Origin: Archaeoglobus sulfaticallidus PM70-1 | Lineage (GTDB): Archaea > Halobacteriota > Archaeoglobi > Archaeoglobales > Archaeoglobaceae | Length of the DNA stretch: 64,000 nucleotides | NCBI RefSeq assembly: GCF_000385565.1 | Contig: NC_021169.1 | Coordinates: forward strand, 1,160,571 to 1,224,570 | Direction: 5' to 3' | Shown here: piece by piece, positions 1 to 64,000 of the stretch | Position numbering within the stretch: the first letter of the stretch is position 1 | Layout: each line of letters starts with the position of its first letter | Notes under the pieces: generated by a model | Database searches by the model: none | Told to the model about the DNA's origin: nothing | What the model saw: the letters and a program-made list of their open reading frames with translations, nothing else | Made by a program: the position numbers and the translations under genes

Positions 1-198
1 TCCGGGATAGATGGCATATGCAATGTCATCGATGTTGCGAAAAATATTAGCTGGAGTGCTGGAAGCTTTGAAAAGCTCGATGGATGGAACAGAGTTCTTG
101 CAATTTCAGAGACGCTTGCTTTCCTTAAAAGGCTTGTGAAGATTGGGAGAGTTGGAGAAAAGGAGATCGAGGGTGTTGTTCACTTCACCAGATCGTGA
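1..198 (+). CDS. C-terminal end of an unidentified protein (partial)
   Basis: Reading frame 1 is open from the window edge to a TGA at 196-198, giving about 65 residues with normal codon use. The start lies outside the window. The tail shows a hydrophobic/charged helix around LAFLKRLVKIGRV and no motif I can assign. Its last 19 bases overlap the end of the convergent phosphoglucose isomerase gene. Function unknown. Confidence 0.55.
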   Translation, partial: SGIDGICNVIDVAKNISWSAGSFEKLDGWNRVLAISETLAFLKRLVKIGRVGEKEIEGVVHFTRS

Positions 199-905
199 TC
201 GATCTCCTCAAAAACCTCCTCAAAAAGATCCATATTCTGCGTTGGATCAACCAGAAAATCGAGCCTGTCTGTTTTTATTAGATCGTACATGCTACCCTTA
301 AATTCCTTCGGAGCTTTAGGCTTAACAAATTTCGGCTCCGGTGCATTGTATCTCTCATTCTTTACCCATCCATTAATTGTGTAGTAGTAAACTCCACCTC
401 TCATCTGCTTGTAAGGGTCGTATATCGACGAGAAGTCCCTGCAAACCCAGTTTGCCGTCTTTATCATGTTGTCTGTTGGATTTATCATCACATGTCCATA
501 GTTGGGCGGTATGATTATCTTATCTCCCTCCTCAGCATACACTATCACGACATCCTCAATTTCGCCAAAGCTCTCACCATGTTTCTGCAGAACAAAGATC
601 GCTCTTCCCTCAATGATCTCGTAGATCTCAGGGTAGGTTATTCCATCTCCAATCTCAGGATGATAGTGCCCGAATGTCTTGATGAACTCATCCCCTATCT
701 TTCCCGGATTCGTGAATGTGTAGTCATACCTCAGCCTTTTGTTGAGGATCAGCTCCCTGTCCTCCTCGCTGAAGTAAACATCCCTGAACATCTCGTATGC
801 CGGAAAGTTCTCTTCAAGCTCTTCTGGATTTTTCAGCACAGGCTTGAGATCAAACGCGAACCTTGTTTCAGAAGTGAACCTTCTGCCGTTGATTTCGATC
901 TCCAT
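180..905 (-). CDS. pgi: Archaeal cupin-type glucose-6-phosphate isomerase
   Basis: Interconverts glucose-6-phosphate and fructose-6-phosphate in sugar metabolism. The protein belongs to the metal-dependent cupin PGI family of Euryarchaeota, unrelated to the classical enzyme. The metal-binding cluster is visible as GHYHPE, followed by Glu in YPEIYEI and a later His in PNYGHVMIN. An upstream ATG at 1049 would add 48 residues, but the family begins close to MEIEINGRRF, so I take the ATG at 903-905. Upstream of it on the minus strand is an A/T-rich TATA-like stretch. About 241 residues is somewhat longer than the usual ~190; the extra part is a charged C-terminal tail. Divergent from the TIM-barrel gene at 1000. 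Confidence 0.88.
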   Translation of the reverse strand: MEIEINGRRFTSETRFAFDLKPVLKNPEELEENFPAYEMFRDVYFSEEDRELILNKRLRYDYTFTNPGKIGDEFIKTFGHYHPEIGDGITYPEIYEIIEGRAIFVLQKHGESFGEIEDVVIVYAEEGDKIIIPPNYGHVMINPTDNMIKTANWVCRDFSSIYDPYKQMRGGVYYYTINGWVKNERYNAPEPKFVKPKAPKEFKGSMYDLIKTDRLDFLVDPTQNMDLFEEVFEEIDHDLVK

Positions 906-999
906 GTATTGGTTTTTATATTTAATCAAATAAAAACTTTCCTGTGAGGCATTAAGCCAATACCGAAAAAGTAAACATCCTTGTCGGTCACGAGCATGC

Positions 1000-1809
1000 A
1001 TGGAGTTTTTGTTTTCGAGCATGTTTCTGTATGAGTACAGCATAGACACGATAATCGATGCATGCGAGAAAGCGGGCTACGACGGGATAGAGTTCTGGGT
1101 TGAAACACCCCATTTCTGGATTAAGAGGGTTAGTCTCAAGCACAAAAACTCATCGCTTGTTGAAATGATCAAAGATAGTAGAATAAAAGCCATCCACAGC
1201 CCAGTGCTGGATTTGAATCCTGTTTCCGTGAACGATGGTGTTTGCGATTTAACCCTGAGGGAAACCCTGTACTCAATAAACCTCGCCAGGAAAGTTGGAG
1301 TCAATATCGTCACAGTTCACGCCGGGAGAAGGAGTGCTGTTAGAGAGCCGGTATGGAGCGACTATGCGTCACTCAACAACTATCTCAGAATAGCATCCAA
1401 GTACTCCAGAATAAAGAATGTGAAGCTCTGCCTTGAGAATTCAGAGCCGAGAATCAACTATCTGTGCAAGAGTGCTGAGGAGGTTAAGGAGTTCATGGAG
1501 AAATATGAGCTTTACTTCACATTCGATGTGAACCATGCCATTAAAGGGAATTACTTTTCACGCAGTTTTTTGGAACTGATTGACAGAATGGAGAACATCC
1601 ATGTAAGCGGGTATGATGCAAAGGGCAGGCATATCTCAGCCATAGGATTTGAGGACATAAAGAGAGTCCTTGAAGAGCTCTCGGACATGGGATTTAACAA
1701 AAAGATAACCGTTGAGCTTGACGATCTTGCTTACGGAAGAATGGATTTGAAGAGGAAGATCGAGATGCTCGCCAGAGAGCTTGATTATTTGAGAAAAATT
1801 TTTATCTAA
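1000..1809 (+). CDS. TIM-barrel sugar isomerase/endonuclease IV-like protein
   Basis: A 269-residue protein of the xylose isomerase-like/AP endonuclease-2 fold. Typical barrel signatures are AGYDGIEFW near the N-terminus (strand 1), VNIVTVHAG, LCLENSEPR (metal-binding Glu), FTFDVNHA (Asp/His) and ITVELDD near the end. Such archaeal proteins are usually annotated as sugar phosphate isomerase/epimerase; the real substrate is unknown. It is divergently oriented to pgi, which fits a sugar-related role but does not prove it. The start ATG at 1000 follows a short divergent intergenic region. Confidence 0.75.
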   Translation: MEFLFSSMFLYEYSIDTIIDACEKAGYDGIEFWVETPHFWIKRVSLKHKNSSLVEMIKDSRIKAIHSPVLDLNPVSVNDGVCDLTLRETLYSINLARKVGVNIVTVHAGRRSAVREPVWSDYASLNNYLRIASKYSRIKNVKLCLENSEPRINYLCKSAEEVKEFMEKYELYFTFDVNHAIKGNYFSRSFLELIDRMENIHVSGYDAKGRHISAIGFEDIKRVLEELSDMGFNKKITVELDDLAYGRMDLKRKIEMLARELDYLRKIFI

Positions 1810-1867
1810 TTTAATAAATTCGAACTAATTAGAAACATATATTCACATTTAACTTCAAATAGAACAT

Positions 1868-3802
1868 ATGAAATTGAAATTGTTTGTTGTGCTGCTGTTG
1901 ACAGCGCTGATCATCGGCTGTGTCAATATAGAAAAAGAGGCTGGAAAAGAGAAGACTGAATATGAAAAACAGGAGAAAGTAGAATACAAAACAGAATATG
2001 AGGAAATCCAGCAAAGCGAGAAAGGATTTACCAACTTCTCATCCGATGCCGAGTTTAGGGCATATCTATACAAGTCCAGATCCTATGGTTATCCAGTAAT
2101 ACTCGATGTTGCAGGGAGTGTTGCAAAAGCTCCCATGGTTACACCCATGCCCGAGGTCACACCAACACCCATGCCAACACCCATCCCTACTCCAGCACAG
2201 GTAGGTGGGAAGTATGCGTATGAATCCACTCCTGAAAGATACTCCACAACAAATGTTCAGGTTGCCGGAATAGATGAACCGGATATAGTCAAAACGGATG
2301 GTAAGAACATCTACTTCTCCAGCCGATTCTATCCATTCAGATACATGCCATATGAGAACCTGAAAACGAGGGTTATCGCAGCATTCCCGCCAGAAAATCT
2401 CACAGAACTGTTCAAGCTCGAAGATAGTGGGGAGCTTTTGCTGATGAACGGTTTACTTGTTGTGATAGGCCACGACCATATTAGTGCATACAGCACCGAA
2501 AACGGAAAGGAGCTCTGGAAGATCAAGCTTGAAAGCGAGTATGTGTCTGCCAGGCTGTACAGCGGAAAGATCTATCTGGTTACAAGGAGCTGGATAGATA
2601 GCTACCAGCCCTGCCCAATAAAGCCCGTTACCGTTGAAGGGAAACCATACACGGTCTCATGCAGGGAGATCTACCATCCAGTTGTGCCAGTGTACTCAGA
2701 TGTAGTGTACAATGTGATGATCATCAACGAGAGCGGGAAGATTGAGAAGTCCACCTCATTTGTTGGCTCAATCAGCAGATCGGTCGTTTACATGTCCAGC
2801 AATGCGATCTATGTCACATACCACCAGACAATAGACCCTGCAGACATGATGTACAGCTTCCTGATGGAGAATAAAGATCTCCTGCCAGAAAAGGTCATAG
2901 ACAGAATCAAGACCCTGAAGGAGTACAACATAAGCAAGAGAGCTAAATATGTTGAGATACAGGAGATACTGAATGAGTACAAGAGAATGCTCAGCAAGGA
3001 TGAGAGGCTGAAGTTTGAGAACGAATTCTGGAACAGGATGGAGAAATACAGAGATGAGCATAAGAGAGAGCTTGAGAAAACTCAGATCGTTAAGATATCC
3101 ACAGATCTTGAGCCATTAGCGGTTGGTGAAGTTCCGGGAGATCTGCTGAATCAGTTCTCGATGGATGAATACAAGGGATTCCTGAGGGTTGCTGTAACCC
3201 TTGGAGATACCAACGACCTCTATGTTCTCGACAGCAACATGAATGTCGTTGGATATATCATGGATTTCGGAGAAGATGAGAGGATCTTCGCCGTGAGGTT
3301 CATAGCAGATAAGGGATATGTGGTTACCTTCAGACAGACTGATCCATTCTTCGTTATGGATCTCTCCAACCCGTACAAGCCCGAGATTAAGGGAGAGCTA
3401 AAGATACCCGGGTTTTCATCCTACCTGCATCCAATATCCGACACGATCATACTTGGGATAGGAAAGGAGGGCAGCAAGGTTAAGATATCTCTCTTTGATG
3501 TCTCAGATGTTGAGAGCCCGAAAGAAATCGACAGATACATCCTCGATGAGTGGTGGACTGATGTGCTGAACAATCACCATGCCTTCCTGCTTGACAAGAA
3601 GCACGAGATATTCTTTTTGCCGGGAGGAAAGGGAGGGTACATTTTCTCGTACAAGGACGATAAGCTGAAGATGGAACGGGCGGTAGATATGCAGGCTGTA
3701 AGGGCGATCTACATAAACGATTTCCTCTATGTGATTGGTGATAAAATAGTGGTTATAGACGAGAGAACATGGAAGGATGTGAACGAGCTTGATCTGACCT
3801 GA
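1868..3802 (+). CDS. Secreted beta-propeller lipoprotein
   Basis: A 644-residue exported protein. The N-terminus has a signal peptide with lipobox LIIGC (Cys at about residue 18), then a charged segment, then a Thr/Pro linker with repeated TPMP/PTP motifs (about residues 95-112). The rest matches the archaeal 'secreted protein with C-terminal beta-propeller' family: repeated blade-like strands such as DEPDIVKTDGKNIYF, and later FLYVIGDKIVV. It probably sits on the outer face of the membrane by a lipid anchor. No enzyme motif is seen. The linker type is shared with the lipoprotein at 43462. Monocistronic, preceded by an A/T-rich promoter region. Confidence 0.8.
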   Translation: MKLKLFVVLLLTALIIGCVNIEKEAGKEKTEYEKQEKVEYKTEYEEIQQSEKGFTNFSSDAEFRAYLYKSRSYGYPVILDVAGSVAKAPMVTPMPEVTPTPMPTPIPTPAQVGGKYAYESTPERYSTTNVQVAGIDEPDIVKTDGKNIYFSSRFYPFRYMPYENLKTRVIAAFPPENLTELFKLEDSGELLLMNGLLVVIGHDHISAYSTENGKELWKIKLESEYVSARLYSGKIYLVTRSWIDSYQPCPIKPVTVEGKPYTVSCREIYHPVVPVYSDVVYNVMIINESGKIEKSTSFVGSISRSVVYMSSNAIYVTYHQTIDPADMMYSFLMENKDLLPEKVIDRIKTLKEYNISKRAKYVEIQEILNEYKRMLSKDERLKFENEFWNRMEKYRDEHKRELEKTQIVKISTDLEPLAVGEVPGDLLNQFSMDEYKGFLRVAVTLGDTNDLYVLDSNMNVVGYIMDFGEDERIFAVRFIADKGYVVTFRQTDPFFVMDLSNPYKPEIKGELKIPGFSSYLHPISDTIILGIGKEGSKVKISLFDVSDVESPKEIDRYILDEWWTDVLNNHHAFLLDKKHEIFFLPGGKGGYIFSYKDDKLKMERAVDMQAVRAIYINDFLYVIGDKIVVIDERTWKDVNELDLT

Positions 3803-3834
3803 ATTTAGCGTAATTAACTTAAATTATAAATTTT

Positions 3835-4194
3835 TTATATTTTCATATTAAGGTACTTTTCAACAATTTCGTTAAGCTTTTTCCTTGTTATTGGCTTTGG
3901 TATGATGTCTAGAGCTCCAGCTTCAAGCATCTCGTCCCCTCTAATCGGGGCGAATGCTGTTATCGCAAGAATCTTGGCTTTTGGATCTTTTTTGAGAATT
4001 TCCTTGGTCGCCTTGACACCATCCATCACCGGCATCATGACATCCATCAGCACGATGTCTGGCTTGTGCTGAAAGTACTTTTCCACCGCGGCTTTTCCGT
4101 TCTCTGCTTCAATGACCTCGTAATCTGAGAGCATTGACGCCAGGATACCTCTAAGCAAGTCATCATCATCGACAAGCAGAACCCTTGGCTTCAT
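3835..4194 (-). CDS. CheY-like response regulator receiver protein
   Basis: A 119-residue stand-alone receiver domain. The acidic pocket is DDDD at residues 9-12, the phospho-acceptor is Asp51 in LMDVMMP, the switch Thr is Thr79 in ITAFAP, and the conserved Lys is Lys100 in PKPI. No output domain is attached, so it probably acts by protein contact or in a phosphorelay. No histidine kinase lies in the window. It is convergent with the beta-propeller gene. Confidence 0.9.
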   Translation of the reverse strand: MKPRVLLVDDDDLLRGILASMLSDYEVIEAENGKAAVEKYFQHKPDIVLMDVMMPVMDGVKATKEILKKDPKAKILAITAFAPIRGDEMLEAGALDIIPKPITRKKLNEIVEKYLNMKI

Positions 4195-4254
4195 GGTCTT
4201 TCGAAGGACTTTTTAATATTTTAGTTTTTGGTTTTGATCGTCAATCAGTCTCAA

Positions 4255-4839
4255 TCAATCCTTCCTGAGTAGTCTATAGTGCTTTTCAAAAACTGGTGGT
4301 ATCTCTTGTGGACTTTCGAGAACAAAGATACCATCCATTTTTCGCAACCTCTCAACATGCTCAACATCTTCTTTTCTAACCCTGATCTTCAGGAGTTTGC
4401 CGTTCGGGAGCTTGGTAAGCACCTCTCCGGCTTTGTAGTCCGTAGGGAGGATATAGAGTGGAACATAAGCCTTCAAACCCATTAAAGCCGAGTTCGTCAG
4501 CAGGGTATCTGCTATGCCCAGACTTATCTTGGCAGTTGTGTTTGCAGTAGCGGGAGCGATTATCATGAACTCAAACTTTCCGGTCTGAATCTGGCCAGCG
4601 AGAAATGGGGAGTTGGCGTTCTTTTCAACATATACTTTCTCAAAAGAGCTTTTAAGATCGTTATATATCCTATAGAACTTCATCACCTGCTCTCCAGCTT
4701 TAGATAAGTAAACCCTGATTTCCAGATCATCGTATTTGCTGTTTATCTCCTTCATTATTGCGAGAATCTCTTCAAGTCTGTCACCAGCACCGGTAATTCC
4801 CCACGCAACTCGCATAGTTTTTTCTTCAATTTCTTCCAT
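4255..4839 (-). CDS. afpA: Archaeoflavoprotein AfpA
   Basis: A 194-residue FMN-binding flavoprotein. The N-terminus RVAWGITGAGDRL matches the phosphate-binding start of the family, and the central IIAPATANTTAKISLGIAD is the conserved flavin-binding segment shared with the wider flavoprotein (Dfp-like) superfamily. In Archaeoglobus the family member accepts electrons from reduced ferredoxin. An inner ATG at residue 9 is possible, but a TATA-like TTTTTAATT about 28 bases before the ATG at 4839 supports a leaderless start there. No clear operon partner. Confidence 0.82.
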   Translation of the reverse strand: MEEIEEKTMRVAWGITGAGDRLEEILAIMKEINSKYDDLEIRVYLSKAGEQVMKFYRIYNDLKSSFEKVYVEKNANSPFLAGQIQTGKFEFMIIAPATANTTAKISLGIADTLLTNSALMGLKAYVPLYILPTDYKAGEVLTKLPNGKLLKIRVRKEDVEHVERLRKMDGIFVLESPQEIPPVFEKHYRLLRKD

Positions 4840-5220
4840 AAATCAAGTCTGAAAGGTGAATTAAAAACATTTCCAGATGGGGGCTGTGTCTATCATCTCG
4901 CTTCATTTATATTAATTCTCAACAAAAATTCTCAGAGCATAACATAAAATCCTCAAAAGAATCTCTGTTGCTGTTTATTTGCGATACATGTAGGAGTTGT
5001 TGAGATATAAATATTCCAAAAACGACAGAAATTTATACTTTATGTGAGTTTAAAGAATTTGAGTAAGATTAAGAGCCTCTGGACATGCTGAGAGATGGAA
5101 AGCATCTGGAATGAGTATGTATGCAATGCGGATATAACCTCCAGTTTAGAGGTATATACGCAAGGGTATATGAACAAGTTGTCCGAAGTTCGGCTTGGTG
5201 GCTAAAATGGTGGTGAAATT
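4840..5220. other. Intergenic region before the accessory cassettes
   Basis: About 380 bases without a supported gene. It holds the afpA promoter at the left. Near 5180-5195 there is an imperfect palindrome CCGAAGTTCGG that resembles words in the spacers at 6913, 7553 and 8333. GGTGG/GGTGAAATT just before 5221 serves as the ribosome site of the next gene. I see nothing else. Confidence 0.5.
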
Positions 5221-6912
5221 ATGAGAAACAAAAAAGAAACTATCAGAAAATTTGTGAGCTTGATTAACAATGAAGAAGAACAGGGCGGTCTTTGGTTGCC
5301 AAATATCCAACGATATTTTATCTGGAGTAAAGAACAGATAGAAAGGCTCTTTGATTCAATAATGAGGGAATACCCTATAGGAAATCTTTTAATTTGGAAA
5401 ACAAAAGAACCCGTAAAAATGAGAAAATTTATCGATAACTATAGAGACGGATTAAAACTAACTGATTTTTATGTTCCAAAAAATGAAAAAATAAAGTTGC
5501 TTGTATTAGATGGGCAGCAAAGATTGCAAAGCCTGTTCATTGCTTTAAAAGGTAGCTATAATGGAGATGAATTGTATTTCAATGTGTTAAGTGGAAAAGA
5601 AGAAAAAGAAGATGTTAAATTTGAATTTAAATTTATAAATCCCACTAAAGCTGATATAAAACAAGGATGGGTGAAAGTAAAGGATATCGTATACGACAAT
5701 AGGGAATACGATGAGATTGCAGAAAATATTGTCGAGAAAATTGAAACTAAAAGACCTCTATCTCCTCTTTCTGAAAAGGAGAAAAGACTCATAAGAAAAA
5801 ATGTACTGAAACTTATTAAGGAATTCAGAGATAAAGAGAATATAGCGTACACAGAGTTGGATAGCGTAGACAATCCAGAGATATATACACTAAATGACGT
5901 AGTTGAAATTTTTATAAGAGCAAACTCTGGAGGCACTCCTTTAAGTAAGTCAGATCTAATGTTTTCTCTTCTAACAGCAAATTGGGAGGAGGTAGAGGAA
6001 GATTTAACAAATTTCTTGGAAGAACTTAATGGGACAGCATTTGATTTTGGTAGAGACTTTGTGTTAAAGACGAGCCTTATCCTCATTGGAGCTGGGGCAA
6101 AATACGATGTAATGAAATTTAGAAAAGAAAAAAATTTGAAAGAATTGCAAAATAATTGGGAAGAAATTAAAAAATCAATCAAAGAAATTAAAGATTTTCT
6201 TTGTAAATATACATTCATAAGAGATGATAAAGCACTTCCAAGCTACTTAGCTTTAATTCCATTAATATACTTCAATTACAGATATCCCGAGAAATGGAGA
6301 CAGTCTAATAAAGAAACATTAGCAAAATGGCTCACAAGAGTGCTTTTGACTGGTGCGTTTTCTGGAAGCTCGGATACTTTATTAGATGCTCTTATTAGAA
6401 AAATAGATGAGAGAGGAGACTTCGACATAGGTACTATTAACGCTGAAATTATAAATAGAGGTAGAACGATAAGCATATCGGAGGATTCTCTTTTAGATAC
6501 ATATTATGGAGACAAGAAGTTGTATCTCATATTTGCTTTGTGGTATCAGGATGTTAATTTTAAACCCGCGTATGAAGGAAATCTCCCATGGGTGGATCAT
6601 ATTTTTCCTCAATCTAAACTAAAAGAAATTAAAGAAATAAATCCAGAAACAGGTAGAAAAATTATGAAGTATAAATGGTGGGATAGAGACCAAATTGCGA
6701 ATTTAATGCTTCTTTCTGCTGAAGAGAATAGAGATGAAAAGAAAGATAAATTACCACAGGAATGGCTAAGGGATAAAGATGATGAGTATTTCGAAATTCA
6801 TTTGATTCCAAAAGATAGAGAATTATGGAAAATAGAAAACTATGAAAAGTTCATAGAGGTACGGAAAAAGCTGATTGTAGATAAATTTAAAAAAATGGGG
6901 TTATTAACATGA
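5221..6912 (+). CDS. DUF262/HNH (GmrSD-like) restriction protein
   Basis: A 563-residue protein with the two-part layout of GmrSD-type modification-dependent restriction enzymes. The N-terminal DUF262 region carries YPIGNLLIWK and the signature LVLDGQQRLQSL (about residues 90-102), seen as a ParB-like NTP-binding fold. The C-terminal part has WVDHIFPQS, then NLMLLSAEEN and KKDKLP, the pattern of a DUF1524-type HNH nuclease (about residues 455-520). The likely role is defence against modified phage DNA. The gene is markedly A/T-rich against its core neighbours, suggesting recent transfer, and it opens a run of accessory genes separated by palindromic spacers. Confidence 0.82.
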   Translation: MRNKKETIRKFVSLINNEEEQGGLWLPNIQRYFIWSKEQIERLFDSIMREYPIGNLLIWKTKEPVKMRKFIDNYRDGLKLTDFYVPKNEKIKLLVLDGQQRLQSLFIALKGSYNGDELYFNVLSGKEEKEDVKFEFKFINPTKADIKQGWVKVKDIVYDNREYDEIAENIVEKIETKRPLSPLSEKEKRLIRKNVLKLIKEFRDKENIAYTELDSVDNPEIYTLNDVVEIFIRANSGGTPLSKSDLMFSLLTANWEEVEEDLTNFLEELNGTAFDFGRDFVLKTSLILIGAGAKYDVMKFRKEKNLKELQNNWEEIKKSIKEIKDFLCKYTFIRDDKALPSYLALIPLIYFNYRYPEKWRQSNKETLAKWLTRVLLTGAFSGSSDTLLDALIRKIDERGDFDIGTINAEIINRGRTISISEDSLLDTYYGDKKLYLIFALWYQDVNFKPAYEGNLPWVDHIFPQSKLKEIKEINPETGRKIMKYKWWDRDQIANLMLLSAEENRDEKKDKLPQEWLRDKDDEYFEIHLIPKDRELWKIENYEKFIEVRKKLIVDKFKKMGLLT

Positions 6913-7066
6913 CGTTGCCGAGCCAAACTCTCCGTTTGCTTCAGTGCTATAGCACTTGGATAACAGGCGGATAGGTGGCTTAGCTATGCTACGCCCAAAT
7001 TTGCTTCGCAAACTTCACATATCCCCAGAACACTATCGGAAATCGCATGTATAAAGGGATGAAATT
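6913..7066. repeat. Palindromic spacer of the cassette run (1)
   Basis: No gene. It contains GCTACGCCCAAAT followed by a hairpin TTTGC-TTC-GCAAA, and outer imperfect arms GGATAACAGGCGGATAGG versus CATATCCCC...CACTATC. The word (G/A)CT(C/A)CGCCCAA followed by a small hairpin also occurs in the spacers at 7553 and 8333, so the three belong to one sequence family. The layout recalls cassette recombination sites or a non-autonomous palindromic element; this is inference. Confidence 0.5.
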
Positions 7067-7552
7067 ATGGGTGAGATAAAGTATAAGCCAATAGGAATCA
7101 TTCATTCTCCATTCAAAGAACCCAAAGGAACACCTATACAACCCACTGCTGCTAGAGGTATTGATGGAGCAGTTGAGGTATTCCCGGAGTATGCTGAAGG
7201 CTTAAAAGATCTTGAAGGTTTTTCTCACATCATTTTGATATACCACTTCCATTTAGTCAAAAAACCGTCGTTAAAAGTAAAGCCGTTTATGGATAACCAA
7301 ATACGTGGAGTATTCTCAACACGAGCTCCAAGCAGACCGAATCCAATCGGTATTTCGGTAGTGCATCTTGTCAGGATTGAAGGAAACATACTATACATTC
7401 GAGATGTGGATATTGTAGATGGAACTCCTCTTTTGGATATTAAGCCCTATGTCCCTGAATTTGATGTGAGAGGGGTTGAGAAGATAGGATGGCTTGAGAA
7501 AAATGTGCACAAACTTTCAACATCAAAAGACGATGGGAGATTCACAGAATGA
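7067..7552 (+). CDS. trmO: TrmO/TsaA-family tRNA methyltransferase-like protein
   Basis: A 161-residue protein of the TsaA/TrmO (YaeB, VirR-like) family. In bacteria TrmO uses SAM to methylate N6-threonylcarbamoyladenosine at tRNA-Thr position 37. Family signatures are IGIIHSPFKEP at the start, FSHIILIYHFH in the middle, and FSTRAPSRPNPIGIS, which is the best-conserved block, followed by DIVDGTPLLDIKPYVP. The protein is complete as the short archaeal form. It sits alone between two palindromic spacers, so it may be a mobile cassette rather than part of an operon. The ribosome site GGGATGAAATT precedes the ATG. Confidence 0.82.
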   Translation: MGEIKYKPIGIIHSPFKEPKGTPIQPTAARGIDGAVEVFPEYAEGLKDLEGFSHIILIYHFHLVKKPSLKVKPFMDNQIRGVFSTRAPSRPNPIGISVVHLVRIEGNILYIRDVDIVDGTPLLDIKPYVPEFDVRGVEKIGWLEKNVHKLSTSKDDGRFTE

Positions 7553-7678
7553 TTGTGGACACGAGGTTATGCTTTGCTCCGCCCAAGCCCTTACGGGCCT
7601 CGCATACCAGTGAAAATGAAATGCCCATGCCCACTTTGGAAAAGGATTTAAAAGTTGAAGTAGAAATTAGGTGCGAAT
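7553..7678. repeat. Palindromic spacer of the cassette run (2)
   Basis: Contains GCTCCGCCCAAG followed by the hairpin GCCC-TTAC-GGGC and flanking arms GGTTATGC / GCATACC. Same architecture as the spacers at 6913 and 8333. No coding potential seen. Confidence 0.5.
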
Positions 7679-7987
7679 ATGATAAGGGATATATCAGTTG
7701 ATGGAATAAAAAGAATCCTCAAAAAACATGAAAAGGAGCTAAAAGAGAAATTCGGAGTTAAAGAGATTGGCGTGTTCGGCTCCTATGTAAGAGGAGAGCA
7801 GAAAAAAGATAGCGATATTGACATCCTCGTTGAATTTTATCCACAAACAGAGATGGATTTAATAAAATTTGTTGAGCTTGAAGAATATCTATCTGAGTTA
7901 TTGGGAATAAAAGTTGATCTGGTAATGAAGTCTGCCCTTAAACCACGGATAGGGAAGCGGATATTGAAAGAGGTTGTTTATATTTGA
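7679..7987 (+). CDS. mntA: MntA-type minimal nucleotidyltransferase antitoxin
   Basis: A 102-residue minimal nucleotidyltransferase. The catalytic motif GSX10DXD is complete: GSYVRGEQKKDSDID (about residues 35-49), with a third acidic position further on in VDLVM. In HepT/MntA pairs this protein neutralises the HEPN RNase by AMPylating it. The stop overlaps the TTG start of the following HepT frame by TTGA, showing translational coupling. Confidence 0.87.
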   Translation: MIRDISVDGIKRILKKHEKELKEKFGVKEIGVFGSYVRGEQKKDSDIDILVEFYPQTEMDLIKFVELEEYLSELLGIKVDLVMKSALKPRIGKRILKEVVYI

Positions 7988-8332
7988 AAAGAGAAGCCGG
8001 TGACTTTGTTGAAAATATCGTTAATGCTATGAATAAAGCGTTAAAGTTTGTTGAAGGTATGTCTTATGAGGAATTCGCCAAAGATGACAAAACTATTTTT
8101 GCCGTTATCAGGGCTATTGAAATAATTGGAGAAGCTGTAAAAAAACATACCTGACGATATAAGGAAGAAATATCCCGAAATTCCTTGGAAGGGAATGGCT
8201 GGAATGAGAGACAAAGTTATCCATGGCTATTTTGGAGTAGATATAAAAGTTGTGTGGGACACTGTTATAAAGAGAATTCCGGAAGTCAAACCACTGTTTG
8301 AGAGGATGTTAGAGGAGCTGGAGGAGAAATAA
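7984..8332 (+). pseudogene. hepT: HepT-type HEPN RNase toxin, frameshifted at an A7 run
   Basis: The frame from TTG 7984 reads about 56 residues with FAVIRAIEIIGEA and then stops at 8152. Shifting one base at the A7 run 8139-8145 restores VKNIPDDIRKKYPEIPWKGM and the toxin motif RDKVIHGY (RX4HXY), ending at 8330-8332. With six A residues the gene would be an intact ~115-residue DUF86/HepT protein. So it is either a true one-base insertion or a homopolymer error. The partner is the MntA gene upstream. If really broken, only the antitoxin remains functional. Confidence 0.8.
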
Positions 8333-8501
8333 ATTGACGCTGGTGGGCTTTGGCTTTGCGTGCTTCGCACTTTGTTCTATCGGGATCACTTAACAGCAGA
8401 CATACGGCTCCCGTTCACTCCGCCCAAGTTCGGCAAAGCCGTACGGTTAAAATTATAATGTTTCTTGTTAGAGGGGGTGTTGTGAAGATGGAGGGATACT
8501 C
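8333..8501. repeat. Palindromic spacer of the cassette run (3)
   Basis: Contains a GTGC-TTC-GCAC hairpin, then ACTTAAC (8388-8394 region, fits RYYYAAC), then ACTCCGCCCAAG, the hairpin CGGC-AAA-GCCG, and GGTTAAAA at the far side. The outer parts TTAAC...TACGGCT and AGCCGTACGGTTAA can pair. This is the spacer most like an attC-type site, with about 60 bases between the two arms. GGAGGGA near 8490 is the ribosome site of the next gene. Confidence 0.45.
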
Positions 8502-8972
8502 ATGGGAAAAAGATTTCTTATTTTTAACGTATTAGTTGCATTAGTATACATGGTTTTGGCAATTCTAATTTCGTTTATATTTGCTTTTCCTGGTTTTGGT
8601 GTGTTGATTTTACCGCAACCATTTCTGGATGTCGTTAGAGGAAGATGGACTCTAGCTTACAATCCTGTAAGCTTATCAGCTATTCCATGGGCTTTCTATA
8701 TAATAGCGATCCATTGCGTGTATTATAATTATCTTGGTAAGTCTTATCTGTCGGATGTTCTGTCGGATGTTAAAGCACCAGTACTCGGTGGCATTTCCGT
8801 TTTAGTTCTAAATTTAATACTTATTCTAACAGGATGTTCAGATATAGATTTACACATTCTGCTTTTAAACTACATGTCTGAACCCATATATTGGATATCT
8901 GCTATACTTGTAAATGTAGTGGTTGAAGGTATAGCATTTAAGATTGCCAGAAAGATTAGTATCCCGAATTAA
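8502..8972 (+). CDS. Small integral membrane protein, unknown function
   Basis: 156 residues with about four hydrophobic segments (roughly residues 6-35, 58-75, 93-112 and 128-148), so a polytopic membrane protein. No motif recognised. GGAGGGA six bases before the ATG at 8502 fixes the start. A/T-rich like the other genes of the 5.1-8.9 kb accessory stretch and preceded by a palindromic spacer. Confidence 0.6.
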   Translation: MGKRFLIFNVLVALVYMVLAILISFIFAFPGFGVLILPQPFLDVVRGRWTLAYNPVSLSAIPWAFYIIAIHCVYYNYLGKSYLSDVLSDVKAPVLGGISVLVLNLILILTGCSDIDLHILLLNYMSEPIYWISAILVNVVVEGIAFKIARKISIPN

Positions 8973-9174
8973 CTTTACACCCGAGCAAACCTGTGCGAGG
9001 AAGCTAACAAACAAGGACATACCCAGAATAGTGAAACAATGGCTGAAAGGAAAACCGGTAAGAAATAGCTGGATTTTTCACTGCAAGGCAGAGAATCGAT
9101 AATAATCAAGTTCAGAGAAACAGGCAAACCCCCCAGATGAGAAACTTTTTTATTCTGTAAACCTACTTTGAAAT

Positions 9175-9798
9175 ATGGTTGACAGTAGTAGAACCCTGAA
9201 GATGGTACTGGCAACATCGATGGCCGTTTTTACAGGAATAACTGCCCAGCTAAGCTTCAAGATTGGTGTAATACCATATACGATGCAGAACCTCGGTGTT
9301 GTGCTCTCAGGACTCCTGCTCGGGCCATACTGGGGATTCATTTCCCAGATAATATACCTGATCCTGATAGCGATTGGTTTGCAGCTCGGAGCTGGATTTA
9401 AAGGTGGAATAGCAGTCTTCTTCGGCCCAACTGCAGGATATCTGCTGACCTTCCCGATAGCATCAGCACTGAGCGGATACTTCAGAAGAATTTTCTGGGA
9501 TGATAGTAAGAGAGGTTACTTTCTGACCTGGCTTGGTAGCGTAATCGCTTTCATACCAGTATATCTTGCAGGATTTGCAGTTTTCTACAGATTCGCAACA
9601 ATAAATCCAGCATACATGAAGTTTGCGGTAAATGCAAGCTCCATTTTGGGAAGTTTTGATCCTTTAATCGCTGTCTTCATTGCAACAACCGTCATATACA
9701 TGCCACAGGACTTCATTATAGATCATGTGCTGGCGATAGCAGGCTACAAATACATCAGGGAACTGATAAGGCAGAAGAACATTAGAGGCCTGGCATGA
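9175..9798 (+). CDS. bioY: BioY biotin transporter S-component
   Basis: A 207-residue substrate-binding membrane component of an energy-coupling factor transporter for biotin. BioY features are IPYTMQNLGVVLSGLLLGPYWG (first half), FFGPTAGYLLTFP and about six transmembrane segments. The next two genes overlap by four bases each and encode the ATPase and EcfT, giving a complete three-gene BioY-ECF operon. The promoter lies in the region ending at 9174. Confidence 0.92.
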   Translation: MVDSSRTLKMVLATSMAVFTGITAQLSFKIGVIPYTMQNLGVVLSGLLLGPYWGFISQIIYLILIAIGLQLGAGFKGGIAVFFGPTAGYLLTFPIASALSGYFRRIFWDDSKRGYFLTWLGSVIAFIPVYLAGFAVFYRFATINPAYMKFAVNASSILGSFDPLIAVFIATTVIYMPQDFIIDHVLAIAGYKYIRELIRQKNIRGLA

Positions 9799-11012
9799 GG
9801 GATGGAATACTCCTGAGAAACCTGTCCTTTGGATACGGCAATAGCAGAAAGATAATCGAGAACCTTTATTTCACAGCCGATTACGGTGAGAAAATATTCG
9901 TGAGAGGCTGCGTTGGCTCAGGGAAAACGACGCTGTTCAAGATAATATCCGGACTGATTCCAGTATTCTATAACTGCAGAATATCAGGAGATGTTATGGT
10001 TTTTGGTGAAAACAGTCCAGCAAACTTCAGAAAGCATGTATATCTCGTCCCGCAGAATCCTGAGGAGCAGATAATCTTTGAAGATGTTGAGGATGAAATT
10101 TTCTCCGTCTCACATGATCTGAACCTCGTTAAGAGGTTTAACGCAGATCATCTGATCAGCAAAAAAACATCGGAGCTTTCTGATGGTGAAAAGCAGCTGG
10201 TGACTCTCATTACAGCCTTTGCCTCCAAAAGAGAATGCATAATTCTGGATGAGCCTTTCTCCCACCTGCACCCAAAGAGGGTTGAAAAGCTGATAGATTA
10301 TGTTCTGAGCTACCGGGGAACCATAATCTTTTCCGACAAGAGATACGACTTCTTGAAAAGGTTCTCAAGAGTTGTTCGGGTTGGTGGGGTTGACTGCGAC
10401 TATGGCTGTGAACCTCAAATGGAGATCTGGAATACAGAGATTGGTGAGAAGGTTCTTGAAGTTAGGGATCTATCGTTTGCATATGGAAGCAAAACCATAC
10501 TGAACTCCATCAACCTCGATTTACGCAGGGGAGAGGCTATTTCGATAGTTGGAGATAATGGAAGTGGGAAAACCACACTTCTAAAGGCCATAAGTGGAAT
10601 TCTGAAGGCTGATGGAGTTATTGTCAGAAAGGGAAGAATTTCGCTATCCCTTCAGTATCCAAACTACAGCTTCACAGAGAGAACTGTTGCAGAGGAATTG
10701 AGCTTCAGTAAAGACATTCTAAAAACTATTATGGGATCTGGAATATTAACGGAAGAATTGCTACCCAAGCATCCACATTCGCTGAGTGCTGGAGAATCGA
10801 AACTTGTTTCTGTGCTTAAGGCTTTAAAGGGAGATATAGTGCTGCTGGATGAACCTACAGTCGCTCAGAACTACGAATTCGGAATGAGGATTATAGGACT
10901 CATAAAAAAACTCGGTAAGAGTGCCATAATAGCAACCCACGACTTCAGGCTCGCTGAGATGGCTGATGTCGTTTATGAGCTTAAAGGTGGAGAACTAAAG
11001 CTGAAACCATGA
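9795..11012 (+). CDS. ECF transporter ATPase with two fused ABC domains
   Basis: A 405-residue cytoplasmic ATPase with two nucleotide-binding domains in tandem. Domain 1: Walker A GCVGSGKTT, signature ELSDGEKQL, Walker B CIILDEPF. Domain 2 (from about residue 215): Walker A GDNGSGKTT, signature SLSAGESKL, Walker B IVLLDEPT. Each domain is short (about 200 residues). The fusion replaces the separate EcfA1/EcfA2 subunits of many ECF transporters. It starts four bases inside bioY and overlaps ecfT, so all three are translated together and should power biotin import. Confidence 0.88.
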   Translation: MRDGILLRNLSFGYGNSRKIIENLYFTADYGEKIFVRGCVGSGKTTLFKIISGLIPVFYNCRISGDVMVFGENSPANFRKHVYLVPQNPEEQIIFEDVEDEIFSVSHDLNLVKRFNADHLISKKTSELSDGEKQLVTLITAFASKRECIILDEPFSHLHPKRVEKLIDYVLSYRGTIIFSDKRYDFLKRFSRVVRVGGVDCDYGCEPQMEIWNTEIGEKVLEVRDLSFAYGSKTILNSINLDLRRGEAISIVGDNGSGKTTLLKAISGILKADGVIVRKGRISLSLQYPNYSFTERTVAEELSFSKDILKTIMGSGILTEELLPKHPHSLSAGESKLVSVLKALKGDIVLLDEPTVAQNYEFGMRIIGLIKKLGKSAIIATHDFRLAEMADVVYELKGGELKLKP

Positions 11013-11719
11013 TAGCAGGGATATTCAGAAGGTTCGAGAGGTTCACATCATCTGGAAATGATGTGCTGGATGCAAGAGTGGCTATGCTTTTCATTCTGTT
11101 TTGTGTTGTTCTCATGGGTTTCAATTTCACCCTAAGCATGTTCACGGCAACAATACTCCTCTGCTCGCTGTATCTGGCTTTAACTTCAAACCTGAACAGG
11201 CTGATCAACAGCCTCTACTTCGCCCTGCCGTTCATTGCGTTCTTTTCAGTCTCAACCCTGCTTTTGACCTCAAATGCTTATGGGGCGATGCTGAACGCTT
11301 TATACATCCTGTCTTTGCTATCCTTAAGCTCGATAATGCTTTCTATACCGTCAAAGAACATCCTAATGGCCTTGAGGTTTTTCAGGCTCCCGGAAAGATA
11401 TGCTCTGATGGTGTTGATTGCCTTAAGGCTCGTCAACATCTACACCAGAGATCTGATCAACATAATTGAGCTTTATTCAGTGAACAGAGACTACAAAAAC
11501 AAGCTGGACTTCTACAGGAAAATTGTGAAAGCTTTCGTATCTATACTCATCCTCAGAGCTTTGAGCGTGTCTGAAGCCATATACATGAGAGATATCAACT
11601 TAGCTCTTGAGAGAGAGCAAAAATTCGGGTGGAGAGAAGCTTACCTAATCTTGGCATCTGCAGTCTTGTTTTGCTTAGCAGTATTCAGTTTTTTTCTCAA
11701 TATTTCGATAAATAATTAG
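11009..11719 (+). CDS. ecfT: EcfT transmembrane coupling protein
   Basis: A 236-residue membrane protein that couples the ATPase to BioY. It has about five hydrophobic helices and the EcfT-type cytoplasmic coupling region around MALRFFRLPERYALMVLIAL, followed by SEAIYMRDI. It is the last gene of the bioY operon, overlapping the ATPase gene by four bases. Confidence 0.85.
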   Translation: MIAGIFRRFERFTSSGNDVLDARVAMLFILFCVVLMGFNFTLSMFTATILLCSLYLALTSNLNRLINSLYFALPFIAFFSVSTLLLTSNAYGAMLNALYILSLLSLSSIMLSIPSKNILMALRFFRLPERYALMVLIALRLVNIYTRDLINIIELYSVNRDYKNKLDFYRKIVKAFVSILILRALSVSEAIYMRDINLALEREQKFGWREAYLILASAVLFCLAVFSFFLNISINN

Positions 11720-11777
11720 AGAACCGTATGGTAATTACAACCCAAAATATTTATTTGCAGCTGAAAAACCTATATCT

Positions 11778-13664
11778 ATGCGGTTCAAAATTTTGTTAAT
11801 CTCAGTAATGCTTCTACTTCTCATCCCGTTAGCCGAGGGAGAGTTTGTAAATGCCAAAGAGGTTACGATCAAGGCTGTTGCTGTCAAAAGCACTCAACCA
11901 CCAGAGGGAGCTGTTATAAACATCTCAGTCATCGTCACCTCCGGAAAGGGACGGGTTTTCGTCTCAACCATCCCCTACACACAGATAGACATGCAGGGCA
12001 GTGCTCAACTGGCAGCCCTAACAGCATGTGATCTGCTCGGCCTGGATTTCACAAAATACGATTTCTTCTTCACAATCAAGGCTGATTCTCCAATTGTTGG
12101 TGGCCCATCTGCTGGTGGGGTGATGACCGTTGCTGTAATATCAGCTCTCAAAGATCTGAAGATCGAAAACGATGTTTATATGACCGGTATGATATATCCC
12201 GATGGCTTCATAGGCCCTGTTGGTGGTATCCCATACAAAATGAAGGCTGCTGCAGATATGGGGGCAAAGATATTTCTCATACCAAAGGGACAGCGAATAG
12301 TGAAAGTCCAGGAGACTGTTGAAGAGAGAAAGGGTCCTTTAATAGTCGTGAGAACTCAGACAAAAGACCTCGATCTGTACGAGTACGGAAAGGAGCTTGG
12401 GGTAAAGGTTGTTGAGGTTGAAACCGTTCAGGAGGCTTTGGCTTACTTCACTGGCTACACGATATCGAAGCCGAAAGGGAAAGTTAACCTCTTCAAGTAC
12501 TCCGAACTCCTGAAAAAGCTTGCAGACAGGATGGAGAAGGACACGAGGAACCTGTATCAGACTGTAGAAAGCTATGGAGTAAGAAACAGTCCTGATGAGC
12601 TTAACAGAGCCAAGCAACTGATGGAGATGGCTGAAGAGAGTTACGGGAATGGAGATTACTACACGGCAACAAGCAAGTACTTTCAGGCAAAAATTGAACT
12701 CAGAAAGATATACTATGAAATGGTGATAAGAGATGAGAGTGATCTTGAGAGAGAGATCAATGACATCGGGAAGGAAATAAACGCAACCAAGAGCTACCTG
12801 CTGTCTCAGGAAGACATTGGCATCGAATCCCTCCAGATTTTCGGTGCTGCACAGGAGAGAGTTACCCTAGCTGAAAACTACCTCTACCTCGCCAGAACTT
12901 CAGAGAACAGAATGATATACTACCTGGCGTTATCCAAGGAAAGAGTTGAGAGTGCAAAAGTATGGCTTTCACTGCTTGAGACTATAAAAGAAGATATACC
13001 GCTCAATCTGGACGATGTCAAAAGGAGGGCTGAGCTGTATCTGAGCCAGGCACAATCCATAGCGGTTTATGCAAACCAGATTGGTGGTTATCAGAGCCTT
13101 ATCGATGGGGCTGAAGATGACATGGACAGTGCAAGGAAGCAACTTGAGGAGGGATTCTATGCTGGAGCGGCAGTTTCTGCCATGAATGGAATGGTCAAGG
13201 CGAGTTTGTCCATAGAGCTCATTGGAGCGGACAAGAGTTCGATAGATTCGAAGATAAACTCCGCCAGAAAAGCCTCAGAACAGGCAATAAGCGAAGCTGA
13301 GGAATACCTAACTCCCGTGCTGTCTGTTGCATACTACGAGTTCGCCAAAACCATGAAAAACGACACATTGGAGAACAAAATCCTGAAGCTGTCGTACTTC
13401 AAGCTCTCAGAGAGATTGGCGAAGTGGATGCTCTCACTCTCCAGATACTATCCTGAGTCGAATGTTGTGAAAGTCGAGTACAACCTCGAAGAGCTGAACA
13501 ACTACAGCGAACCTGCAGCAAGTCCAACAGTTCCAAAACTGCCAACCTCAAACGATGTTGAGAAGATTATCGAGGGAATCGAAGCCATACCATCGTTCAC
13601 AGCAGTAATGTTCGTTGTGGCAGTAGTGATCTCAGCCACATATATGACCTATAAGAGAAAATAG
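11778..13664 (+). CDS. Archaeal secreted/membrane S16 (Lon-like) serine protease
   Basis: A 628-residue protein with an N-terminal signal peptide (ILLISVMLLLLIPLAEG) and one C-terminal membrane helix (AVMFVVAVVISATY) before a Lys/Arg tail, so it is anchored with the bulk outside. The S16 protease domain occupies about residues 30-230: the catalytic Ser is in GGPSAGG and the Lys partner in PYKMKAAADMGAKIF. No AAA ATPase domain is present. The middle is largely helical. It matches the archaeal serine protease family related to the Lon protease domain. A TATA-like stretch precedes 11778. It overlaps the DUF92 gene at its 3' end. Confidence 0.85.
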   Translation: MRFKILLISVMLLLLIPLAEGEFVNAKEVTIKAVAVKSTQPPEGAVINISVIVTSGKGRVFVSTIPYTQIDMQGSAQLAALTACDLLGLDFTKYDFFFTIKADSPIVGGPSAGGVMTVAVISALKDLKIENDVYMTGMIYPDGFIGPVGGIPYKMKAAADMGAKIFLIPKGQRIVKVQETVEERKGPLIVVRTQTKDLDLYEYGKELGVKVVEVETVQEALAYFTGYTISKPKGKVNLFKYSELLKKLADRMEKDTRNLYQTVESYGVRNSPDELNRAKQLMEMAEESYGNGDYYTATSKYFQAKIELRKIYYEMVIRDESDLEREINDIGKEINATKSYLLSQEDIGIESLQIFGAAQERVTLAENYLYLARTSENRMIYYLALSKERVESAKVWLSLLETIKEDIPLNLDDVKRRAELYLSQAQSIAVYANQIGGYQSLIDGAEDDMDSARKQLEEGFYAGAAVSAMNGMVKASLSIELIGADKSSIDSKINSARKASEQAISEAEEYLTPVLSVAYYEFAKTMKNDTLENKILKLSYFKLSERLAKWMLSLSRYYPESNVVKVEYNLEELNNYSEPAASPTVPKLPTSNDVEKIIEGIEAIPSFTAVMFVVAVVISATYMTYKRK

Positions 13665-14878
13665 CAGAAAACAACCGTGCTCAGGGTAGCCAGGAAGTTA
13701 ACACCGGAATTTGTTAAATATCCCTTTTTTTCAAGCGTGGCTCCAAGAACGCTATCCACATGAACGCCTAAGAGTCCAGAAATTAAGGCAACCATGGCCT
13801 GCTTTACGGTTAAAATCGACAGGGCTATTGCGAGCATGGCAACTATAAATGATCCCAGAAATGCTGAAAGCTCCCCTTTTACTGAGATCCCGCCACTCAC
13901 TCCAGCATTAACCCTTTTGAAGTTCGTTATCAAGTAAACTCTATCAGATGTCTTTCCGATCTCACTTGCCATCGTGTCTCCAAGAGCTGCTGCTATTGAG
14001 GCCACAAACGATACCAGAAACAGTTCTCCCCCAAAAACACCATAGTTCATGGCAAAAAACAAAGCGGGAAGGCTATTCGCAAAAACATTCGCATACCCTC
14101 TCGCTCCTCCTGCTGGTTCTCCAACGCCAAGCTTTTGCTTCAGAGAATAGCGATACTTTGTGGCGAAAGAGCCGATAATGTAGAAAGACAGCAGTATCCC
14201 GAAGAACCTTATATCTGTGAACACGATCATCAGCGTTCCTATCAGCGTGGCACTCATCAGCCCGCTCTCATCAGCTATTCCGGATTTCATGGCAAATATG
14301 CTCAGAATCAGGGAGATCGCAAATGCAAAGATCAAATGCTCGAATGATGCTGAGAAGCCGTATATATTGAAGATCAGGAATACCGTATATACGGCGAGCA
14401 TAGTTGTCGTTCTCTTATCGCTCTCAACATCCACACTCTCCACAAGCGATGCAGTTAAGCCACCAATCAGAGACAAAAAGAAGAGGAATTCGTAGTTAAG
14501 GTTAAAGCCGAGTACCTTAAAGTAGAATACGAAATATGCAAAACTGAATGTTGAGAACAGCATTATGTTAAAAAGGGTTTTTTTCCTAAGTTCATAAGCT
14601 ACCAGGATGAACATAGCTGCTCCAGCGATGTACTTCAGCTTGAAAGATGCCAGGATTAAGATGAGTGCGAGCAGATACGAGTTCAGATATGAACTCTCTC
14701 TGTTAAGGTTGTAGATTCCAATTCTCAGCCTGTCGCCCATGAAATATGCGTACATCAACACTACAATCGAAAACAAACCGACCAGAAGTTTTGGGTTGCA
14801 AAAAGGCATTAGCAGTGATGGAATTAATATGATTGCTGGAGGAAGCAAGCTCTCCTTCAAATTCGTTTCTTGGTTCAT
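13649..14878 (-). CDS. DUF92 family membrane protein
   Basis: A 409-residue polytopic membrane protein, about ten helices. The C-terminal half has the DUF92 hallmarks: GGARGYANVFANS, ALGDTMASEIGK and NAGVSGGISVKGE. Plant VTE6 (phytyl phosphate kinase) belongs to this family, so a prenyl-phosphate role is conceivable and would fit the adjacent divergent cis-prenyltransferase-like gene; that is inference. The 3' end overlaps the S16 protease by 16 bases in convergent orientation. Confidence 0.8.
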   Translation of the reverse strand: MNQETNLKESLLPPAIILIPSLLMPFCNPKLLVGLFSIVVLMYAYFMGDRLRIGIYNLNRESSYLNSYLLALILILASFKLKYIAGAAMFILVAYELRKKTLFNIMLFSTFSFAYFVFYFKVLGFNLNYEFLFFLSLIGGLTASLVESVDVESDKRTTTMLAVYTVFLIFNIYGFSASFEHLIFAFAISLILSIFAMKSGIADESGLMSATLIGTLMIVFTDIRFFGILLSFYIIGSFATKYRYSLKQKLGVGEPAGGARGYANVFANSLPALFFAMNYGVFGGELFLVSFVASIAAALGDTMASEIGKTSDRVYLITNFKRVNAGVSGGISVKGELSAFLGSFIVAMLAIALSILTVKQAMVALISGLLGVHVDSVLGATLEKKGYLTNSGVNFLATLSTVVFCYFLL

Positions 14879-14919
14879 TGGGGAAATGTTAAGTATTCCC
14901 TTATTTTAAAAATCTACCG

Positions 14920-15534
14920 ATGATTGATTTCGTAAGAAAACTGTACGAAAAAAAGCTTGAAAATAATATAAGAAAAGAGAATATACCAAAACATATTATG
15001 ATTATTGCAGACCATAATGAGTTTTTCGAGTTTAGCAAGACATTCAACAGGTTCAAAAATTATTCAAAAAAATTTGGCGTTAAGCTGGTTACAATATGTT
15101 TGAACGCAGAAGACCCTGAAAGCATCAGGGACAGAATTCTGTCAGTGTTTTCTGATGAATGTGTGAGAATAATCACACCGGAAAACGAGTTCGTGAGAAA
15201 TCATGGTGGGTGTGGGTTCTGGATCAACTTCATAATAGGATATGAGGGAAAGAGCGAGATTGTGGATGCTGTAAAAAAGATTGCTGCTGAAGTTAAGGAA
15301 GGTAAGCTGAGGATAGGTGAGATAACCGAGAAGGACATAGAAAAGCACCTCAAGATCAAAAATCCGCCCGACCTGATAATAAGAGCCGGAGAGAAAATTC
15401 CGGAGTTTCTGTTGTGGCAGAGCATATACAGCGAACTGTACTTTCTGGACGCTGACTGGAGGAATTTCAGATACATCGACTTCCTGAGGTGTATCAGAGA
15501 GTATCAGAGGAGAGAGAGAAGGTTCGGAAAATAG
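14920..15534 (+). CDS. Divergent cis-prenyltransferase (UppS/DHDDS-like) paralog
   Basis: 204 residues. The C-terminal half is clear: DLIIRAGEKIPEFLLWQ and SELYFLDADWRNF, ending RRERRFGK, all standard in undecaprenyl/polyprenyl diphosphate synthases. The N-terminal active-site block is altered: MIIADHNEF replaces the usual MDGNGRWA, keeping the Asp but losing the Gly-Asn-Gly-Arg phosphate loop, and the middle is shortened. It may be a non-catalytic subunit like the NgBR partner in eukaryotes, or an enzyme with changed substrate. Divergent from DUF92. Confidence 0.72.
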   Translation: MIDFVRKLYEKKLENNIRKENIPKHIMIIADHNEFFEFSKTFNRFKNYSKKFGVKLVTICLNAEDPESIRDRILSVFSDECVRIITPENEFVRNHGGCGFWINFIIGYEGKSEIVDAVKKIAAEVKEGKLRIGEITEKDIEKHLKIKNPPDLIIRAGEKIPEFLLWQSIYSELYFLDADWRNFRYIDFLRCIREYQRRERRFGK

Positions 15535-15573
15535 AGGGTAAGATTTTTCTAACCAGCCAGCCAAACAGCCTGT

Positions 15574-16080
15574 GTGAAAATCGCGATTACAGGAAGGCCC
15601 GGTTCTGGCAAAACAACTCTTTGCAAGAGAATATTCGATAGCATCAAGGATGAATTCGATTGTGGGGGATTCATAACAAAGGAGAGAAGGGAAAAGGGCA
15701 TTAGAGTTGGATTTCTGTTCCACGATCTGGTTACCGGAGAGGAATTCTGGCTTGCAAGTGTTAAATCGGACAGCAGGATCAGGGTTGGGAAGTATGGTGT
15801 TATACTGGATAATATCGAAAAAATATCTGATAGGATAAAGGAGTACGCGAAGAAAGAAGTCCTAATAATCGATGAAATAGGTCCCATGGAACTGAAGAGC
15901 AGAAAGTTTGTTGAAGAGGTTGAAAGAGTTTTGCACAGAGATGGAACGAACATATTCACTATACACTACAGATCAAACCATTCCCTAATCCAGAAGGTGA
16001 GAAAAAGCTATCAGGTTTTTGTGATCGATGAGCATAACAGGGATATGGTTTTTGAGGAGATCGTGAGTGAGTTCAGATAA
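15574..16080 (+). CDS. THEP1-type nucleoside-triphosphatase
   Basis: 168 residues, the archaeal/thermophile THEP1 NTPase family. Walker A is GRPGSGKTT at residues 7-15; GGFITKERRE and the Walker B LIIDEIGPMEL are family hallmarks; a late IHYRSNH follows. It hydrolyses NTPs in vitro in other species; its cellular role is unclear. The start is GTG at 15574. It runs into trm1 with a one-base gap. Confidence 0.88.
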   Translation: MKIAITGRPGSGKTTLCKRIFDSIKDEFDCGGFITKERREKGIRVGFLFHDLVTGEEFWLASVKSDSRIRVGKYGVILDNIEKISDRIKEYAKKEVLIIDEIGPMELKSRKFVEEVERVLHRDGTNIFTIHYRSNHSLIQKVRKSYQVFVIDEHNRDMVFEEIVSEFR

Positions 16081-16081
16081 C

Positions 16082-17140
16082 ATGATATCCGAGGGCAAAG
16101 CTAAGGCAACAGTCAATGGGGTTTTCTATAACCCGAGAATGAAGTTCTGCAGGGACTTCGATATTGCAGTATTCAGGGCTATCCATGAAAAGGAAAGAAT
16201 GGTCAGATACTTAGATGCTCTCTCTGCCAGCGGAATAAGGGGGATCAGAGCCTGTCTTGAGGCTGGCTATGATGTGAGCTTCAACGACATAGATGAAAGG
16301 GCTGTGGAAACCATAAAGAGAAACCTCGAGCTTAATGGAATAGAGGCCGAGGTTTACAACAAGGATGCGAACATACTCATGCGGGAAAAGAGGTTCTTCC
16401 ACATCGACATCGACCCCTTCGGCTCTCCAGCGGAGTTCATAGATTCAGCCTGCATTTATCCAAAATACCTCAGCGTTACAGCAACCGACACCTCAGCTCT
16501 CTGCGGCTCCTCAACCGCATCCGGCCTGAGAAAGTATGGGGTCTTTGCTGTAAAAACCGAGTACTATCCAGAAGTTGGGCTGAGGGCGTTGATTGGAAGG
16601 ATATTCAACGAATCGGCGAAATATGATAAGGCTGTCAGGGTGCTGGTCGCATTCGCAAAAGAGCACTTCTACAGAGTCCATATTGAGTTCAGGAGGTCTC
16701 CAAATGCAGTCAAGAGAACTTTCAGCAAATATGGCTACCTCTTCCACTGTCCGAAGTGCTTGAGAAGGTACCATGTCAGAATCGGGGAGGGCATGGACAA
16801 ATGCGAATGCGGAGAGAAGATGATAATGATTGGACCCCTCTGGCTGGGAGAGCTACACGACCAGAATTTTGTGGAGAAGCTTGAAAGCGATGAGAAGGAG
16901 GTCTCGAGGTACATTAACCTCATTAGAGGTGAGATCCAAACTCCGTTCTTCTACGACCTGCATCACATAACAAAAAAACTTAACACATCTCCACCAAAGC
17001 TTGATAGTGTAATCGAGGCTTTAAGAGAACTTGGATACTCTGCATCGAGAACGAGGTTTTCCGGAACATCCTTCAAAACAGATGCAGATATAAGCGAGAT
17101 AGGAAGAGTTATAATGGACTTAAAGTCCCAGCCAAGTTAA
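16082..17140 (+). CDS. trm1: tRNA (guanine26-N2)-dimethyltransferase Trm1
   Basis: SAM-dependent methylation of G26 in tRNA. Visible features: EGKAKATVNGVFYNPRM at the start, the SAM-site LDALSASGIRGIRA, the catalytic-type motif IDIDPFGSPAEFID, and a C-terminal zinc ribbon with CPKC...CECG. I choose ATG 16082, just after the THEP1 stop at 16080, rather than an earlier one inside that gene, because family members start close to this point. Probably cotranscribed with THEP1. Convergent overlap of four bases with the small gene downstream. Confidence 0.92.
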   Translation: MISEGKAKATVNGVFYNPRMKFCRDFDIAVFRAIHEKERMVRYLDALSASGIRGIRACLEAGYDVSFNDIDERAVETIKRNLELNGIEAEVYNKDANILMREKRFFHIDIDPFGSPAEFIDSACIYPKYLSVTATDTSALCGSSTASGLRKYGVFAVKTEYYPEVGLRALIGRIFNESAKYDKAVRVLVAFAKEHFYRVHIEFRRSPNAVKRTFSKYGYLFHCPKCLRRYHVRIGEGMDKCECGEKMIMIGPLWLGELHDQNFVEKLESDEKEVSRYINLIRGEIQTPFFYDLHHITKKLNTSPPKLDSVIEALRELGYSASRTRFSGTSFKTDADISEIGRVIMDLKSQPS

Positions 17141-17379
17141 CCTTTCAGCCTTTCTTTTATCTCCTTCAGCTTCATCTCGCAAAACTGGAAAATCTCTTTT
17201 CCCTCTTCTTTGCTGAGCTTCCCCTCCGCAAGATACGATCCGATATAGGGATAAACGAAATTGTCAACCTCCCACTGTATTCTTTCATAGGTTATGTTCT
17301 TATCTACCAGCTCATCGAACATCCTTCCGAGCTTATCGATCAGTTCATCTTTCAGGGGCATATACAGAACATGAACCAA
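17137..17379 (-). CDS. Small conserved-looking archaeal protein, unknown function
   Basis: 80 residues, acidic/basic and helical, no Cys or membrane segment. An inner Met at residue 7 (MPLKDELIDKL) is the more likely start if short. I do not recognise the family. It lies convergent to trm1 and downstream of the wHTH gene at 17404 on the same strand. Confidence 0.6.
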   Translation of the reverse strand: MVHVLYMPLKDELIDKLGRMFDELVDKNITYERIQWEVDNFVYPYIGSYLAEGKLSKEEGKEIFQFCEMKLKEIKERLKG

Positions 17380-17403
17380 AAGAATAAAGATTTAACCCAA
17401 AAC

Positions 17404-17754
17404 TTAGCTCTCGTTTGAGAAGCTATCTATCGCCTCACACCACTGAGCGATTCTGCTTTTTGCCAAACTCATCAATTTCTGTGGGTTTTCAGATATGTAG
17501 AGGTAGTTATACCCATTTGAAAAGTTCATCTTCTTTCTTTTCAAGAGGCCTTTTCTGTACAATTTCCCAACACACTTGTAGGCTGAGCTTTTCTCAATTC
17601 CAAACCTCTCCGAGATTTCATCGATGCTCATTTCCTTCCCAATCAACCCGAAATATATTTCCACCTCTGTTGCGTTCATTCCCAGAATTGCTGTAAGAAT
17701 CTTATCGTTCTTCAACTCCTCCCTCAATTCCTCAAGCGTTTTTCTTTCATGCAT
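17404..17754 (-). CDS. TrmB-like winged-helix transcriptional regulator
   Basis: 116 residues. The central part ATEVEIYFGLIGKEMSIDEISERFGIEKSSAYKCVGKLYRKGLL is a textbook winged helix-turn-helix of the TrmB/ArsR class, followed by a short wing and a C-terminal helix. No sugar-binding domain is attached, so it is a short regulator with unknown signal. A/T-rich upstream region 17755-17877. Confidence 0.78.
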   Translation of the reverse strand: MHERKTLEELREELKNDKILTAILGMNATEVEIYFGLIGKEMSIDEISERFGIEKSSAYKCVGKLYRKGLLKRKKMNFSNGYNYLYISENPQKLMSLAKSRIAQWCEAIDSFSNES

Positions 17755-17877
17755 TTATATATCACCCAGGCCATCATGGATATACTATGATCAGGTTATC
17801 AAATATTTTTAGGTTTCGGATTTTGTTAAATGAAAACAAAAATAGAGTTTATGTAATAAAAAATCTATGGTAATGAA

Positions 17878-19023
17878 TCATTCGATGAAATCGTTTATTT
17901 TCCCAAGCTTTTTTATTATCTCCATCTGCCTGAGTGCAAGCTTTCTTGCCTCATCCATATCAGTATCTTCAACAACCTTTCCATTGCTGATTATCTTCCT
18001 CAGCAGAGGTTCTTTGCCTTCGACCTTCTCATCAAAAAGCACGACCTCATCTTCAAGCTTCTCCCAGTCCCTGTAAACCTGCTTCTTTCCACCCCTCTTT
18101 CCTCTCTTGGCCGAGAATCTTCCATCTCTCTCCACGATATCCATTGCAAAGTCTATCGGCTTCGCTCCAGCAATCATGGTTCCAACACCAAAGGCATCCA
18201 CCAGATCCCTGAGCTCAACTATATCTCTAACGGATAGCCCACCGCTGAGGACGATCTTAACATCCTTCCTGTTTCTTATATCAAGCTCCCATCTTACTTC
18301 CTCTATGATCTTCCTCATGTTGCCCCTTCTCGTGCTTGGTGTGTCCAGCCTGACTGCATCAACACGCTCGAGGTTCTCCACGACCATCACAGCTTCGGTT
18401 TTTTCGTCGAAGTATGTGTCTATCAGATATGTTCTCGGTACATCCTCTGACACAACCTCGTCGAAAAATCTCCAAGCTTTAACCTGATCTCCAACAGAGA
18501 TTATCAGGGCATGGGGCATCGTGCCTATGCTGTTGATTCCGAGATACTTTTCGGCTGAGAAGTTGCTCACGCCATCTACTCCACCAATGTAGGCTGATCT
18601 CTCTATGCATGCTGAGAGGGCTGGATGCTGTCTCCTCGTCCCGAATGACAGAACCTTCCTGTCTCCTGCAGAGAGCTTAGCCACAAAAGCCTGGGTTGCC
18701 ACACCGCTCGCATGACATATGAGCCCGAGCAATGGGGTTTCGAACCTCGCAAAGTCGAGGTATCTGCCCTCGATGAACATGACTGGCTGGTGTGGGAAGA
18801 AAAGACAGCCCTCAGGCATGGAATAAACATCGATCGGTAAACCCTTCAGCAACTCAATAACATCATTCAATCCAGCAAAAATTCCCCATCTCGATGTTGT
18901 AACCTCGGCAACAACCTTCGGATTTATCCCCTTCTCCCTCAGAACCTTCTCAGTCCATATGAAGTACTTGTCAGTTGTTACTCCCTTTTTAATATCATCT
19001 TCACTAACGATGAGAAAGCCCAT
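17878..19023 (-). CDS. pncB: Nicotinate phosphoribosyltransferase
   Basis: Makes nicotinate mononucleotide from nicotinate and PRPP in NAD salvage. Signatures: TTSRWGIFAGLNDV near the N-terminus, VLSFGTRRQHPA (substrate loop), RLDTPSTRRGN, IVLSGGLSVRDI and AFGVGTMIAGA (phosphate binding). A GTG at 19032 is possible, but GAGGGGTG lies seven bases before the ATG at 19023, which I take as the start. It is the distal gene of a minus-strand cluster acyP-hisF-mazG-pncB with short gaps. Confidence 0.9.
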   Translation of the reverse strand: MGFLIVSEDDIKKGVTTDKYFIWTEKVLREKGINPKVVAEVTTSRWGIFAGLNDVIELLKGLPIDVYSMPEGCLFFPHQPVMFIEGRYLDFARFETPLLGLICHASGVATQAFVAKLSAGDRKVLSFGTRRQHPALSACIERSAYIGGVDGVSNFSAEKYLGINSIGTMPHALIISVGDQVKAWRFFDEVVSEDVPRTYLIDTYFDEKTEAVMVVENLERVDAVRLDTPSTRRGNMRKIIEEVRWELDIRNRKDVKIVLSGGLSVRDIVELRDLVDAFGVGTMIAGAKPIDFAMDIVERDGRFSAKRGKRGGKKQVYRDWEKLEDEVVLFDEKVEGKEPLLRKIISNGKVVEDTDMDEARKLALRQMEIIKKLGKINDFIE

Positions 19024-19035
19024 CAGCAACACCCC

Positions 19036-19335
19036 TCAGAAACTCTGACACTCGCAAACTTCCTTACCACATCTCCTGCAGTAACCGGGATACTTCTTAA
19101 CTATTTCCTTTTCAACATCTATACCATAGAGGTTTGCAAGCGAGAAAATCCATGCCGTTATATCCGCTATCTCCTCACCGATGTTTTCAACATCATCCTT
19201 CCTCACAGCCTCCGCAAGCTCGCCAACCTCCTCAACAACCCACAGCATAGTCTTCTCTCTGCCCCTCGTCTTATCTCTCTCGAAATAGATCCTTCTGATC
19301 ATTTCCTGAAACTCTCTTATCTTCATCAAACCCAC
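19036..19335 (-). CDS. MazG-like nucleotide pyrophosphohydrolase
   Basis: 99 residues. The metal-binding pattern WVVEEVGELAEAV ... NIGEEIADITAW (EEVxE and ExxD) is that of the all-alpha NTP pyrophosphohydrolases. The C-terminus carries CRRCGKEVCEC, a probable small zinc knuckle that bacterial MazG lacks. Near hisF the protein could stand in for HisE-type chemistry, but this is speculative because HisE is normally recognisable. Three bases separate it from pncB. Confidence 0.82.
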   Translation of the reverse strand: MGLMKIREFQEMIRRIYFERDKTRGREKTMLWVVEEVGELAEAVRKDDVENIGEEIADITAWIFSLANLYGIDVEKEIVKKYPGYCRRCGKEVCECQSF

Positions 19336-19343
19336 CCGAACTC

Positions 19344-20159
19344 CTAAATTCTGACCGGTATTCCTTTATCCCTTAAATACTCCTTGATTGTCATGATCGG
19401 TATCTCTCTGTAATGGAATATGCTCGCGGCCAAGCAGGCATCGGCCTTTCCATCGGCAAACCCCTCGTAGAAGTGTTCCACCTTTCCAGCACCTCCAGAT
19501 GCTATCACGGGGATGTTTACCTCTTCAGAAATCTTCCTGGTTATAGGTATGTCAAATCCATCCTTGGTTCCATCTCTGTTCATGCTTGTTAGAAGTATCT
19601 CTCCTGCGCCAAGCTCTTCAACTTGCTTAGCCCACGAAACTGCATCTATGCCAGTGGGTTTTCTTCCCCCATAGATTACAACCTCATACCAGGCTTTACT
19701 CCCATCTTCAAGCTCAACAAAATTTTCCCCTTTATCGAGGTCGAAATTCCTCCTGCAGTCTATGGCTATGACTATGCACTGCGAGCCGAAAATGTCCGAG
19801 GATTCACGGACTATATCTGGGTTCAGAACTGCAGAGGTGTTGATCGATACCTTGTCCGCTCCAGCAGACAGCAGTGAGTGGATGTCCTCAACACTTTTGA
19901 TTCCACCGCCAACCGTTAGCGGAATAAAAACCTCATCAGAAGTTCTTTCGATCACATCGACCATCGTTTTTCTGCCATGAGGGGAGGCCGTAATGTCAAG
20001 AAAGACAAGCTCATCCGCTCCCTCATCGTTGTACCTCTTCGCAAGCTCTACAGGGTCTCCAGCCTCCCTGAGGTTGACGAACTCTATGCCTTTAACTACA
20101 GTAGCACCCTTTTCATCGAGTGTCACATCGAGGCAGGGAATTATTCTCTTGGCAAGCAT
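19344..20159 (-). CDS. hisF: Imidazole glycerol phosphate synthase cyclase subunit HisF
   Basis: 271 residues. Cyclase of histidine biosynthesis, working with glutaminase HisH to form imidazole glycerol phosphate and AICAR. Signature [11 protein letters not shown] at the N-terminus (catalytic Asp), [19 protein letters not shown], the second catalytic Asp in [15 protein letters not shown], and [11 protein letters not shown]. Full length. GTGATAT forms the ribosome site. No other his gene in the window. Confidence 0.95.
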
Positions 20160-20168
20160 AATATCACT

Positions 20169-20441
20169 TCAAAACGCTATAACGAAGCTATCATGCTCTC
20201 CGTTTGGCTGATATTCTTCAACCTTGATGTCTCTCACAACAGCACCTCTCGGCCCCTTTCTAAGCTCGGAGATGAATTTTTCTATCTGCTCACTTTCTCC
20301 CTCTGCTACAGCCAGAACCCTACCATCGCTCAGGTTCTTAACATAACCCTTAACTCCAAGCTCTTTTGCCAGTTTTCTCGTGAAGTATCTGAACCCAACA
20401 CCCTGCACTATTCCACTAACATAAATCCTGACACCGATCAT
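20169..20441 (-). CDS. acyP: Acylphosphatase
   Basis: About 90 residues from the Met of [10 protein letters not shown] (an upstream ATG at 20462 would add seven poor-fitting residues). Motifs [15 protein letters not shown] (phosphate loop, catalytic Arg) and [17 protein letters not shown] (catalytic Asn) are complete. Hydrolyses carboxyl-phosphate bonds of small acyl phosphates. First gene of the minus-strand run into hisF, nine bases upstream. Confidence 0.93.
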
Positions 20442-20561
20442 TGGAAGTATGATGTCAAGCAAAGTTTTTAAATGTTTTATTTTTGCCTGATTTTGAAACT
20501 CTTGCTGGACTAAAAAAGTAAAGGGAGTAATTTAAGGTCTGTAACTCAGATTAAACTCTGA

Positions 20562-20753
20562 TTATTCGCAGACATCCACCTTTATTGCTCCCACCGGGCA
20601 AACCTCGACACAGGAGCAGCACTCTATGCACTCCTCAGGATTCACGGGTTCGGATTTCTCATCATCATCGAACTCATACACGCTTGCCGGGCAGACATTT
20701 ATGCACTCTCCACAACTCGTGCACTTATCCTTATCTACAACTATGAAAGCCAT
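20562..20753 (-). CDS. Ferredoxin, 2[4Fe-4S]
   Basis: 63 residues with two full cluster motifs: CTSCGECINVCP and CIECCSCVEVCP. A small soluble electron carrier, typical of anaerobic archaea and a likely partner type for the archaeoflavoprotein at 4255. It has its own promoter in the A/T-rich region 20754-20868. Confidence 0.95.
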   Translation of the reverse strand: MAFIVVDKDKCTSCGECINVCPASVYEFDDDEKSEPVNPEECIECCSCVEVCPVGAIKVDVCE

Positions 20754-20868
20754 ATTACCACCCTATTAAGTATTGATCTTTAACTTAAAAAACTTTTCGA
20801 GTATGCATAATAATTTAAAATACTTTTTGATTAAAAAGAGTTAAATAGTTTAAGATCAAAACTGGACT

Positions 20869-21102
20869 ATGGATACGGTTAAGGTATCGGTAGATCGGGA
20901 TGTTGACTTCAATTTGGCCAGAAAGATGGCCGATGTTATCGCTGATGATGGAATGCTGGTGTCGTGGTTTGATGGTAAAAAGGGAACCCATTTTCCGGAT
21001 GTCAAATGCTGTGGGGAGGACTCGTGGTTGGTTTATGGAAAATCGAGAGGTGGAAGCCTGCTGATAGAGATAAATGAGTATAAGTTTTTATATATAAAGT
21101 AA
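20869..21102 (+). CDS. Small AF-type hypothetical protein
   Basis: 77 residues, beginning MDTVKVSVDRDVDF and with a central WFDGKKGTHFPDVKCCG. Compact alpha/beta composition. No function recognised. The ATG follows an A/T-rich divergent promoter shared with the ferredoxin gene. It ends four bases before the convergent L11 gene. Confidence 0.65.
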   Translation: MDTVKVSVDRDVDFNLARKMADVIADDGMLVSWFDGKKGTHFPDVKCCGEDSWLVYGKSRGGSLLIEINEYKFLYIK

Positions 21103-21106
21103 AAGG

Positions 21107-21577
21107 TTATTCTTCGATCGTTATCTTGCCCTCATCGATCTCCTTCTGGATCTCCTTTGGACTCCTGCCCTCAACGGTGACTCCCATCGACAGGCAGGTT
21201 CCGAGAACCTCTTTTACCACAGATTTCAGGTCGTAGCTGAGAACCTGGGCCTTCTTCATCTTCGCTATTTCCTTGATCTTCTCCAAGCTGATATCTCCAA
21301 CAAATTCCTTGCCCGTCTTGCTCGATCCCTTGGTAATCCCGAGCTCTCTCTTAACCAGAGCTGTGACCGGTGGGATTCCGACTTCTATGTCGAAGCTTCT
21401 GTCATCATGGACTATTATCTTAACCGGAACAGACAAGCCCTGATATTCTTTAGTGGCCGCATTTATCCTGTCAACGACCTGTTTCACATTCAGTCCGAGA
21501 GGACCTATAGCGGGACCCAGTGGTGGACCCGGAGAAGCTTCACCACCCGGAACGAGTACTTCAACAACCCTTGGCAT
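21107..21577 (-). CDS. rpl11: Ribosomal protein uL11
   Basis: 156 residues. [20 protein letters not shown] near the start is the hallmark rRNA/factor-binding block; the C-terminal RNA-binding domain carries [12 protein letters not shown]. Component of the GTPase-associated centre on the large subunit. Follows Spt5 by five bases. Confidence 0.96.
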
Positions 21578-21581
21578 TTAA

Positions 21582-22034
21582 TTACACCTCCTCACTTTTG
21601 TCTATAATCCTAACATGATCCGCCTTAACTGTGATCGGTATCGGAACCACAGCATCTATTAACTCTACCGTAATCTCATTCTTCGTCTCATCAACCCTCT
21701 TAACAACGGAGATCTCTCCTTTGAATGGTCCGGAGATAATTTCCACCTTGTATCCTTCCTTAATCTGCTCAGCAGCCTTTCTCGGCACGAGAAAGTGCTC
21801 TATCTCGTGAAAACCAACCTCCCCCTTGACCAGTCCTTTAACATGAGGTACGCCTCTAATCGCCTTCAAAACATCCTCGACATTTTCTGCTTCGACAAAA
21901 ATGTAGCCCTTAACTTCCTTAGGAGACATTATAGCGTATACTGGCAACTGATACTTCTTTATGACCATCTCCATCAGATTTGCCACAACTTTTTCCTGAT
22001 TCGCAGTCGTTTTCAGTAGGAAGAATCTGCTCAT
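21582..22034 (-). CDS. spt5: Transcription elongation factor Spt5 (NusG family)
   Basis: 150 residues: NGN domain (about 1-85, with KEVKGYIFVEAENVEDV and IRGVPHVKGL) and a C-terminal KOW domain (VEIISGPFKGEISVVKRVD). Binds the RNA polymerase clamp together with Spt4 to support elongation. Between secE and rpl11 in the conserved archaeal order. Confidence 0.94.
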   Translation of the reverse strand: MSRFFLLKTTANQEKVVANLMEMVIKKYQLPVYAIMSPKEVKGYIFVEAENVEDVLKAIRGVPHVKGLVKGEVGFHEIEHFLVPRKAAEQIKEGYKVEIISGPFKGEISVVKRVDETKNEITVELIDAVVPIPITVKADHVRIIDKSEEV

Positions 22035-22045
22035 TTTTTACACCT

Positions 22046-22228
22046 TCACACCAGCTTGTTGATAAGTTCCAGTATGAGATATATCCCAAAGCCTATGATG
22101 CCCACCACGAACATCACAGCCAAAGCTACCTTTGTCGTTGTTATAAACTCTTCTCTGTCAGGTTTCCTTGTCATCTTGAGCAGGTTGTAGTAATCATGAA
22201 GCTTTTTCTGGAAATCTTTTTCAATCAT
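22046..22228 (-). CDS. secE: SecE/Sec61-gamma translocon subunit
   Basis: 60 residues: an amphipathic N-terminal helix with many charges, then one membrane helix VALAVMFVVGIIGFGIYLI. Third subunit of the SecYE-beta protein channel. First gene of the secE-spt5-rpl11 operon. Confidence 0.9.
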   Translation of the reverse strand: MIEKDFQKKLHDYYNLLKMTRKPDREEFITTTKVALAVMFVVGIIGFGIYLILELINKLV

Positions 22229-22366
22229 GCATTCTTCATTTCACTGATGGGTATTTGAAATTTATTGTGGTTTTGATGCAGAGCTGAGTTGTTGATGCAT
22301 GTTGCATGCGGTGATACCATAAAATTCATAAACCCCTTTGGAAGAAAATTTACAAGTTGTTTTAAA

Positions 22367-22441
22367 GGGCCCGTAGCTTAGCCAGGTTAGAGCGTCCGGC
22401 TCATAACCGGGCGGTCGAGGGTTCAAATCCCTCCGGGCCCA
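22367..22441 (+). tRNA. tRNA with CAU anticodon (Met elongator or Ile2)
   Basis: A full cloverleaf can be drawn: acceptor GGGCCCG paired with CGGGCCC plus discriminator A, D-arm with TAGCTTAGCCAGG, anticodon stem TCCGG/CCGGG around loop CTCATAA (anticodon CAT), and T-arm GAGGGTTCAAATCCCTC. No intron; CCA is not encoded. The initiator type is excluded by the acceptor stem. Elongator Met versus agmatidine-modified Ile2 cannot be settled from the sequence alone. A TTTTAAA box lies just upstream. The next gene's stop is only two bases away. Confidence 0.95.
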
Positions 22442-22443
22442 TA

Positions 22444-23211
22444 CTACTTTTGGTTCAGGTCCCAGTACTTTGAGAGCCTGTATTCCTCTTTGTGCCTCTC
22501 TTTCAGTTCCATCAGCTCTTCTGGATCCATCTTCTTGAGCTTTAGCACCACCGGTCCGTAAACTGGCTGGGATGGCAGGACATCGAGTATTAGATTGCAG
22601 ACGGAACAGCCTTTCTTTGAGCATATTGCCGCATCCAGTAGTCTCTGTACAGCTTTATTCTCTTCAGTCAGCACGGTTTTACTCTCTTCAGAATTGAAGA
22701 ACAGACAACTCTTAAGGTCTTGTGGATTAATCCTTCTGGAATACCTCAGAAAGTAAAGGAAAAGACCCACAGCCTCAGAAAGCGGCCCTCTATTCATGGA
22801 AGGTTCGTTTGAGTGGGATACAATGTATCTGCCTATGACCTCGTTCACCCTTCTTTCCACATCTTCACCTTCTTCAGAATACATCTCATTGAGATATGCC
22901 TTCGCCAGATCCAGATACATTCCTATAGACCTGATATCGTAGCTGATAAAGTCCCTGCCAAAGGGTGTTACTTCATATATTTTCTTCCTCCTGTCTTTTG
23001 GCGAAACTTCTGACTTGATAAGTCTAATAAACTCGAAGTCCTTTATGTGCTTCGTAAGATTTTTCTGGGAGATACGGACGTACCTTGCAATATCTGCAAA
23101 ATCAGCCCCTTTTATGAGGAATATGTAGAGGAAAACCTTCCTTTTTTGGGTATTTTTCAGGAGGTTCTCTATATCCTCAATCCATTTTTTGATTGGGGGG
23201 AGGTGATCCAT
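22444..23211 (-). CDS. Winged-helix regulator with long helical C-terminal region
   Basis: 255 residues. The N-terminal part (about 20-100) holds a MarR/ArsR-like wHTH: KGADFADIARYVRISQKNLTKHIKDFEFIRLI and the wing SPKDRRKKIYEVTPFG. The remainder is helical with a CSKKGCSVC cluster near residue 200 that may bind metal. No family name recognised. It is divergent from the small gene at 23267 and ends two bases from the tRNA. Confidence 0.7.
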   Translation of the reverse strand: MDHLPPIKKWIEDIENLLKNTQKRKVFLYIFLIKGADFADIARYVRISQKNLTKHIKDFEFIRLIKSEVSPKDRRKKIYEVTPFGRDFISYDIRSIGMYLDLAKAYLNEMYSEEGEDVERRVNEVIGRYIVSHSNEPSMNRGPLSEAVGLFLYFLRYSRRINPQDLKSCLFFNSEESKTVLTEENKAVQRLLDAAICSKKGCSVCNLILDVLPSQPVYGPVVLKLKKMDPEELMELKERHKEEYRLSKYWDLNQK

Positions 23212-23266
23212 GTCATCACAAGGTGAGTAAGATATTTATAACTAACGGGTCTAATAATTACCGGGT

Positions 23267-23506
23267 ATGTTACATACTCGCTGGTTAGTAAAAAGGAAAC
23301 TAGATGTAAGACCACTGAAGAAGTTTGCACTGAAGCTGCCAGAGGGCTTCGCGCTGAAGGAAGTTCTACTTATGGAAAGAGACGAGATTACCGCTGAGGA
23401 GGCCATTATAAAGGTGGAGATCTGGACTAGGTTGCTGGAGATGGACTTGTGGAGGATGGAGAGACCGGAGATGGAAATGCGAAGAAATATAAGGGTATTA
23501 AAGTGA
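23267..23506 (+). CDS. Small hypothetical protein
   Basis: 79 residues, charged and helical (LDVRPLKKFALKLPEGF, then MERDEITAEEAIIKVE). No family recognised. A clear TATA-like GATATTTATAAC about 35 bases before the ATG and codon use like neighbours support it. Divergent from the wHTH regulator, which may control it. Confidence 0.5.
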   Translation: MLHTRWLVKRKLDVRPLKKFALKLPEGFALKEVLLMERDEITAEEAIIKVEIWTRLLEMDLWRMERPEMEMRRNIRVLK

Positions 23507-23649
23507 ATTTAAAATCGGTTTGGTACCATACATTTCCATATTCTTTTAATTATTCATTAGGGTCTCCATTTATCCAATCTCCCTATTTTAACAAATCCGG
23601 AATTTATTCTAAATCAAAAATAAACAACTCCAGAAAAGTGCCTTCTGCA

Positions 23650-23960
23650 TTACAACCTTTTCCTCCTCAAATGCTCTATGATAACGTCAGCTTTTAACCC
23701 GTTCTCCATGCAGAACTGCATAAAGAGAGATCCAGCGTATAGACACATGGTGACCCTTGGAATAGCTAAATCTCGGTAATAGATGTGCAAATCTTTCAAT
23801 CCGAATAAGGCCTTGGTAGCTTTGAAAAGCAGCTCAATCTCAGCCCTCATCTCAGCGAAATCTTCGTAATCGTTGATTGCTTGAAGAGTCATTTTAGTGG
23901 CATGGTATAAACCAGACACAATAGACGAGTTGCCGTTCTCCTTATGAGATTCCGATACTC
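23650..23960 (-). pseudogene. Transposase C-terminal remnant
   Basis: The frame from 23919 down reads 89 residues with MRAEIELLFKATKALFGLKD and DLAIPRVTMCLYAGS, the look of the C-terminal Glu region of DDE transposases (E in EIELLFKATK). In-frame it extends upstream to about 23960 (SESHKENGNSS) before a stop, and an overlapping frame also has transposase-like words, so it is frame-broken. No N-terminal DD part or inverted repeats seen. Traces of it may reach about 24090. Confidence 0.55.
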
Positions 23961-24090
23961 AAATTCCTCCTTTACACTTTTATAACTCTTTTCAAGACCG
24001 CTTTTCTGAAGGCCTGTTGGTTGCCCGCATTTCTGAACGTGAGTATTGAAAAGGAACACTGCGTGAGGTTTTTACTATTTGAGAGATTAT

Positions 24091-24393
24091 AGATTCTGGC
24101 GGGCAAAAATCAGTTATGGGGGGATATGGATTTTTGTTTGTCAGTATGAAAATTTTTATCCGGTTGTAAAATCAAAAAGATTTGCTGAGCAATCCACTAA
24201 TTTTTATTCAGTGCTGAAAATATATATTTCCGCAATATCAGAACTCCCTGTAGATCTTTCTGTATCCGCAGCTCTCGCATCTTGATTTATCTGTTCGGGG
24301 GGAGACCAATCCGGTTTCGGTGAAAGTCGTTTAATTGCTGATATATACATTATTCTTTTCACTTTCACCCTGCACCCAATCCTTATCTTAACC
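24091..24393. other. A/T-rich gap before the polB2 operon
   Basis: About 300 bases. An open frame on the minus strand here looks like a shadow with no sensible composition. CTTATCTTAA near 24380 is a plausible TATA box for the operon at 24412. Nothing else seen. Confidence 0.4.
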
Positions 24394-24411
24394 ATTACAA
24401 CCAATTGTAAT
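24394..24411. promoter_or_regulatory. Operator-like palindrome at the polB2 operon start
   Basis: ATTACAACCAATTGTAAT: perfect 7-base arms with a 4-base loop, ending directly at the ATG at 24412. With a TATA-like box about 25 bases upstream, transcription would begin inside the palindrome, a position suited to repression. Confidence 0.5.
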
Positions 24412-24903
24412 ATGGAGCTAATCCGTGAGGGGTTCAATATTCTCATTTCCCCACCGGCAATAGCGATTGATGAGGCTATCAAAATCGCTCACACGAGCCT
24501 CTCTTCCCTCTTCATAGCCGGAAACAGGATCAGCATTCTGACGAAAATAAAGCACGGCTATGAGGTTGCAAGGGCCTTCACATCCCACCAGCTCCTAACC
24601 CTCCTTGAAAACACCCACCACCAGGCCGTCTTTGTGGAGCATGATCCATCCCTGTTCGAGAGTGAAAGAGATGCAGAGAATGTTGCTCTGGCTTTGAGGG
24701 ACACAGCTGGCAGATGTGAAACTCTTGTGTACTATTCTGCATCTCATGACGAATATCTAAGAATAATCTCCAGACTTGCAAACAGGATCATTGCTGTTAC
24801 AGAACACCGCCCGGGCTACGTTGCCGACATCATTGAGCTGAATACCAGAAGGGAGGTGAGAAGCTTCCTTCTCTCAGATGTTCAGCTTACCCTGGAGGTG
24901 TGA
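24412..24903 (+). CDS. RecA-superfamily-like protein lacking Walker A (polB2 operon)
   Basis: 163 residues. A Walker-B-like strand QAVFVEHDPSLF and the following alternation of strands (ETLVYYSASHDEY, RIIAVTEHRPG) resemble a trimmed RecA/RadA core, but there is no GxxxxGKT loop, so it is probably not an ATPase. Inactivated polB2 genes of archaea are commonly grouped with such a protein. It is followed by a small gene (three-base gap) and polB2. Confidence 0.55.
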   Translation: MELIREGFNILISPPAIAIDEAIKIAHTSLSSLFIAGNRISILTKIKHGYEVARAFTSHQLLTLLENTHHQAVFVEHDPSLFESERDAENVALALRDTAGRCETLVYYSASHDEYLRIISRLANRIIAVTEHRPGYVADIIELNTRREVRSFLLSDVQLTLEV

Positions 24904-24906
24904 ATC

Positions 24907-25212
24907 ATGGGCAGAAGTGTTGCAAGCGTGAGGTTGCCGTTAAACGACCTGATTGCAAAAATCGAGAGGGCAAAGAGCCTGATGAAAAAGGAAGAGGTCA
25001 TCTATGCGGACAGAATAATCGAGTCAATCAAGAAGAGGTATTCTGTATGCTATCTTGCCTTCGATTCTGCTGATAAGGCTGCTTTGTTTGCAGTAGCAGT
25101 TGAGCTCATGAGGCTGATCGACCATGCTGATTCTGGATGTCTTTCCTGCAAAGAAAGGAGTGAACGTGTGGCTGAAGGGGAAGAAGGTGAGGAAAAGGTA
25201 CGTCAGGCATGA
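24907..25212 (+). CDS. Small protein of the polB2 operon
   Basis: 101 residues, helical, starting MGRSVASVRLPLNDL and with a CLSCKERSE cluster. Its last ~88 bases overlap the start of polB2 in another frame. No family recognised; the position suggests a partner of the polymerase-like protein. Confidence 0.55.
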   Translation: MGRSVASVRLPLNDLIAKIERAKSLMKKEEVIYADRIIESIKKRYSVCYLAFDSADKAALFAVAVELMRLIDHADSGCLSCKERSERVAEGEEGEEKVRQA

Positions 25213-27059
25213 TGATTCCGTTCTCATTCACTTTCCCGACAAACACGGGCACGCAGAGTTGGTAGAAGATCTGGAAACGAGATACAGGGTTGAGGAGGTA
25301 ACATTCAGAACGATCTATGGAGAAAAAGAGGGATTCAGGGTTTACGCCCCTAAAAGAGTTGCTAAGAAGATAGAGATCCAGGCTCCAGAGGCAGAGATCT
25401 ACAACGCTGACCTCAGGAGAGAGGTGGAGTATCTTGCAGCAAGAGGGCTTTCCCGCTTATCTGAACCATTTCAGGACAGATTTGATTTGAGCATTCCAGA
25501 GCTGAAAGTATTCGAATGTAAGGTCAGGTTTGATAATCCTGTAAACCCCTCTCAGCTAACCGCTATTGAGAGCAGGCAGTTCAGCGTGGAGGGGAGGGAA
25601 AAGGTTATCATTGGGGGAGTTCATGAGCTTCGTTGACTCATTCAATCCGGACATCATCCTGATGGAAAATGCAGACATAGCAGCGAGAATGATGTTCGAG
25701 AAATGCAGGGAATACGGAATCAACTTCACCCTCTCAAGAGGAAAATTCAGGTTTCTGAAGGAGAGCAGCTACTACAGCTACGGTGCGGTGAAGCACAGGA
25801 GGAGTGCGTTAATCACCGAGGGGAAGATTCTGATAGATACGGCTTCATTTGCATTCAGAGAATACGGCCTGAAAGGGATTTTGTTCACCTCAAGGCTAAC
25901 AGGACTGTCAGCAAATCTTACGTCAAGATTCACTCCCAGAACATTGATCTCCAGCTATGAAGTTTACGAGGCTCTGAGGAGAGGCATAGCAGTTCCCTTC
26001 AGAAAAAGGGATGCTGAAAAGCCAAGGAGAATTGAAGAACTCAGGAGGAATGACAAAGGGGGCTTGATTCTACAGCCAGAGCCTGGTGTTTACGAGAACG
26101 TTTCCCAGATAGACTTCACTTCAATGTATCCGGCAATTATAGTGAAGTATAATTTGAGTCCGGAATCGATTGGAAACGGAAGGAAAGGCTTTCTCTCCAC
26201 GATTCTTGAACCGCTGCTTGAGCTGAGAATAAAGACGAAGAGGATGAAGAAAACCAATCCTGAAGTTGCTGGAATTGATTCGGCTTTAAAGTGGATGCTG
26301 GTGACATGTTTTGGATACACGGGCTTCAAAAATGCCAAGTTCGGGAGCATTTCCGTGCATGAGAGGATTACCGGCATCGGAAGAGAAATTCTGCTTGAGA
26401 GCATCAGAATAGCTGAGGAGAGTGGTACTGAAGTCATTCACGCGATGGTTGACAGCGTGTTTGTCAGAAACTCAAACGGTGATCTCAAAGAGAGAATAGA
26501 GCGGGAAACGGGTCTGCTTGCTGAGGAAGGACAGGTACCACTGGGTTGTTTTCCTGCCGAGAAAGGATGGATTTGGAAATGCTGCCCGCTATTACGGCCT
26601 GTCGAGAGCGGTGAGATGAAGCTCAGGGGAGTGATGGCCAGAAGGCGAGACACTCCTGAGTTCATTCGGAGAGCTCAGATGGAGATGTTTTATCTGCTCA
26701 GAAATGCGAGAACACTGAATGAACTTGCTGAGCTTGAAAGCGATCTGAAGGGAATTTACCGCAGGTACATGCTAGCGATGAAGTATGCTGATCCTGAGTG
26801 GTTCTTCATTCGGAAAAGGATAAGCAGAACATCCTACTCAAAAAACTCCCTTGAAGCCTCTGCTGTCAGAGAGCTGAAGAAGCTTGGTGTGAAGCTCTTC
26901 CCCGGAATGGAGATCGAATACGTGGTTGTAGACTTTAAACGAAAGCTCGTTTCGATCAGAAATCCCGAAACAGTTGATTTTGAGTATTACAGAAAACTGC
27001 TTGAGAAAGCATATGAAGAGGTGAGTTTTGCGGTCAGAAACGCTCTCTCCTCTCTGTGA
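25124..27059 (+). pseudogene. polB2: PolB2-type (inactivated family) B-family DNA polymerase, split by a one-base frameshift
   Basis: Two frames join to one ~645-residue B-family polymerase. Part 1 (25124-25636) begins MLILDVFPAK as B polymerases do; part 2 continues with GEFMSFVDSFNPDIILMEN. The junction is a G5 run (25613-25617); with four G residues the frame would be continuous. Motif A is DFTSMYPAIIVKYNLS; motif B is KWMLVTCFGYTGF, where the usual Asn-Ser is Thr-Cys; motif C reads HAMVDS where active enzymes have DTDS, so the first Asp is Met. This fits the archaeal PolB2 family thought to be catalytically impaired, with a damage-response role reported in some species. The split may be a homopolymer error. 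Confidence 0.82.
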
Positions 27060-27456
27060 GAAACTCTTCGGGAGTCATGACCGCAATCTCGTCCTTGACT
27101 GCCTCGAAGTCCTTTATGTTCCTCGTGATGAGGACTTCCGCAGTACTGAGTGCAGAATGGAACTGTATGCAGTCCTCAAAATCGTCAATTCTTGATTCCT
27201 CGTAAGAGTTCAGGATGATCTCTTCCGTCAGCGGAACAATTCTGAATTCCCTGAGGATTCTTCTGGCGTCTTCCCTTGCCCTGTTCTCATCGGTGTATCT
27301 TGCCCTAAGAAAGTAAATTATCGGTGGTGTGAGCGCTGAAACGTAACCTTCAATTTTACCATTTCTGACGAGCTGAACGACAGCCAGACTTGCCTTCCAG
27401 CCCCTTCTCCTTTCAAGAACATCCATGAAGACGTTTACATCGAAGAAGGCGCTCAT
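27034..27456 (-). CDS. PIN-domain toxin (VapC-like)
   Basis: 140 residues. PIN acidic residues: FFDVNVFMDVL (Asp6), Glu in the middle helix, DDFEDCIQFHSA and the late TRNIKDFEA. Expected RNase of a toxin-antitoxin pair. It starts four bases inside the upstream gene at 27453 and its 3' end overlaps polB2 convergently. Confidence 0.85.
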   Translation of the reverse strand: MSAFFDVNVFMDVLERRRGWKASLAVVQLVRNGKIEGYVSALTPPIIYFLRARYTDENRAREDARRILREFRIVPLTEEIILNSYEESRIDDFEDCIQFHSALSTAEVLITRNIKDFEAVKDEIAVMTPEEFLTERRERF

Positions 27457-27758
27457 CTCAGAACCTTCTCCACCGCTTCCCTCACAATCTGCTTATCCAT
27501 TTCGGGAGGGTTTGGCGGAATTGTTCCTACGAGAGCGAGAAGATCATCATCGAAGTCAATGTCGGGATACTCTTCCTTCAGCTCGCTCTTTATATCCTCA
27601 ACAGATCTGTGGGTCAGCTCGAGCTCAAGCTCCTCCAGTCTTCTCTTCAGAGAGTCCATTTCTCTTTTGAGTCTGAAAATTTCTTTCCTGAGGGATTCTG
27701 TATTCTGAGCCATAACATTCTGAATATGATCCCTATCTCTTAAATATGTTTTCTGCAT
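27453..27758 (-). CDS. Putative antitoxin, coiled-coil N-terminus
   Basis: 101 residues. Residues 18-55 form a heptad-rich Lys/Glu coiled coil (EIFRLKREMDSLKRRLEELE), followed by an acidic C-terminal part. Overlap of four bases with the PIN gene marks it as the antitoxin partner. No DNA-binding fold visible, so not a classical AbrB or RHH antitoxin. Confidence 0.65.
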   Translation of the reverse strand: MQKTYLRDRDHIQNVMAQNTESLRKEIFRLKREMDSLKRRLEELELELTHRSVEDIKSELKEEYPDIDFDDDLLALVGTIPPNPPEMDKQIVREAVEKVLR

Positions 27759-27759
27759 T

Positions 27760-28844
27760 TCATCCCTCCGTAAGAGCCTTCAGCATCAATTCTCTGTCAT
27801 ACTTCCTGAGGATGTATCTGGTCCTCCCCCTCCCCTTCTTCCCCATGACCACGTCTATCAGCCTGAGCCTTTCCAGCTTGTTGATAATCTCGTAAAACCT
27901 GGTGTAGCCCATGTTAACCTCAGCCTTCAGAATTCTGTAAATCTCTCCTGAACTGACATCCCCGTCAATGGAATATATTATCTTCAGAGCCTCTCTTTCA
28001 TCCGAATTCAGGGCTGAGATGCTTTTTGCAAGGAAAACCCTGGCCCCCTCATAGACCATCTCCACATCTCTCAGTTCGATCTTCCTGCTCGCTCTTCTTT
28101 CAGCCTCAATTCCGGCCATCCTGAGCAGTAAATCCCGAACCTCAGGTCTGATGTTCTGGCTGTGAGCTCTACGATTCTCTCAAAGGCATCATCAGTTATT
28201 GCACCATCATAGAATCCCAGCCTGACCCTCTGAGCAAGAATGTCCCTTATTTCATCTTCATCGTAAAGCGGGAAGTAAATCTCGTCGGGATGAAAGACAG
28301 CTCCAGTCTTATCATCCAGCTCGATTCTCTCTGTTGTTACAAGGATGATTCCAATCCTCACGCCAAATTCCTCATGTGCTTTAAGGAGTGCGTAGAGTAT
28401 CTCGTTTCCAGCATTTCTCTCCAGAAAGTTGAAGTCGTCCAAGGCAACAATGAGGGGTTTGTTTTTCTCAAGCAGTCCCTCGCAGATGAGTTCGTACATT
28501 CTTGCAATTGATATTCCCGTGTTTGGAGGGGGATAGCCGTAAACCCTCTCGAATATTCTTGAGAAAACCCTGTAGGAGGTTCTTGCCAGAGGGCATCTCA
28601 CGTAAGTGATAATGGCATGATCATCAACCTCCCTGAGAATCGTTCTCAGGGTTGAGGTTTTGCCTGTTGCAGGAGAGCCGAAGAGAATTGTGTGAACTGG
28701 AGAGAGGTTCTTCAATGCAGGCCTGAGATTCATTGCAAGAGCCACCATCTGCCTCTCTCTGTGAATGAGTGTTTCTGGAACATATTCCGGGTCGAAGACA
28801 GATTCATCTCTGAACAGGGTTTCATCTCTCCAGAGGAAGTTCAT
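27760..28844 (-). pseudogene. Orc1/Cdc6-type AAA+ initiator, frameshifted
   Basis: The frame from 28844 gives the AAA+ part: Walker A FGSPATGKTSTL, Walker B LIVALDDFNFL, arginine/sensor region TSDLRFGI. The second frame (from 28119) continues with LLRMAGIEAERRAS, the standard DLLR-AG sensor-2 helix, and a winged helix ending at 27760. Reading GG instead of G near 28128 would fuse both to a ~360-residue initiator. Orc1/Cdc6 binds G-rich origin repeats and loads MCM. It lies about 1.6 kb from a repeat array with G-runs (30384). True loss or sequencing error both possible. Confidence 0.8.
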
Positions 28845-28915
28845 TTCTCACCATCTCCATTTAGGAGTTTCTCTATTTCCATCTTGAGCATTTCTATTTC
28901 TTTCTGCATGCTCAT
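28841..28915 (-). CDS. Possible tiny coupled ORF before orc1
   Basis: 24 codons (MSMQKEIEMLKMEIEKLL...) whose TGA overlaps the orc1 ATG as ATGA. Short, charged and helical. It could be a leader that couples translation or chance; a longer frame to 29050 is less convincing. Confidence 0.25.
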   Translation of the reverse strand: MSMQKEIEMLKMEIEKLLNGDGEK

Positions 28916-29170
28916 GAAGATTTTGATGAGGTCGGATTTGGCTGAACAACATTTACATGGCTTACGATGTGACCTTATATATCCTTCAATACAAAGCAAT
29001 TTAGGCAGTAAATGCAGCAAATGCAGAATTCGCAGAATTCTATTAAGCAATTGGAGGTTAATTTACCGGTAAATTCGGAACAAAGTCCCTCCCCCCGCAT
29101 GAATTCTCTTGTTAAATGCACGGGAACAAAGTTTAATGGCTTAAATAGCAACGAGGGAACGAATTCTCTG

Positions 29171-30395
29171 ATGAGAGTAGACCTGGATAAGTGGAGGGCT
29201 ATCGACTACAACGAAAGGTTGAAGAAAGAGCTGAAAATTCTTGAGAGAAGCAAAATTTCGGACAGGAACAAGAACCTCATTCTGAAGTACATGAACTACA
29301 GGCTTGCTGATGGTGTAAGCGTTGCCAGAGTGCACAGAGAGATCGTCTCGCTTCGCCTGCTCTGCGAGAAGTTTGGTGTTGAGCTGGAAGAGCTCGATGA
29401 GGAGTCTCTGATAGTGCTGCTGGCAAAGATAGAAACTTACGGCTGGAAGCCAGCAACTGTCAACGAGTACGAAAGAGACCTGAGAATGCTACTGAGGATG
29501 ATCGGAAAGAACGAGCTTGCTGGCAGGATACGTGTGAGGGATGTGAAGGACAACGACCTCACGAGAGAAGATCTGCTGACGGGTTGAAGAGATACTCAGG
29601 CTGATAAGTGTTGCAGTAAATCACAGGGACCCGGCCCTGATTATGTGTCACCTCGACCTGGGATGCAGGCCGGAAGAGCTGCTAACGCTGAGGGTTGGGG
29701 ATTTCGAAAGAGATTCCTACGGTATAAGGGTACACATAAGGAGGAGCAAAACAACAAGAAGGAGCCCACACCTTAGCTTCAGCATACCCTATGTGGTCAG
29801 ATGGCTGGAGGTGCATCCGCTGAGGGATGATCCTGATGCGCCGATGTGGCTTGACTTACATAACTTCAACAGGAGGATAGTGAAGCCCATTGACATATAC
29901 GCGTACAACAGAATTCTGGACAAGCTGTTCAAGAAGGCAGGAATACAGAAAAGAAAGAGGTTCTCACCCTACAAGTTCCGCCACACGAGCATCACGATGT
30001 GGAGTGCAGTGCTGACGGAGCAGGAACTTGTCAAGAGAAGCGGTCACGTGGTCGGATCAAAGGCGTTGAGAAGGTACTCCAAGCTAGTGGACATAGACAC
30101 CGACAAGAAAATTCTCAAGGAGCTCGGTCTGCTCAGCGAGGAGGAGGCTGAGCCAGAGGTCAAGAAGCTAAAACCGGTGCAGTGCAATCTTTGCGGAGAG
30201 TTCAACGAACCTCACAGGCAGAGATGCTGGAAGTGCAAGGCAGTGCTGGATCCACTCAGGCTGGCGAAAGAAGTGATAGATGAGGAGATAGTTGAGGCCG
30301 TAATCGACGAACCCATGCAGAATCAGATGAAGGAGAAGCTGAAGCAGCTGATCAGACAGATTCTCGCTGAAGAAGGACTCCTGCCTACAGTCTGA
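29171..30395 (+). pseudogene. Tyrosine recombinase (integrase) with zinc ribbon, frameshifted
   Basis: Two frames join at GGG 29581-29583: with GG the sequence reads LLTVEEILRLISVAVNH into LDLGCRPEELLTL, the box-I Arg. Box II is SPYKFRHTSIT (YxxR form), followed by RSGHVVGSKALRRYSK with the Tyr nucleophile. After the catalytic domain comes a zinc ribbon CNLCGEFNEPHRQRCWKC and an acidic tail. N-terminal SAM-like domain from about residue 1. A TATA GCTTAAATAG at 29140 fits a leaderless start at ATG 29171; an upstream ATG at 29012 is possible, and a 16-base palindrome AATTTACCGGTAAATT lies at 29060. The last codons lie inside the tandem repeat that follows. Confidence 0.85.
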
Positions 30396-31149
30396 TCATT
30401 CACGGTGTACGATACGAGAGGAAATGGGGGTGTCCTTCCAATCCTAGGACACCTTGAATTAAGATGTAAAACTAACACCATCTTTCAATCCTACAGTCTG
30501 ATCATTCATGGTGTACGATACGAGAGGAAATATGGGGGTCAAAAAGAAACATGGGTAATCTTTTTACAGAGTGCTTGATACGAGAGGAAATGGGGGTGTC
30601 CTTCCAATCCTAGGACACCTTGAATTAAGATGTAAAACTAACACCATCTTTCAATCCTACAGTCTGATCATTCATGGTGTACGATACGAGAGGAAATATG
30701 GGGGTCAAAAAGAAACATGGGTAATCTTTTTACAGAGTGCTTGATACGAGAGGAAATGGGGGTGTCCTTCCAATCCTAGGACACCTTGAATTAAGATGTA
30801 AAACTAACACCATCTTTCAATCCTACAGTCTGATCATTCATGGAGTACGATACGAGAGGAAATATGGGGGTCAAAAAGAAACATGGGTAATCTTTTTACA
30901 GAGTGCTTGATACGAGAGGAAATGGGGGTGTCCTTCCAATCCTAGGACACCTTGAATTAAGATGTAAAACTAACACCATCTTTCAATCCTACAGTCTGAT
31001 CATTCATGGTGTACGATACGAGAGGAAATATGGGGGTCAAAAAGAAACATGGGTAATCTTTTTACAGAGTGCTTGATACGAGAGGAAATGGGGGTGTCCT
31101 TCCAATCCTAGGACACCTTGAATTAAGATGTAAAACTAACACCATCTTA
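30384..31149. repeat. 166-bp tandem repeat array with G-run iterons
   Basis: The word GATACGAGAGGAAATGGGGG recurs at 30411, 30577, 30743, 30909 and 31075, exactly 166 bases apart. A unit is module A (106 bases, beginning CCTACAGTCTGATCATTCA) plus module B (60 bases, beginning GATACGAGAGGAAATATG). The first unit lacks module B. Module A contains a hairpin with arms GGTGTCCT / AGGACACC. Copies are nearly identical (CACGG/CATGG/CATGGAG differences). The first copy contains the 3' end of the integrase gene. Each unit has two GAGAGGAAAT...GGGGG words, similar to archaeal origin recognition boxes. Confidence 0.92.
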
Positions 31150-31263
31150 ATTCCTAGCCCTTTCTTTCACTTTCGGGAGGATCTTCCAGACTGTCTCTTC
31201 GGATATGCCTTCCTCCTCTGCCACCTCTCGCACTGCCTGTGCGACTATTTCGTGAAAGATCAC
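31147..31263 (-). CDS. Small helical ORF coupled to the HTH gene
   Basis: 38 codons from GTG 31263 (IFHEIVAQAVREVAEEEGI, then SEETVWKILPKVKERARN), with an HTH-like pattern. The GTG overlaps the stop of the upstream HTH gene as GTGA. Its stop lies in the edge of the repeat array. Confidence 0.45.
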   Translation of the reverse strand: MIFHEIVAQAVREVAEEEGISEETVWKILPKVKERARN

Positions 31264-31469
31264 TTTACCTCCACCTCCTTTATCTTACCAACTCTTCTCG
31301 CATGTTCCAGGAATACAAAGAGTCCAGGAATCGATACGTTAAGGTGTTTGGCCGCCTGCTCCCATGTGAGACCGTTTATCTTTTTAATCAACTCATCACT
31401 GATTTCTCTCCTTCTAAAATACCGGTACACATCGTCTCCATGCTTCTTCGTCCTCACCATTCTCATCAC
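31260..31469 (-). CDS. Small HTH DNA-binding protein
   Basis: 69 residues, basic N-terminus, then LIKKINGLTWEQAAKHLNVSIPGLFVFLEHARRVGKI, a likely helix-turn-helix. Divergent from the wHTH gene at 31533 with a 22-base perfect palindrome between them. Confidence 0.6.
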   Translation of the reverse strand: MMRMVRTKKHGDDVYRYFRRREISDELIKKINGLTWEQAAKHLNVSIPGLFVFLEHARRVGKIKEVEVK

Positions 31470-31479
31470 TCCGGTAAAC

Positions 31480-31501
31480 TTACTTTACTATAGTAAAGTA
31501 A
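31480..31501. promoter_or_regulatory. 22-base perfect palindrome, likely operator
   Basis: TTACTTTACTA followed directly by its reverse complement TAGTAAAGTAA, located between two divergent HTH genes (starts at 31469 and 31533). It covers the place where the minus-strand promoter should be. Likely bound by one of the two neighbours. Confidence 0.65.
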
Positions 31502-31532
31502 TCACCGTAATATCTAAGTCTTACCTGATGGT

Positions 31533-31871
31533 GTGTATATTATGCGATTGACAAATAACGATCTGAACGTCCTGGGAGCACTGAAGAATGGAGAGATGAG
31601 GTACACAGAATTGGCAGAGGAAGTCAGGATATCTCCGGCAGGCTTAACGAAAGTGCTGAAAAAACTGCAGAAAGAAGGACTCATTGAGAGGATGCAGGAC
31701 AACTCAGCATACCCTCCTCCTGTGTACTACAGAATTACCGAGAAGGGCAGAAGGGTTCTGAAACAGAACGAGGCTGCAGAGTTGTTCATGAACCTCATAG
31801 AGGTGGATGAAAGGCTTGCGGATGAGATCATCGAGGAGTTCAGGAGAAGGCTCGAAGAGTTGAAGAGATGA
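31533..31871 (+). CDS. Winged-helix transcriptional regulator
   Basis: 112 residues. MRLTNNDLNVLGALKNGEMRYTELAEEVRISPAGLTKVLKKLQKEGLI is a clear wHTH (MarR/HxlR-like), with wing PPVYYRITEKG and a C-terminal dimerisation helix. ATGA overlap with the next frame at 31868. Probably autoregulated through the palindrome at 31480. Confidence 0.8.
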   Translation: MYIMRLTNNDLNVLGALKNGEMRYTELAEEVRISPAGLTKVLKKLQKEGLIERMQDNSAYPPPVYYRITEKGRRVLKQNEAAELFMNLIEVDERLADEIIEEFRRRLEELKR

Positions 31872-32277
31872 GGCCCTTCAGGTTGAAATCCATTGAGGTA
31901 GATCCAGCAGATATGGTTGTTTATGCAAAAACAGATACGCCGAAAGCCCTGGAATGCAATCATTTGCAACAGGGATGATGAACGGAAGGTATGTTATTGG
32001 TGTCAGCAGTGTTACCTACAAGAGGGTGAGGAGTGGAGAGATTTACGAAGAGGATGAGATCAAGATTGCACATGAGGTGACTCATTACAACGAGAGAGTT
32101 ATCAGCCCCGTGTACGCGACAGAAATGAAGCTCAGGTGGTTGAAACGGCTTTTTGGTGGTAGCTTAAATGCTGCAAACTTTTTTGAAGATGTATTTTCAA
32201 AAGCAGTCCTTGCAGAAATTGGGTATTCTAAAGAGAAGGTCGAGAAATGTGTGAGGGTGCCGTTATCTCCATTCTAG
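31868..32277 (+). pseudogene. Hypothetical protein, frameshifted near 31950
   Basis: From ATG 31868 (overlapping the regulator stop) the frame reads MRPFRLKSIEVDPADMVVYA and stops after 34 codons; the -1 frame then reads FATGMMNGRYVIGVSSVTYK to 32277. One extra base near 31951 would unite them into ~135 residues. No family recognised; EIKIAHEVTHYNERV contains a HExxH-like HEVTHY, which could mark a metalloprotease. Confidence 0.5.
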
Positions 32278-32280
32278 AAA

Positions 32281-32715
32281 ATGCTTCAGGTCTACACCGA
32301 AACGTCTCTGCCTGTCGTTAACCCTGATGCTGCGCTGAAGCTAGAGCCACACTTAAGGATCATAACACTATTAACCGCATACAGCCTCGTGGATGTTTTT
32401 GCATGGCAGGTATCTGGAAAACCTGCCCAAAATCTTGTTAATGGCGAAGTGGTGGGAACGCTTCAGAAAATGCTTCAGAAGATAATGGGTCTCTCGAGTA
32501 AGCATGAAGGTATCCGTGAGTTTATAGAAGAGAGTGAGGAAGCGGTAAGAAGATTGCACGGTAAGCTGGAAACAGATAGATTTCTTGATGATCTGTTGAC
32601 GGGAGTTGAAGATCCATTCATGCAGTTCAGAATTTTGATAGAAAAGAAGAGGATAAACAACATCGTTCTCAACGAATCTGATGTCATGAGCGTATTTTGT
32701 GGTGTATTTGGATAG
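32281..32715 (+). CDS. Hypothetical protein
   Basis: 144 residues, mixed helical, no motif or membrane span recognised. Starts three bases after the preceding frame ends, so probably one operon with the wHTH regulator at 31533. Confidence 0.5.
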   Translation: MLQVYTETSLPVVNPDAALKLEPHLRIITLLTAYSLVDVFAWQVSGKPAQNLVNGEVVGTLQKMLQKIMGLSSKHEGIREFIEESEEAVRRLHGKLETDRFLDDLLTGVEDPFMQFRILIEKKRINNIVLNESDVMSVFCGVFG

Positions 32716-32851
32716 TTGCATTGCGATTGCGGCAACGAGTCAAAAACAGAATAATTGCTCAGTGGCGAGGTATACTTGGTTTTTCACTCAATTAACTGTC
32801 AGCTGCTAAGCAAGGGCAAACAAGTCCATAATGTTAAAATTAAAAAGTTGT

Positions 32852-33499
32852 TTAATTTAAATTCTCTTTCTTAAGACCTTTCATTTCTGCTCTGATCCCT
32901 TCTACCAGCTTTTCGATTACTTTGTCGATATTGTTGAGAACGTCGAAAAGGTTTCTGACCGGATCTAGATTTCTCAGATTCTTGCCATTGTTATACTTAC
33001 AGTCTGCAACGCAGAACCTGCAGGCGCTGTTAGGAATGATTGAACCCTCTTTAACTTCTTTAATATCTCTGAGCAGGCCCAGATATCGTTCGAGCAGGTA
33101 CCTCGCAATATCGGGAGCTATTTTGGTTACATTGCCTGTCCTCATTTCGGCCACGAAAACTGGCTTTCCGGTCATGTAGGCATAAGCAGCAGATTGTATG
33201 AGCTTGACCTTGCCAGTCTTGACTTCCACGATTGCAACAGGTACATTCTCACGCTTTATCCTTATATCCACGACCCCGTTTTTCAGGGTAATCTCAGCTT
33301 CAGCTTCAATTCCCACCTTTCTCAGCCTTGCCAGGATTATTGAAACTGCCAGGTTGTGGATTTCCTCGTAAATCTGCGATGGTTTCGAGTTATCTCGTTT
33401 GTACTTCGGACATATTTTTCTCACCAGGTTGTCAAGCCTGCTCGGGTTGCACACCTTCAACAGCCTGTCTATTTCAACATGTCTAACACGTACTTCCAT
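32852..33499 (-). CDS. Cas4-like PD-(D/E)XK nuclease with Cys cluster (copy 1)
   Basis: 215 residues. Nuclease core: GVVDIRIKRE ... VAIVEVKTGKVKLIQSAAY (Asp, then Glu-x-Lys, with the Gln/Tyr helix as in Cas4/RecB nucleases). Cysteines at C17 (VCNPSRLD) and C30 (KICPKYK) plus CRFCVADC near residue 170 could hold an Fe-S cluster as in Cas4. It aligns end to end with the protein at 37437. No cas1/cas2 or CRISPR nearby, so it is a solo Cas4-like protein. Divergent from a small AbrB protein with shared operator repeats. Confidence 0.75.
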   Translation of the reverse strand: MEVRVRHVEIDRLLKVCNPSRLDNLVRKICPKYKRDNSKPSQIYEEIHNLAVSIILARLRKVGIEAEAEITLKNGVVDIRIKRENVPVAIVEVKTGKVKLIQSAAYAYMTGKPVFVAEMRTGNVTKIAPDIARYLLERYLGLLRDIKEVKEGSIIPNSACRFCVADCKYNNGKNLRNLDPVRNLFDVLNNIDKVIEKLVEGIRAEMKGLKKENLN

Positions 33500-33512
33500 A
33501 CCTCATCACTCC

Positions 33513-33573
33513 TTACAAGTATTACATTTCTTACTTGTATTGGTAAAGTATTTAAGCTTTTCCTTACTTGTAA
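33513..33573. promoter_or_regulatory. Operator repeats between nuclease copy 1 and AbrB
   Basis: Three related 11-base words: TTACAAGTATT, TTACTTGTATT and TTACTTGTAAT, plus the TATA-like AAGTATTTAAG, between divergent starts at 33499 and 33581. The same set recurs at 38110-38175. Confidence 0.65.
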
Positions 33574-33580
33574 TACTGGT

Positions 33581-33730
33581 ATGGAAGAGAAGATACTTGG
33601 GTTGAGCAGCGTTACTCAGAAGTACCAGGTAACTCTGACAAAGGACGTCAGAGATGTTCTGGGAGTAAAACCTGGAGATAAGGTTGTATTTGTGCAAAAA
33701 GGTGATGCAGTTATTGTGAAAAAGGCGTGA
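33581..33730 (+). CDS. AbrB/MazE-like swapped-hairpin regulator (copy 1)
   Basis: 49 residues: EKILGLSSVTQKYQVTLTKD, then VRDVLGVKPGDKVVFVQKGD and VIVKKA, a complete AbrB-type DNA-binding domain. Start ATG at 33581; a longer upstream extension has no support. Partner and probable repressor of the divergent nuclease; could also act as an antitoxin. Nearly the same as the protein at 38182. Confidence 0.85.
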   Translation: MEEKILGLSSVTQKYQVTLTKDVRDVLGVKPGDKVVFVQKGDAVIVKKA

Positions 33731-34139
33731 TAATGTAAGTTACAGGTTAGGTAGATTTTTTTATCGATCACTCTTCAAAGTTGACAGTATGGTGCATTCA
33801 TGTATGTTTTAACCTGATGTTCTTAAGTTTCTTAGATCAGTTCTCACCTGCAAAATAAGGTCTATGTAATCAAATGAGGTGTAGGTTGTTTGAGTTAGAT
33901 TACTCAATGATACAGAGTAACCTCGGGATGTGAAAACCCTTCTGTATCATCAAATGAAACGAATCAACTTGCTCATGGAGATACATAAACTTGTATACAC
34001 AAACTTGTATACAATAAACTGTACGGAAACCACAACTTCCTCCATACTCCTTCTTTTTTAAAAAGGTGAGGGAGCTGGAGTTGAACTGGCTAAAATAGCC
34101 ATTCCTATTAATAGAGCCAGCTAACCTTACTAAAACAGC
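33731..34139. other. A/T-rich gap
   Basis: About 400 bases with no supported gene. Contains short direct repeats around 33990-34012 (ACAAACTTGTATACA-like words) and the hairpin GGCTA-AAA-TAGCC near 34088. A minus-strand frame here looks like chance. Confidence 0.4.
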
Positions 34140-34270
34140 CATCTACCCGTCCGCGATCCCAGGCGGATCGGGCCCATTCCCGCATTTTGCGGGACATTTC
34201 TCCGACACCTGGCCGGATCTTACTGCCACCACCCGGGTGGCTTAAACTATAGCCCACACTTGGTGGGATA
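34140..34270. ncRNA. GC-rich structured island, candidate non-coding RNA
   Basis: A sharply GC-rich stretch in A/T-rich surroundings, the classic mark of structured RNA in thermophiles. Visible hairpins: CCCGCA-TTT-TGCGGG (34180-34196 region), CCACC-ACCC-GGGTGG and GCCCAC-ACTTG-GTGGG, plus CCAGG..CCTGG bases that could close a larger helix. Not a tRNA: no consistent T-arm. No match to RNase P or SRP core motifs that I can see. Strand unknown. Confidence 0.4.
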
Positions 34271-34389
34271 CATCATACAAATTAATTCTTGTACTAACAT
34301 ACACATAACTTTAAAGTATTTAAAAATTTCGTCTACATACCCAACACCCTTTGTGAAGTGAAGACACAATGATGCTTTAAGTGAACCAC

Positions 34390-34638
34390 TTAGAGGCTGT
34401 GTGTCTTCTGCCACGTTCTATAAAAAGGGAATAAGTTCTGATAATTGCTTCTCAGCGAAATCTCCCGGTCACAGTTGCGGCATTTCAGCTTCTCCTTCTC
34501 AGACCACTCAGACCATTTTCTGTCTTTCACCCTCACGACCTTATTGGATCCAGGGCAAGGTCTGGGAGGTAAACTCCAAAAGACGTGAGAAAACAAACAA
34601 CGGACAAACAGTCTAAACCAGCTCAGCCACTTCTTCAA
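34390..34638 (-). CDS. Possible small Cys-containing protein
   Basis: 82 codons overlapping the end of the RHH gene by 26 bases on the same strand, with KLKCRNCDREISLRSNYQ near the C-terminus (CxxC). Composition is only partly protein-like. May be a shadow. Confidence 0.25.
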   Translation of the reverse strand: MKKWLSWFRLFVRCLFSHVFWSLPPRPCPGSNKVVRVKDRKWSEWSEKEKLKCRNCDREISLRSNYQNLFPFYRTWQKTHSL

Positions 34639-35185
34639 TTGCAGAGTTCAGCCTGGATTCAATATCCCTCGCAAGAGCTTTCTTCTTGTTTTTGTCTGTG
34701 AAGAACCCTTCCATCTCCCTGTACTCCTCAAAGAGCTTCTTTACTTCTTCCACCGTGGTGAGGATATTTTGAAGCTTTGACCTGTTCACCCTCACGAATT
34801 CTGTTCTTTCTCCCATCGCCTGCCTCTTCAGCTCTTCAAACTCCACAAGCGCTTTCATGAGCAGTTCGGCAGTATCCGGATCCAGAGGGAGTCTGCGTTT
34901 TTTTATCTTTCTGATCCTGGCTTCAATTCTTTTCACTGTGCTGAGTGTGGGGTCAGCAGCCTCAATCTCACGTGCCAGCTGGATGATGTCGTTTTTAAGA
35001 GCGAGTTGATTTGCAGTCGTGGTGTCGTGTACGGGTTTGCCCTTCTCAATCCTTCCAAGAATATCAAGCAAGTACTCTGACACCAGATGTGATATTGATT
35101 TACCGGTAGCCCGCCTGATTAAACCGGCTTTGTCAACGACTCTTTCATCGATGTAAAGTGACATCTTCCTGCTTTGCGCCATCAA
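34613..35185 (-). CDS. Ribbon-helix-helix DNA-binding protein with long helical tail
   Basis: 190 residues. Residues 7-45 (KMSLYIDERVVDKAGLIRRATGKSISHLVSEYL) are an RHH fold. The rest is basic/acidic helix with probable coiled coil. RHH proteins of this kind serve as plasmid copy-control, partition or antitoxin regulators. Two ATTACGTATA direct repeats lie 39-60 bases upstream. The large strand-asymmetric tract at 35890 lies further upstream. Confidence 0.7.
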   Translation of the reverse strand: MMAQSRKMSLYIDERVVDKAGLIRRATGKSISHLVSEYLLDILGRIEKGKPVHDTTTANQLALKNDIIQLAREIEAADPTLSTVKRIEARIRKIKKRRLPLDPDTAELLMKALVEFEELKRQAMGERTEFVRVNRSKLQNILTTVEEVKKLFEEYREMEGFFTDKNKKKALARDIESRLNSAIEEVAELV

Positions 35186-35223
35186 AACTAATGAGATCCA
35201 ACATCAGATAAATTTTTGGTCAC

Positions 35224-35244
35224 ATTACGTATAGATTACGTATA
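35224..35244. promoter_or_regulatory. Tandem operator before the RHH gene
   Basis: ATTACGTATA at 35224-35233 and again at 35235-35244, 11 bases apart, each with the palindromic core TACGTA. One helical turn spacing is typical for tandem RHH dimers, so likely autoregulation. Confidence 0.55.
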
Positions 35245-35889
35245 ATTCCGCAAAACTAACTCCGAGTATATCGCTTCTATGAAGCAATACAACCATAATA
35301 ACAGGTGTACACAATAGAGAAATTAGGACACGGAATATTTCCTACGCTAGCGCTTCTATGAAAATTATATTGCTTGTTTGAATGTGGTTAAAGAAATGCG
35401 CAATCAAAATACTGAGAGACATTTTAATATTTTCACGCTGAACAGCTTAATAAAATTTTATTTTAAAATTGGTAGCCTCGCATCGGATTTCGTGTTTTCC
35501 AACAACACCCAAAATCCAATAAGTAAAAATATATATTAGACTTTTATTGAGATATGCCCAAAATATTGATTTTGGAATTCTGACGGTTGTTCTCAAATAT
35601 TTTCGGTAAATAGCCGATCAGACAAAAATATCTCTCAAATGGACTGAAACTGTTGCTTCTGGACATGGTTTGGAGCGACGTGCTGCCTTCTAACCCATAT
35701 ACTTCGTAGGTATGCGTGCTCCATTTACGGATTTAAGGTCAGAGAATAGTTGGTAAAGCGTGAGGAGCTGTTTCCGGGCTTCTTTACCCCTTGAAAAGAA
35801 AGCCTCAGAATTTTTATTTTCACATGAAATATTTACGAGAGGGGAGATTGCGGTTGCCGCCATTTCGAAAGCATTTCCCATGCTTGCTG
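35245..35889. other. A/T-rich gap with a doubtful short ORF
   Basis: About 645 bases. CGCTTCTATGAA occurs twice (35273 and 35350 regions). A minus-strand frame 35690-35881 (63 codons, KEARKQLLTLYQLFSDLKS) is weakly protein-like and might be a remnant of a larger gene; I cannot assign it. Confidence 0.35.
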
Positions 35890-37260
35890 CTGCCTATTTT
35901 TGGTGACGGTGATGTTTGCCATATGGTTCTTGCTTTTGCCTTGTTTTGCCTTGGGCTTTAGGTTTTGGGTTTGGGTTTTGCCAAACCCTATCACTTTACA
36001 TTGTGCTGGTGATAAGTGGATATGGTAAGCATGTAACTGATCCTTGTACCATACTCACATTTACCATTCCCATTGCTTGCACCTCCATTCCCATTCATGC
36101 ATTTCCAGTGCCTTACAGCTTGCATTTCCAGTGCTTCATTGTATGCATTTCCAGCGCTATTATTGCATGCTTTTTCCATTCCCAGTGCTTCCTTGCTTGC
36201 ATTTCCATTCATGCATTTCCATTCCAGCTTATCTTTTCCAGTGCCTTACAGCTTGCATTTTCATTGCTTAATTGCTTGCATTCCCAGTGCTCCATTACTT
36301 CATTGCTTGCATTTCTATTTCCATTCATGCATTTCCATTGCTCATTGCTTGCATTTCCATTGCTAGATAGCATTTCCATTCTCATCCCAGCTTACCATTC
36401 CCATTGCTTGCTCCAGTGCCCGCTTCCAGTCTTACCATTCTCAGTGCTTAAGCTGGTTCCATTCCTACCCTTTCCAGATGCTTACCATTCCCATTCAAGC
36501 TTACCAGTCCAGTGCCTTGCATTCCCAGTGCTTGCGTGAGTCCATTTATTCATTCCCGGCATAGCCTAATCATTCCATGTACATTCCCGAGCCTAACTGC
36601 TCCATTCCAATTTATCCAATCCATTGCTTTAGCCATTCACCATTTCCAACCATTCAATTTGCCAAATCTTCATTCTCATTACCATTCCATTGCTTTATCC
36701 ATTCCAGCGCAGTGCCTTACCTATATTGCTTCTACCGTCCATCCCTATTCCAGCTTACCATCCAGTCCCATTGCTTCTGCTTACCATTCCTCTCCATTGC
36801 TTTATCTATCCATCATTCCCATTCCCAGTGGCTAACCGCTCAGGTCTCATTCCAGTCATTTTCAGTCATCTTATTTCTTTCCTGATCCCATTCCTAGTTG
36901 CTATTCCACTGCCTTTTGTTGCCCAAGCAATTCCCTCCACAACAACCCCATTGCCCAATAACTCACACCAGACATTTGCCTTACCAACTACTGAAACCCC
37001 ACAATTGCCAACATACACAACAACAATCATCTACCAACCAGAAATTCCTGCCATGGATTAGAGGTTTTACACTGTATTCAGCTATCTTTCACCTGTATTC
37101 AGCTGCTGATTGCTTTTACCAGCCAGCTTACCATTCCCAGCCTTACTACCACCATTGCTTATGCAGCTTAAGCCTTTTTGCCACTTGAGTCTTTCTGCTG
37201 CTTATTCTATTCACAATTCTCAGCCTAATTTCCACCCTTCCCAGTGCCTTACCCCCTATT
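35890..37260. repeat. 1.35-kb strand-asymmetric low-complexity tract
   Basis: The plus strand is dominated by C/T-rich words such as CATTTCCAGTGC, GCTTGCATTTCCATT and GCTTACCATTCCCA, repeated dozens of times with irregular 15-25 base spacing; the minus strand is correspondingly purine/G-rich (GGAATGGTAAGC). Long plus-strand open frames here (e.g. 35916-36539) are Cys/Phe/His/Ser-rich nonsense and are not genes. No fixed period and no spacers, so not CRISPR. Role unknown. Confidence 0.8.
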
Positions 37261-37436
37261 TTTTTAGAGGGCGGCGGCTCGCTCGAGAACGGCTATGCGA
37301 CCAGCTACGCGTAGAGAGTCATGTGGTGAAAAGGACTTCAACATATACTCAACTTTGTCTGGATTCCCCGCAAGGATGAATTAATTTTATAAAAATCAGA
37401 AAGGTAGATTCAATGTGCAAAAACACTGGACAGACT

Positions 37437-38102
37437 TTAATTATTCCTCTCTTTCATATCCTGCCTTCCTCTGTCGATTCTCTCCATCTCCATTCTCAAA
37501 CCTTCTATAAGCCTGTCAACGACCACATTTATGTTGTCCAGCATCTTCAGCATATTCCTCACCGGATCTGCACCTTTCAGGTTTCTGCCATTCCCGTAGC
37601 TGCAGTTTGCGGTGCAGTACCTGCATCCCGGGTTGGGGATGACTTTATCCCCTCTAACCTCCTTTATGTCCTTCAGAACGCCGATAAACAGTTCCACCAG
37701 CCTTGTCGCCACATCTGGTGTTAGTTTTGTGACCCTTCCACTTTTGGTTTCCACTATGAAGACGGGCTTTCCAGTTATGTGTGCATAGACTGCGGACTGT
37801 ATGAGCTTCACCTTGCCCGTCTTTACCTCAACTACTGCTATTATCTCGCCTCTGTACTTCACCACTATGTCCACAACCCCATACTCAATGGCTATCTCTC
37901 CCTCTGCCTCTATGCCTGCCGCCCTGAGCCTCGTCAATATCATCACCACCGCCATATTGTGTATTTCTTCATAGAGCAAAGATGGTGCTGATCTGTCGGC
38001 TTTGTATCCTGGGCATATCTTTCTCACCAGACTGTCCAGCCTGCTCGGGCTGCATACCTGCAGCAACTTCTCAATATCTCCATTTCTAACAGGTGCATCC
38101 AT
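37437..38102 (-). CDS. Cas4-like PD-(D/E)XK nuclease with Cys cluster (copy 2)
   Basis: 221 residues, paralog of the protein at 32852 over its full length: VCSPSRLDSLVRKICPGYK, GVVDIVVKYR ... IAVVEVKTGKVKLIQSAVY and CRYCTANC are all kept, followed by the shared NGRNLKGADPVRNML. Conserved nuclease and Cys residues in both copies suggest both are under selection. Divergent from AbrB copy 2. Confidence 0.75.
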   Translation of the reverse strand: MDAPVRNGDIEKLLQVCSPSRLDSLVRKICPGYKADRSAPSLLYEEIHNMAVVMILTRLRAAGIEAEGEIAIEYGVVDIVVKYRGEIIAVVEVKTGKVKLIQSAVYAHITGKPVFIVETKSGRVTKLTPDVATRLVELFIGVLKDIKEVRGDKVIPNPGCRYCTANCSYGNGRNLKGADPVRNMLKMLDNINVVVDRLIEGLRMEMERIDRGRQDMKERNN

Positions 38103-38109
38103 TTCAATA

Positions 38110-38175
38110 CCTCCTTATTTGTATTACATTTCTTACTTGTATTGAGAAATATTTAAATTTTTCCTTACTTGTATT
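38110..38175. promoter_or_regulatory. Operator repeats between nuclease copy 2 and AbrB
   Basis: TTATTTGTATT, TTACTTGTATT and TTACTTGTATT with TATA-like AAATATTTAAAT between, in the same order and spacing as at 33513. Conservation of these words while the rest differs supports function. Confidence 0.65.
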
Positions 38176-38181
38176 ACTCGT

Positions 38182-38331
38182 ATGGAGGAAAGAATACTGG
38201 GACTTAGCAATGTCACTAAAAAATTCCAAGTGACCCTAACAAAGGATGTGAGAGATATCCTGGGAGTAAATGCCGGAGACAAGATCGTGTTCGTTATCAA
38301 GGATGGGGAAGTCATTGTAAGAAAAGCGTAA
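38182..38331 (+). CDS. AbrB/MazE-like regulator (copy 2)
   Basis: 49 residues, ERILGLSNVTKKFQVTLTKD and ILGVNAGDKIVFVIKDGE; same length and start as copy 1 at 33581. Probable repressor/partner of nuclease copy 2. Confidence 0.85.
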   Translation: MEERILGLSNVTKKFQVTLTKDVRDILGVNAGDKIVFVIKDGEVIVRKA

Positions 38332-38454
38332 TTGTGTCCTTGCATAATCACATCTCAGCTAACTTCAACACCCTCCTTTCCCTGAAACCCATCGCAACAA
38401 CTTCGCTAAGTACCTTCACAGCAACGAACTTGTATTCGGAATTCATTGTATACT

Positions 38455-38656
38455 ATGCAATTCCTCAAACACATCCTCGATCTCAGCTCTGACCGGTTAA
38501 AACACTGCCATCTCTACAGCAAAATTCATCAGCCTGGCATTTAAATGCCTGAATCTCCTCTTCTCATTTTACGAAATCCACGAACTAGCAAAACAAGCGA
38601 TAGAATTGCGACAGCAGGGTGAGAGGAAATACATCAAGGTTTGGGGAGAAAACTAG
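38455..38656 (+). pseudogene. Decayed ORF
   Basis: Two overlapping frames look protein-like: from ATG 38455 MQFLKHILDLSSDRLKHC, and then FISLAFKCLNLLFSFYEIHE...ERKYIKVWGEN to the TAG at 38654. They would join with a one- or two-base shift near 38510. No family recognised. Confidence 0.3.
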
Positions 38657-38751
38657 TGCAATGGGTGAAGTATGATTCAATCCAGCCTTGACTGGGATTT
38701 TAAAAGCGTCAATAAATCAGCAAGAGAACACAGAAATTCCTCGTAATAGGT

Positions 38752-38981
38752 GAATGTAGGAATGGAATCGGTGGGCTGATGCACACAAAAACCTTGGATA
38801 TCTTTCGTGCATAGTATCACTTTCCGAATGCAAAAACTGTAAGCGTAAAAGCAAGTACCATTACAAGGGCAGAAAAAATGAGAACGGACATTGCCGCGCA
38901 GATAGATTTTACATGTCCCTCCAAGATGACTACAGGGGAGATATAGAATCAACAATCAGGAAGCTCGAAAAGATGGGGTAA
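38752..38981 (+). pseudogene. Remnant of a small Cys-rich protein
   Basis: Frame ending at TAA 38979 reads NRWADAHKNLGYLSC..., ECKNCKRKSKYHYKGRK, NGHCRADRFYMSLQDDYRG and a helical end. Four Cys suggest a zinc site. No start codon in frame, so the 5' end is lost or frameshifted. Confidence 0.35.
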
Positions 38982-39133
38982 TTCTGTCGTAAATCTTGAA
39001 GAAGTCAGGGAGAAAGTATCCTGGAAAAAGAGCCCCGCAGGTTGCTGCACAGGGTTAAAGTTAAAGAGCAAGGAGAGTAGTAATACTTTAATAGATTATC
39101 CAAAAAAAGTAGAAATGTAGGAGGTGTAGTTTT

Positions 39134-39295
39134 ATGGGATCCAAGCCTCTGGAGATTATTGCAGCTGTAAGATGCTCTAAGTTGAATAAGCTTGTTCCTA
39201 TAAGCGAGTGTACAGAATGCGATTATTTTTCTGATAGTGAGGTAGATGATAGAAGAGGTATTCTAACCAAAGTTAGTTGTCTATTTTCTCACTAA
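39134..39295 (+). CDS. Small Cys-rich protein
   Basis: 53 residues with VRCSKLNKLVPISECTECDYF and a late SCLFSH, a possible zinc knuckle (four Cys). A strong ribosome site AGGAGGTG lies nine bases before the ATG. Stand-alone; function unknown. Confidence 0.6.
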   Translation: MGSKPLEIIAAVRCSKLNKLVPISECTECDYFSDSEVDDRRGILTKVSCLFSH

Positions 39296-39358
39296 TTTTT
39301 AACCCACCTCTTTTAAACCCGTTCTTATCAAGCTTTATGCTTGACAAACTTGATGACC

Positions 39359-39841
39359 TTAATTCAATAGATCCCATGATATCACAATTATCCCGTAAAT
39401 GTCCAAAAAACTTCCTAGAAGGACTATAATTAAAAACAAGGTAATATTTGTTAAGTTTTTGTCAAGGAACCCTTCTCTAAACTTCTTGAGAAAATCCCAA
39501 TCCGAGAACAGGAAGATATATCCAAGAACTGCTTGAAAAATGGGTCCCATTGCCAGAGAAATGAGCTGTACTGTAGGGGGTGGAGGACTCTCAGCGGTGA
39601 CGTGAAGGAGGGATAGCAAATCAAAGTGATAAGTGAATTTGACGCCGAAAATAGTGTAAGCAAACATGTGTCCCCCTTCGTGGAGGATAGCGACGCATAT
39701 GAACAGCAGGTAGATAAAGAGAACGATTGATTTGCCGAACCAGATTCGAAACGGAAGTCGTTTTACAGATGGAGCAATCATCAAAATAAATATAAAAGCT
39801 GCAAGTAGCTGAATGAGCTTTAGAACCCATGGAAGACTCAT
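39359..39841 (-). CDS. M50-like membrane metalloprotease
   Basis: 160 residues with about four membrane helices. AILHEGGHMFAYTIFG is a HExxH zinc motif inside a hydrophobic helix, the mark of site-2-protease-like M50 families; a later LDIYG near the C-terminus could supply the third ligand Asp. Seventeen bases after the membrane-protein gene at 39858, so probably one operon. Confidence 0.65.
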   Translation of the reverse strand: MSLPWVLKLIQLLAAFIFILMIAPSVKRLPFRIWFGKSIVLFIYLLFICVAILHEGGHMFAYTIFGVKFTYHFDLLSLLHVTAESPPPPTVQLISLAMGPIFQAVLGYIFLFSDWDFLKKFREGFLDKNLTNITLFLIIVLLGSFLDIYGIIVISWDLLN

Positions 39842-39857
39842 TTGTACCTATCACCTC

Positions 39858-40322
39858 CTAATTATGAGTTGTTTTCCCCCCAGTTTTAGTTTCTAAAACG
39901 TAGGTTAGGCCAGCAAGTCCAAGCAAACCAAAAAGAATCATCATACCGATAAACGTGATTGTTGTAATTGTTTTGGAGTATATGTCATTGGCTGATAAAA
40001 TTAGATTAGCTGCAAGAACTGTTAGGCCTCCATAAATTCCTGCGATATAACTTATCATGAATTGGTTCCATAATGTTCCTTCAATTTTCTCCCCTAATTT
40101 CTTTTTAACTTCTTTTTTCAAAAATCTCACATAAATAATTATGAATCCGATATAGATGCCCAAAATAATTCCACCAACACCCAAATAAAACCCAACTAAA
40201 AATGTATCTAAATGCTCAACTGAAACATCCGATTTCATCAAGTAGAGACCTATACTAACAAATAATGTTGGTGGAAGAATCAAAATTTCAGGGTATTTAA
40301 GGATTATATCACGCAGCCCCAT
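39858..40322 (-). CDS. Membrane protein, unknown function
   Basis: 154 residues with four hydrophobic helices (about 12-28, 40-68, 90-108, 118-140) separated by a basic loop (RFLKKEVKKKLGEK). Likely cotranscribed with, and possibly a partner or substrate of, the M50-like protein. Confidence 0.6.
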   Translation of the reverse strand: MGLRDIILKYPEILILPPTLFVSIGLYLMKSDVSVEHLDTFLVGFYLGVGGIILGIYIGFIIIYVRFLKKEVKKKLGEKIEGTLWNQFMISYIAGIYGGLTVLAANLILSANDIYSKTITTITFIGMMILFGLLGLAGLTYVLETKTGGKTTHN

Positions 40323-40409
40323 GATAGCGTTATAAAATTTAAAGCTTTAAAGATTGCTACTAGGTAGCTCTTGACTCTCTTTTTTAAAGTCTTGCTTTAA
40401 CGCTCTTTT

Positions 40410-40767
40410 ATGAGCTTTAACAAAAACCCGCAATGTAAAATCTGTCAAAGCGAGTATTACGATGACATCAATCACATACTTGCTGAAGGCAGACCTTACT
40501 CTGAAATTATCGCCGAGTTCAAAGAGAAGATCCCGAATCTCAACAAGACCAATCTTAGCACCCACAAAGCCAAAACAAGCTGTTCTCAAAAGACTACGGG
40601 TTACTGGATTAAGGAAAGAACGCCTTGGAGACGTCTCTCCCGAGGATGCATGGGCATAGGGAGGCTACAGCATCGAACAGTTCAAACGAATCTGGAAAGA
40701 AATCAATGGCTCGTGGGATCCTGAACAAGAGGTCTGGGTAGTCGAGATCAAAAAAAATGTAGAATGA
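40410..40767 (+). pseudogene. Zinc-finger phage-like protein with frameshift and in-frame TAG
   Basis: From ATG 40410: NPQCKICQSEYYDDINHILA and NLNKTNLSTHKAK (CxxC...H). An extra A in AAAA 40572-40575 shifts to the frame QAVLKRLRVTGLRKERLG...EDAWA, then a TAG at 40657, after which the same frame goes on GGYSIEQFKRIWKEINGSWD and ends at TGA 40765-40767. So one shift and one amber codon interrupt a ~118-residue protein. Confidence 0.55.
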
Positions 40768-41144
40768 AGATTTATGATCCACCGGTTTCTTTTATACTCT
40801 TCTTGATAAACTGTTTCTCAGATAACCAAGCAATAATGATATTTCTTATGGTCTCAGAATCTTCATTTCCCATTATACCTTCCAAATTCCCTCAAATATT
40901 CTCCAAATTTCTTCAGGTCCTACACTCCCTAGATGGCAAAGTCTGATGGGACTGTCACAGCTGCTAAAGTCCTTGCTGGAATTTCGATGGGCTTGTCGAT
41001 TTTGTGCATTGGTTGAAGGTATGTCTGTTACATTGAAAGTGGTTTTGAGTGGAGTGAAAGTGAAAGTTAATTCCTACATCAAACTAAATTTTAGCTTGGT
41101 TAGGGTTGGGAAAATTTGATATAATAGTTTTAACATGAATCTTT
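40768..41144. other. Intergenic region with two micro-ORFs
   Basis: A minus-strand ORF 40772-40873 (33 codons, ETIRNIIIAWLSEKQFIKKS) and a plus-strand ORF 40933-41016 (27 codons, one membrane-like helix VLAGISMGLSILCIG) are possible but unproven. GATATAATAGTTTTAA near 41120 may be the promoter of the next gene. Confidence 0.3.
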
Positions 41145-41375
41145 ATGGCTAAAAAAACATATGAAGACATAATGGAGAAACTTAGAAAAAAACTTGAGAA
41201 AATTCCCAAGAAGATTCAAGAATTAGATGAATCTATTCATGAAGAATATTACGAAATTCTCAACGATTTCTTGGAATTAGAGAAGATTGAACAGCCGACG
41301 GTTAATGAAGTTGAGAGTCAATTAAGAATTAAAGAGAGATTGGATAATTTAGAAGGAAAAATCAATGGAATATAG
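41145..41375 (+). CDS. Small coiled-coil protein
   Basis: 76 residues, Lys/Glu-rich, heptad-like throughout (MEKLRKKLEKIPKKIQELDE). No motif. A/T-rich promoter just upstream; codon use matches neighbours. Confidence 0.55.
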   Translation: MAKKTYEDIMEKLRKKLEKIPKKIQELDESIHEEYYEILNDFLELEKIEQPTVNEVESQLRIKERLDNLEGKINGI

Positions 41376-41416
41376 CTTTTTGTAGTAACGGAAAATTATT
41401 AAAAAACATTAATCCA

Positions 41417-41752
41417 CTATAGTTTTTGCTCTTTTATATCAGGTCTCCATGATGTTAAGATCCCACCGAAAATTCTTGCTAATATCCCCCTGTGGTGTAA
41501 TTTAAACTTTGAGACAGCTACAGCTAAAGCAGCAGCTAATTCAGACTCAAGAAGTTGGATTCGTAGAAAACTATTTTCATACCGGATACGGTTCATTCTA
41601 ATTTTCAAAAAAGTTTCATTTGACCTAAAATGAAGCCAGATTACACTGGCCTCTTTTCCATCGATCCCAACTGAGCTATTTTTAATTTCATCAATTATGC
41701 CTTTCCAAGTTGAAATAAATTCTTCTAACTCATTCATGATCAATTCAAACAT
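41417..41752 (-). CDS. Hypothetical protein
   Basis: 111 residues, starting MFELIMNELEEFISTWKGII; mixed helical, no recognised motif. Convergent with the coiled-coil gene at 41145. Confidence 0.5.
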   Translation of the reverse strand: MFELIMNELEEFISTWKGIIDEIKNSSVGIDGKEASVIWLHFRSNETFLKIRMNRIRYENSFLRIQLLESELAAALAVAVSKFKLHHRGILARIFGGILTSWRPDIKEQKL

Positions 41753-41956
41753 TGTTTAACTTTTACCACAAAACTGAGACATTTTCCATATTGCCTCGAA
41801 ACCGTAACAGACATTAGAGCAAACCTTAGCGCGCTTTTAAGGTTCTGAAAATTTGGCCATACTCCTATCACATTACGAATTTAAGAGATAGTTTTTTGAG
41901 AGAGGGCAAAAAGCCAAGTCATAAGCGACCTTTCCGTATTCTCCACCCTATAGAGT

Positions 41957-42444
41957 ATGAGCTGCTCAAGCAAGGAGCCAAGAAAAAAAGAGCTCAACCT
42001 CGATGTACTCCTACTCACAGGACCTAGGTATGAGGAGGCTCGCAGACTGAAACAGCACCCAGAGTGGTTCGACGGCATATTTATCAGGATACCAGAGATG
42101 AAGGTGACAAGACGAAGAAAGCAGAGACAGAGATGAGGCTCAACCTGATGGGAAGAACGATCTTGCCATTCTTCTTCGACAACAAACCTCTTCCAGATCC
42201 ACACACATGGAAAGAAAATCTCATGAGGTGGGCGGAGAGAGTCGGATTAGATCCTGCAGGATTGGGTGCCAAGACCACGAGGAAAACCTGGGAAAGCTGG
42301 CTGATGTTTTACTTTTCAGAAAGGAGGATCGAAATAATCCAGAGCCAGGGGCACACACTACTAACAGCTGTGGAACACTACCTCAACATGCCATTCACCG
42401 AGAACGATCGCAGGATGATGGAAAAGTATGTTCACGGGTGGTAG
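41957..42444 (+). pseudogene. Tyrosine integrase C-terminal remnant (1)
   Basis: Frame 1 (from about 41957) gives LNLDVLLLTGPRYEEARRL, the box-I Arg, and HPEWFDGIFIRIPEMK. A missing base near 42112 shifts to the second frame, KTTRKTWESWLMFYFSERR, SQGHTLLTAVEHYLNMPF (box II Arg, His and Tyr). The N-terminal half is absent. Same family as the remnant at 44575. Confidence 0.7.
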
Positions 42445-42462
42445 CTTTACTAATGCTTGGAT

Positions 42463-43272
42463 CTAAATGACCACGTAATCTCTTAATTCGATTTTGTATT
42501 TCCTCCAGATTTTGAGGATTTCGTTATCTAGTTCGCTTACAATTGTTGCTAATATCTTCAAAAGTTCATCGGTTAACTCTTGTACCTTTTTAACTTCTTC
42601 TTTAACTTCTTCTCTGTCTAAAAATCCAATTAGTTCGTTTCTATATCTTTGCCAAAATCTCCTGAAAATGTCTTGCTCTCTGAAGTTCTCGGTTCTGTCG
42701 ATTATGTCTCCTATAAGTATTTCTGGAAAGTCTTCCAGCTGCGATCCAGTTAGTTTATCCTCTGCTGAAGCGTTATCGTTATATTCTTTTACCATTTGGT
42801 GACATCTTTTTTTAAAATCTGGAAGTTCTAATATTCTCTCTGCCAGATTTCTAACCGCAGTCTTAAGCTTTTCACGGAGTTCATCGTGTGTCTTTATTTT
42901 CTCATATATGCTCGGATAGTCTTGTTTGAAGTCTTTCATTAAGATCGTTGTGTCATTAAGGTTTAATTTAAATGTACGGATTCTTTTAGTACGGAATTTA
43001 TATCCATATTCCCTATTGGCTAGATCCTCATAGTTAGCTTTTGCATGCTCTTTTAGAGGGATCATGATCTTATTTACCAATTCTTCCATCCTCTTGGATT
43101 GTATTTCTCTCCTAGTCTCATTCACTAGTTCTCGGGTAAGCCTTACGTACTTGTAGGTCACAATTACCAAAATGATTGTAGCTATTGCCTGAATAGTTCC
43201 TGAATTATCGTTAAGCCAGTCAATTGCTCTTGATATGCTTACCATTATTGCCAAATTACCCACATAACCCAT
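42463..43272 (-). CDS. Membrane-anchored coiled-coil protein
   Basis: 269 residues. One membrane helix near residues 26-46 (TIQAIATIILVIVTYKYV), then a long charged cytoplasmic helical region. Coiled-coil-like throughout. Unknown function; such proteins are common on mobile elements. Lies between two integrase remnants. Confidence 0.6.
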   Translation of the reverse strand: MGYVGNLAIMVSISRAIDWLNDNSGTIQAIATIILVIVTYKYVRLTRELVNETRREIQSKRMEELVNKIMIPLKEHAKANYEDLANREYGYKFRTKRIRTFKLNLNDTTILMKDFKQDYPSIYEKIKTHDELREKLKTAVRNLAERILELPDFKKRCHQMVKEYNDNASAEDKLTGSQLEDFPEILIGDIIDRTENFREQDIFRRFWQRYRNELIGFLDREEVKEEVKKVQELTDELLKILATIVSELDNEILKIWRKYKIELRDYVVI

Positions 43273-43366
43273 ATATATTTGTCTATGAGCAAGAAGTGAA
43301 TGAATAAGTGCAAAGTAGGACTCTCTGAGCTTTTCAAAAAGACATCTTTCTGAAACATCCTAAAAC

Positions 43367-43388
43367 CCTATTTAGGATATATAAACCC
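43367..43388. promoter_or_regulatory. Inverted repeat upstream of the lipoprotein gene
   Basis: ATCCTAAA-ACCCTA-TTTAGGAT, perfect 8-base arms, followed directly by ATATAAAC, a TATA box. Likely operator for the gene at 43462. Confidence 0.45.
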
Positions 43389-43461
43389 CCTTGACTCTTT
43401 CAGCATAGGTTTTTGAAACAGTATGTGGAAAGTATTTAACTAATGAAGATTACATTCAAAC

Positions 43462-44574
43462 ATGAGAGTTAAATTCCTCACACTACTGTTTCTAAGCCTG
43501 CTTGTTCTCGGCTGTGCAGAAGAGGGCAAGATTTCCATCCAGACTCCAACACCCACCCCCACACCTGCAATAACCCCAATGCACACGCCAACCCCGCAAC
43601 ATACGCCAACGCAGATGCCTGCTACAACTCCAACCCCGATGCACACACCTCACATGACTCCGACAGCTACTCCCTCTCTCACTCCCTGGCAGCCTTCAGA
43701 GACCCCAACACCCTTCAAACTTGAATACGGAGTAAAATACAAGGTCAAGGTCGTGGAAGTCGTCGATGGCGATACAATAGACGTGATCATGCCCGACGGA
43801 AAAGAAGAGCGAGTCAGGATGCTGGGAATCGACACACCTGAAACAGCAGCTTCGAAAAACAAGCCCTACGAGTACGATGACATAACCAATCTTTCGTGCT
43901 TGGCCTACTGGGGTTTGATGGCCAAGCAGTACACCGAATCTAAGCTGGAAGGCAAGTACATTTACATCGAGCTCGACCCGATAGCGAGAATGAGAGGATA
44001 TTATGGGCGTTTGCTGGCCTATATTTACTACGACAGCACAGACTTCACTGCTGAGCTCGTAAAGCAGGGCTATGCTAGGGTTTACACCGAGGGGAACTTT
44101 GAGAGAGAATCGGAATACGTGGCATATCAGAGTACTGCGATGGAGAACAGTGTAGGGCTTTGGACTTGCAGTGTTGAGGTCGCCTCCACGCCAACACTGA
44201 CTCCTGCTTCAACGCCAACACCCACACCAACTAATACTGCTTCAACAGCAACTGTGGACTTCTATTACATCCACTACGACGCTGCAGGAAACGACCAATA
44301 CAACCTGAACGATGAGTATGTTGTGATCGCGAATAACGGAGCAGCATCCATCAACCTGCAGGGATGGGTGCTGCAAGATGAGGCTGGGCACACCTACGTC
44401 TTCCCGAGCTATACCTTCGGACCTGGAGAGGTTGTGTACGTGCACACGGGGAGCGGCACGGATACGGCTGGCCACCTCTACTGGGGATCGGACAGGGCGA
44501 TTTGGAACAATGATGGAGATACTGCCTACCTATTTGACGCTGCAGGGAATCTGACAGATGTGGTGAGCTGGTGA
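43462..44574 (+). CDS. Lipoprotein with thermonuclease and lamin-tail domains
   Basis: 370 residues: signal peptide with lipobox LVLGC; a long Thr/Pro/His linker (about 28-88); a staphylococcal nuclease domain (VEVVDGDTIDV, RVRMLGIDTPET, GRLLAYIYYD) with the Asp/Arg/Glu catalytic set visible; a second Thr/Pro linker; and a C-terminal lamin-tail (LTD) domain (NDEYVVIANNGAASINLQGW, GPGEVVYVHTGSGTD). An extracellular DNA/RNA nuclease held on the envelope. It ends one base before an integrase remnant. Confidence 0.88.
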   Translation: MRVKFLTLLFLSLLVLGCAEEGKISIQTPTPTPTPAITPMHTPTPQHTPTQMPATTPTPMHTPHMTPTATPSLTPWQPSETPTPFKLEYGVKYKVKVVEVVDGDTIDVIMPDGKEERVRMLGIDTPETAASKNKPYEYDDITNLSCLAYWGLMAKQYTESKLEGKYIYIELDPIARMRGYYGRLLAYIYYDSTDFTAELVKQGYARVYTEGNFERESEYVAYQSTAMENSVGLWTCSVEVASTPTLTPASTPTPTPTNTASTATVDFYYIHYDAAGNDQYNLNDEYVVIANNGAASINLQGWVLQDEAGHTYVFPSYTFGPGEVVYVHTGSGTDTAGHLYWGSDRAIWNNDGDTAYLFDAAGNLTDVVSW

Positions 44575-44753
44575 ACAGAACTTCAGGAGTGGGTAAAGCT
44601 GCTCATGATTTTCTTCCCTGATAAAGTTCCGCTCATCTGCATGAATCAGGGGCATACTGAGATAACTTCAATGAATACTACACGCAGCTACCTTTCTCAA
44701 AAATAGAGGGGAGAGAAATAAAGGAGAGGATTGCCGGGGTGGAAAGTTTCTGA
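44575..44753 (+). pseudogene. Tyrosine integrase C-terminal remnant (2)
   Basis: LQEWVKLLMIFFPDKVPL then ICMNQGHTEITSMN (His box) and, after a one- or two-base shift, YYTQLPFSKIEGREIKERI with the Tyr. It aligns with the SQGHT...HYLNMPF end of the remnant at 41957. Only the last ~60 residues remain. Confidence 0.6.
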
Positions 44754-44816
44754 GACTTTAATTAGCCCTAAATACATGCTAAAAACATTTATCTTAGTCT
44801 ATTCTAAACAAAACAC

Positions 44817-45454
44817 GTGAGTAAATCAGAGGTATTTAAGATTGCAAGTTCGGCATTTGGTATCGGCTTAGTCATGAGTTTCGGCATTCCGAGTTCTTAC
44901 GAAATAGCCAAGTACACCATATCGTTTTTAATAGATCAGGTCATTGCATCTTATTTCCCATTTTGGCTAATGGGATTAATGATATATGTCCTACTTTTTA
45001 TTTTAACTAATGCGGGCGGGAAGTCCCCTTTCCGCAAGGGAGGGGATGATAGCCCGCAAATTATTTATATCTTCTCTACCATATATTTCCTTGCTACCGC
45101 AAGGTAGCCTAGGGATGGGACGGCCCGAAGTTACGCCTGTGGACACCGAACCTCTGCCTAGGTCGGCTGAAAGAGCTACCGATGATGGTAAGTTCGGTGA
45201 AGGAAGCAGGAAGCTCCTTGCGTGAGCAGGGGGGTAGTTCACCATACCTACACTATGATGAGCTTTTTGCAACATTGTACAGAGTTTTCTGGATATGGGG
45301 ACCTACTGGATCCTTTAGCTGGCCTGGTGGTGTTGTAATGCTATATAATTGGTATTTAGGAATTCTGTTTTTGTTTATAGGAATCCTCCTTGGGCTGGCA
45401 TTTAGATGGACAGCACCACCTCTGACGAGATACCTTATCTGGCGAGAGATTTAA
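44817..45454 (+). pseudogene. Membrane-protein gene interrupted by an IS605-type remnant
   Basis: The N-terminal part (from GTG/ATG near 44817) has two hydrophobic helices up to VLLFILTN at about 45008; the C-terminal part resumes near 45242 and reads YLHYDELFATLYRVFWIWGP...YNWYLGILFLFIGILLG to TAA 45454. The ~235 bases between are the tnpB 3' remnant. Removing it would leave a small polytopic membrane protein. Confidence 0.5.
45009..45241 (+). mobile_element. IS200/IS605-family 3' end (tnpB C-terminus and omega-RNA-like sequence)
   Basis: Left part: a stem GCGGGC...GCCCGC enclosing CCCC-TTTCCGCAAGGGA-GGGG. Right part encodes GMGRPEVTPVDTEPLPRS, the typical C-terminus of archaeal TnpB, then, after a shift, EAGSS; it ends GAAGCAGGAAGCTCC...GGGGGGTAGTTCAC, the usual right end and omega-RNA tail of these elements. 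No transposase or RuvC domain remains. It may be a non-autonomous derivative. Confidence 0.6.
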
Positions 45455-45649
45455 TCCTAAATTCACACCCCTTCTCCTCTGTTTATTTTCTCCCTTATCT
45501 CATTCGTAATCATGAAAAAGAATTGTATGCTTTTGTTTTTTAAAATTTTCGATTTATTTGCCTTATTTTTTGATTTAGATTGATTTTATGGTTTATTTTT
45601 TGGAGGCACTTTTCAGGAATTAAGAGATAAAAATATAGAGGTTTAAGAA
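45455..45649. other. A/T-rich region with a possible lost 5' end
   Basis: In the frame of the next gene, GGTFQELRDKNIEV is readable up to an in-frame TAA four codons before the TTG at 45650. This suggests the following gene lost its N-terminal part or is read from a later start. Confidence 0.3.
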
Positions 45650-46264
45650 TTGTTATTTGATTTTATTCAGAGAGTTGATAAAGGGAAGCCCTATATAGAG
45701 TATAGACTTGCGATGTGTAGAGACTACGCAAAACTTACGGCTGTTTTACTCCATAACTTATTCCCCAACAGCCAGATCTACTTTATTTCGATCCCTTGGC
45801 ATGTTGCTGCTGGTATTAAGGTAAACAAAAAGCTGTATATTTTAGATCAAAAGCTTCCCGTATTGACATTAGATGCTTGGCTAAGAGTTTGGAATAGAAG
45901 AACCGCAACAATTTACCAGCTAAAAGTTTTGGATTCCAAGAACAAGAAAAAAATAAAACTCGAAAAGTGTGGGGTGGCAAAATTATCAGATCCTTCAATC
46001 GAGGTAAATACAGAAAAGCTGACTGATGAAGTTACTAAACTGCTTGAGATAAATCAAGTAACTCAGAAGGAGAACTCTATTGTTGAAATACCACCTCTCT
46101 CTAAACTGGCTAAATGCTACGGAGAGGATGAAATCGTCATTTATTCAATGACAAGAGCAATTAAGCTTAAACTTGAAAATGAATTATGTGATAATATAAA
46201 CAGGATATCCAAAATCGATGTCGTCCAAGACGGCGATAACTTGGTTGTGAAAGTTTATTTCTAA
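45650..46264 (+). CDS. Transglutaminase-like protein
   Basis: 204 residues from TTG 45650. MCRDYAKLTAVLLHNLF supplies the Cys, IPWHVAAGIKV the His and YILDQKLP the Asp of a transglutaminase-type triad. The C-terminal half is helical. An in-frame TAA four codons upstream and protein-like sequence before it suggest 5' truncation. Substrate unknown. Confidence 0.6.
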   Translation: MLFDFIQRVDKGKPYIEYRLAMCRDYAKLTAVLLHNLFPNSQIYFISIPWHVAAGIKVNKKLYILDQKLPVLTLDAWLRVWNRRTATIYQLKVLDSKNKKKIKLEKCGVAKLSDPSIEVNTEKLTDEVTKLLEINQVTQKENSIVEIPPLSKLAKCYGEDEIVIYSMTRAIKLKLENELCDNINRISKIDVVQDGDNLVVKVYF

Positions 46265-46383
46265 CATAATTACTCATAAATTTGTTAATGTTGATCACGC
46301 TATATTATTTTCGCAGGCTTCAACAAATTCTGAAATCCAGATTAAAATTCCCATAGACTGAATTTTCCAAGAATGGTTAAGCG

Positions 46384-46444
46384 GTTCACAAACTATGAAC
46401 AAAAAGTTCATAAATCATGAACTACAGGTTCATAAATCATGAAC
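46384..46444. promoter_or_regulatory. Triple palindromic operator overlapping the MNT start
   Basis: GTTCACAAACTATGAAC at 46384-46400, GTTCATAAATCATGAAC at 46406-46422 and again at 46428-46444: spacing exactly 22 bases, two helical turns. The third copy contains the ATG at 46439. Strong candidate for autorepression by the HTH domain of the next protein. Confidence 0.75.
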
Positions 46445-46984
46445 ATATGGAAAATTCTTTCCAGCAGGGAGAGGATAGAAACCCTAGAATTCATTCTGGA
46501 AAGAGAAGCGGTTGGTGTAGAAGAGGTTGCAACTTCTCTACGGAGGAGCAAGGGTTTTGTTTCACAGTTTCTCAGATTACTTGAAGAGGAGGGAATTCTG
46601 AGAAAGCAGAAGAGAAAATATGCAGTTCTTCACGAAGCTCCGGAAGTGAGAGCAATCAAAATTATGCTCAACATAACAAAACTGCAAACATCACTTGTTA
46701 AACACCGAGAGGAATGGATAGTGAGCCTTGGAGTTTATGGGAGCTTTTCAAAAGGAGAAAACAGAGAGGATAGCGATATTGACATCTGGATTAGAGTTGA
46801 TAGTCATCCAGGAGAGAAGGAGGTTGCAAGAATTGAAAGGGAACTCTCAAATGAGCTTGGAAAACGGGTGCATATCCTGATACTCACTCCCGAAAGGATT
46901 GCACGGCTCAGGGAGAACGATCCAATCTTCTACTGCGAGCTTGCGAACTCTTTTGTTATGTGGGGTGAGGGGGTTGGATTTTGA
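46439..46984 (+). CDS. HTH-nucleotidyltransferase (MNT) antitoxin
   Basis: 181 residues. Winged helix at about residues 20-65 (GVEEVATSLRRSKGFVSQFLRLLEEEGIL) fused to a nucleotidyltransferase with GSFSKGENREDSDIDIW (GSX10DXD). Antitoxin of a HEPN/MNT pair with its own DNA-binding head. The start lies in a triple operator. The stop overlaps the HEPN TTG start by TTGA. Confidence 0.85.
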   Translation: MNIWKILSSRERIETLEFILEREAVGVEEVATSLRRSKGFVSQFLRLLEEEGILRKQKRKYAVLHEAPEVRAIKIMLNITKLQTSLVKHREEWIVSLGVYGSFSKGENREDSDIDIWIRVDSHPGEKEVARIERELSNELGKRVHILILTPERIARLRENDPIFYCELANSFVMWGEGVGF

Positions 46985-47421
46985 GAACTTTGGATTTTGA
47001 GAGCTGTGTGAGAAAAAGATTGTTGAGGAGAGTAACTCCATCTGCTGATAAGGCCAGACAGAGCATGAAGAGGGCTGAAAGATGGCTTGAGGAAGCTGAA
47101 AAGAGTCTGAACAATGAGCTTTATGATAGTTGCCTGATATCATCCTATCTTGCGATGTTCCATTCAGCAAGAGCTGTGTTATACAGGGATGGGTGGAGAG
47201 AGAAGAGCCATTTCTGTATTGCCAGATATCTTGAAGAAATGTATGTTAAAAAGGGCAAACTTGAAAGGGAGTGGGTCGATCTGCTCGACAGGCTGAGGGA
47301 AACGAGGCATGCAGACCAGTACGATGTATCCTACTTCGCAACCAGAGAAGAGGCAGAATCTGCACTGAATATCGCATTTGAGTTTGTTGAAAGAATGGAG
47401 AAACTCTTGGAAGAATTTTAG
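46981..47421 (+). CDS. HEPN-domain RNase toxin
   Basis: 146 residues from TTG 46981. HEPN helices with SCLISSYLAMFHSARAVLY and the active-site region LRETRHADQYDVSY. Partner of the HTH-MNT gene with which it overlaps by four bases. Confidence 0.85.
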   Translation: MRTLDFESCVRKRLLRRVTPSADKARQSMKRAERWLEEAEKSLNNELYDSCLISSYLAMFHSARAVLYRDGWREKSHFCIARYLEEMYVKKGKLEREWVDLLDRLRETRHADQYDVSYFATREEAESALNIAFEFVERMEKLLEEF

Positions 47422-47636
47422 ATAAGATTTATCTATCAATATTCCACGCCATACTAGCTCTGTATTACAACTGAGCTGGATTGAGGAAGTCAAAGAACCG
47501 TGAATTGCAGGTTTAAAAGTTTCTAGTTTTTCAAAGGCTCATCAAGAATTTTCGAATCCCAAAGGAGAATGGAACATTCCCGCTGAGAGCCTTTTAATTG
47601 TAAAACCCTTAAATAGATATCTACATACATTCATAC
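47422..47636. other. Intergenic region
   Basis: About 215 bases. CTTAAATAGATATC near 47610 is a plausible TATA region for the VapB-like gene. Nothing else seen. Confidence 0.35.
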
Positions 47637-47857
47637 ATGAAAAACATAATGGTGAGAGATGAAGTCTACGAAAAATTACAGAAGATAAAAGGGGCAAAGA
47701 ATCCTTCTCAGACGTTATACTAAGACTAATCGAGGAGAAAAAGAGGAAAAGCTTTGAGGTTCTCGAAAGATATGTTGGAAAGCTTGCAGACGATGAGCTG
47801 GAAAGAACTGTGAAGGAAGAGAGAAAGAAATTCAGGGTGAGGAACTTTGATATTTGA
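47637..47857 (+). pseudogene. VapB-type (DUF217-like) antitoxin, frameshifted
   Basis: MKNIMVRDEVYEKLQKIKG, then after adding one G to GGGG 47691-47694 the frame reads GKESFSDVILRLIEEKKRK and ends NFDI at TGA 47855. Typical archaeal VapB with the conserved SFSDVI box. Overlaps the VapC stub by 11 bases. Confidence 0.65.
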
Positions 47858-47933
47858 CACTTCTATAATACTTCAGGTTCTCAAAAACAGGAATTTTTTC
47901 GAGAGCTTAAAAGAGAAAATAATAGATAAATAA
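47847..47933 (+). pseudogene. VapC PIN toxin, N-terminal stub
   Basis: 28 codons from TTG: LIFDTSIILQVLKNRNFFES, the start of a PIN domain with its first Asp, then TAA at 47931. The catalytic rest is gone, so the toxin is inactive. Confidence 0.6.
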
Positions 47934-47934
47934 A

Positions 47935-48255
47935 TTAAACAATGTTTTCAGCCAAAAAAACATCAAACTTGAACCCTTTGAGGTTTGCGTATCCTCTAAA
48001 ACTTCTAGCCTGAGCTCTTGCATGCTCAGTGTTGATCGTATCTTCTGTCTCGATTTCAATAATTCTCCCTCTACCATTTCGGAAGACAACAATTATGTCT
48101 GGCCTATGACTTCCAATCATCCTGGGTTTAAGAAATCCCGACGCATCTGCATAAACTGTGGCGCTTGGATGCTGCCTTCTGTATCTAGAAGCTAATTTTT
48201 TTACGGCCTCATCATGCTCCGTTTGTTTGAGGAGGCTACGTCTAGATTTAGGCAT
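47935..48255 (-). CDS. PD-(D/E)XK nuclease-like protein
   Basis: 106 residues. HRPDIIVVFRNGRGRIIEIETED shows Asp and Glu-x-Glu of a restriction-endonuclease-like core (the Lys position is Glu). Basic N-terminus. Likely DNA nuclease or a binding relic; lies against the VapC stub. Confidence 0.6.
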   Translation of the reverse strand: MPKSRRSLLKQTEHDEAVKKLASRYRRQHPSATVYADASGFLKPRMIGSHRPDIIVVFRNGRGRIIEIETEDTINTEHARAQARSFRGYANLKGFKFDVFLAENIV

Positions 48256-48370
48256 GTCATTAATTGTCAGAATAAGTAATTATTAATTTCGACCCGCTGG
48301 TAATTCACACCCCCCATTTTTTCAAACTTTATATACCATCTCTATCACAAATTTCTTGAAATAAACAAAA

Positions 48371-48496
48371 AAGCCGGGGAAGGATGCAAAAGGGGCTGCA
48401 TTCATGCCCACCCCGGCATCCTGGATACCAGTCAGAACCTAAGTAGACGCCAGAGTGGCCACCGTATCACAGCTATTCTGTAATAACCCCCGGCTT
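48371..48496 (+). ncRNA. Candidate structured RNA with competing helices
   Basis: A GC-rich block in A/T-rich DNA. AAGCCGGGG (48371-48379) pairs perfectly with CCCCGGCTT (48488-48496), closing 126 bases. The same GCCGGGG can alternatively pair with CCCCGGC at 48411-48417, so two exclusive folds are possible. Inner elements include GGATGC/GCATCC-type pairs and CCAGAGTGGCCACC. No ORF. Strand assigned from helix orientation only. Confidence 0.5.
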
Positions 48497-48499
48497 GTG

Positions 48500-48953
48500 G
48501 AGGTGGTTAGTTGAAAAAAGGAAAGTGTTGCAGAGTGATTCTCCCTCACCGCTTCCTTTGCCTTCATCTTTCACCTTATTTTCTCGCTGCTTCTAGCTTC
48601 ACCACTGCTACCTACCACCTATCTCCCACCTTATTTCTTTCCCGCCACTTCACCACTGTTTATCCACTACTGCTTCTCCTGCCTTTCACCTTGCTTTTGG
48701 TTCCCTCTGCTTCTCCACCTATTGCTTCCATCACCGCTTTCTCCACCTATCACCGTCACCTATGCTTCTCTACTTTTTACTTACCTTCACCTTACTTTCC
48801 TGCTGCTGCCTATTGCTTTTCCATCACTGCTTCTTTTCCACCACTGCTTCTCTTCCCCCATCCGGAATGCTTATTGTCACCAGACCGGAAAATTTACCCT
48901 TGTTTCCCTTATCCTGTCTCACTACCCGATCTCACTTTACAGAAGAAATTACC
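48500..48953. repeat. Second strand-asymmetric low-complexity tract
   Basis: Plus strand rich in CACCACTGCTTC, CACCTATCACC and TTTCCACC words at irregular spacing; minus strand purine-rich (GAAGCAGTGGTG). Three long plus-strand frames here are Leu/Ser/Pro/Cys-rich artefacts. Similar in kind to 35890-37260. Confidence 0.7.
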
Positions 48954-49580
48954 TTACACCTTCACATAAGTTTGCAAAAGAAATTTACTCTCTCCTGCCT
49001 TACAACCAGCCCTATACCGGAACTCCTCAACCGTAATCCACCGGCATTTGCCAGCAGACTTTAAGCGATGGACACTGTACGTCTTTCCGTTGTATTCTCC
49101 GACGAAGTATATTGTGTTGTCTGCGAGGGCTAACCTTCAAAGAGATCTATTGTGCGGTTACCATAACATGTCTCAAACCAAACTTCATCACCAGCAACAC
49201 AGCTTCCTGTGGTGCACAGTCCCTTGTCAGTCTTGGCGTAGGCTACAACCTTCACGTCGTAGTGCTCACCAAATGTAACAAAGTCATTGAGATCCACACT
49301 CTCCCTGACCGAGTACTTGTTGTCGTTGTACGTCTTCTCGAACACCTTCTTGTCGTCCAAGTACACCTCAACCTTTCCAACCCAGCACTGCTTGTTCGTA
49401 CCTGCTTCGAACTCAAGCAGAGGAGCTGGACGCGCTTATCGTGGTGAACTGGGTGAGAATGTTTGTTGAGGTTTCACATGGTGTGCATGCACAGACCTCC
49501 ACAACTCCGGTCTTCTGAGAGACCGAACCGTTTGCATCATATGCAACACCTTTACCGTGTGCCTTTCCTTTTAGGACCAT
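48954..49580 (-). pseudogene. Cys-containing beta-rich protein, frame-broken
   Basis: From ATG 49580 (with GAGGTGAT ribosome site) it reads VLKGKAHGKGVAYDANGSV, CACTPC..., stops at TGA near 49415, but a shift gives LEFEAGTNKQCWVGKVEVYL ... TTGSCVAGDEVWFETCYGN to 49130, and a further shift gives ALADNTIYFVGEYNGKTYSV ... AGKCRWITVEEF to TAA 48954. Together ~205 residues of an apparently secreted-type beta protein with many Cys. Two shifts. Confidence 0.4.
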
Positions 49581-49702
49581 GTATCACCTCTGAACAGATA
49601 ACTTCCCAAGTATGAATAGCCGTTACGTTCACCGACCCCTCAATTCACTGTCTTCCTAAACCTCCAGCCTCGTTATGATGGACACTTCGAGGTAGAGTAA
49701 TT

Positions 49703-49740
49703 AAACAAAACATTTAAGTATTATTAAATCAATCAACTAT
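49703..49740 (+). promoter_or_regulatory. Shared CARF-regulon promoter (1)
   Basis: AACAAAACATTTAAGTATT followed by ATTAAATCAATCAACTAT, three bases before the ATG at 49743. TATA = TTTAAGTAT, about 25 bases from the start (leaderless). The block from AAC to CAACTAT is also present before 58333 and 60542. Confidence 0.75.
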
Positions 49741-49742
49741 TA

Positions 49743-50483
49743 ATGCCAGCAACCCAGATCGTTTTTGTAGGCCATCATAAAGAGAGGATTGTTGAGTCCA
49801 TCAGGGCTCTTAGGGAACTACCCACTTCAAAGATCATTCTCTTCATGGGTGAAGAGGAACTTCCCGGCGAAAAAAAGGCAAGAGAGACTGTTTACGAACT
49901 GAAAAAGGAGCTGGAAGTGGTTTGGGAAGTTGAAGTTGCCAGGATTGACAAGAGGAATGTTATAAGGGCTGCAATGCAGCTGATAGACATCATAAAGCGG
50001 GAGAAAGCTGAAGGGAATGATGTTATTATCAACGCTTCCGGCTCTCTGAGAACTCTTGCAGTAGCTGGCTACATTGCTGCCTGTGTGACCTCATCGAGGA
50101 TATTCACATCAATTCCAAGATACAATGAGAAAGAGGAAGAGATAGGAATTGAGGAGGTCATAGAGATCCCGACCCTGCCTGTTGAGTTCCCTGTTGAGGA
50201 GCAGATCGAGATTCTCAGGGCAATTGGGGAGGGTGTGAACTCTCTTGATGAGGTGATATTCAGACTGAACCCCGGCATGGAGAAGGGAAGTGAGAAGTTC
50301 AAAAAGGAGAGGAGCAGGGTCAGCCACCACATCTCAAAGCTTGAGAAGGCTGGGGCTGTAATCAAGGTGAAGAGTGGGAGGAACGTTAGAATAATCCTTA
50401 CTCCTTTAGGCAGGTTTCTGGTGGGGGGTGCAGATGGGGATGGAGTTGGTGGAGAGAAGGCTGTTCTCGGAGAAGCATATTGA
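49743..50483 (+). CDS. Csa3-like CARF-winged-helix regulator
   Basis: 246 residues. N-terminal CARF domain: IVFVGHHKERIVESIRAL, and the ligand-loop region VIINASGSLRTLAVAGYIAA. C-terminal winged helix from about 160: EEQIEILRAIGEGVNSLDEV, RVSHHISKLEKAGAVIKV. Csa3 proteins sense cyclic oligoadenylates and control CRISPR genes; here no CRISPR is near. First gene of an operon with a small protein, RmuC and a beta-CASP nuclease, and likely regulator of the shared promoter. Confidence 0.82.
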   Translation: MPATQIVFVGHHKERIVESIRALRELPTSKIILFMGEEELPGEKKARETVYELKKELEVVWEVEVARIDKRNVIRAAMQLIDIIKREKAEGNDVIINASGSLRTLAVAGYIAACVTSSRIFTSIPRYNEKEEEIGIEEVIEIPTLPVEFPVEEQIEILRAIGEGVNSLDEVIFRLNPGMEKGSEKFKKERSRVSHHISKLEKAGAVIKVKSGRNVRIILTPLGRFLVGGADGDGVGGEKAVLGEAY

Positions 50484-50679
50484 GGAGGCATCAAATGTTT
50501 ACGAAATTGATTTCAGATTCAACACAGCCTATGCTGGGAAATCCAATCACCTTAACAGGATGGATCATCCCTGCGAGTTTAAAGGAGCAGGTTTCAGAGT
50601 CTTTTTGCTTCCAAAAGCTGCAGAGAAGGTTGAAAACAGAATAATTGAAAAAGAATCCAAAACACAATTAAGAGATTAG
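50440..50679 (+). CDS. Small protein in the CARF operon
   Basis: About 79 residues from ATG 50440, nine bases after GGGGGGTG; it overlaps the end of the regulator in another frame. LVERRLFSEKHIEEASNVYE and GAGFRVFLLPKAAEKVENRI; no family recognised. Another frame of the same DNA is also somewhat protein-like, so the call is uncertain. Confidence 0.45.
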   Translation: MELVERRLFSEKHIEEASNVYEIDFRFNTAYAGKSNHLNRMDHPCEFKGAGFRVFLLPKAAEKVENRIIEKESKTQLRD

Positions 50680-50696
50680 TTTGGGGGGTGTTATTG

Positions 50697-51716
50697 GTGG
50701 ATTATGTAACCGCTATCCTCTCTTTGCTTGTGCTTGTTCTTGCGGTCTATATCATCCTCAGACAGAGGGGGACCGAAAGAAGTCTTGCAGATTTTAAGGT
50801 TAAAATTGAGGAACTGAACCAGAGCGTCCCTCTCTGGGTTGAGGGGGCGGTGGCAAAGACCTTTCAGAGCTCCTCAAGTGTCTTTGAGAACATATTCTCA
50901 TCAGCAATAGCAAGAAATGCCGATGTCATAAAGGGGGCGTTTGCCACATCACTGAAAGAGCTCGGCATTCAGGAGGATCTTGGCAAATTAAAGGAAGCTT
51001 CATCCGACCTGAAGGGCATTACTTCGGATTTGAAATCGATGTTCCAGGTTAAACAGGCAAGAGCGAAGTTCGGAGAACTTCAGCTTGAGATGCTTTTGAA
51101 GGACATATTTCCATCGAAAAGGCTCAATTTTCAGAAAAATATCGGTGCTGGAATTCCAGATGCATGCATTCTTGTTGAAGAAGGCAGGTACCTCTGCATA
51201 GACTCAAAATTCCCTCTGGAGAATTTCAGGAAATACAGCGAAGCTGAAAATGCTGAGGAAAAGAGCAAATACTGGAATGAATTTCTAAGAGATGTCAGAA
51301 AGCATATTGAAGAAATAAAAGGGAAGTACGTTGGAAAGGAAAACACTCTTGACTTTGCATTCATGTTCGTCCCTTCAGATGTAATATTCTACCATATTGT
51401 TTCCGAATCACCTGAAATTGCTGTTGAGGCGTCCAAATCAGGAGTTATCCTTGCTTCACCGTCTGTCCTGCCAGCATATCTGAATCTGGTATCGGCGAGA
51501 ATAAAAGCTGAAGAGATATCGGAGAGAGCTGAAGAAATTCAGAGAAAGATGGATTTAATGGGCGGCTACATAGATGAGCTCGGTTCGAGACTTGAGACTT
51601 TATTCAGACATATAAACAATGCCTACAACAATGTTTCGAGAGTTCAGCAGTCCTACACGGATTTGAGGGGATATTACTCAACTATTTCGAATTTTGATGT
51701 TGAGGTGGGAGAGTGA
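50697..51716 (+). CDS. rmuC: RmuC-family DNA recombination nuclease
   Basis: About 339 residues. N-terminal membrane helix (AILSLLVLVLAVYIIL), a coiled coil, and the RmuC domain: GIPDACILVEEGRYLCIDSKFPLENF (the Asp/Glu-x-Lys-type core), then FAFMFVPSDVIFY. RmuC proteins limit recombination between short repeats and are PD-(D/E)XK-related. GGGGGTG six bases before GTG 50697 fixes the start. Overlaps the beta-CASP gene by four bases. Confidence 0.85.
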   Translation: MDYVTAILSLLVLVLAVYIILRQRGTERSLADFKVKIEELNQSVPLWVEGAVAKTFQSSSSVFENIFSSAIARNADVIKGAFATSLKELGIQEDLGKLKEASSDLKGITSDLKSMFQVKQARAKFGELQLEMLLKDIFPSKRLNFQKNIGAGIPDACILVEEGRYLCIDSKFPLENFRKYSEAENAEEKSKYWNEFLRDVRKHIEEIKGKYVGKENTLDFAFMFVPSDVIFYHIVSESPEIAVEASKSGVILASPSVLPAYLNLVSARIKAEEISERAEEIQRKMDLMGGYIDELGSRLETLFRHINNAYNNVSRVQQSYTDLRGYYSTISNFDVEVGE

Positions 51717-53254
51717 AAATTACTGTTTTTGATGGTGCCACAACTATAGGTGGGAACAAGATTTATGTTGAGGAGAATGGTAAGGGGGTGTTTTTTGATT
51801 TTGGAATGAATTTTGCCAGATACAGCAGGTATTTTGCAGAGTTTCTGAACGAGAGGAGCACGAGAGGGATACATGATCTGCTCTACCTCAATCTCATACC
51901 AAAGCTGAACATCTACCGTTCAGACCTGATACCCTCAGACCTCGACATGTCTATCTATCCTAAACTAAACGTGGAGGCTGTTCTGCTGAGCCACGCCCAT
52001 GTTGACCACTGCGGGAACATATCTCTGCTCGATGAAAGCATACCCGTCATGGCATCTCCTATGACTATGGCGATCCTGAAGGCCATGAGGGATGTCTCGG
52101 CATCGGGAATTGGCTCCGAGATTGCCTATTTCTCGTGCAGAGAGCCGGTAGGCGATGGGAGGGTGCTTTCGTCGATCAAATCCAAGTTCTATAAAGGTAG
52201 GGACTTCATCTGCACTGGCGGAATACCTGATGAGCTCGCCAAATTTATGTGCTATAAACCAGGACAGGAAAGTAAAAATGCTAGGAAGAAGCTCAACCCC
52301 GGAAACATCTGTCACGTAAACGATCACAACCTCTCCTTCGACATCGATGTCTACGAGGTCGACCATTCCATTTACGGTGCTACAGCATACATCCTGTGGG
52401 GCGATTCAGCCATAGCTTACACCGGCGACATCAGGATGCACGGGAAGTATGCAGACAGATCGAAGGAGTTCATTAAAAGGGCGAAGGGTGCGTCAGTTCT
52501 AATCATCGAGGGGACGAGAGCGAGCAGGAATGAGGATGTTAACGAGTCTGAAGATACTGTCTTTGAGAACTGCCTGAAGGCTGTCGAGGAGTCAGAAGGT
52601 GTTGTTGTGGCTGATTTTTCACCAAGAAACTTTGAGAGGCTTGAGACATTCATCGAGATTGCAGGGAGAACTTCAAGAGAGCTTGTTGTAACAGCCAAGG
52701 ATGCGTACATGCTCCATGCGATGGAATGTGCCGATGGTGTGCGCAGAATTGAGGATGTGAGGATCTACCATGAGCTGAGAGACAGAAAAAACAAGTGGGA
52801 AGAAATCGTTGTCAGAGGAAAATGGGAAGATAGGTATGTTGATCCCAGCGACATTTCCAGTAATCCGGAGAACTACATCCTTTGCTTTTCATTCTACGAC
52901 ATGAAGCATTTGCTGGACATTAAGCCTGATGGTGGGGCTTATATCTATTCGTCGAGTGAGGCATTCAGCGAGGAGCAGGAGTTCGACTTCCTCAGGCTTT
53001 ACAACTGGCTGCAGGAGTTTGGGTTGAGAGTTTACGGATTTGAGATGGTGCTGGATAATGGCAGGCTGGTCCCAAGTTTCATCAGAGGTTTTCATGCTTC
53101 CGGGCATGCGTCGAAGGGTGATTTGAGGTGGGTGATCGAGCAGATTGATCCTGATGTTATAATCCCCGTCCATACTGAAAATTCGGTATGGTTTGAGGAG
53201 AACTTTGAGAATGTGGTGGTGTTAAAAGATGGTGAAACCATCGAGGTTAACTGA
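51713..53254 (+). CDS. Beta-CASP metallo-beta-lactamase-fold nuclease
   Basis: 513 residues. MBL motifs: LLSHAHVDHCG (motif II), VDHSIYGATAY, TGDIRMHGK (motif IV), and late HASGHAS and PVHTE, as in beta-CASP RNases related to RNase J. Likely an RNA or DNA nuclease. Last gene of the CARF-RmuC operon; GTG start overlaps rmuC. Confidence 0.8.
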   Translation: MKITVFDGATTIGGNKIYVEENGKGVFFDFGMNFARYSRYFAEFLNERSTRGIHDLLYLNLIPKLNIYRSDLIPSDLDMSIYPKLNVEAVLLSHAHVDHCGNISLLDESIPVMASPMTMAILKAMRDVSASGIGSEIAYFSCREPVGDGRVLSSIKSKFYKGRDFICTGGIPDELAKFMCYKPGQESKNARKKLNPGNICHVNDHNLSFDIDVYEVDHSIYGATAYILWGDSAIAYTGDIRMHGKYADRSKEFIKRAKGASVLIIEGTRASRNEDVNESEDTVFENCLKAVEESEGVVVADFSPRNFERLETFIEIAGRTSRELVVTAKDAYMLHAMECADGVRRIEDVRIYHELRDRKNKWEEIVVRGKWEDRYVDPSDISSNPENYILCFSFYDMKHLLDIKPDGGAYIYSSSEAFSEEQEFDFLRLYNWLQEFGLRVYGFEMVLDNGRLVPSFIRGFHASGHASKGDLRWVIEQIDPDVIIPVHTENSVWFEENFENVVVLKDGETIEVN

Positions 53255-53313
53255 GGCGCTATTTGGAATCTCATCCGATATAGTTATTTATCTGGAGATT
53301 ACCTGCCGTTTTC

Positions 53314-54179
53314 TTGAAAAAAAGAGAAACGATGTGGATGCGTTCAGAGATGTTAGAGCTTTATTACTCTGATGCGAAGGGTGAAGAGGTTTTGCTTAAA
53401 ATATATAGGAAGTTAGGAGGAGATTTGCAGAAAATCCAGATTATGAGGAGCTTCTCGCTACAGTGTGCTCTGAAACTGGATCGTTCTATCTTGATTTAGG
53501 ATATGAAAGGGCTGAAAAATTCTTGCTCGAAACTTTCAACCTAAGAAGCAAGCTCTATGGTTCTGAAAGAGCATTTTTACTAGTTAACACGATGAACAGG
53601 CTCGGAATATAATACATCAGAATGAAACACCCAAAAAAGCAGAGATCATGCTTGAAGATGCTTACACAATAATGAGGGAGCTTTACGAAAAAGACCCCCT
53701 CTACAGGGAAGATTTTGCAATTATGGCGTTAAATTTTGGAACTTTTTACTACGAAGCCTACAGGCTCAAGGAGACTTTAAGGTATCTAAGAAAAGCGCTG
53801 GAACACAGAGATGTTCCCCCTATGTAAAGTGCAGTGGCTTACTACAACATGGCTCTGGTTTACGAGGATCTAGGAGAGCCGGATAAGACGGAAGAAATAT
53901 TTTAAGTCTGCATGTATTGAATTTCTTGATATAGCTGGGATTGTTAGCATACCAGAGGTTTTGCGAAGAGCCTATCGGTTAAATGGAGATCTGGACTTAT
54001 ACGCGTTTTACATTGGATATTTGGTCTCTACTGGTCTGATGGATTATGAAGGTGCAAAAATAGACCTTGCGGGATTAAATCTGAAAAAATGTTAAAATTT
54101 GCTGGATGTTTTAGATCTGGATGATATAGATAAGGTTAAAAAATGTGTTAGAAAGCTTCAGTATGAGTTTAATTTCTAA
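53314..54179 (+). pseudogene. TPR protein, multiply broken
   Basis: Readable pieces in three frames: EELLATVCSETGSFYLDLGY, AEIMLEDAYTIMRELYEKDP, ALNFGTFYYEAYRLKETL, AVAYYNMALVYEDLGEPDKT, and a final [14 protein letters not shown] to TAA 54177. These are tetratricopeptide repeats. At least four frameshifts or stops (e.g. TAA near 53610, 53825, 53905), so truly decayed. Confidence 0.6.
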
Positions 54180-54202
54180 TGTGGTGGAAAGAGGTGTTAA
54201 TA

Positions 54203-56707
54203 ATGGATCTTGAAAATTTATTGAGGAAGTATAAATTAAGTGAGGAGAAATTGGCAACTTGGAGAAAAATACTAGACGATGTGAAAAATAAATTAATAGA
54301 AGAACTCGAAGAATTAAAGGACAGTGATTATGAACGTGGCTGGAAAGATGTTTTAAAGTTGCTCAAAGAAATTGAATACATAGAAACAGGATTTTTTGCA
54401 AATCTATCCCAAGCTTTGAAAAATGAGAGTACAAGAGAGGCTATTGTTGAATTTATTAAGAACATCGAAACATCAGATACTAAGGATTTCGCTTATGACC
54501 TTTTTAAACGAGGCAACATTAAAAATGCAAAGGTGACAGTAATTTCGACTTTAGCACATGTTTTGAAACCTAACTGGTTTATACCGCTGAATCACAGGAT
54601 ATCAAAGGCCGTAAAGAGTTTGGATCTCACAAAACTTCACCTTGCGAATACAAAGAACTTTGAAGAAGCAGTTAATGTATTTCAACAAATTTTAAAGAAA
54701 GAGAGAGATCTCGTTAGAGCTTCTTATGCATTATATAGCAGCATCAAGAAACCTAGATATTGGCAAATTGCTCCAGGAGAGAATGCTAGATTTTGGGAGT
54801 TGTGCGTTGACAAAAATATAATCTGCGTCGGATGGAGAAAGATTGTCGAAAAACTGGGAGAGAGACTTTTCGAATTCAGCGATTATAGTTCATTTAGTGA
54901 GGTAATGAAGAACGAGTTCAAGGAACCCCATCAGAGTTATCATCAATTGTGGAAATTCTTGAAGGAGGTATCTAAAGGCGACATTATTATCTCAAACAGA
55001 GGGAGAAAGAGTATTATTGGTATTGGTATAATTGAGTCAAACCCAGAAATTGGTCTGGAATTAGAGTATCCAATTTTTAGAAGGGTGAAATGGCATAAGA
55101 CAGATCTCGATGTACCAATCCCTGAAAACCTAAAAGGAAAATTTGGAGGCACAATTTATGAGCTGAGCGAAGGAGATCTTAAAAAGCTTGGGATAAAGGA
55201 TTTGATTGAAGAAATATTGAATAAAATTCCTGAGGAGACGAATTTTGTATTCGATGAACTTAATAAAATCCTGAACTCCAAAAAACAGGTAATCCTCTAC
55301 GGCCCGCCAGGCACTGGAAAAACTTGGCTTGCTAAAAACTTCGTGGATGAAAATGCTCCAGAAACTTACAAGATTGCAAAAAAAGATGTTCTGGAAAATG
55401 TAAAGTTTTTCTGGTGGTCAATAAACCCACGCAAATGGGATTACACTCAACTTGAGGAAGGTAAAGGCATAGAATTGTGGTATGGACAATGGAAGAGAGC
55501 TTTTGAAGAAATAAGCGATGGAGATATAGTTTTCGTTTATGTAGGTGGCAAAGTTGGAAGGATATATGCTGTCGGAACATACGAGGAAAAAGACGGAAAG
55601 CCCCATGTAAAAGTTCAGAAAATCTTTGATGGCCCTAGCTGGAAAGATCTTAAAGAAGACTCAGTTCTTGGAAATTCTATTCCAGTAAGAATGGGTGCCA
55701 GAGGAACTTTATTTCCACTTGATCCAGATGAAGGTTTGAGGATTCTCGAATTATCTAACTTAAATCTGGACGAACTCGGCTTGAGTATTGAAGAGTCTTA
55801 CGAAAAAGTCGAGACTGTAAGAATCGTCACATTTCATCCCTCTTATGCCTACGAAGAGTTTATTGAGGGGCTAAAACCCGAAACGGACAATGAAAGTAGA
55901 ATCCTTTATAAAGTCGAAGAGGGCATCTTCAAAGGGATTTGCAGAGATGCCCATAATGCCTTGCTCAACCATGCGGGTGTTGAAAAAGAGTGGAGAGTTG
56001 GAGAAAACCTGCCTACACTTACAGAAGATGAACTCAGTAAGGTGGGGAGTTCCTTAAACAACGCTCCTAAGTTCTTCCTCATAATCGATGAGATAAACAG
56101 AGGTGATATTTCAAGAATCTTCGGCGAACTCATAACGCTACTCGAACCAGATAAAAGACTATTTGCAGAGAATGAGCTGATAGTCTCACTGCCATACTCA
56201 AAGACCAAGTTTGGCATCCCACCCAACCTCTACATAATCGGCACAATGAACACCGCAGACAGAAGCATCGCTTTGATAGATGTCGCCTTAAGAAGGAGAT
56301 TCGGATTCATCGAACTGATGCCAGACTATGAGGTTTTGGAAAAAGAGCTGATGAATGATGAAGACGAAGCTGGAGATATCAAAGAACTTGCAATTAGCGT
56401 CCTTAAAGCTTTAAATGAGAGGATCAAAAGGCTATATGATAGAGACCACCAGATAGGGCACAGCTATTTCCTGAAGTTGAAGAGTTGCGATTCAAAAGAT
56501 GATGCAATTGAAATGCTGAAGCAGATCTGGTACTACGAGATTCTCCCACTGCTCCAGGAGTACTTCTACGACAGTCCAGAAAAGCTTAGAGATGTCCTAA
56601 ACGGAAAGTTCGTAGAAGTTGGGGAGAACTATTTCGATTTTAGAGAGGAGAAAGACTTCGTCGGAGCTCTCGAAGAGGTTGCAAAGCCCAAAACGGAAGA
56701 GGGGTAA
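54203..56707 (+). CDS. mcrB: McrB-type GTPase of a McrBC restriction system
   Basis: About 834 residues from ATG 54203, preceded by GAGGTG (an upstream ATG at 54179 lacks a ribosome site). Two PUA/EVE-like regions ([34 protein letters not shown]) that may read modified bases, and an AAA+ GTPase: [55 protein letters not shown]. Works with McrC to cut modified DNA. The Walker A is separated from the rest by the inserted EVE-like region, an unusual arrangement. Confidence 0.88.
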
Positions 56708-56709
56708 CA

Positions 56710-58023
56710 TTGAGAGACACTATAACTCTTTTAGAGTACGACTCAGTTGAATACGAAATCGTTGACACCGAAGAAGAGGGCTACGATGAATCAGAGAAAA
56801 AGCTCTACATGTCCGAGAAAACAATGCTTCAGCTTGAGAGACTGAACAGAGAGCAGAAGTTCGTTGAAATATATAGAGGAAGGATAAAGGCTCTGAACTA
56901 CGCAGGAGTTGCCAAGGTTGGTAGCATTAAGATAGAAATTATACCAAAGTTCCTGATAGGGAAGGATTCAGAAGAAATTAAACCAAAAGTGATGAGTAAT
57001 TTACTTCAAATGCTAAGATATACTCGTAGATTAAACATTAGGAAAGTAGAGTTTGCTGAGTTAGATTTTAAGAGTGACTTCTTCGAGGTCTTTGTGCATC
57101 TATTCGCTAAGAACCTCCTTAATCTCCTTAAGGTCAAGCATGACAGGGGCTATGTGAGGCGGTATGATGAACTGAGGTTCGTGAAGGAGAGAATAGACAC
57201 AAGAAAGTACGGTGCAAATCCGGCAAAGCTGCATAGAATCCCGTGCATATATCACGAGAGGTCGATGGACACCCCAATAAACAGGACATTGAAGTACACA
57301 AGTTACCTGATGTTGAGGCTGGTAAGGAGCAGGGAGAACTACAGACTTTTGAAGCAGATAATTTCAATCCTCGATCCGGTCGAGCTGACTCCTGTAAGCC
57401 CGGATCTGGTAAAGAGGATAAGCTTCAGCAGACTCAACGCAGAATTTGAACCTTTTATAAACTTCTGCTGGTTGTTCCTTCGTGGATGCTCTCTAACTCT
57501 TCAGGCGTCGAATGTCGAGTTCTTCTCGTTAATGATTCCTATGGAGAGGTTATTTGAGGAGTTCATAGGCGAGGTAATCAGGGATAATCCCCGAATAGTT
57601 CCTGAGAATGTGAGGGGTAGCATTCTAATCCAGAAAAGAATTGGACACTTGGCCACTAAAAATGGCAAGAGGAAGTTTGAGCTCAGACCCGATATAAGGA
57701 TAGAAGGTGTGGGGAAAGCAATAGTAGACACCAAGTATAAGCTGCTCAGTTTAGAGGAGAGAAATTACGGAGTTTCACAACAGGATCTGTACCAGATGTA
57801 CGCCTACTGTAAAGAGTCAGATACCACGAAGTGCCTGCTGATCTATCCTGAGGGTCTTAACGGCAAGATAGAAAGCCGATGGAGACTCGGAAAAGATGAA
57901 GATATTGAACTTCATGTAAAAACAGTTTCGCTCATCCACGATCTAACCTCCAAAAATGGCTGGTCAGAATTTATTGGAGAACTTGAAGAGACACTACGTT
58001 GTTTGAGTGAAGATGATGCCTGA
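56710..58023 (+). CDS. mcrC: McrC nuclease subunit
   Basis: 437 residues from TTG 56710. N-terminal McrC region and C-terminal PD-(D/E)XK nuclease: ELRPDIRIEGVGKAIVDTKYK and QQDLYQMYAYC. Two bases after mcrB. Provides the cutting activity of the GTP-dependent McrBC complex. Confidence 0.9.
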   Translation: MRDTITLLEYDSVEYEIVDTEEEGYDESEKKLYMSEKTMLQLERLNREQKFVEIYRGRIKALNYAGVAKVGSIKIEIIPKFLIGKDSEEIKPKVMSNLLQMLRYTRRLNIRKVEFAELDFKSDFFEVFVHLFAKNLLNLLKVKHDRGYVRRYDELRFVKERIDTRKYGANPAKLHRIPCIYHERSMDTPINRTLKYTSYLMLRLVRSRENYRLLKQIISILDPVELTPVSPDLVKRISFSRLNAEFEPFINFCWLFLRGCSLTLQASNVEFFSLMIPMERLFEEFIGEVIRDNPRIVPENVRGSILIQKRIGHLATKNGKRKFELRPDIRIEGVGKAIVDTKYKLLSLEERNYGVSQQDLYQMYAYCKESDTTKCLLIYPEGLNGKIESRWRLGKDEDIELHVKTVSLIHDLTSKNGWSEFIGELEETLRCLSEDDA

Positions 58024-58058
58024 AAAATTACGATTTAAGTTGTACCACTTGAGAAATA

Positions 58059-58148
58059 ATGGAAATTCTTGCATCGAAGAACATCCCACTGCAGTACGAT
58101 GACGAAGATCTGAAAGAGGATATTGAAACACTGGAGAAGCTGTTATGA
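58059..58148 (+). pseudogene. Antitoxin fragment
   Basis: 29 codons MEILASKNIPLQYDDEDLKE..., resembling the C-terminal end of UPF0175-type antitoxins. TGA overlaps the ATG of the next stub. Truncated. Confidence 0.4.
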
Positions 58149-58282
58149 TAGTCGTGTCAAACTCAGGTCCCCTGATCACACTGGCAAAAATCGGGAAGCT
58201 GAACATTCTAAGGGTGCTTTTTGGTGAAGTAACAATTCCAAAAGCTGTCCGTGTAGAAGTTGTTGAAAAAGGTAGGCTATAA
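58145..58282 (+). pseudogene. DUF3368-type PIN toxin fragment
   Basis: 45 codons IVVSNSGPLITLAKIGKLNI and FGEVTIPKAVRVEVVEKG, the N-terminal part of a DUF3368 PIN toxin, then TAA. The usual Asp/Ser is present only in part and the C-terminal acids are missing. Confidence 0.5.
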
Positions 58283-58291
58283 TCTTTAAAA

Positions 58292-58330
58292 TTGAACGAA
58301 AAATTTAAGTATTTATGATCCAATCAACTA
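58292..58330 (+). promoter_or_regulatory. Shared CARF-regulon promoter (2)
   Basis: GAACGAAAAATTTAAGTATT followed by TATGATCCAATCAACTAC, two bases before GTG 58333. Same elements and spacing as at 49703 and 60503. This places the true start at GTG 58333 and not at the ATG 58315, which lies inside the motif. Confidence 0.75.
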
Positions 58331-58332
58331 CA

Positions 58333-58827
58333 GTGAAAGCATACATCACGATCCTCGGCAGATCCACATGGGCCCTAATTAACACATACTATGCCATTCT
58401 CAGCGAGAAAACATACTATCCCGACATCGTTTACATCTTTGCAGAAGACATCTACGCAGACCAGCTCGATAAAGCGATAAGAGGCATAGAAATTCTTTCA
58501 GAGGAGTTTGGATTCGAACCCGAAATAAGGCAGGAAATCGTCAGAGAATCGGACTTTGTTGAGGCTGGATTTAAAATCACATCCTTGATCAGGGACCTCA
58601 AGCAGAACGGTTACAGTGTGGCGATAGACGTGACGCCTGGCAGGAAAGCACTTGTTGCTGGAGCTTTAATTCCAATCTCCAAGATTGGTGTTGACCACGT
58701 CTTCTACTTAGCCATCAAAACGCTTGACAACGCATCAAAACCATACAGGATGATTCCGCTGCAGATTCAGGAGCTTAAAGATTTCGTTGAGGATGCAAAG
58801 GTTTACAGAGGTGATGCTAGTGAATGA
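58333..58827 (+). CDS. CARF-domain protein
   Basis: About 164 residues. KAYITILGRSTWALINTYYA at the start and VAIDVTPGRKALVAGALIPI in the second half are typical CARF strands and ligand loop (DVTPGRK like DxTGGTK). No effector domain on the protein; the next gene, overlapping by 14 bases, is a PIN nuclease. Likely sensor of cyclic oligoadenylate or similar nucleotide. Confidence 0.75.
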   Translation: MKAYITILGRSTWALINTYYAILSEKTYYPDIVYIFAEDIYADQLDKAIRGIEILSEEFGFEPEIRQEIVRESDFVEAGFKITSLIRDLKQNGYSVAIDVTPGRKALVAGALIPISKIGVDHVFYLAIKTLDNASKPYRMIPLQIQELKDFVEDAKVYRGDASE

Positions 58828-59827
58828 AGTTGTTGTTACTCGGGATGAGCTGCAGATCCTGCTCAACATGGAAGATGAGATCAGCGTTATGTACCCATTC
58901 TACAAACACTTCCGGCTTCTGACAGCGAAGCCGGAAGGAGAAGAATACAGGCTGAAGGTTTTTGCTGGCGAATACGATTTTGACAGAGAGACGGAGAAGC
59001 TCGATCACTACGCCAAAGAAATGCCCGGCTATTCAGACTTCCTTGAGTGTCTATTAAGTTCAGGAGTATTAAGGTATAAAAACAAGGCCGACTTCGGAGA
59101 GAGGCTCAAGCACTACAGGAGTTTGACTAAAAGAGTTTACTTCTGCCCTGACACCAATATAATATACCACCGCTTCATCTCAAACTCATCCTTCTTTAAG
59201 CAGAACGAGGTTTTGCTCGTCGATACAGTTAAGGAAGAGATTGAGGCGTCTCTTAACTACAAATACAGTCCTCATCAAATCTCCGAGCTCAAGAGTCTCG
59301 TGAAGTATCAGGAATTTCTGCTCGATGAATGGGTAAACAAACGCATGAAGAGGTCGAGGAAGGTAGCATACATTGCTCTGAGAGAGTATAAGACGGTGAG
59401 AGATCTGGCAGTGGAGATTGAGGGCGTCGAGAAGTCGACAAACGATAGCGAGCATAACGACAGAATAATAATCAAGTCCGTTAGGAGATTTGAAAAAGAA
59501 AGAAACGTTCTGCCAGTTTTGCTAACTGCAGACGTATCAATGGTAGACATCTGCGAGCTTGAAGGCGTTGAGTACTTCCTCTTCGAATACCCGCATGCGA
59601 TCAGCGCTGACCACTGTAGCGCTGAACAAATGCTCGAACTCGTTTATTGCCTTGCTGTCGTTTTTGGTGTCATCAGATTGAACTCAACCGTAATCTTTGG
59701 AGAGTTTAAGGGGAAAAGCAGGCACGAGGAGCTCAAGCTGAGGTTTCTTGATGAGAAGATGGTTGAGGAGTTTGAGAGGGATCTGAGAATATGCAGGAGA
59801 CTGATGGCTTTGGGGATAGAAAAGTGA
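58814..59827 (+). CDS. PIN-domain nuclease partner of the CARF protein
   Basis: About 337 residues from ATG 58814 with GAGGTG just before it. An N-terminal region of ~115 residues with unknown fold, then a PIN domain: VYFCPDTNIIYHRF (Asp), VDTVKEEIEASL (Glu), NDSEHNDRIIIKSV (Asp) and LLTADVSMVDIC (Asp). The four acids are intact. PIN domains fused to CARF are known; here the two are separate overlapping genes. Predicted RNase triggered by the CARF partner. Confidence 0.75.
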   Translation: MLVNEVVVTRDELQILLNMEDEISVMYPFYKHFRLLTAKPEGEEYRLKVFAGEYDFDRETEKLDHYAKEMPGYSDFLECLLSSGVLRYKNKADFGERLKHYRSLTKRVYFCPDTNIIYHRFISNSSFFKQNEVLLVDTVKEEIEASLNYKYSPHQISELKSLVKYQEFLLDEWVNKRMKRSRKVAYIALREYKTVRDLAVEIEGVEKSTNDSEHNDRIIIKSVRRFEKERNVLPVLLTADVSMVDICELEGVEYFLFEYPHAISADHCSAEQMLELVYCLAVVFGVIRLNSTVIFGEFKGKSRHEELKLRFLDEKMVEEFERDLRICRRLMALGIEK

Positions 59828-60492
59828 CCACCAGAAAGGTAAGAGCGGTAATATTTGACATGGACAACACCCTGTTTGACTTCGTTGAAGCCAAGCTGAG
59901 GGCTTGCAGGGCTGTAGTTGAGCATTTGGGAGCTGGAGATGAGGAGGAGTTGCTTAGATATTTCCTGAGGGGTATGCACGGATTTGAAGATTTGGAGAAT
60001 ATAGCAGACTATATGCTTGACAAGGGAGTTTACAGTCAGGAGAAGTACGAGGAGTGCTGCAGGATCTACGAGGAAGTCAAGCTCAACAGCATCGAGCCCT
60101 ACCCACATGTGAGAGAGACCCTTGAGAGGTTAAGAGACTTAGGTTTGAAGCTTGCAGTTGTTACTGATGCTATGAATGGCCATGCGGTGAGCAGGCTTCG
60201 TAAAGCCGGTCTGTTGCACTACTTTGATGTTGTGGTCTCAGCGGACATGACAGGCAAGAGAAAGCCCGAGCCGGACTCGATTAAGTTTGCTCTCGAGAAG
60301 CTTGGAGTTGATGCGAAAGAGGCAATACTGGTTGGGGACAGCGTCAGGCGGGATATAGAGGCCGGTAAGAGGCTCGGAATGATGACCGTTTATGCTGCCT
60401 ATGGAGACAGGAACTTTTTTGAGGAGAAGAGTAGGGAAGCTGATTTTGTTATCGAGAGTATTTCTAAACTTTTAGACGTTTTTGGTTACTAA
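59824..60492 (+). CDS. HAD-superfamily phosphatase
   Basis: About 222 residues from GTG 59824, overlapping the PIN gene by GTGA. VIFDMDNTLFDF (DxD nucleophile), VVTDAMNGH (motif II), KRKPEPD (Lys) and LVGDSVRRDIEAG (motif IV) are complete. May process a nucleotide signal or be a house-cleaning enzyme; its place in the CARF-PIN operon is the interesting part. Confidence 0.82.
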   Translation: MTTRKVRAVIFDMDNTLFDFVEAKLRACRAVVEHLGAGDEEELLRYFLRGMHGFEDLENIADYMLDKGVYSQEKYEECCRIYEEVKLNSIEPYPHVRETLERLRDLGLKLAVVTDAMNGHAVSRLRKAGLLHYFDVVVSADMTGKRKPEPDSIKFALEKLGVDAKEAILVGDSVRRDIEAGKRLGMMTVYAAYGDRNFFEEKSREADFVIESISKLLDVFGY

Positions 60493-60502
60493 GTAATTAG
60501 TT

Positions 60503-60540
60503 TAACGAAAAATTTAAGTATTAAAAAATCAATCAACTAT
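60503..60540 (+). promoter_or_regulatory. Shared CARF-regulon promoter (3)
   Basis: AACGAAAAATTTAAGTATT followed by AAAAAATCAATCAACTAT, one base before the CATG holding the ATG at 60542. Nearly identical to the block before 49743. Confidence 0.75.
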
Positions 60541-60541
60541 C

Positions 60542-60865
60542 ATGGTAAACAGTTATCGACGTGGTAGAATAGCAGAAAAGAAGGTTGTGAACTGGCTTAA
60601 GAAATTAGGTTTCAAAAATGTAAGAAGGAGTGGAGGCAGTAGAGGGCCTCATGATATCTATGCTGTTTCTCCAAGCGGTGTTAAGACGTATGTGCAGGTT
60701 AAAAGCTATTCAGCGAGGTTGACGAAAGAAGAAAGGAGGAGGCTAAGGAATGTTGCAAAGAAACGGAAAGGGTTTGCTGCCTACGTCCATTATGATGGTA
60801 GAGGTAAATTCAGGATGCTTCCACTGGGAAACTGGAGCGGGAAGAGAAAGAAGGGTAGGAAGTAG
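60542..60865 (+). CDS. Holliday-junction-resolvase-like nuclease
   Basis: 107 residues. RRGRIAEKKVVNWLKKLGF, SGGSRGPHDIYAVSPSG and TYVQVKSYSAR carry the Glu, Asp and Glu/Gln-x-Lys pattern of Hjc/PD-(D/E)XK resolvases (QVK in place of EVK). Basic C-terminus. It may be a resolvase or a restriction-type nuclease. Under the shared promoter with the CARF genes. Confidence 0.72.
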   Translation: MVNSYRRGRIAEKKVVNWLKKLGFKNVRRSGGSRGPHDIYAVSPSGVKTYVQVKSYSARLTKEERRRLRNVAKKRKGFAAYVHYDGRGKFRMLPLGNWSGKRKKGRK

Positions 60866-61001
60866 TTGTGGTTGTGGTGGCAGTCACGGTAACTGTAGCT
60901 GCAGAAGTTGGTGTTGTTGTAGCTGGAGGTTGCGCGGCATTCTGAACACATCCAAGCACGAGAAAAGTCAGGGAGAGCAGGAGCAGAAGTTTGGCTCTCA
61001 T
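60810..61001 (-). pseudogene. Lipoprotein N-terminal stub
   Basis: 63 codons: signal peptide with lipobox LVLGC and a Thr-rich linker (TVTVTATTTTTTS), as in the lipoproteins at 1868 and 43462, then a tail that runs into the nuclease gene in antisense and stops. The folded domain is missing. Confidence 0.5.
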
Positions 61002-61100
61002 AAGTTTATGGAGATTTGAAATGATAAATTGATTTTGGTTATTTATGGTTCATCAATATAATGTTCAATCCTGTTTTGCGTAAAGCTTAAATCTGATATT

Positions 61101-62285
61101 ATGGCAAAATATATAGATAAGATGAATTTGCCAGAACGAGCAGAAAAAACATCCGGTTCCAGAATTGTTGCAATTGATGTTTTTTGCGGTGCTGGCGGAC
61201 TCTCACTGGGTTTTGAGCAAGCAGGGGTCGATGTTGTTCTTGGGATTGATTTCGATCCCAAGTGCATTTCAACATACAATCAAAATCTTAAAAACGGTGT
61301 AGTGAAGGATGTTACAAAAATCAGAGACGTTTCAAATTTTGTCTCTAAACATGCCGACTCTGATAGAATCGATTTGGTTATTGGTGGTCCCCCCTGCCAG
61401 ACATTCAGCCCTGTTGGAAGAATCAAGCTCAGAAGTCTTGGGAGAGACCCCGAAAGTGACGAAAGAACTAAACTATGGCGATATTTCTTTAAATTCGTAA
61501 AAGAACTCTCTCCAGAGTTTTTCGTAATGGAAAATGTTCCCGGGATGGCCAACATCATCTACAATGGAGGCAACCTTGCAGAGCATATTGTTTCATTTGC
61601 ACGTAAGTTGGGCTACAATGCGGAATGGAGGATTCTCGATGCGTCAGAGTTTGGCGTTCCGCAAAGGAGAAAAAGATTGTTCATTATAGGCAGAAAAGGG
61701 AATCGTCCGATAAATTGGCCTGAAAAAAAGATTAAAAAGCCCATCACGGTGTGGGAAGCGATTTCAGATTTGCCTAAAGTTCCGCATGGATTCAGAGAGA
61801 ATGAAATTGAGTATGATTTCAGTGGAAGGCTAACACCCTACCAGAAACTTATGAGGCAGGGTGCAGGGGATGTACTCTATAATCATATGACCAGATGGCA
61901 TAATGAGGATGACTTGAGAGCATTCTCACTCCTCCCAGAAGGTGGAAGATACGTTGATCTTCCCGATGAACTCAAAAGATATAGAGATGATATATTCAAA
62001 GACAGATACAGAAAACTTATCAGAAATCAACCTTCATGGACAATAGACGCGCACATATCCAAGGATTCTTACAGATATATATATCCATCCAAAAAAGGTG
62101 GTCCTGGTCCTCACAGAACAATTTCTGTGAGAGAGGCCGCGAGATTGCAAAGTTTTCCGGATACATTCATATTTCTCCCCACACTCACTCATGCTTTCAG
62201 ACAGATAGGAAATTCTGTTCCGCCTCTTCTAGCAAAGGCTGTGGCCTCAGCAATACTCAGGAGTTTGGGTGGTGGTACAAGATGA
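61101..62285 (+). CDS. DNA cytosine-5 methyltransferase (DrmMII-like)
   Basis: 394 residues with all core motifs: IDVFCGAGGLSLGFEQAG (I), GGPPCQTFSPVG (IV, catalytic Cys), FVMENVPGM (VI, ENV), QRRKRLFIIG (VIII), REAARLQSFPD and QIGNSVPP (IX/X). Overlaps a T:G glycosylase gene by ATGA and is followed by a DrmA-like gene, as expected for the DrmMII modification enzyme of class-2 DISARM. GCTTAAATC before the ATG is the TATA region. Confidence 0.92.
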   Translation: MAKYIDKMNLPERAEKTSGSRIVAIDVFCGAGGLSLGFEQAGVDVVLGIDFDPKCISTYNQNLKNGVVKDVTKIRDVSNFVSKHADSDRIDLVIGGPPCQTFSPVGRIKLRSLGRDPESDERTKLWRYFFKFVKELSPEFFVMENVPGMANIIYNGGNLAEHIVSFARKLGYNAEWRILDASEFGVPQRRKRLFIIGRKGNRPINWPEKKIKKPITVWEAISDLPKVPHGFRENEIEYDFSGRLTPYQKLMRQGAGDVLYNHMTRWHNEDDLRAFSLLPEGGRYVDLPDELKRYRDDIFKDRYRKLIRNQPSWTIDAHISKDSYRYIYPSKKGGPGPHRTISVREAARLQSFPDTFIFLPTLTHAFRQIGNSVPPLLAKAVASAILRSLGGGTR

Positions 62286-63025
62286 AAATAGCTGATGAGG
62301 TTGCAGAAGCCTTCAGAAAGGCACTGCTAAGCTGGGGTGAAAGAAATATTGTAAACTATCCGTGGAGAAAAAATAGAACACCATATCGTGTCTTGCTTGC
62401 CGAAATTCTCCTTCACCGAACTCGCGCAGAACAGGTAATTCCGCTTTATAACAATTTGGTCGCTTTATGTCCTGATGCATTCTCTCTTGCAGCAATAGAC
62501 AGAGGAGAACTTCACAGAATGTTAAAGTCTGCAGGATTGAGATGGAGAATAGATTTAATGCACGAAATGGCCAAAACGATTGTTGAAAGATATAATGGAG
62601 AAATACCTGAGAAAAGAGAGGAACTGATGAAGCTTCCAGGAGTGAGTGAATACATTGCATCTGCTGTGAGGTGCTTTGCTTACGGTTATCCGGAGCCCCT
62701 CTTAGATACCAACACGGTTAGAATTGCCGGACGAGTGTTTGACATCGAGGTAAAAGACTCATCTAGAAGAAGCAAAAAAATGAGAGAGTTTATGAGAAAT
62801 CTGCTGGATACGGAGAGACCGGATGTATTCAACTATGCCATGATTGACTTTGGAAAAAAGGTTTGCAAAAAGAGAAATCCGGAATGTTTTGCATGTCCAC
62901 TGTGGATGTGCAGTTACAGAATAAGAATTATTAATGATTTTTACAAAAAAGAAGGTGTGTTTTATGAGGGAGGTTTTGATAGAGGAGCTGATCAAAGAAA
63001 TTCTGGGGCCCAGAAATGGGCCTGA
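62282..63025 (+). CDS. MIG-type T:G mismatch DNA glycosylase (HhH-GPD, 4Fe-4S)
   Basis: About 247 residues from ATG 62282. Helix-hairpin-helix LPGVSEYIASAV with Tyr124 where endonuclease III has Lys, and LLDTNTVRI with Asp142: the Tyr/Asp pair 18 residues apart that marks the MIG thymine glycosylase family. Cys cluster CKKRNPECFACPLWMC. It removes T from T:G pairs formed by deamination of 5-methylcytosine, so it protects against mutation by the adjacent methyltransferase. A frame open to 62036 is just the MTase shadow. Overlaps the next gene by 62 bases. Confidence 0.85.
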   Translation: MKIADEVAEAFRKALLSWGERNIVNYPWRKNRTPYRVLLAEILLHRTRAEQVIPLYNNLVALCPDAFSLAAIDRGELHRMLKSAGLRWRIDLMHEMAKTIVERYNGEIPEKREELMKLPGVSEYIASAVRCFAYGYPEPLLDTNTVRIAGRVFDIEVKDSSRRSKKMREFMRNLLDTERPDVFNYAMIDFGKKVCKKRNPECFACPLWMCSYRIRIINDFYKKEGVFYEGGFDRGADQRNSGAQKWA

Positions 63026-64000
63026 AGAAGAGATGCACTGGAACCCATACAAAGAATACTTAACTGGCGTGATAGAACCTGTGAGATGTAAGAAAAAAAA
63101 GGTTCCAGATCCGGATTCCGAAGATATAACACTTTATGGAGAAAATTTTGTTTCTGAAGATGATGTCGGAGAAGAAGTGGCTCCTGTGATTGCACCAACC
63201 GAACTTGATCCCAAAACAAAACCGAAATCATTCGGGATATCTTTTTTGATTCGTGGAAGTAAGCCTGAACTCAGTATCTGTGTGACATGGGGCAGATATA
63301 AAAAAATCCAGCGTGAGGATAGAATTACTTGGAAAAGATTTCCGTACAAAGTGATTGTCAGTTTTCGTCTTGAAAGAGATTTTATGAGTTTTCCAATCTA
63401 CCAAGGAGAAGACGGCAAGATACTCCTTTACGTTCGGAGAGTGCCTCTGGATTATGATCATCAAAACGTGGTGATCACCCTCGTAAACGATCTGGAGCCT
63501 GAAAACTGCTTCGAGGAAAGAATCACGGAAGCGTGTATTTTCCAGCCTTCGATCAGAGTCAAACTTCTCGGTGATGCCAGACTTGCCCAACCCGAGATTG
63601 GGGATGACTTGATGCTTTTCCTTTACAGAAATCGGCCTGTACTTGCACGCGGTTACATGTGTTCGGCAATATGGAAGGATGTCGACTATCAGGAGTATTT
63701 CGAAAAAAAAGTGCTGTGGCCGGATGGAGTTTATTTTGAAGACTGTGCCGAATTCTTTGATTGTGATGTGAGGAGTGACTTTGTACCCCTTTACCCCAGC
63801 TCAGCCCCCAATTTTGAGTGGGACGAGGAGATGAGGAGAGAGTTCGGTGACCCTCCAGAGCTTTTTGCATACAGGTTATCGGAGATGTGGGATGAAGATG
63901 AGATCGAGAGATTTCTGGGTCCAGTTGTTGATGCTTACCGTAGATGGATCCAAAAAAATGAGAGCAGAATCAGTTCTGAACCTCTTCCGGAAAATCTTAA
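62964..64000 (+). CDS. DISARM DrmA-like protein, N-terminal part (runs off the window)
   Basis: From ATG 62964 the frame is open for 345 codons to the edge. The start REVLIEELIKEILGPRNGPE and NPYKEYLTGVIEP match the N-terminus of DrmA-type DISARM helicases (LGP...YLTG). The helicase motifs would lie beyond the window. With the C5 methyltransferase this points to a class-2 DISARM operon. If the rest is absent outside the window, it may be another Lhr-like defence helicase. Confidence 0.65.
   Translation, partial: MREVLIEELIKEILGPRNGPEEEMHWNPYKEYLTGVIEPVRCKKKKVPDPDSEDITLYGENFVSEDDVGEEVAPVIAPTELDPKTKPKSFGISFLIRGSKPELSICVTWGRYKKIQREDRITWKRFPYKVIVSFRLERDFMSFPIYQGEDGKILLYVRRVPLDYDHQNVVITLVNDLEPENCFEERITEACIFQPSIRVKLLGDARLAQPEIGDDLMLFLYRNRPVLARGYMCSAIWKDVDYQEYFEKKVLWPDGVYFEDCAEFFDCDVRSDFVPLYPSSAPNFEWDEEMRREFGDPPELFAYRLSEMWDEDEIERFLGPVVDAYRRWIQKNESRISSEPLPENL

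What the first reader, a model, noticed from the sequence alone, without database searches (positions are those of the whole stretch)
32852..38331. Two paralogous Cas4-like nuclease/AbrB modules with conserved operators
Nuclease copies at 32852 and 37437 and AbrB copies at 33581 and 38182 share sequence over their full lengths, the same divergent layout, and the same set of TTACTTGTAtt words with a TATA box between them. Catalytic and Cys residues are kept in both. No cas1, cas2 or CRISPR is near. A nuclease held by a dedicated AbrB protein looks like a toxin-antitoxin or defence unit.
Basis: partly seen in the sequence, partly recalled or inferred. Interest (0 to 1): 0.72.

Follow-up and report, generated by a model that had tools for sequence, protein, structure and literature searches.

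The report
Cas4-like nucleases under dedicated AbrB repressors
This heat-loving archaeon carries two copies of a mobile-element-type DNA-cutting enzyme, each placed back to back with a tiny DNA-binding protein that probably keeps it switched off, and relatives in other species keep the same wiring while using different switch proteins.

Summary
Two modules in the Archaeoglobus sulfaticallidus chromosome each pair a Cas4-like nuclease (58% identical between copies) with a divergent 49-aa AbrB protein (73%). Both share an 80-bp promoter in which CTTACTTGTA words bracket one TATA box. That word occurs at four places in the whole genome, two per module. The promoter is more conserved (80%) than synonymous sites (16-24%).

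The nuclease belongs to a small family found here only in Archaeoglobaceae (11 of 393 phylum genomes). It keeps the Cas4 residues: four Cys, D-ExK, QxxxY.

New here: this AbrB family is not beside the nuclease elsewhere, but the wiring is conserved. In 7 of 10 other loci the nuclease is divergent from a different 48-55-aa regulator (DUF2080-type or another MazE/AbrB-type), usually with its own repeated words around the TATA box. Several homologues are followed by an IS6-like transposase or a serine recombinase. Conversely, relatives of this AbrB sit beside unrelated genes with a similar promoter.

Best reading: a mobile-element Cas4-type nuclease held off by an exchangeable, autoregulating AbrB-type repressor. 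A classic type II toxin-antitoxin is disfavoured (divergent genes, no antitoxin tail) but not excluded. The genome's own CRISPR cas4-cas1 is a separate locus about 50 kb away.

The parts
32852..33499 (-). nuclease 1, Cas4-like PD-(D/E)xK with four Cys, 215 aa
   Evidence: no Pfam hit of its own
33500..33580 (.). shared divergent promoter, module 1
   Evidence: 80% identical to the module 2 promoter; geometry
33513..33521 (.). operator word I (TTACAAGTA, the inverted form), directly 5' of the nuclease Shine-Dalgarno
33531..33539 (.). operator word II (TTACTTGTA)
33549..33556 (.). TATA box TATTTAAG, placed to serve both divergent genes
   Evidence: 24 nt before the AbrB ATG
33564..33572 (.). operator word III (TTACTTGTA)
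33581..33730 (+). AbrB 1, 49 aa
   Evidence: PF04014 E 4e-8; TIGR01439
37437..38102 (-). nuclease 2, Cas4-like, 221 aa
   Evidence: PADLOC Cas4 E 5e-7; TIGR00372 cas4 E 2e-6, below its cut-off
38103..38181 (.). shared divergent promoter, module 2
38115..38123 (.). operator word I (TTATTTGTA)
38133..38141 (.). operator word II (TTACTTGTA)
38150..38157 (.). TATA box TATTTAAA
38165..38173 (.). operator word III (TTACTTGTA)
38182..38331 (+). AbrB 2, 49 aa
   Evidence: PF04014 E 2e-6; TIGR01439

Best explanation
Each module is a mobile-element-type Cas4-like DNA nuclease held silent by a dedicated, self-regulating AbrB-fold repressor. Shown: the two genes diverge from one TATA box, and that box is bracketed by copies of a word found nowhere else in the genome. 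Inferred: an AbrB dimer sits on TACTTGTA-type words next to both transcription starts, so AbrB limits its own (nearly leaderless) transcript and, through one extra site beside the Shine-Dalgarno, represses the nuclease more tightly. Because both copies use the same word, the two AbrBs probably cross-regulate. When AbrB runs low (element activation, entry into a new cell, stress) the nuclease is made and trims or cuts DNA with a PD-(D/E)xK site and an Fe-S cluster. Across the family the nuclease stays while the regulator and its operator word are exchanged. The most likely use is in the life cycle of integrated or transposing elements; host defence is a secondary possibility.
For: Operator words: 4 in the window against 0.03 expected, and 4 in the genome, all in the two promoters. 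Promoter 80% identical while synonymous sites differ by 0.76-0.84 and pN is 0.14-0.25. TATA and word geometry nearly identical in both copies. Cas4 residues invariant in 9 homologues: C30, H48, D78, E92, K94, Q102, Y106, C160, C163, C167. Divergent small regulators at 7 of 10 other loci with repeated words in most of the promoters, spacing 34-36 bp against 32-33 bp here where the repeat is direct. Relatives of this AbrB sit beside other genes with a similar promoter. IS6-like transposase beside homologues, serine recombinase beside others, tyrosine integrase 2.5 kb from module 1. A 2.8-kb regulator-nuclease-transposase unit is 94% identical in two MAGs where the similarity ends at the regulator stop codon.
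Against: No binding, expression or nuclease data. No close relative with an intact AbrB-nuclease pair outside this genome; the two closest outside relatives are fragments (L004, L014). No terminal inverted repeats found on the transposase-linked unit. Three homologues (L006, L010, L013) have no small divergent regulator. The DUF2080-type regulators could not be linked to AbrB by profile comparison. The structure model is only partly confident and its PDB matches are weak.
Confidence: 0.6

Rival explanations
1. A classic type II toxin-antitoxin pair: the nuclease is a toxin that AbrB neutralises by direct contact, and the complex represses the promoter.
For: AbrB/MazE and DUF2080 families both include antitoxins of nuclease toxins (PMC2701414; PMC10440598). 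Dedicated small partner in 9 of 12 loci including the window. Other toxin-antitoxin-like genes lie in the same window: a PIN gene and a nucleotidyltransferase gene.
Against: Divergent genes instead of one operon. AbrB is 49 aa with the DNA-binding domain over residues 11-48, leaving no toxin-binding tail. Regulator types differ between loci, and relatives of each regulator sit beside other genes. Three homologues lack a partner.
Confidence: 0.13
2. A host-beneficial solo-Cas4 (defence or DNA repair) whose AbrB regulator is merely its transcription factor; no mobile-element function.
For: Solo-Cas4 is common in archaea and suspected of defence or repair roles (PMC5704561). McrB/McrC-like genes and a DNA methyltransferase lie 16-25 kb downstream (read from the ORFs); purifying selection.
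Against: Patchy distribution, 11 of 59 Archaeoglobi genomes, degraded copies (L004, L014), transposase and recombinase neighbours.
Confidence: 0.2
3. An auxiliary Cas4 for CRISPR spacer acquisition by the array about 50 kb upstream.
For: Cas4-like residues; CRISPR array and cas1 on the same chromosome.
Against: The CRISPR locus has its own cas4 next to cas1; the family does not sit beside cas genes in the loci examined.
Confidence: 0.04

Closest known systems
Cas4 family nucleases, solo-Cas4 and MGE-Cas4 (PMC5704561)
   Same: PD-(D/E)xK site, QxxxY and four Cys; no adjacent cas1/cas2; linked to mobile elements
   Different: Too diverged to reach the Pfam or NCBIfam Cas4 cut-offs; found here only in Archaeoglobaceae; paired with a divergent AbrB-type regulator, a pairing on which a term search of PMC5704561 for AbrB, toxin and Archaeoglobus found nothing
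C68 of Sulfolobus plasmid-virus pSSVx (PMC5569661)
   Different: C68's partner is a CopG-like regulator, not a nuclease; different word
Sso7c4, archaeal SpoVT-AbrB protein (PDB 5itm, 5itj, 2l66; PMC5222340)
   Same: About 50-aa swapped-hairpin dimer; the conserved Q14 and R22 line up with the invariant Q16 and R24 here (residue ranges)
   Different: Described as a chromosomal protein; no dedicated operator or nuclease partner known to me
DUF2080 transposase-associated proteins; SpnP2/DUF2080 antitoxin (PMC10440598)
   Same: The same kind of small protein is the divergent partner of the nuclease at L012 (NF033496) and probably at L061-L064
   Different: In the published pair DUF2080 neutralises a nuclease toxin; the window uses AbrB instead
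MazEF / AbrB-PIN toxin-antitoxin pairs
   Same: AbrB/MazE-type DNA-binding domain beside a nuclease
   Different: Those are co-directional operons with RNA-targeting toxins and a toxin-binding tail (established knowledge of the families)

Membership tests
Cas4 nuclease family | D-(E)xK catalytic residues and QxxxY motif | tested here: met
   D78, E92, K94, Q102, Y106 invariant in 9 homologues
Cas4 nuclease family | One N-terminal and three C-terminal Cys for an Fe-S cluster | tested here: met
   C30, C160, C163, C167 invariant; the cluster itself cannot be tested
Cas4 nuclease family | Score above a curated Cas4 model cut-off | tested here: not met
   TIGR00372 28 bits against 65; no Pfam hit; nuclease 1 matches no Cas4 model. 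Filed as Cas4-like, not Cas4
Cas4 nuclease family | Overall fold | tested here: inconclusive
   Core model confident; best PDB matches include Hjc resolvase, Cas4-family ACE1 and SSO0001, none with E below 0.001
CRISPR-associated Cas4 | Adjacent to cas1/cas2 | tested here: not met
   The genome's cas4-cas1 is a separate locus
AbrB/SpoVT swapped-hairpin regulators | Above-threshold AbrB domain | tested here: met
   PF04014 33.6 and 28.3 bits against 24.7; TIGR01439 above cut-off
Type II toxin-antitoxin | Two genes in one operon | tested here: not met
   Divergent genes
Type II toxin-antitoxin | Antitoxin has a toxin-binding region beyond its DNA-binding domain | tested here: not met
   49 aa, domain covers 11-48; binding through the domain itself is not excluded
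Type II toxin-antitoxin | Nuclease toxic, partner neutralises it | not testable with these tools
   Needs expression assays
Type II toxin-antitoxin | Conserved pairing across genomes | tested here: inconclusive
   Same AbrB family only in this genome; a divergent small regulator at 7 of 10 other loci

The most novel reading that the evidence does not exclude
A previously undescribed addiction or defence module in which a Cas4-type DNA nuclease is the killing or restricting component and is silenced only at transcription by interchangeable AbrB/DUF2080-type repressors, so that entry of the unit into a cell lacking the repressor, or loss of the repressor, unleashes the nuclease.
Probability: 0.2. 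Interest if true: 0.72.

Novelty: new variant of a known kind. Interest (0 to 1): 0.5.

Why it matters
What solo-Cas4 and mobile-element Cas4 proteins do is open. A Cas4-like lineage that keeps a dedicated divergent repressor, while the type of repressor changes, suggests that uncontrolled nuclease is costly and gives a simple handle on it: the operator words define when it is made. It also offers a natural set for studying how AbrB-fold proteins change DNA specificity, since each regulator appears with its own operator word.

Tried and rejected
Close-relative scans of viral contigs and genome contigs with the window nucleases found nothing; the one productive genome-contig scan returned only Archaeoglobi. 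Family alignment too diverged for pattern scans. Structure of the DUF2080-type regulator: pLDDT 54, unusable. Profile comparison AbrB against DUF2080-type: no support; AbrB against the L003/L011 type: only marginal, E 0.006, although L011's regulator passes PF04014. DUF2080-type PDB search: only short or unrelated matches. The 166-bp tandem array was considered as a CRISPR array and rejected: identical units, no varying spacers. CRISPR spacers against the modules: only 14-15-nt chance matches. Terminal inverted repeats of the transposase-linked unit: none. dN/dS: synonymous sites saturated, no ratio quoted. Nuclease tree: most inner forks weak, so the number of regulator exchanges cannot be counted.
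Full report
OBSERVATION. The window is G000:C1:1160571-1224570 of a single 2,076,931-bp chromosome, the published size of Archaeoglobus sulfaticallidus PM70-1 (PMC3703591). Identity is 58% between nucleases and 73% between AbrBs. CTTACTTGTAW occurs 4 times in the window against 0.03 expected, and at those 4 places only in the genome, with 1 hit for the reversed control.

PROMOTER. The intergenic regions are 80% identical (65/81), against 63% (nuclease) and 70% (AbrB) in the coding DNA and about 46% in the flanks. Synonymous difference is 0.76 and 0.84, so it is saturated, while pN is 0.25 and 0.14. The promoter is therefore constrained. Each copy has three words and one TATA box, 24 nt before the AbrB ATG. 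That position predicts a nearly leaderless AbrB transcript and a short nuclease leader carrying a Shine-Dalgarno (GGAG or GGAGG), with word I directly next to it (sequence). Words II and III lie on either side of the TATA box, 32-33 bp apart. That this is autorepression and nuclease repression is inference.

NUCLEASE. Nuclease 2 matches Cas4 models weakly (PADLOC E 5e-7; TIGR00372 E 2e-6, below cut-off); nuclease 1 matches none. An alignment of nine homologues keeps C30, H48, D78, E92, K94, Q102, Y106, C160, C163 and C167 invariant, the Cas4 signature by established knowledge of that family. A six-sequence AlphaFold model has a confident core and an uncertain Cys region. Its best PDB matches include PD-(D/E)xK enzymes, Hjc and Cas4-family proteins among them, all with E above 0.001.

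DISTRIBUTION. Homologues occur in 11 of 59 genomes of the class and 11 of 393 of the phylum, all in the same family, with a single query and with a profile. The closest outside relatives are fragments, L004 (G024) and L014 (G031).

NEIGHBOURS OF THE HOMOLOGUES. No relative of the window AbrB lies near any homologue. Instead, seven of ten other loci have a different small protein encoded divergently 70-98 bp upstream. L061-L064 share a 48-52-aa protein that matches DUF2080 members only moderately (E 3e-4 to 3e-2). L012 has a clear DUF2080 protein (NF033496 E 4e-18). L003 and L011 share a 55-aa MazE/AbrB-type protein (L011 above the PF04014 cut-off, L003 below it). L006, L010 and L013 have none. 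With the window, 9 of 12 nuclease genes have such a partner. The regulator profiles were built from these same loci, so their match scores there are not independent evidence; the positional pattern is. No null model was run for the adjacency.

OPERATOR WORDS ELSEWHERE. The best repeat in each intergenic region was compared with 100 dinucleotide shuffles. Shuffles reaching it: win2 0, L061 0, L062 0, L011 0 (an inverted repeat around the TATA box), L063 1, L012 1, L003 3, win1 4, L064 13. So L064 is not beyond chance by this test. Words differ between regulator types. L061-L063 and L003 have direct repeats 34-36 bp apart.

AbrB ELSEWHERE. Relatives of the window AbrB at 50-61% identity lie beside unrelated genes. 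L017, L018, L020 and L023 share with module 1 the stretch AAAGTATTTAA, followed within a few bases by a TTAC word. The AbrB with its promoter thus looks like a regulatory cassette used with different cargo. Its PDB relatives are Sso7c4 and SpoVT.

MOBILE-ELEMENT LINK. L005, L007, L008 and L012 have a downstream SWIM-DDE transposase ORF, tested on L064, which is the L005 locus: IS6 family, above its cut-off. L011 has what reads as a decayed one. L009 and L013 have a serine recombinase (tested on L013). A 2.8-kb unit in L061 and L062 is 94% identical, starts at the regulator stop codon and has no similarity further left; no terminal inverted repeats were found. In the window a tyrosine integrase (Pfam Phage_integrase) ends 2.5 kb before module 1. 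L054 has a nuclease homologue, an SNase-LTD gene and an integrase-like gene, as does the window.

CRISPR. The genome has a 62-repeat array with its own cas4 and cas1 about 50 kb upstream. No spacer matches the modules beyond short chance matches.

MECHANISM AND RIVALS. The best reading is a mobile-element-type Cas4-like nuclease silenced by an autoregulating, exchangeable AbrB-type repressor (0.6). Layout, operator words and conservation are shown; repression, nuclease activity and the physiological role are inferred. A type II toxin-antitoxin is disfavoured by divergent genes and by the missing antitoxin tail, but AbrB/MazE and DUF2080 proteins are antitoxins of nuclease toxins elsewhere (PMC2701414, PMC10440598), so it stays open. 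C68 of pSSVx, a tail-less AbrB-like protein binding between its gene and a divergent gene, is the nearest described analogue in layout (PMC5569661). Three literature searches for Cas4 with AbrB listed no title or abstract describing such a pair; only some of those papers were opened and most subscription journals are not held.

Noticed in passing
window 30411-31148: 4.4 copies of a 166-bp tandem repeat (99%) right after the tyrosine integrase gene; each full unit holds CTTTCAATCCTACAGTCTGAT, which shares 14 + 7 nt with the genome's own CRISPR repeat CTTTCAATCCTACAATAGTCTGATTTTAAC.
   Followed up: partly
window 35900-37260: C- and T-rich, G-poor degenerate repeat tract of CATTCCCATTGCTTGC / GCATTTCCA words next to the 3' end of nuclease 2; looks non-coding.
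   Followed up: partly
G000:C1:1137981-1150555 (L073): CRISPR array of 62 repeats followed by cas4, cas1 and what read as further cas genes, about 43-56 kb before module 1.
   Followed up: partly
window 43462-44574: Staphylococcal-nuclease plus lamin-tail-domain protein; a homologue lies beside a nuclease-family member in L054 with an integrase-like gene.
   Followed up: partly
window 46439-47421: Nucleotidyltransferase gene and next ORF, read as an MNT-HEPN pair, 83% and 91% identical to a pair 6-7 kb from a nuclease homologue in L058.
   Followed up: no
window 49743-63025: Possible defence island: RmuC, and by reading only McrB- and McrC-like genes (54179-58023), a C5 DNA methyltransferase (61101-62285) and a DNA-glycosylase-like gene (62036-63025).
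   Followed up: no
L061, L062, L064: Regulator-nuclease-transposase unit with an IS6-type SWIM-DDE transposase; a Cas4-like gene travelling with a transposase may deserve its own study.
   Followed up: partly
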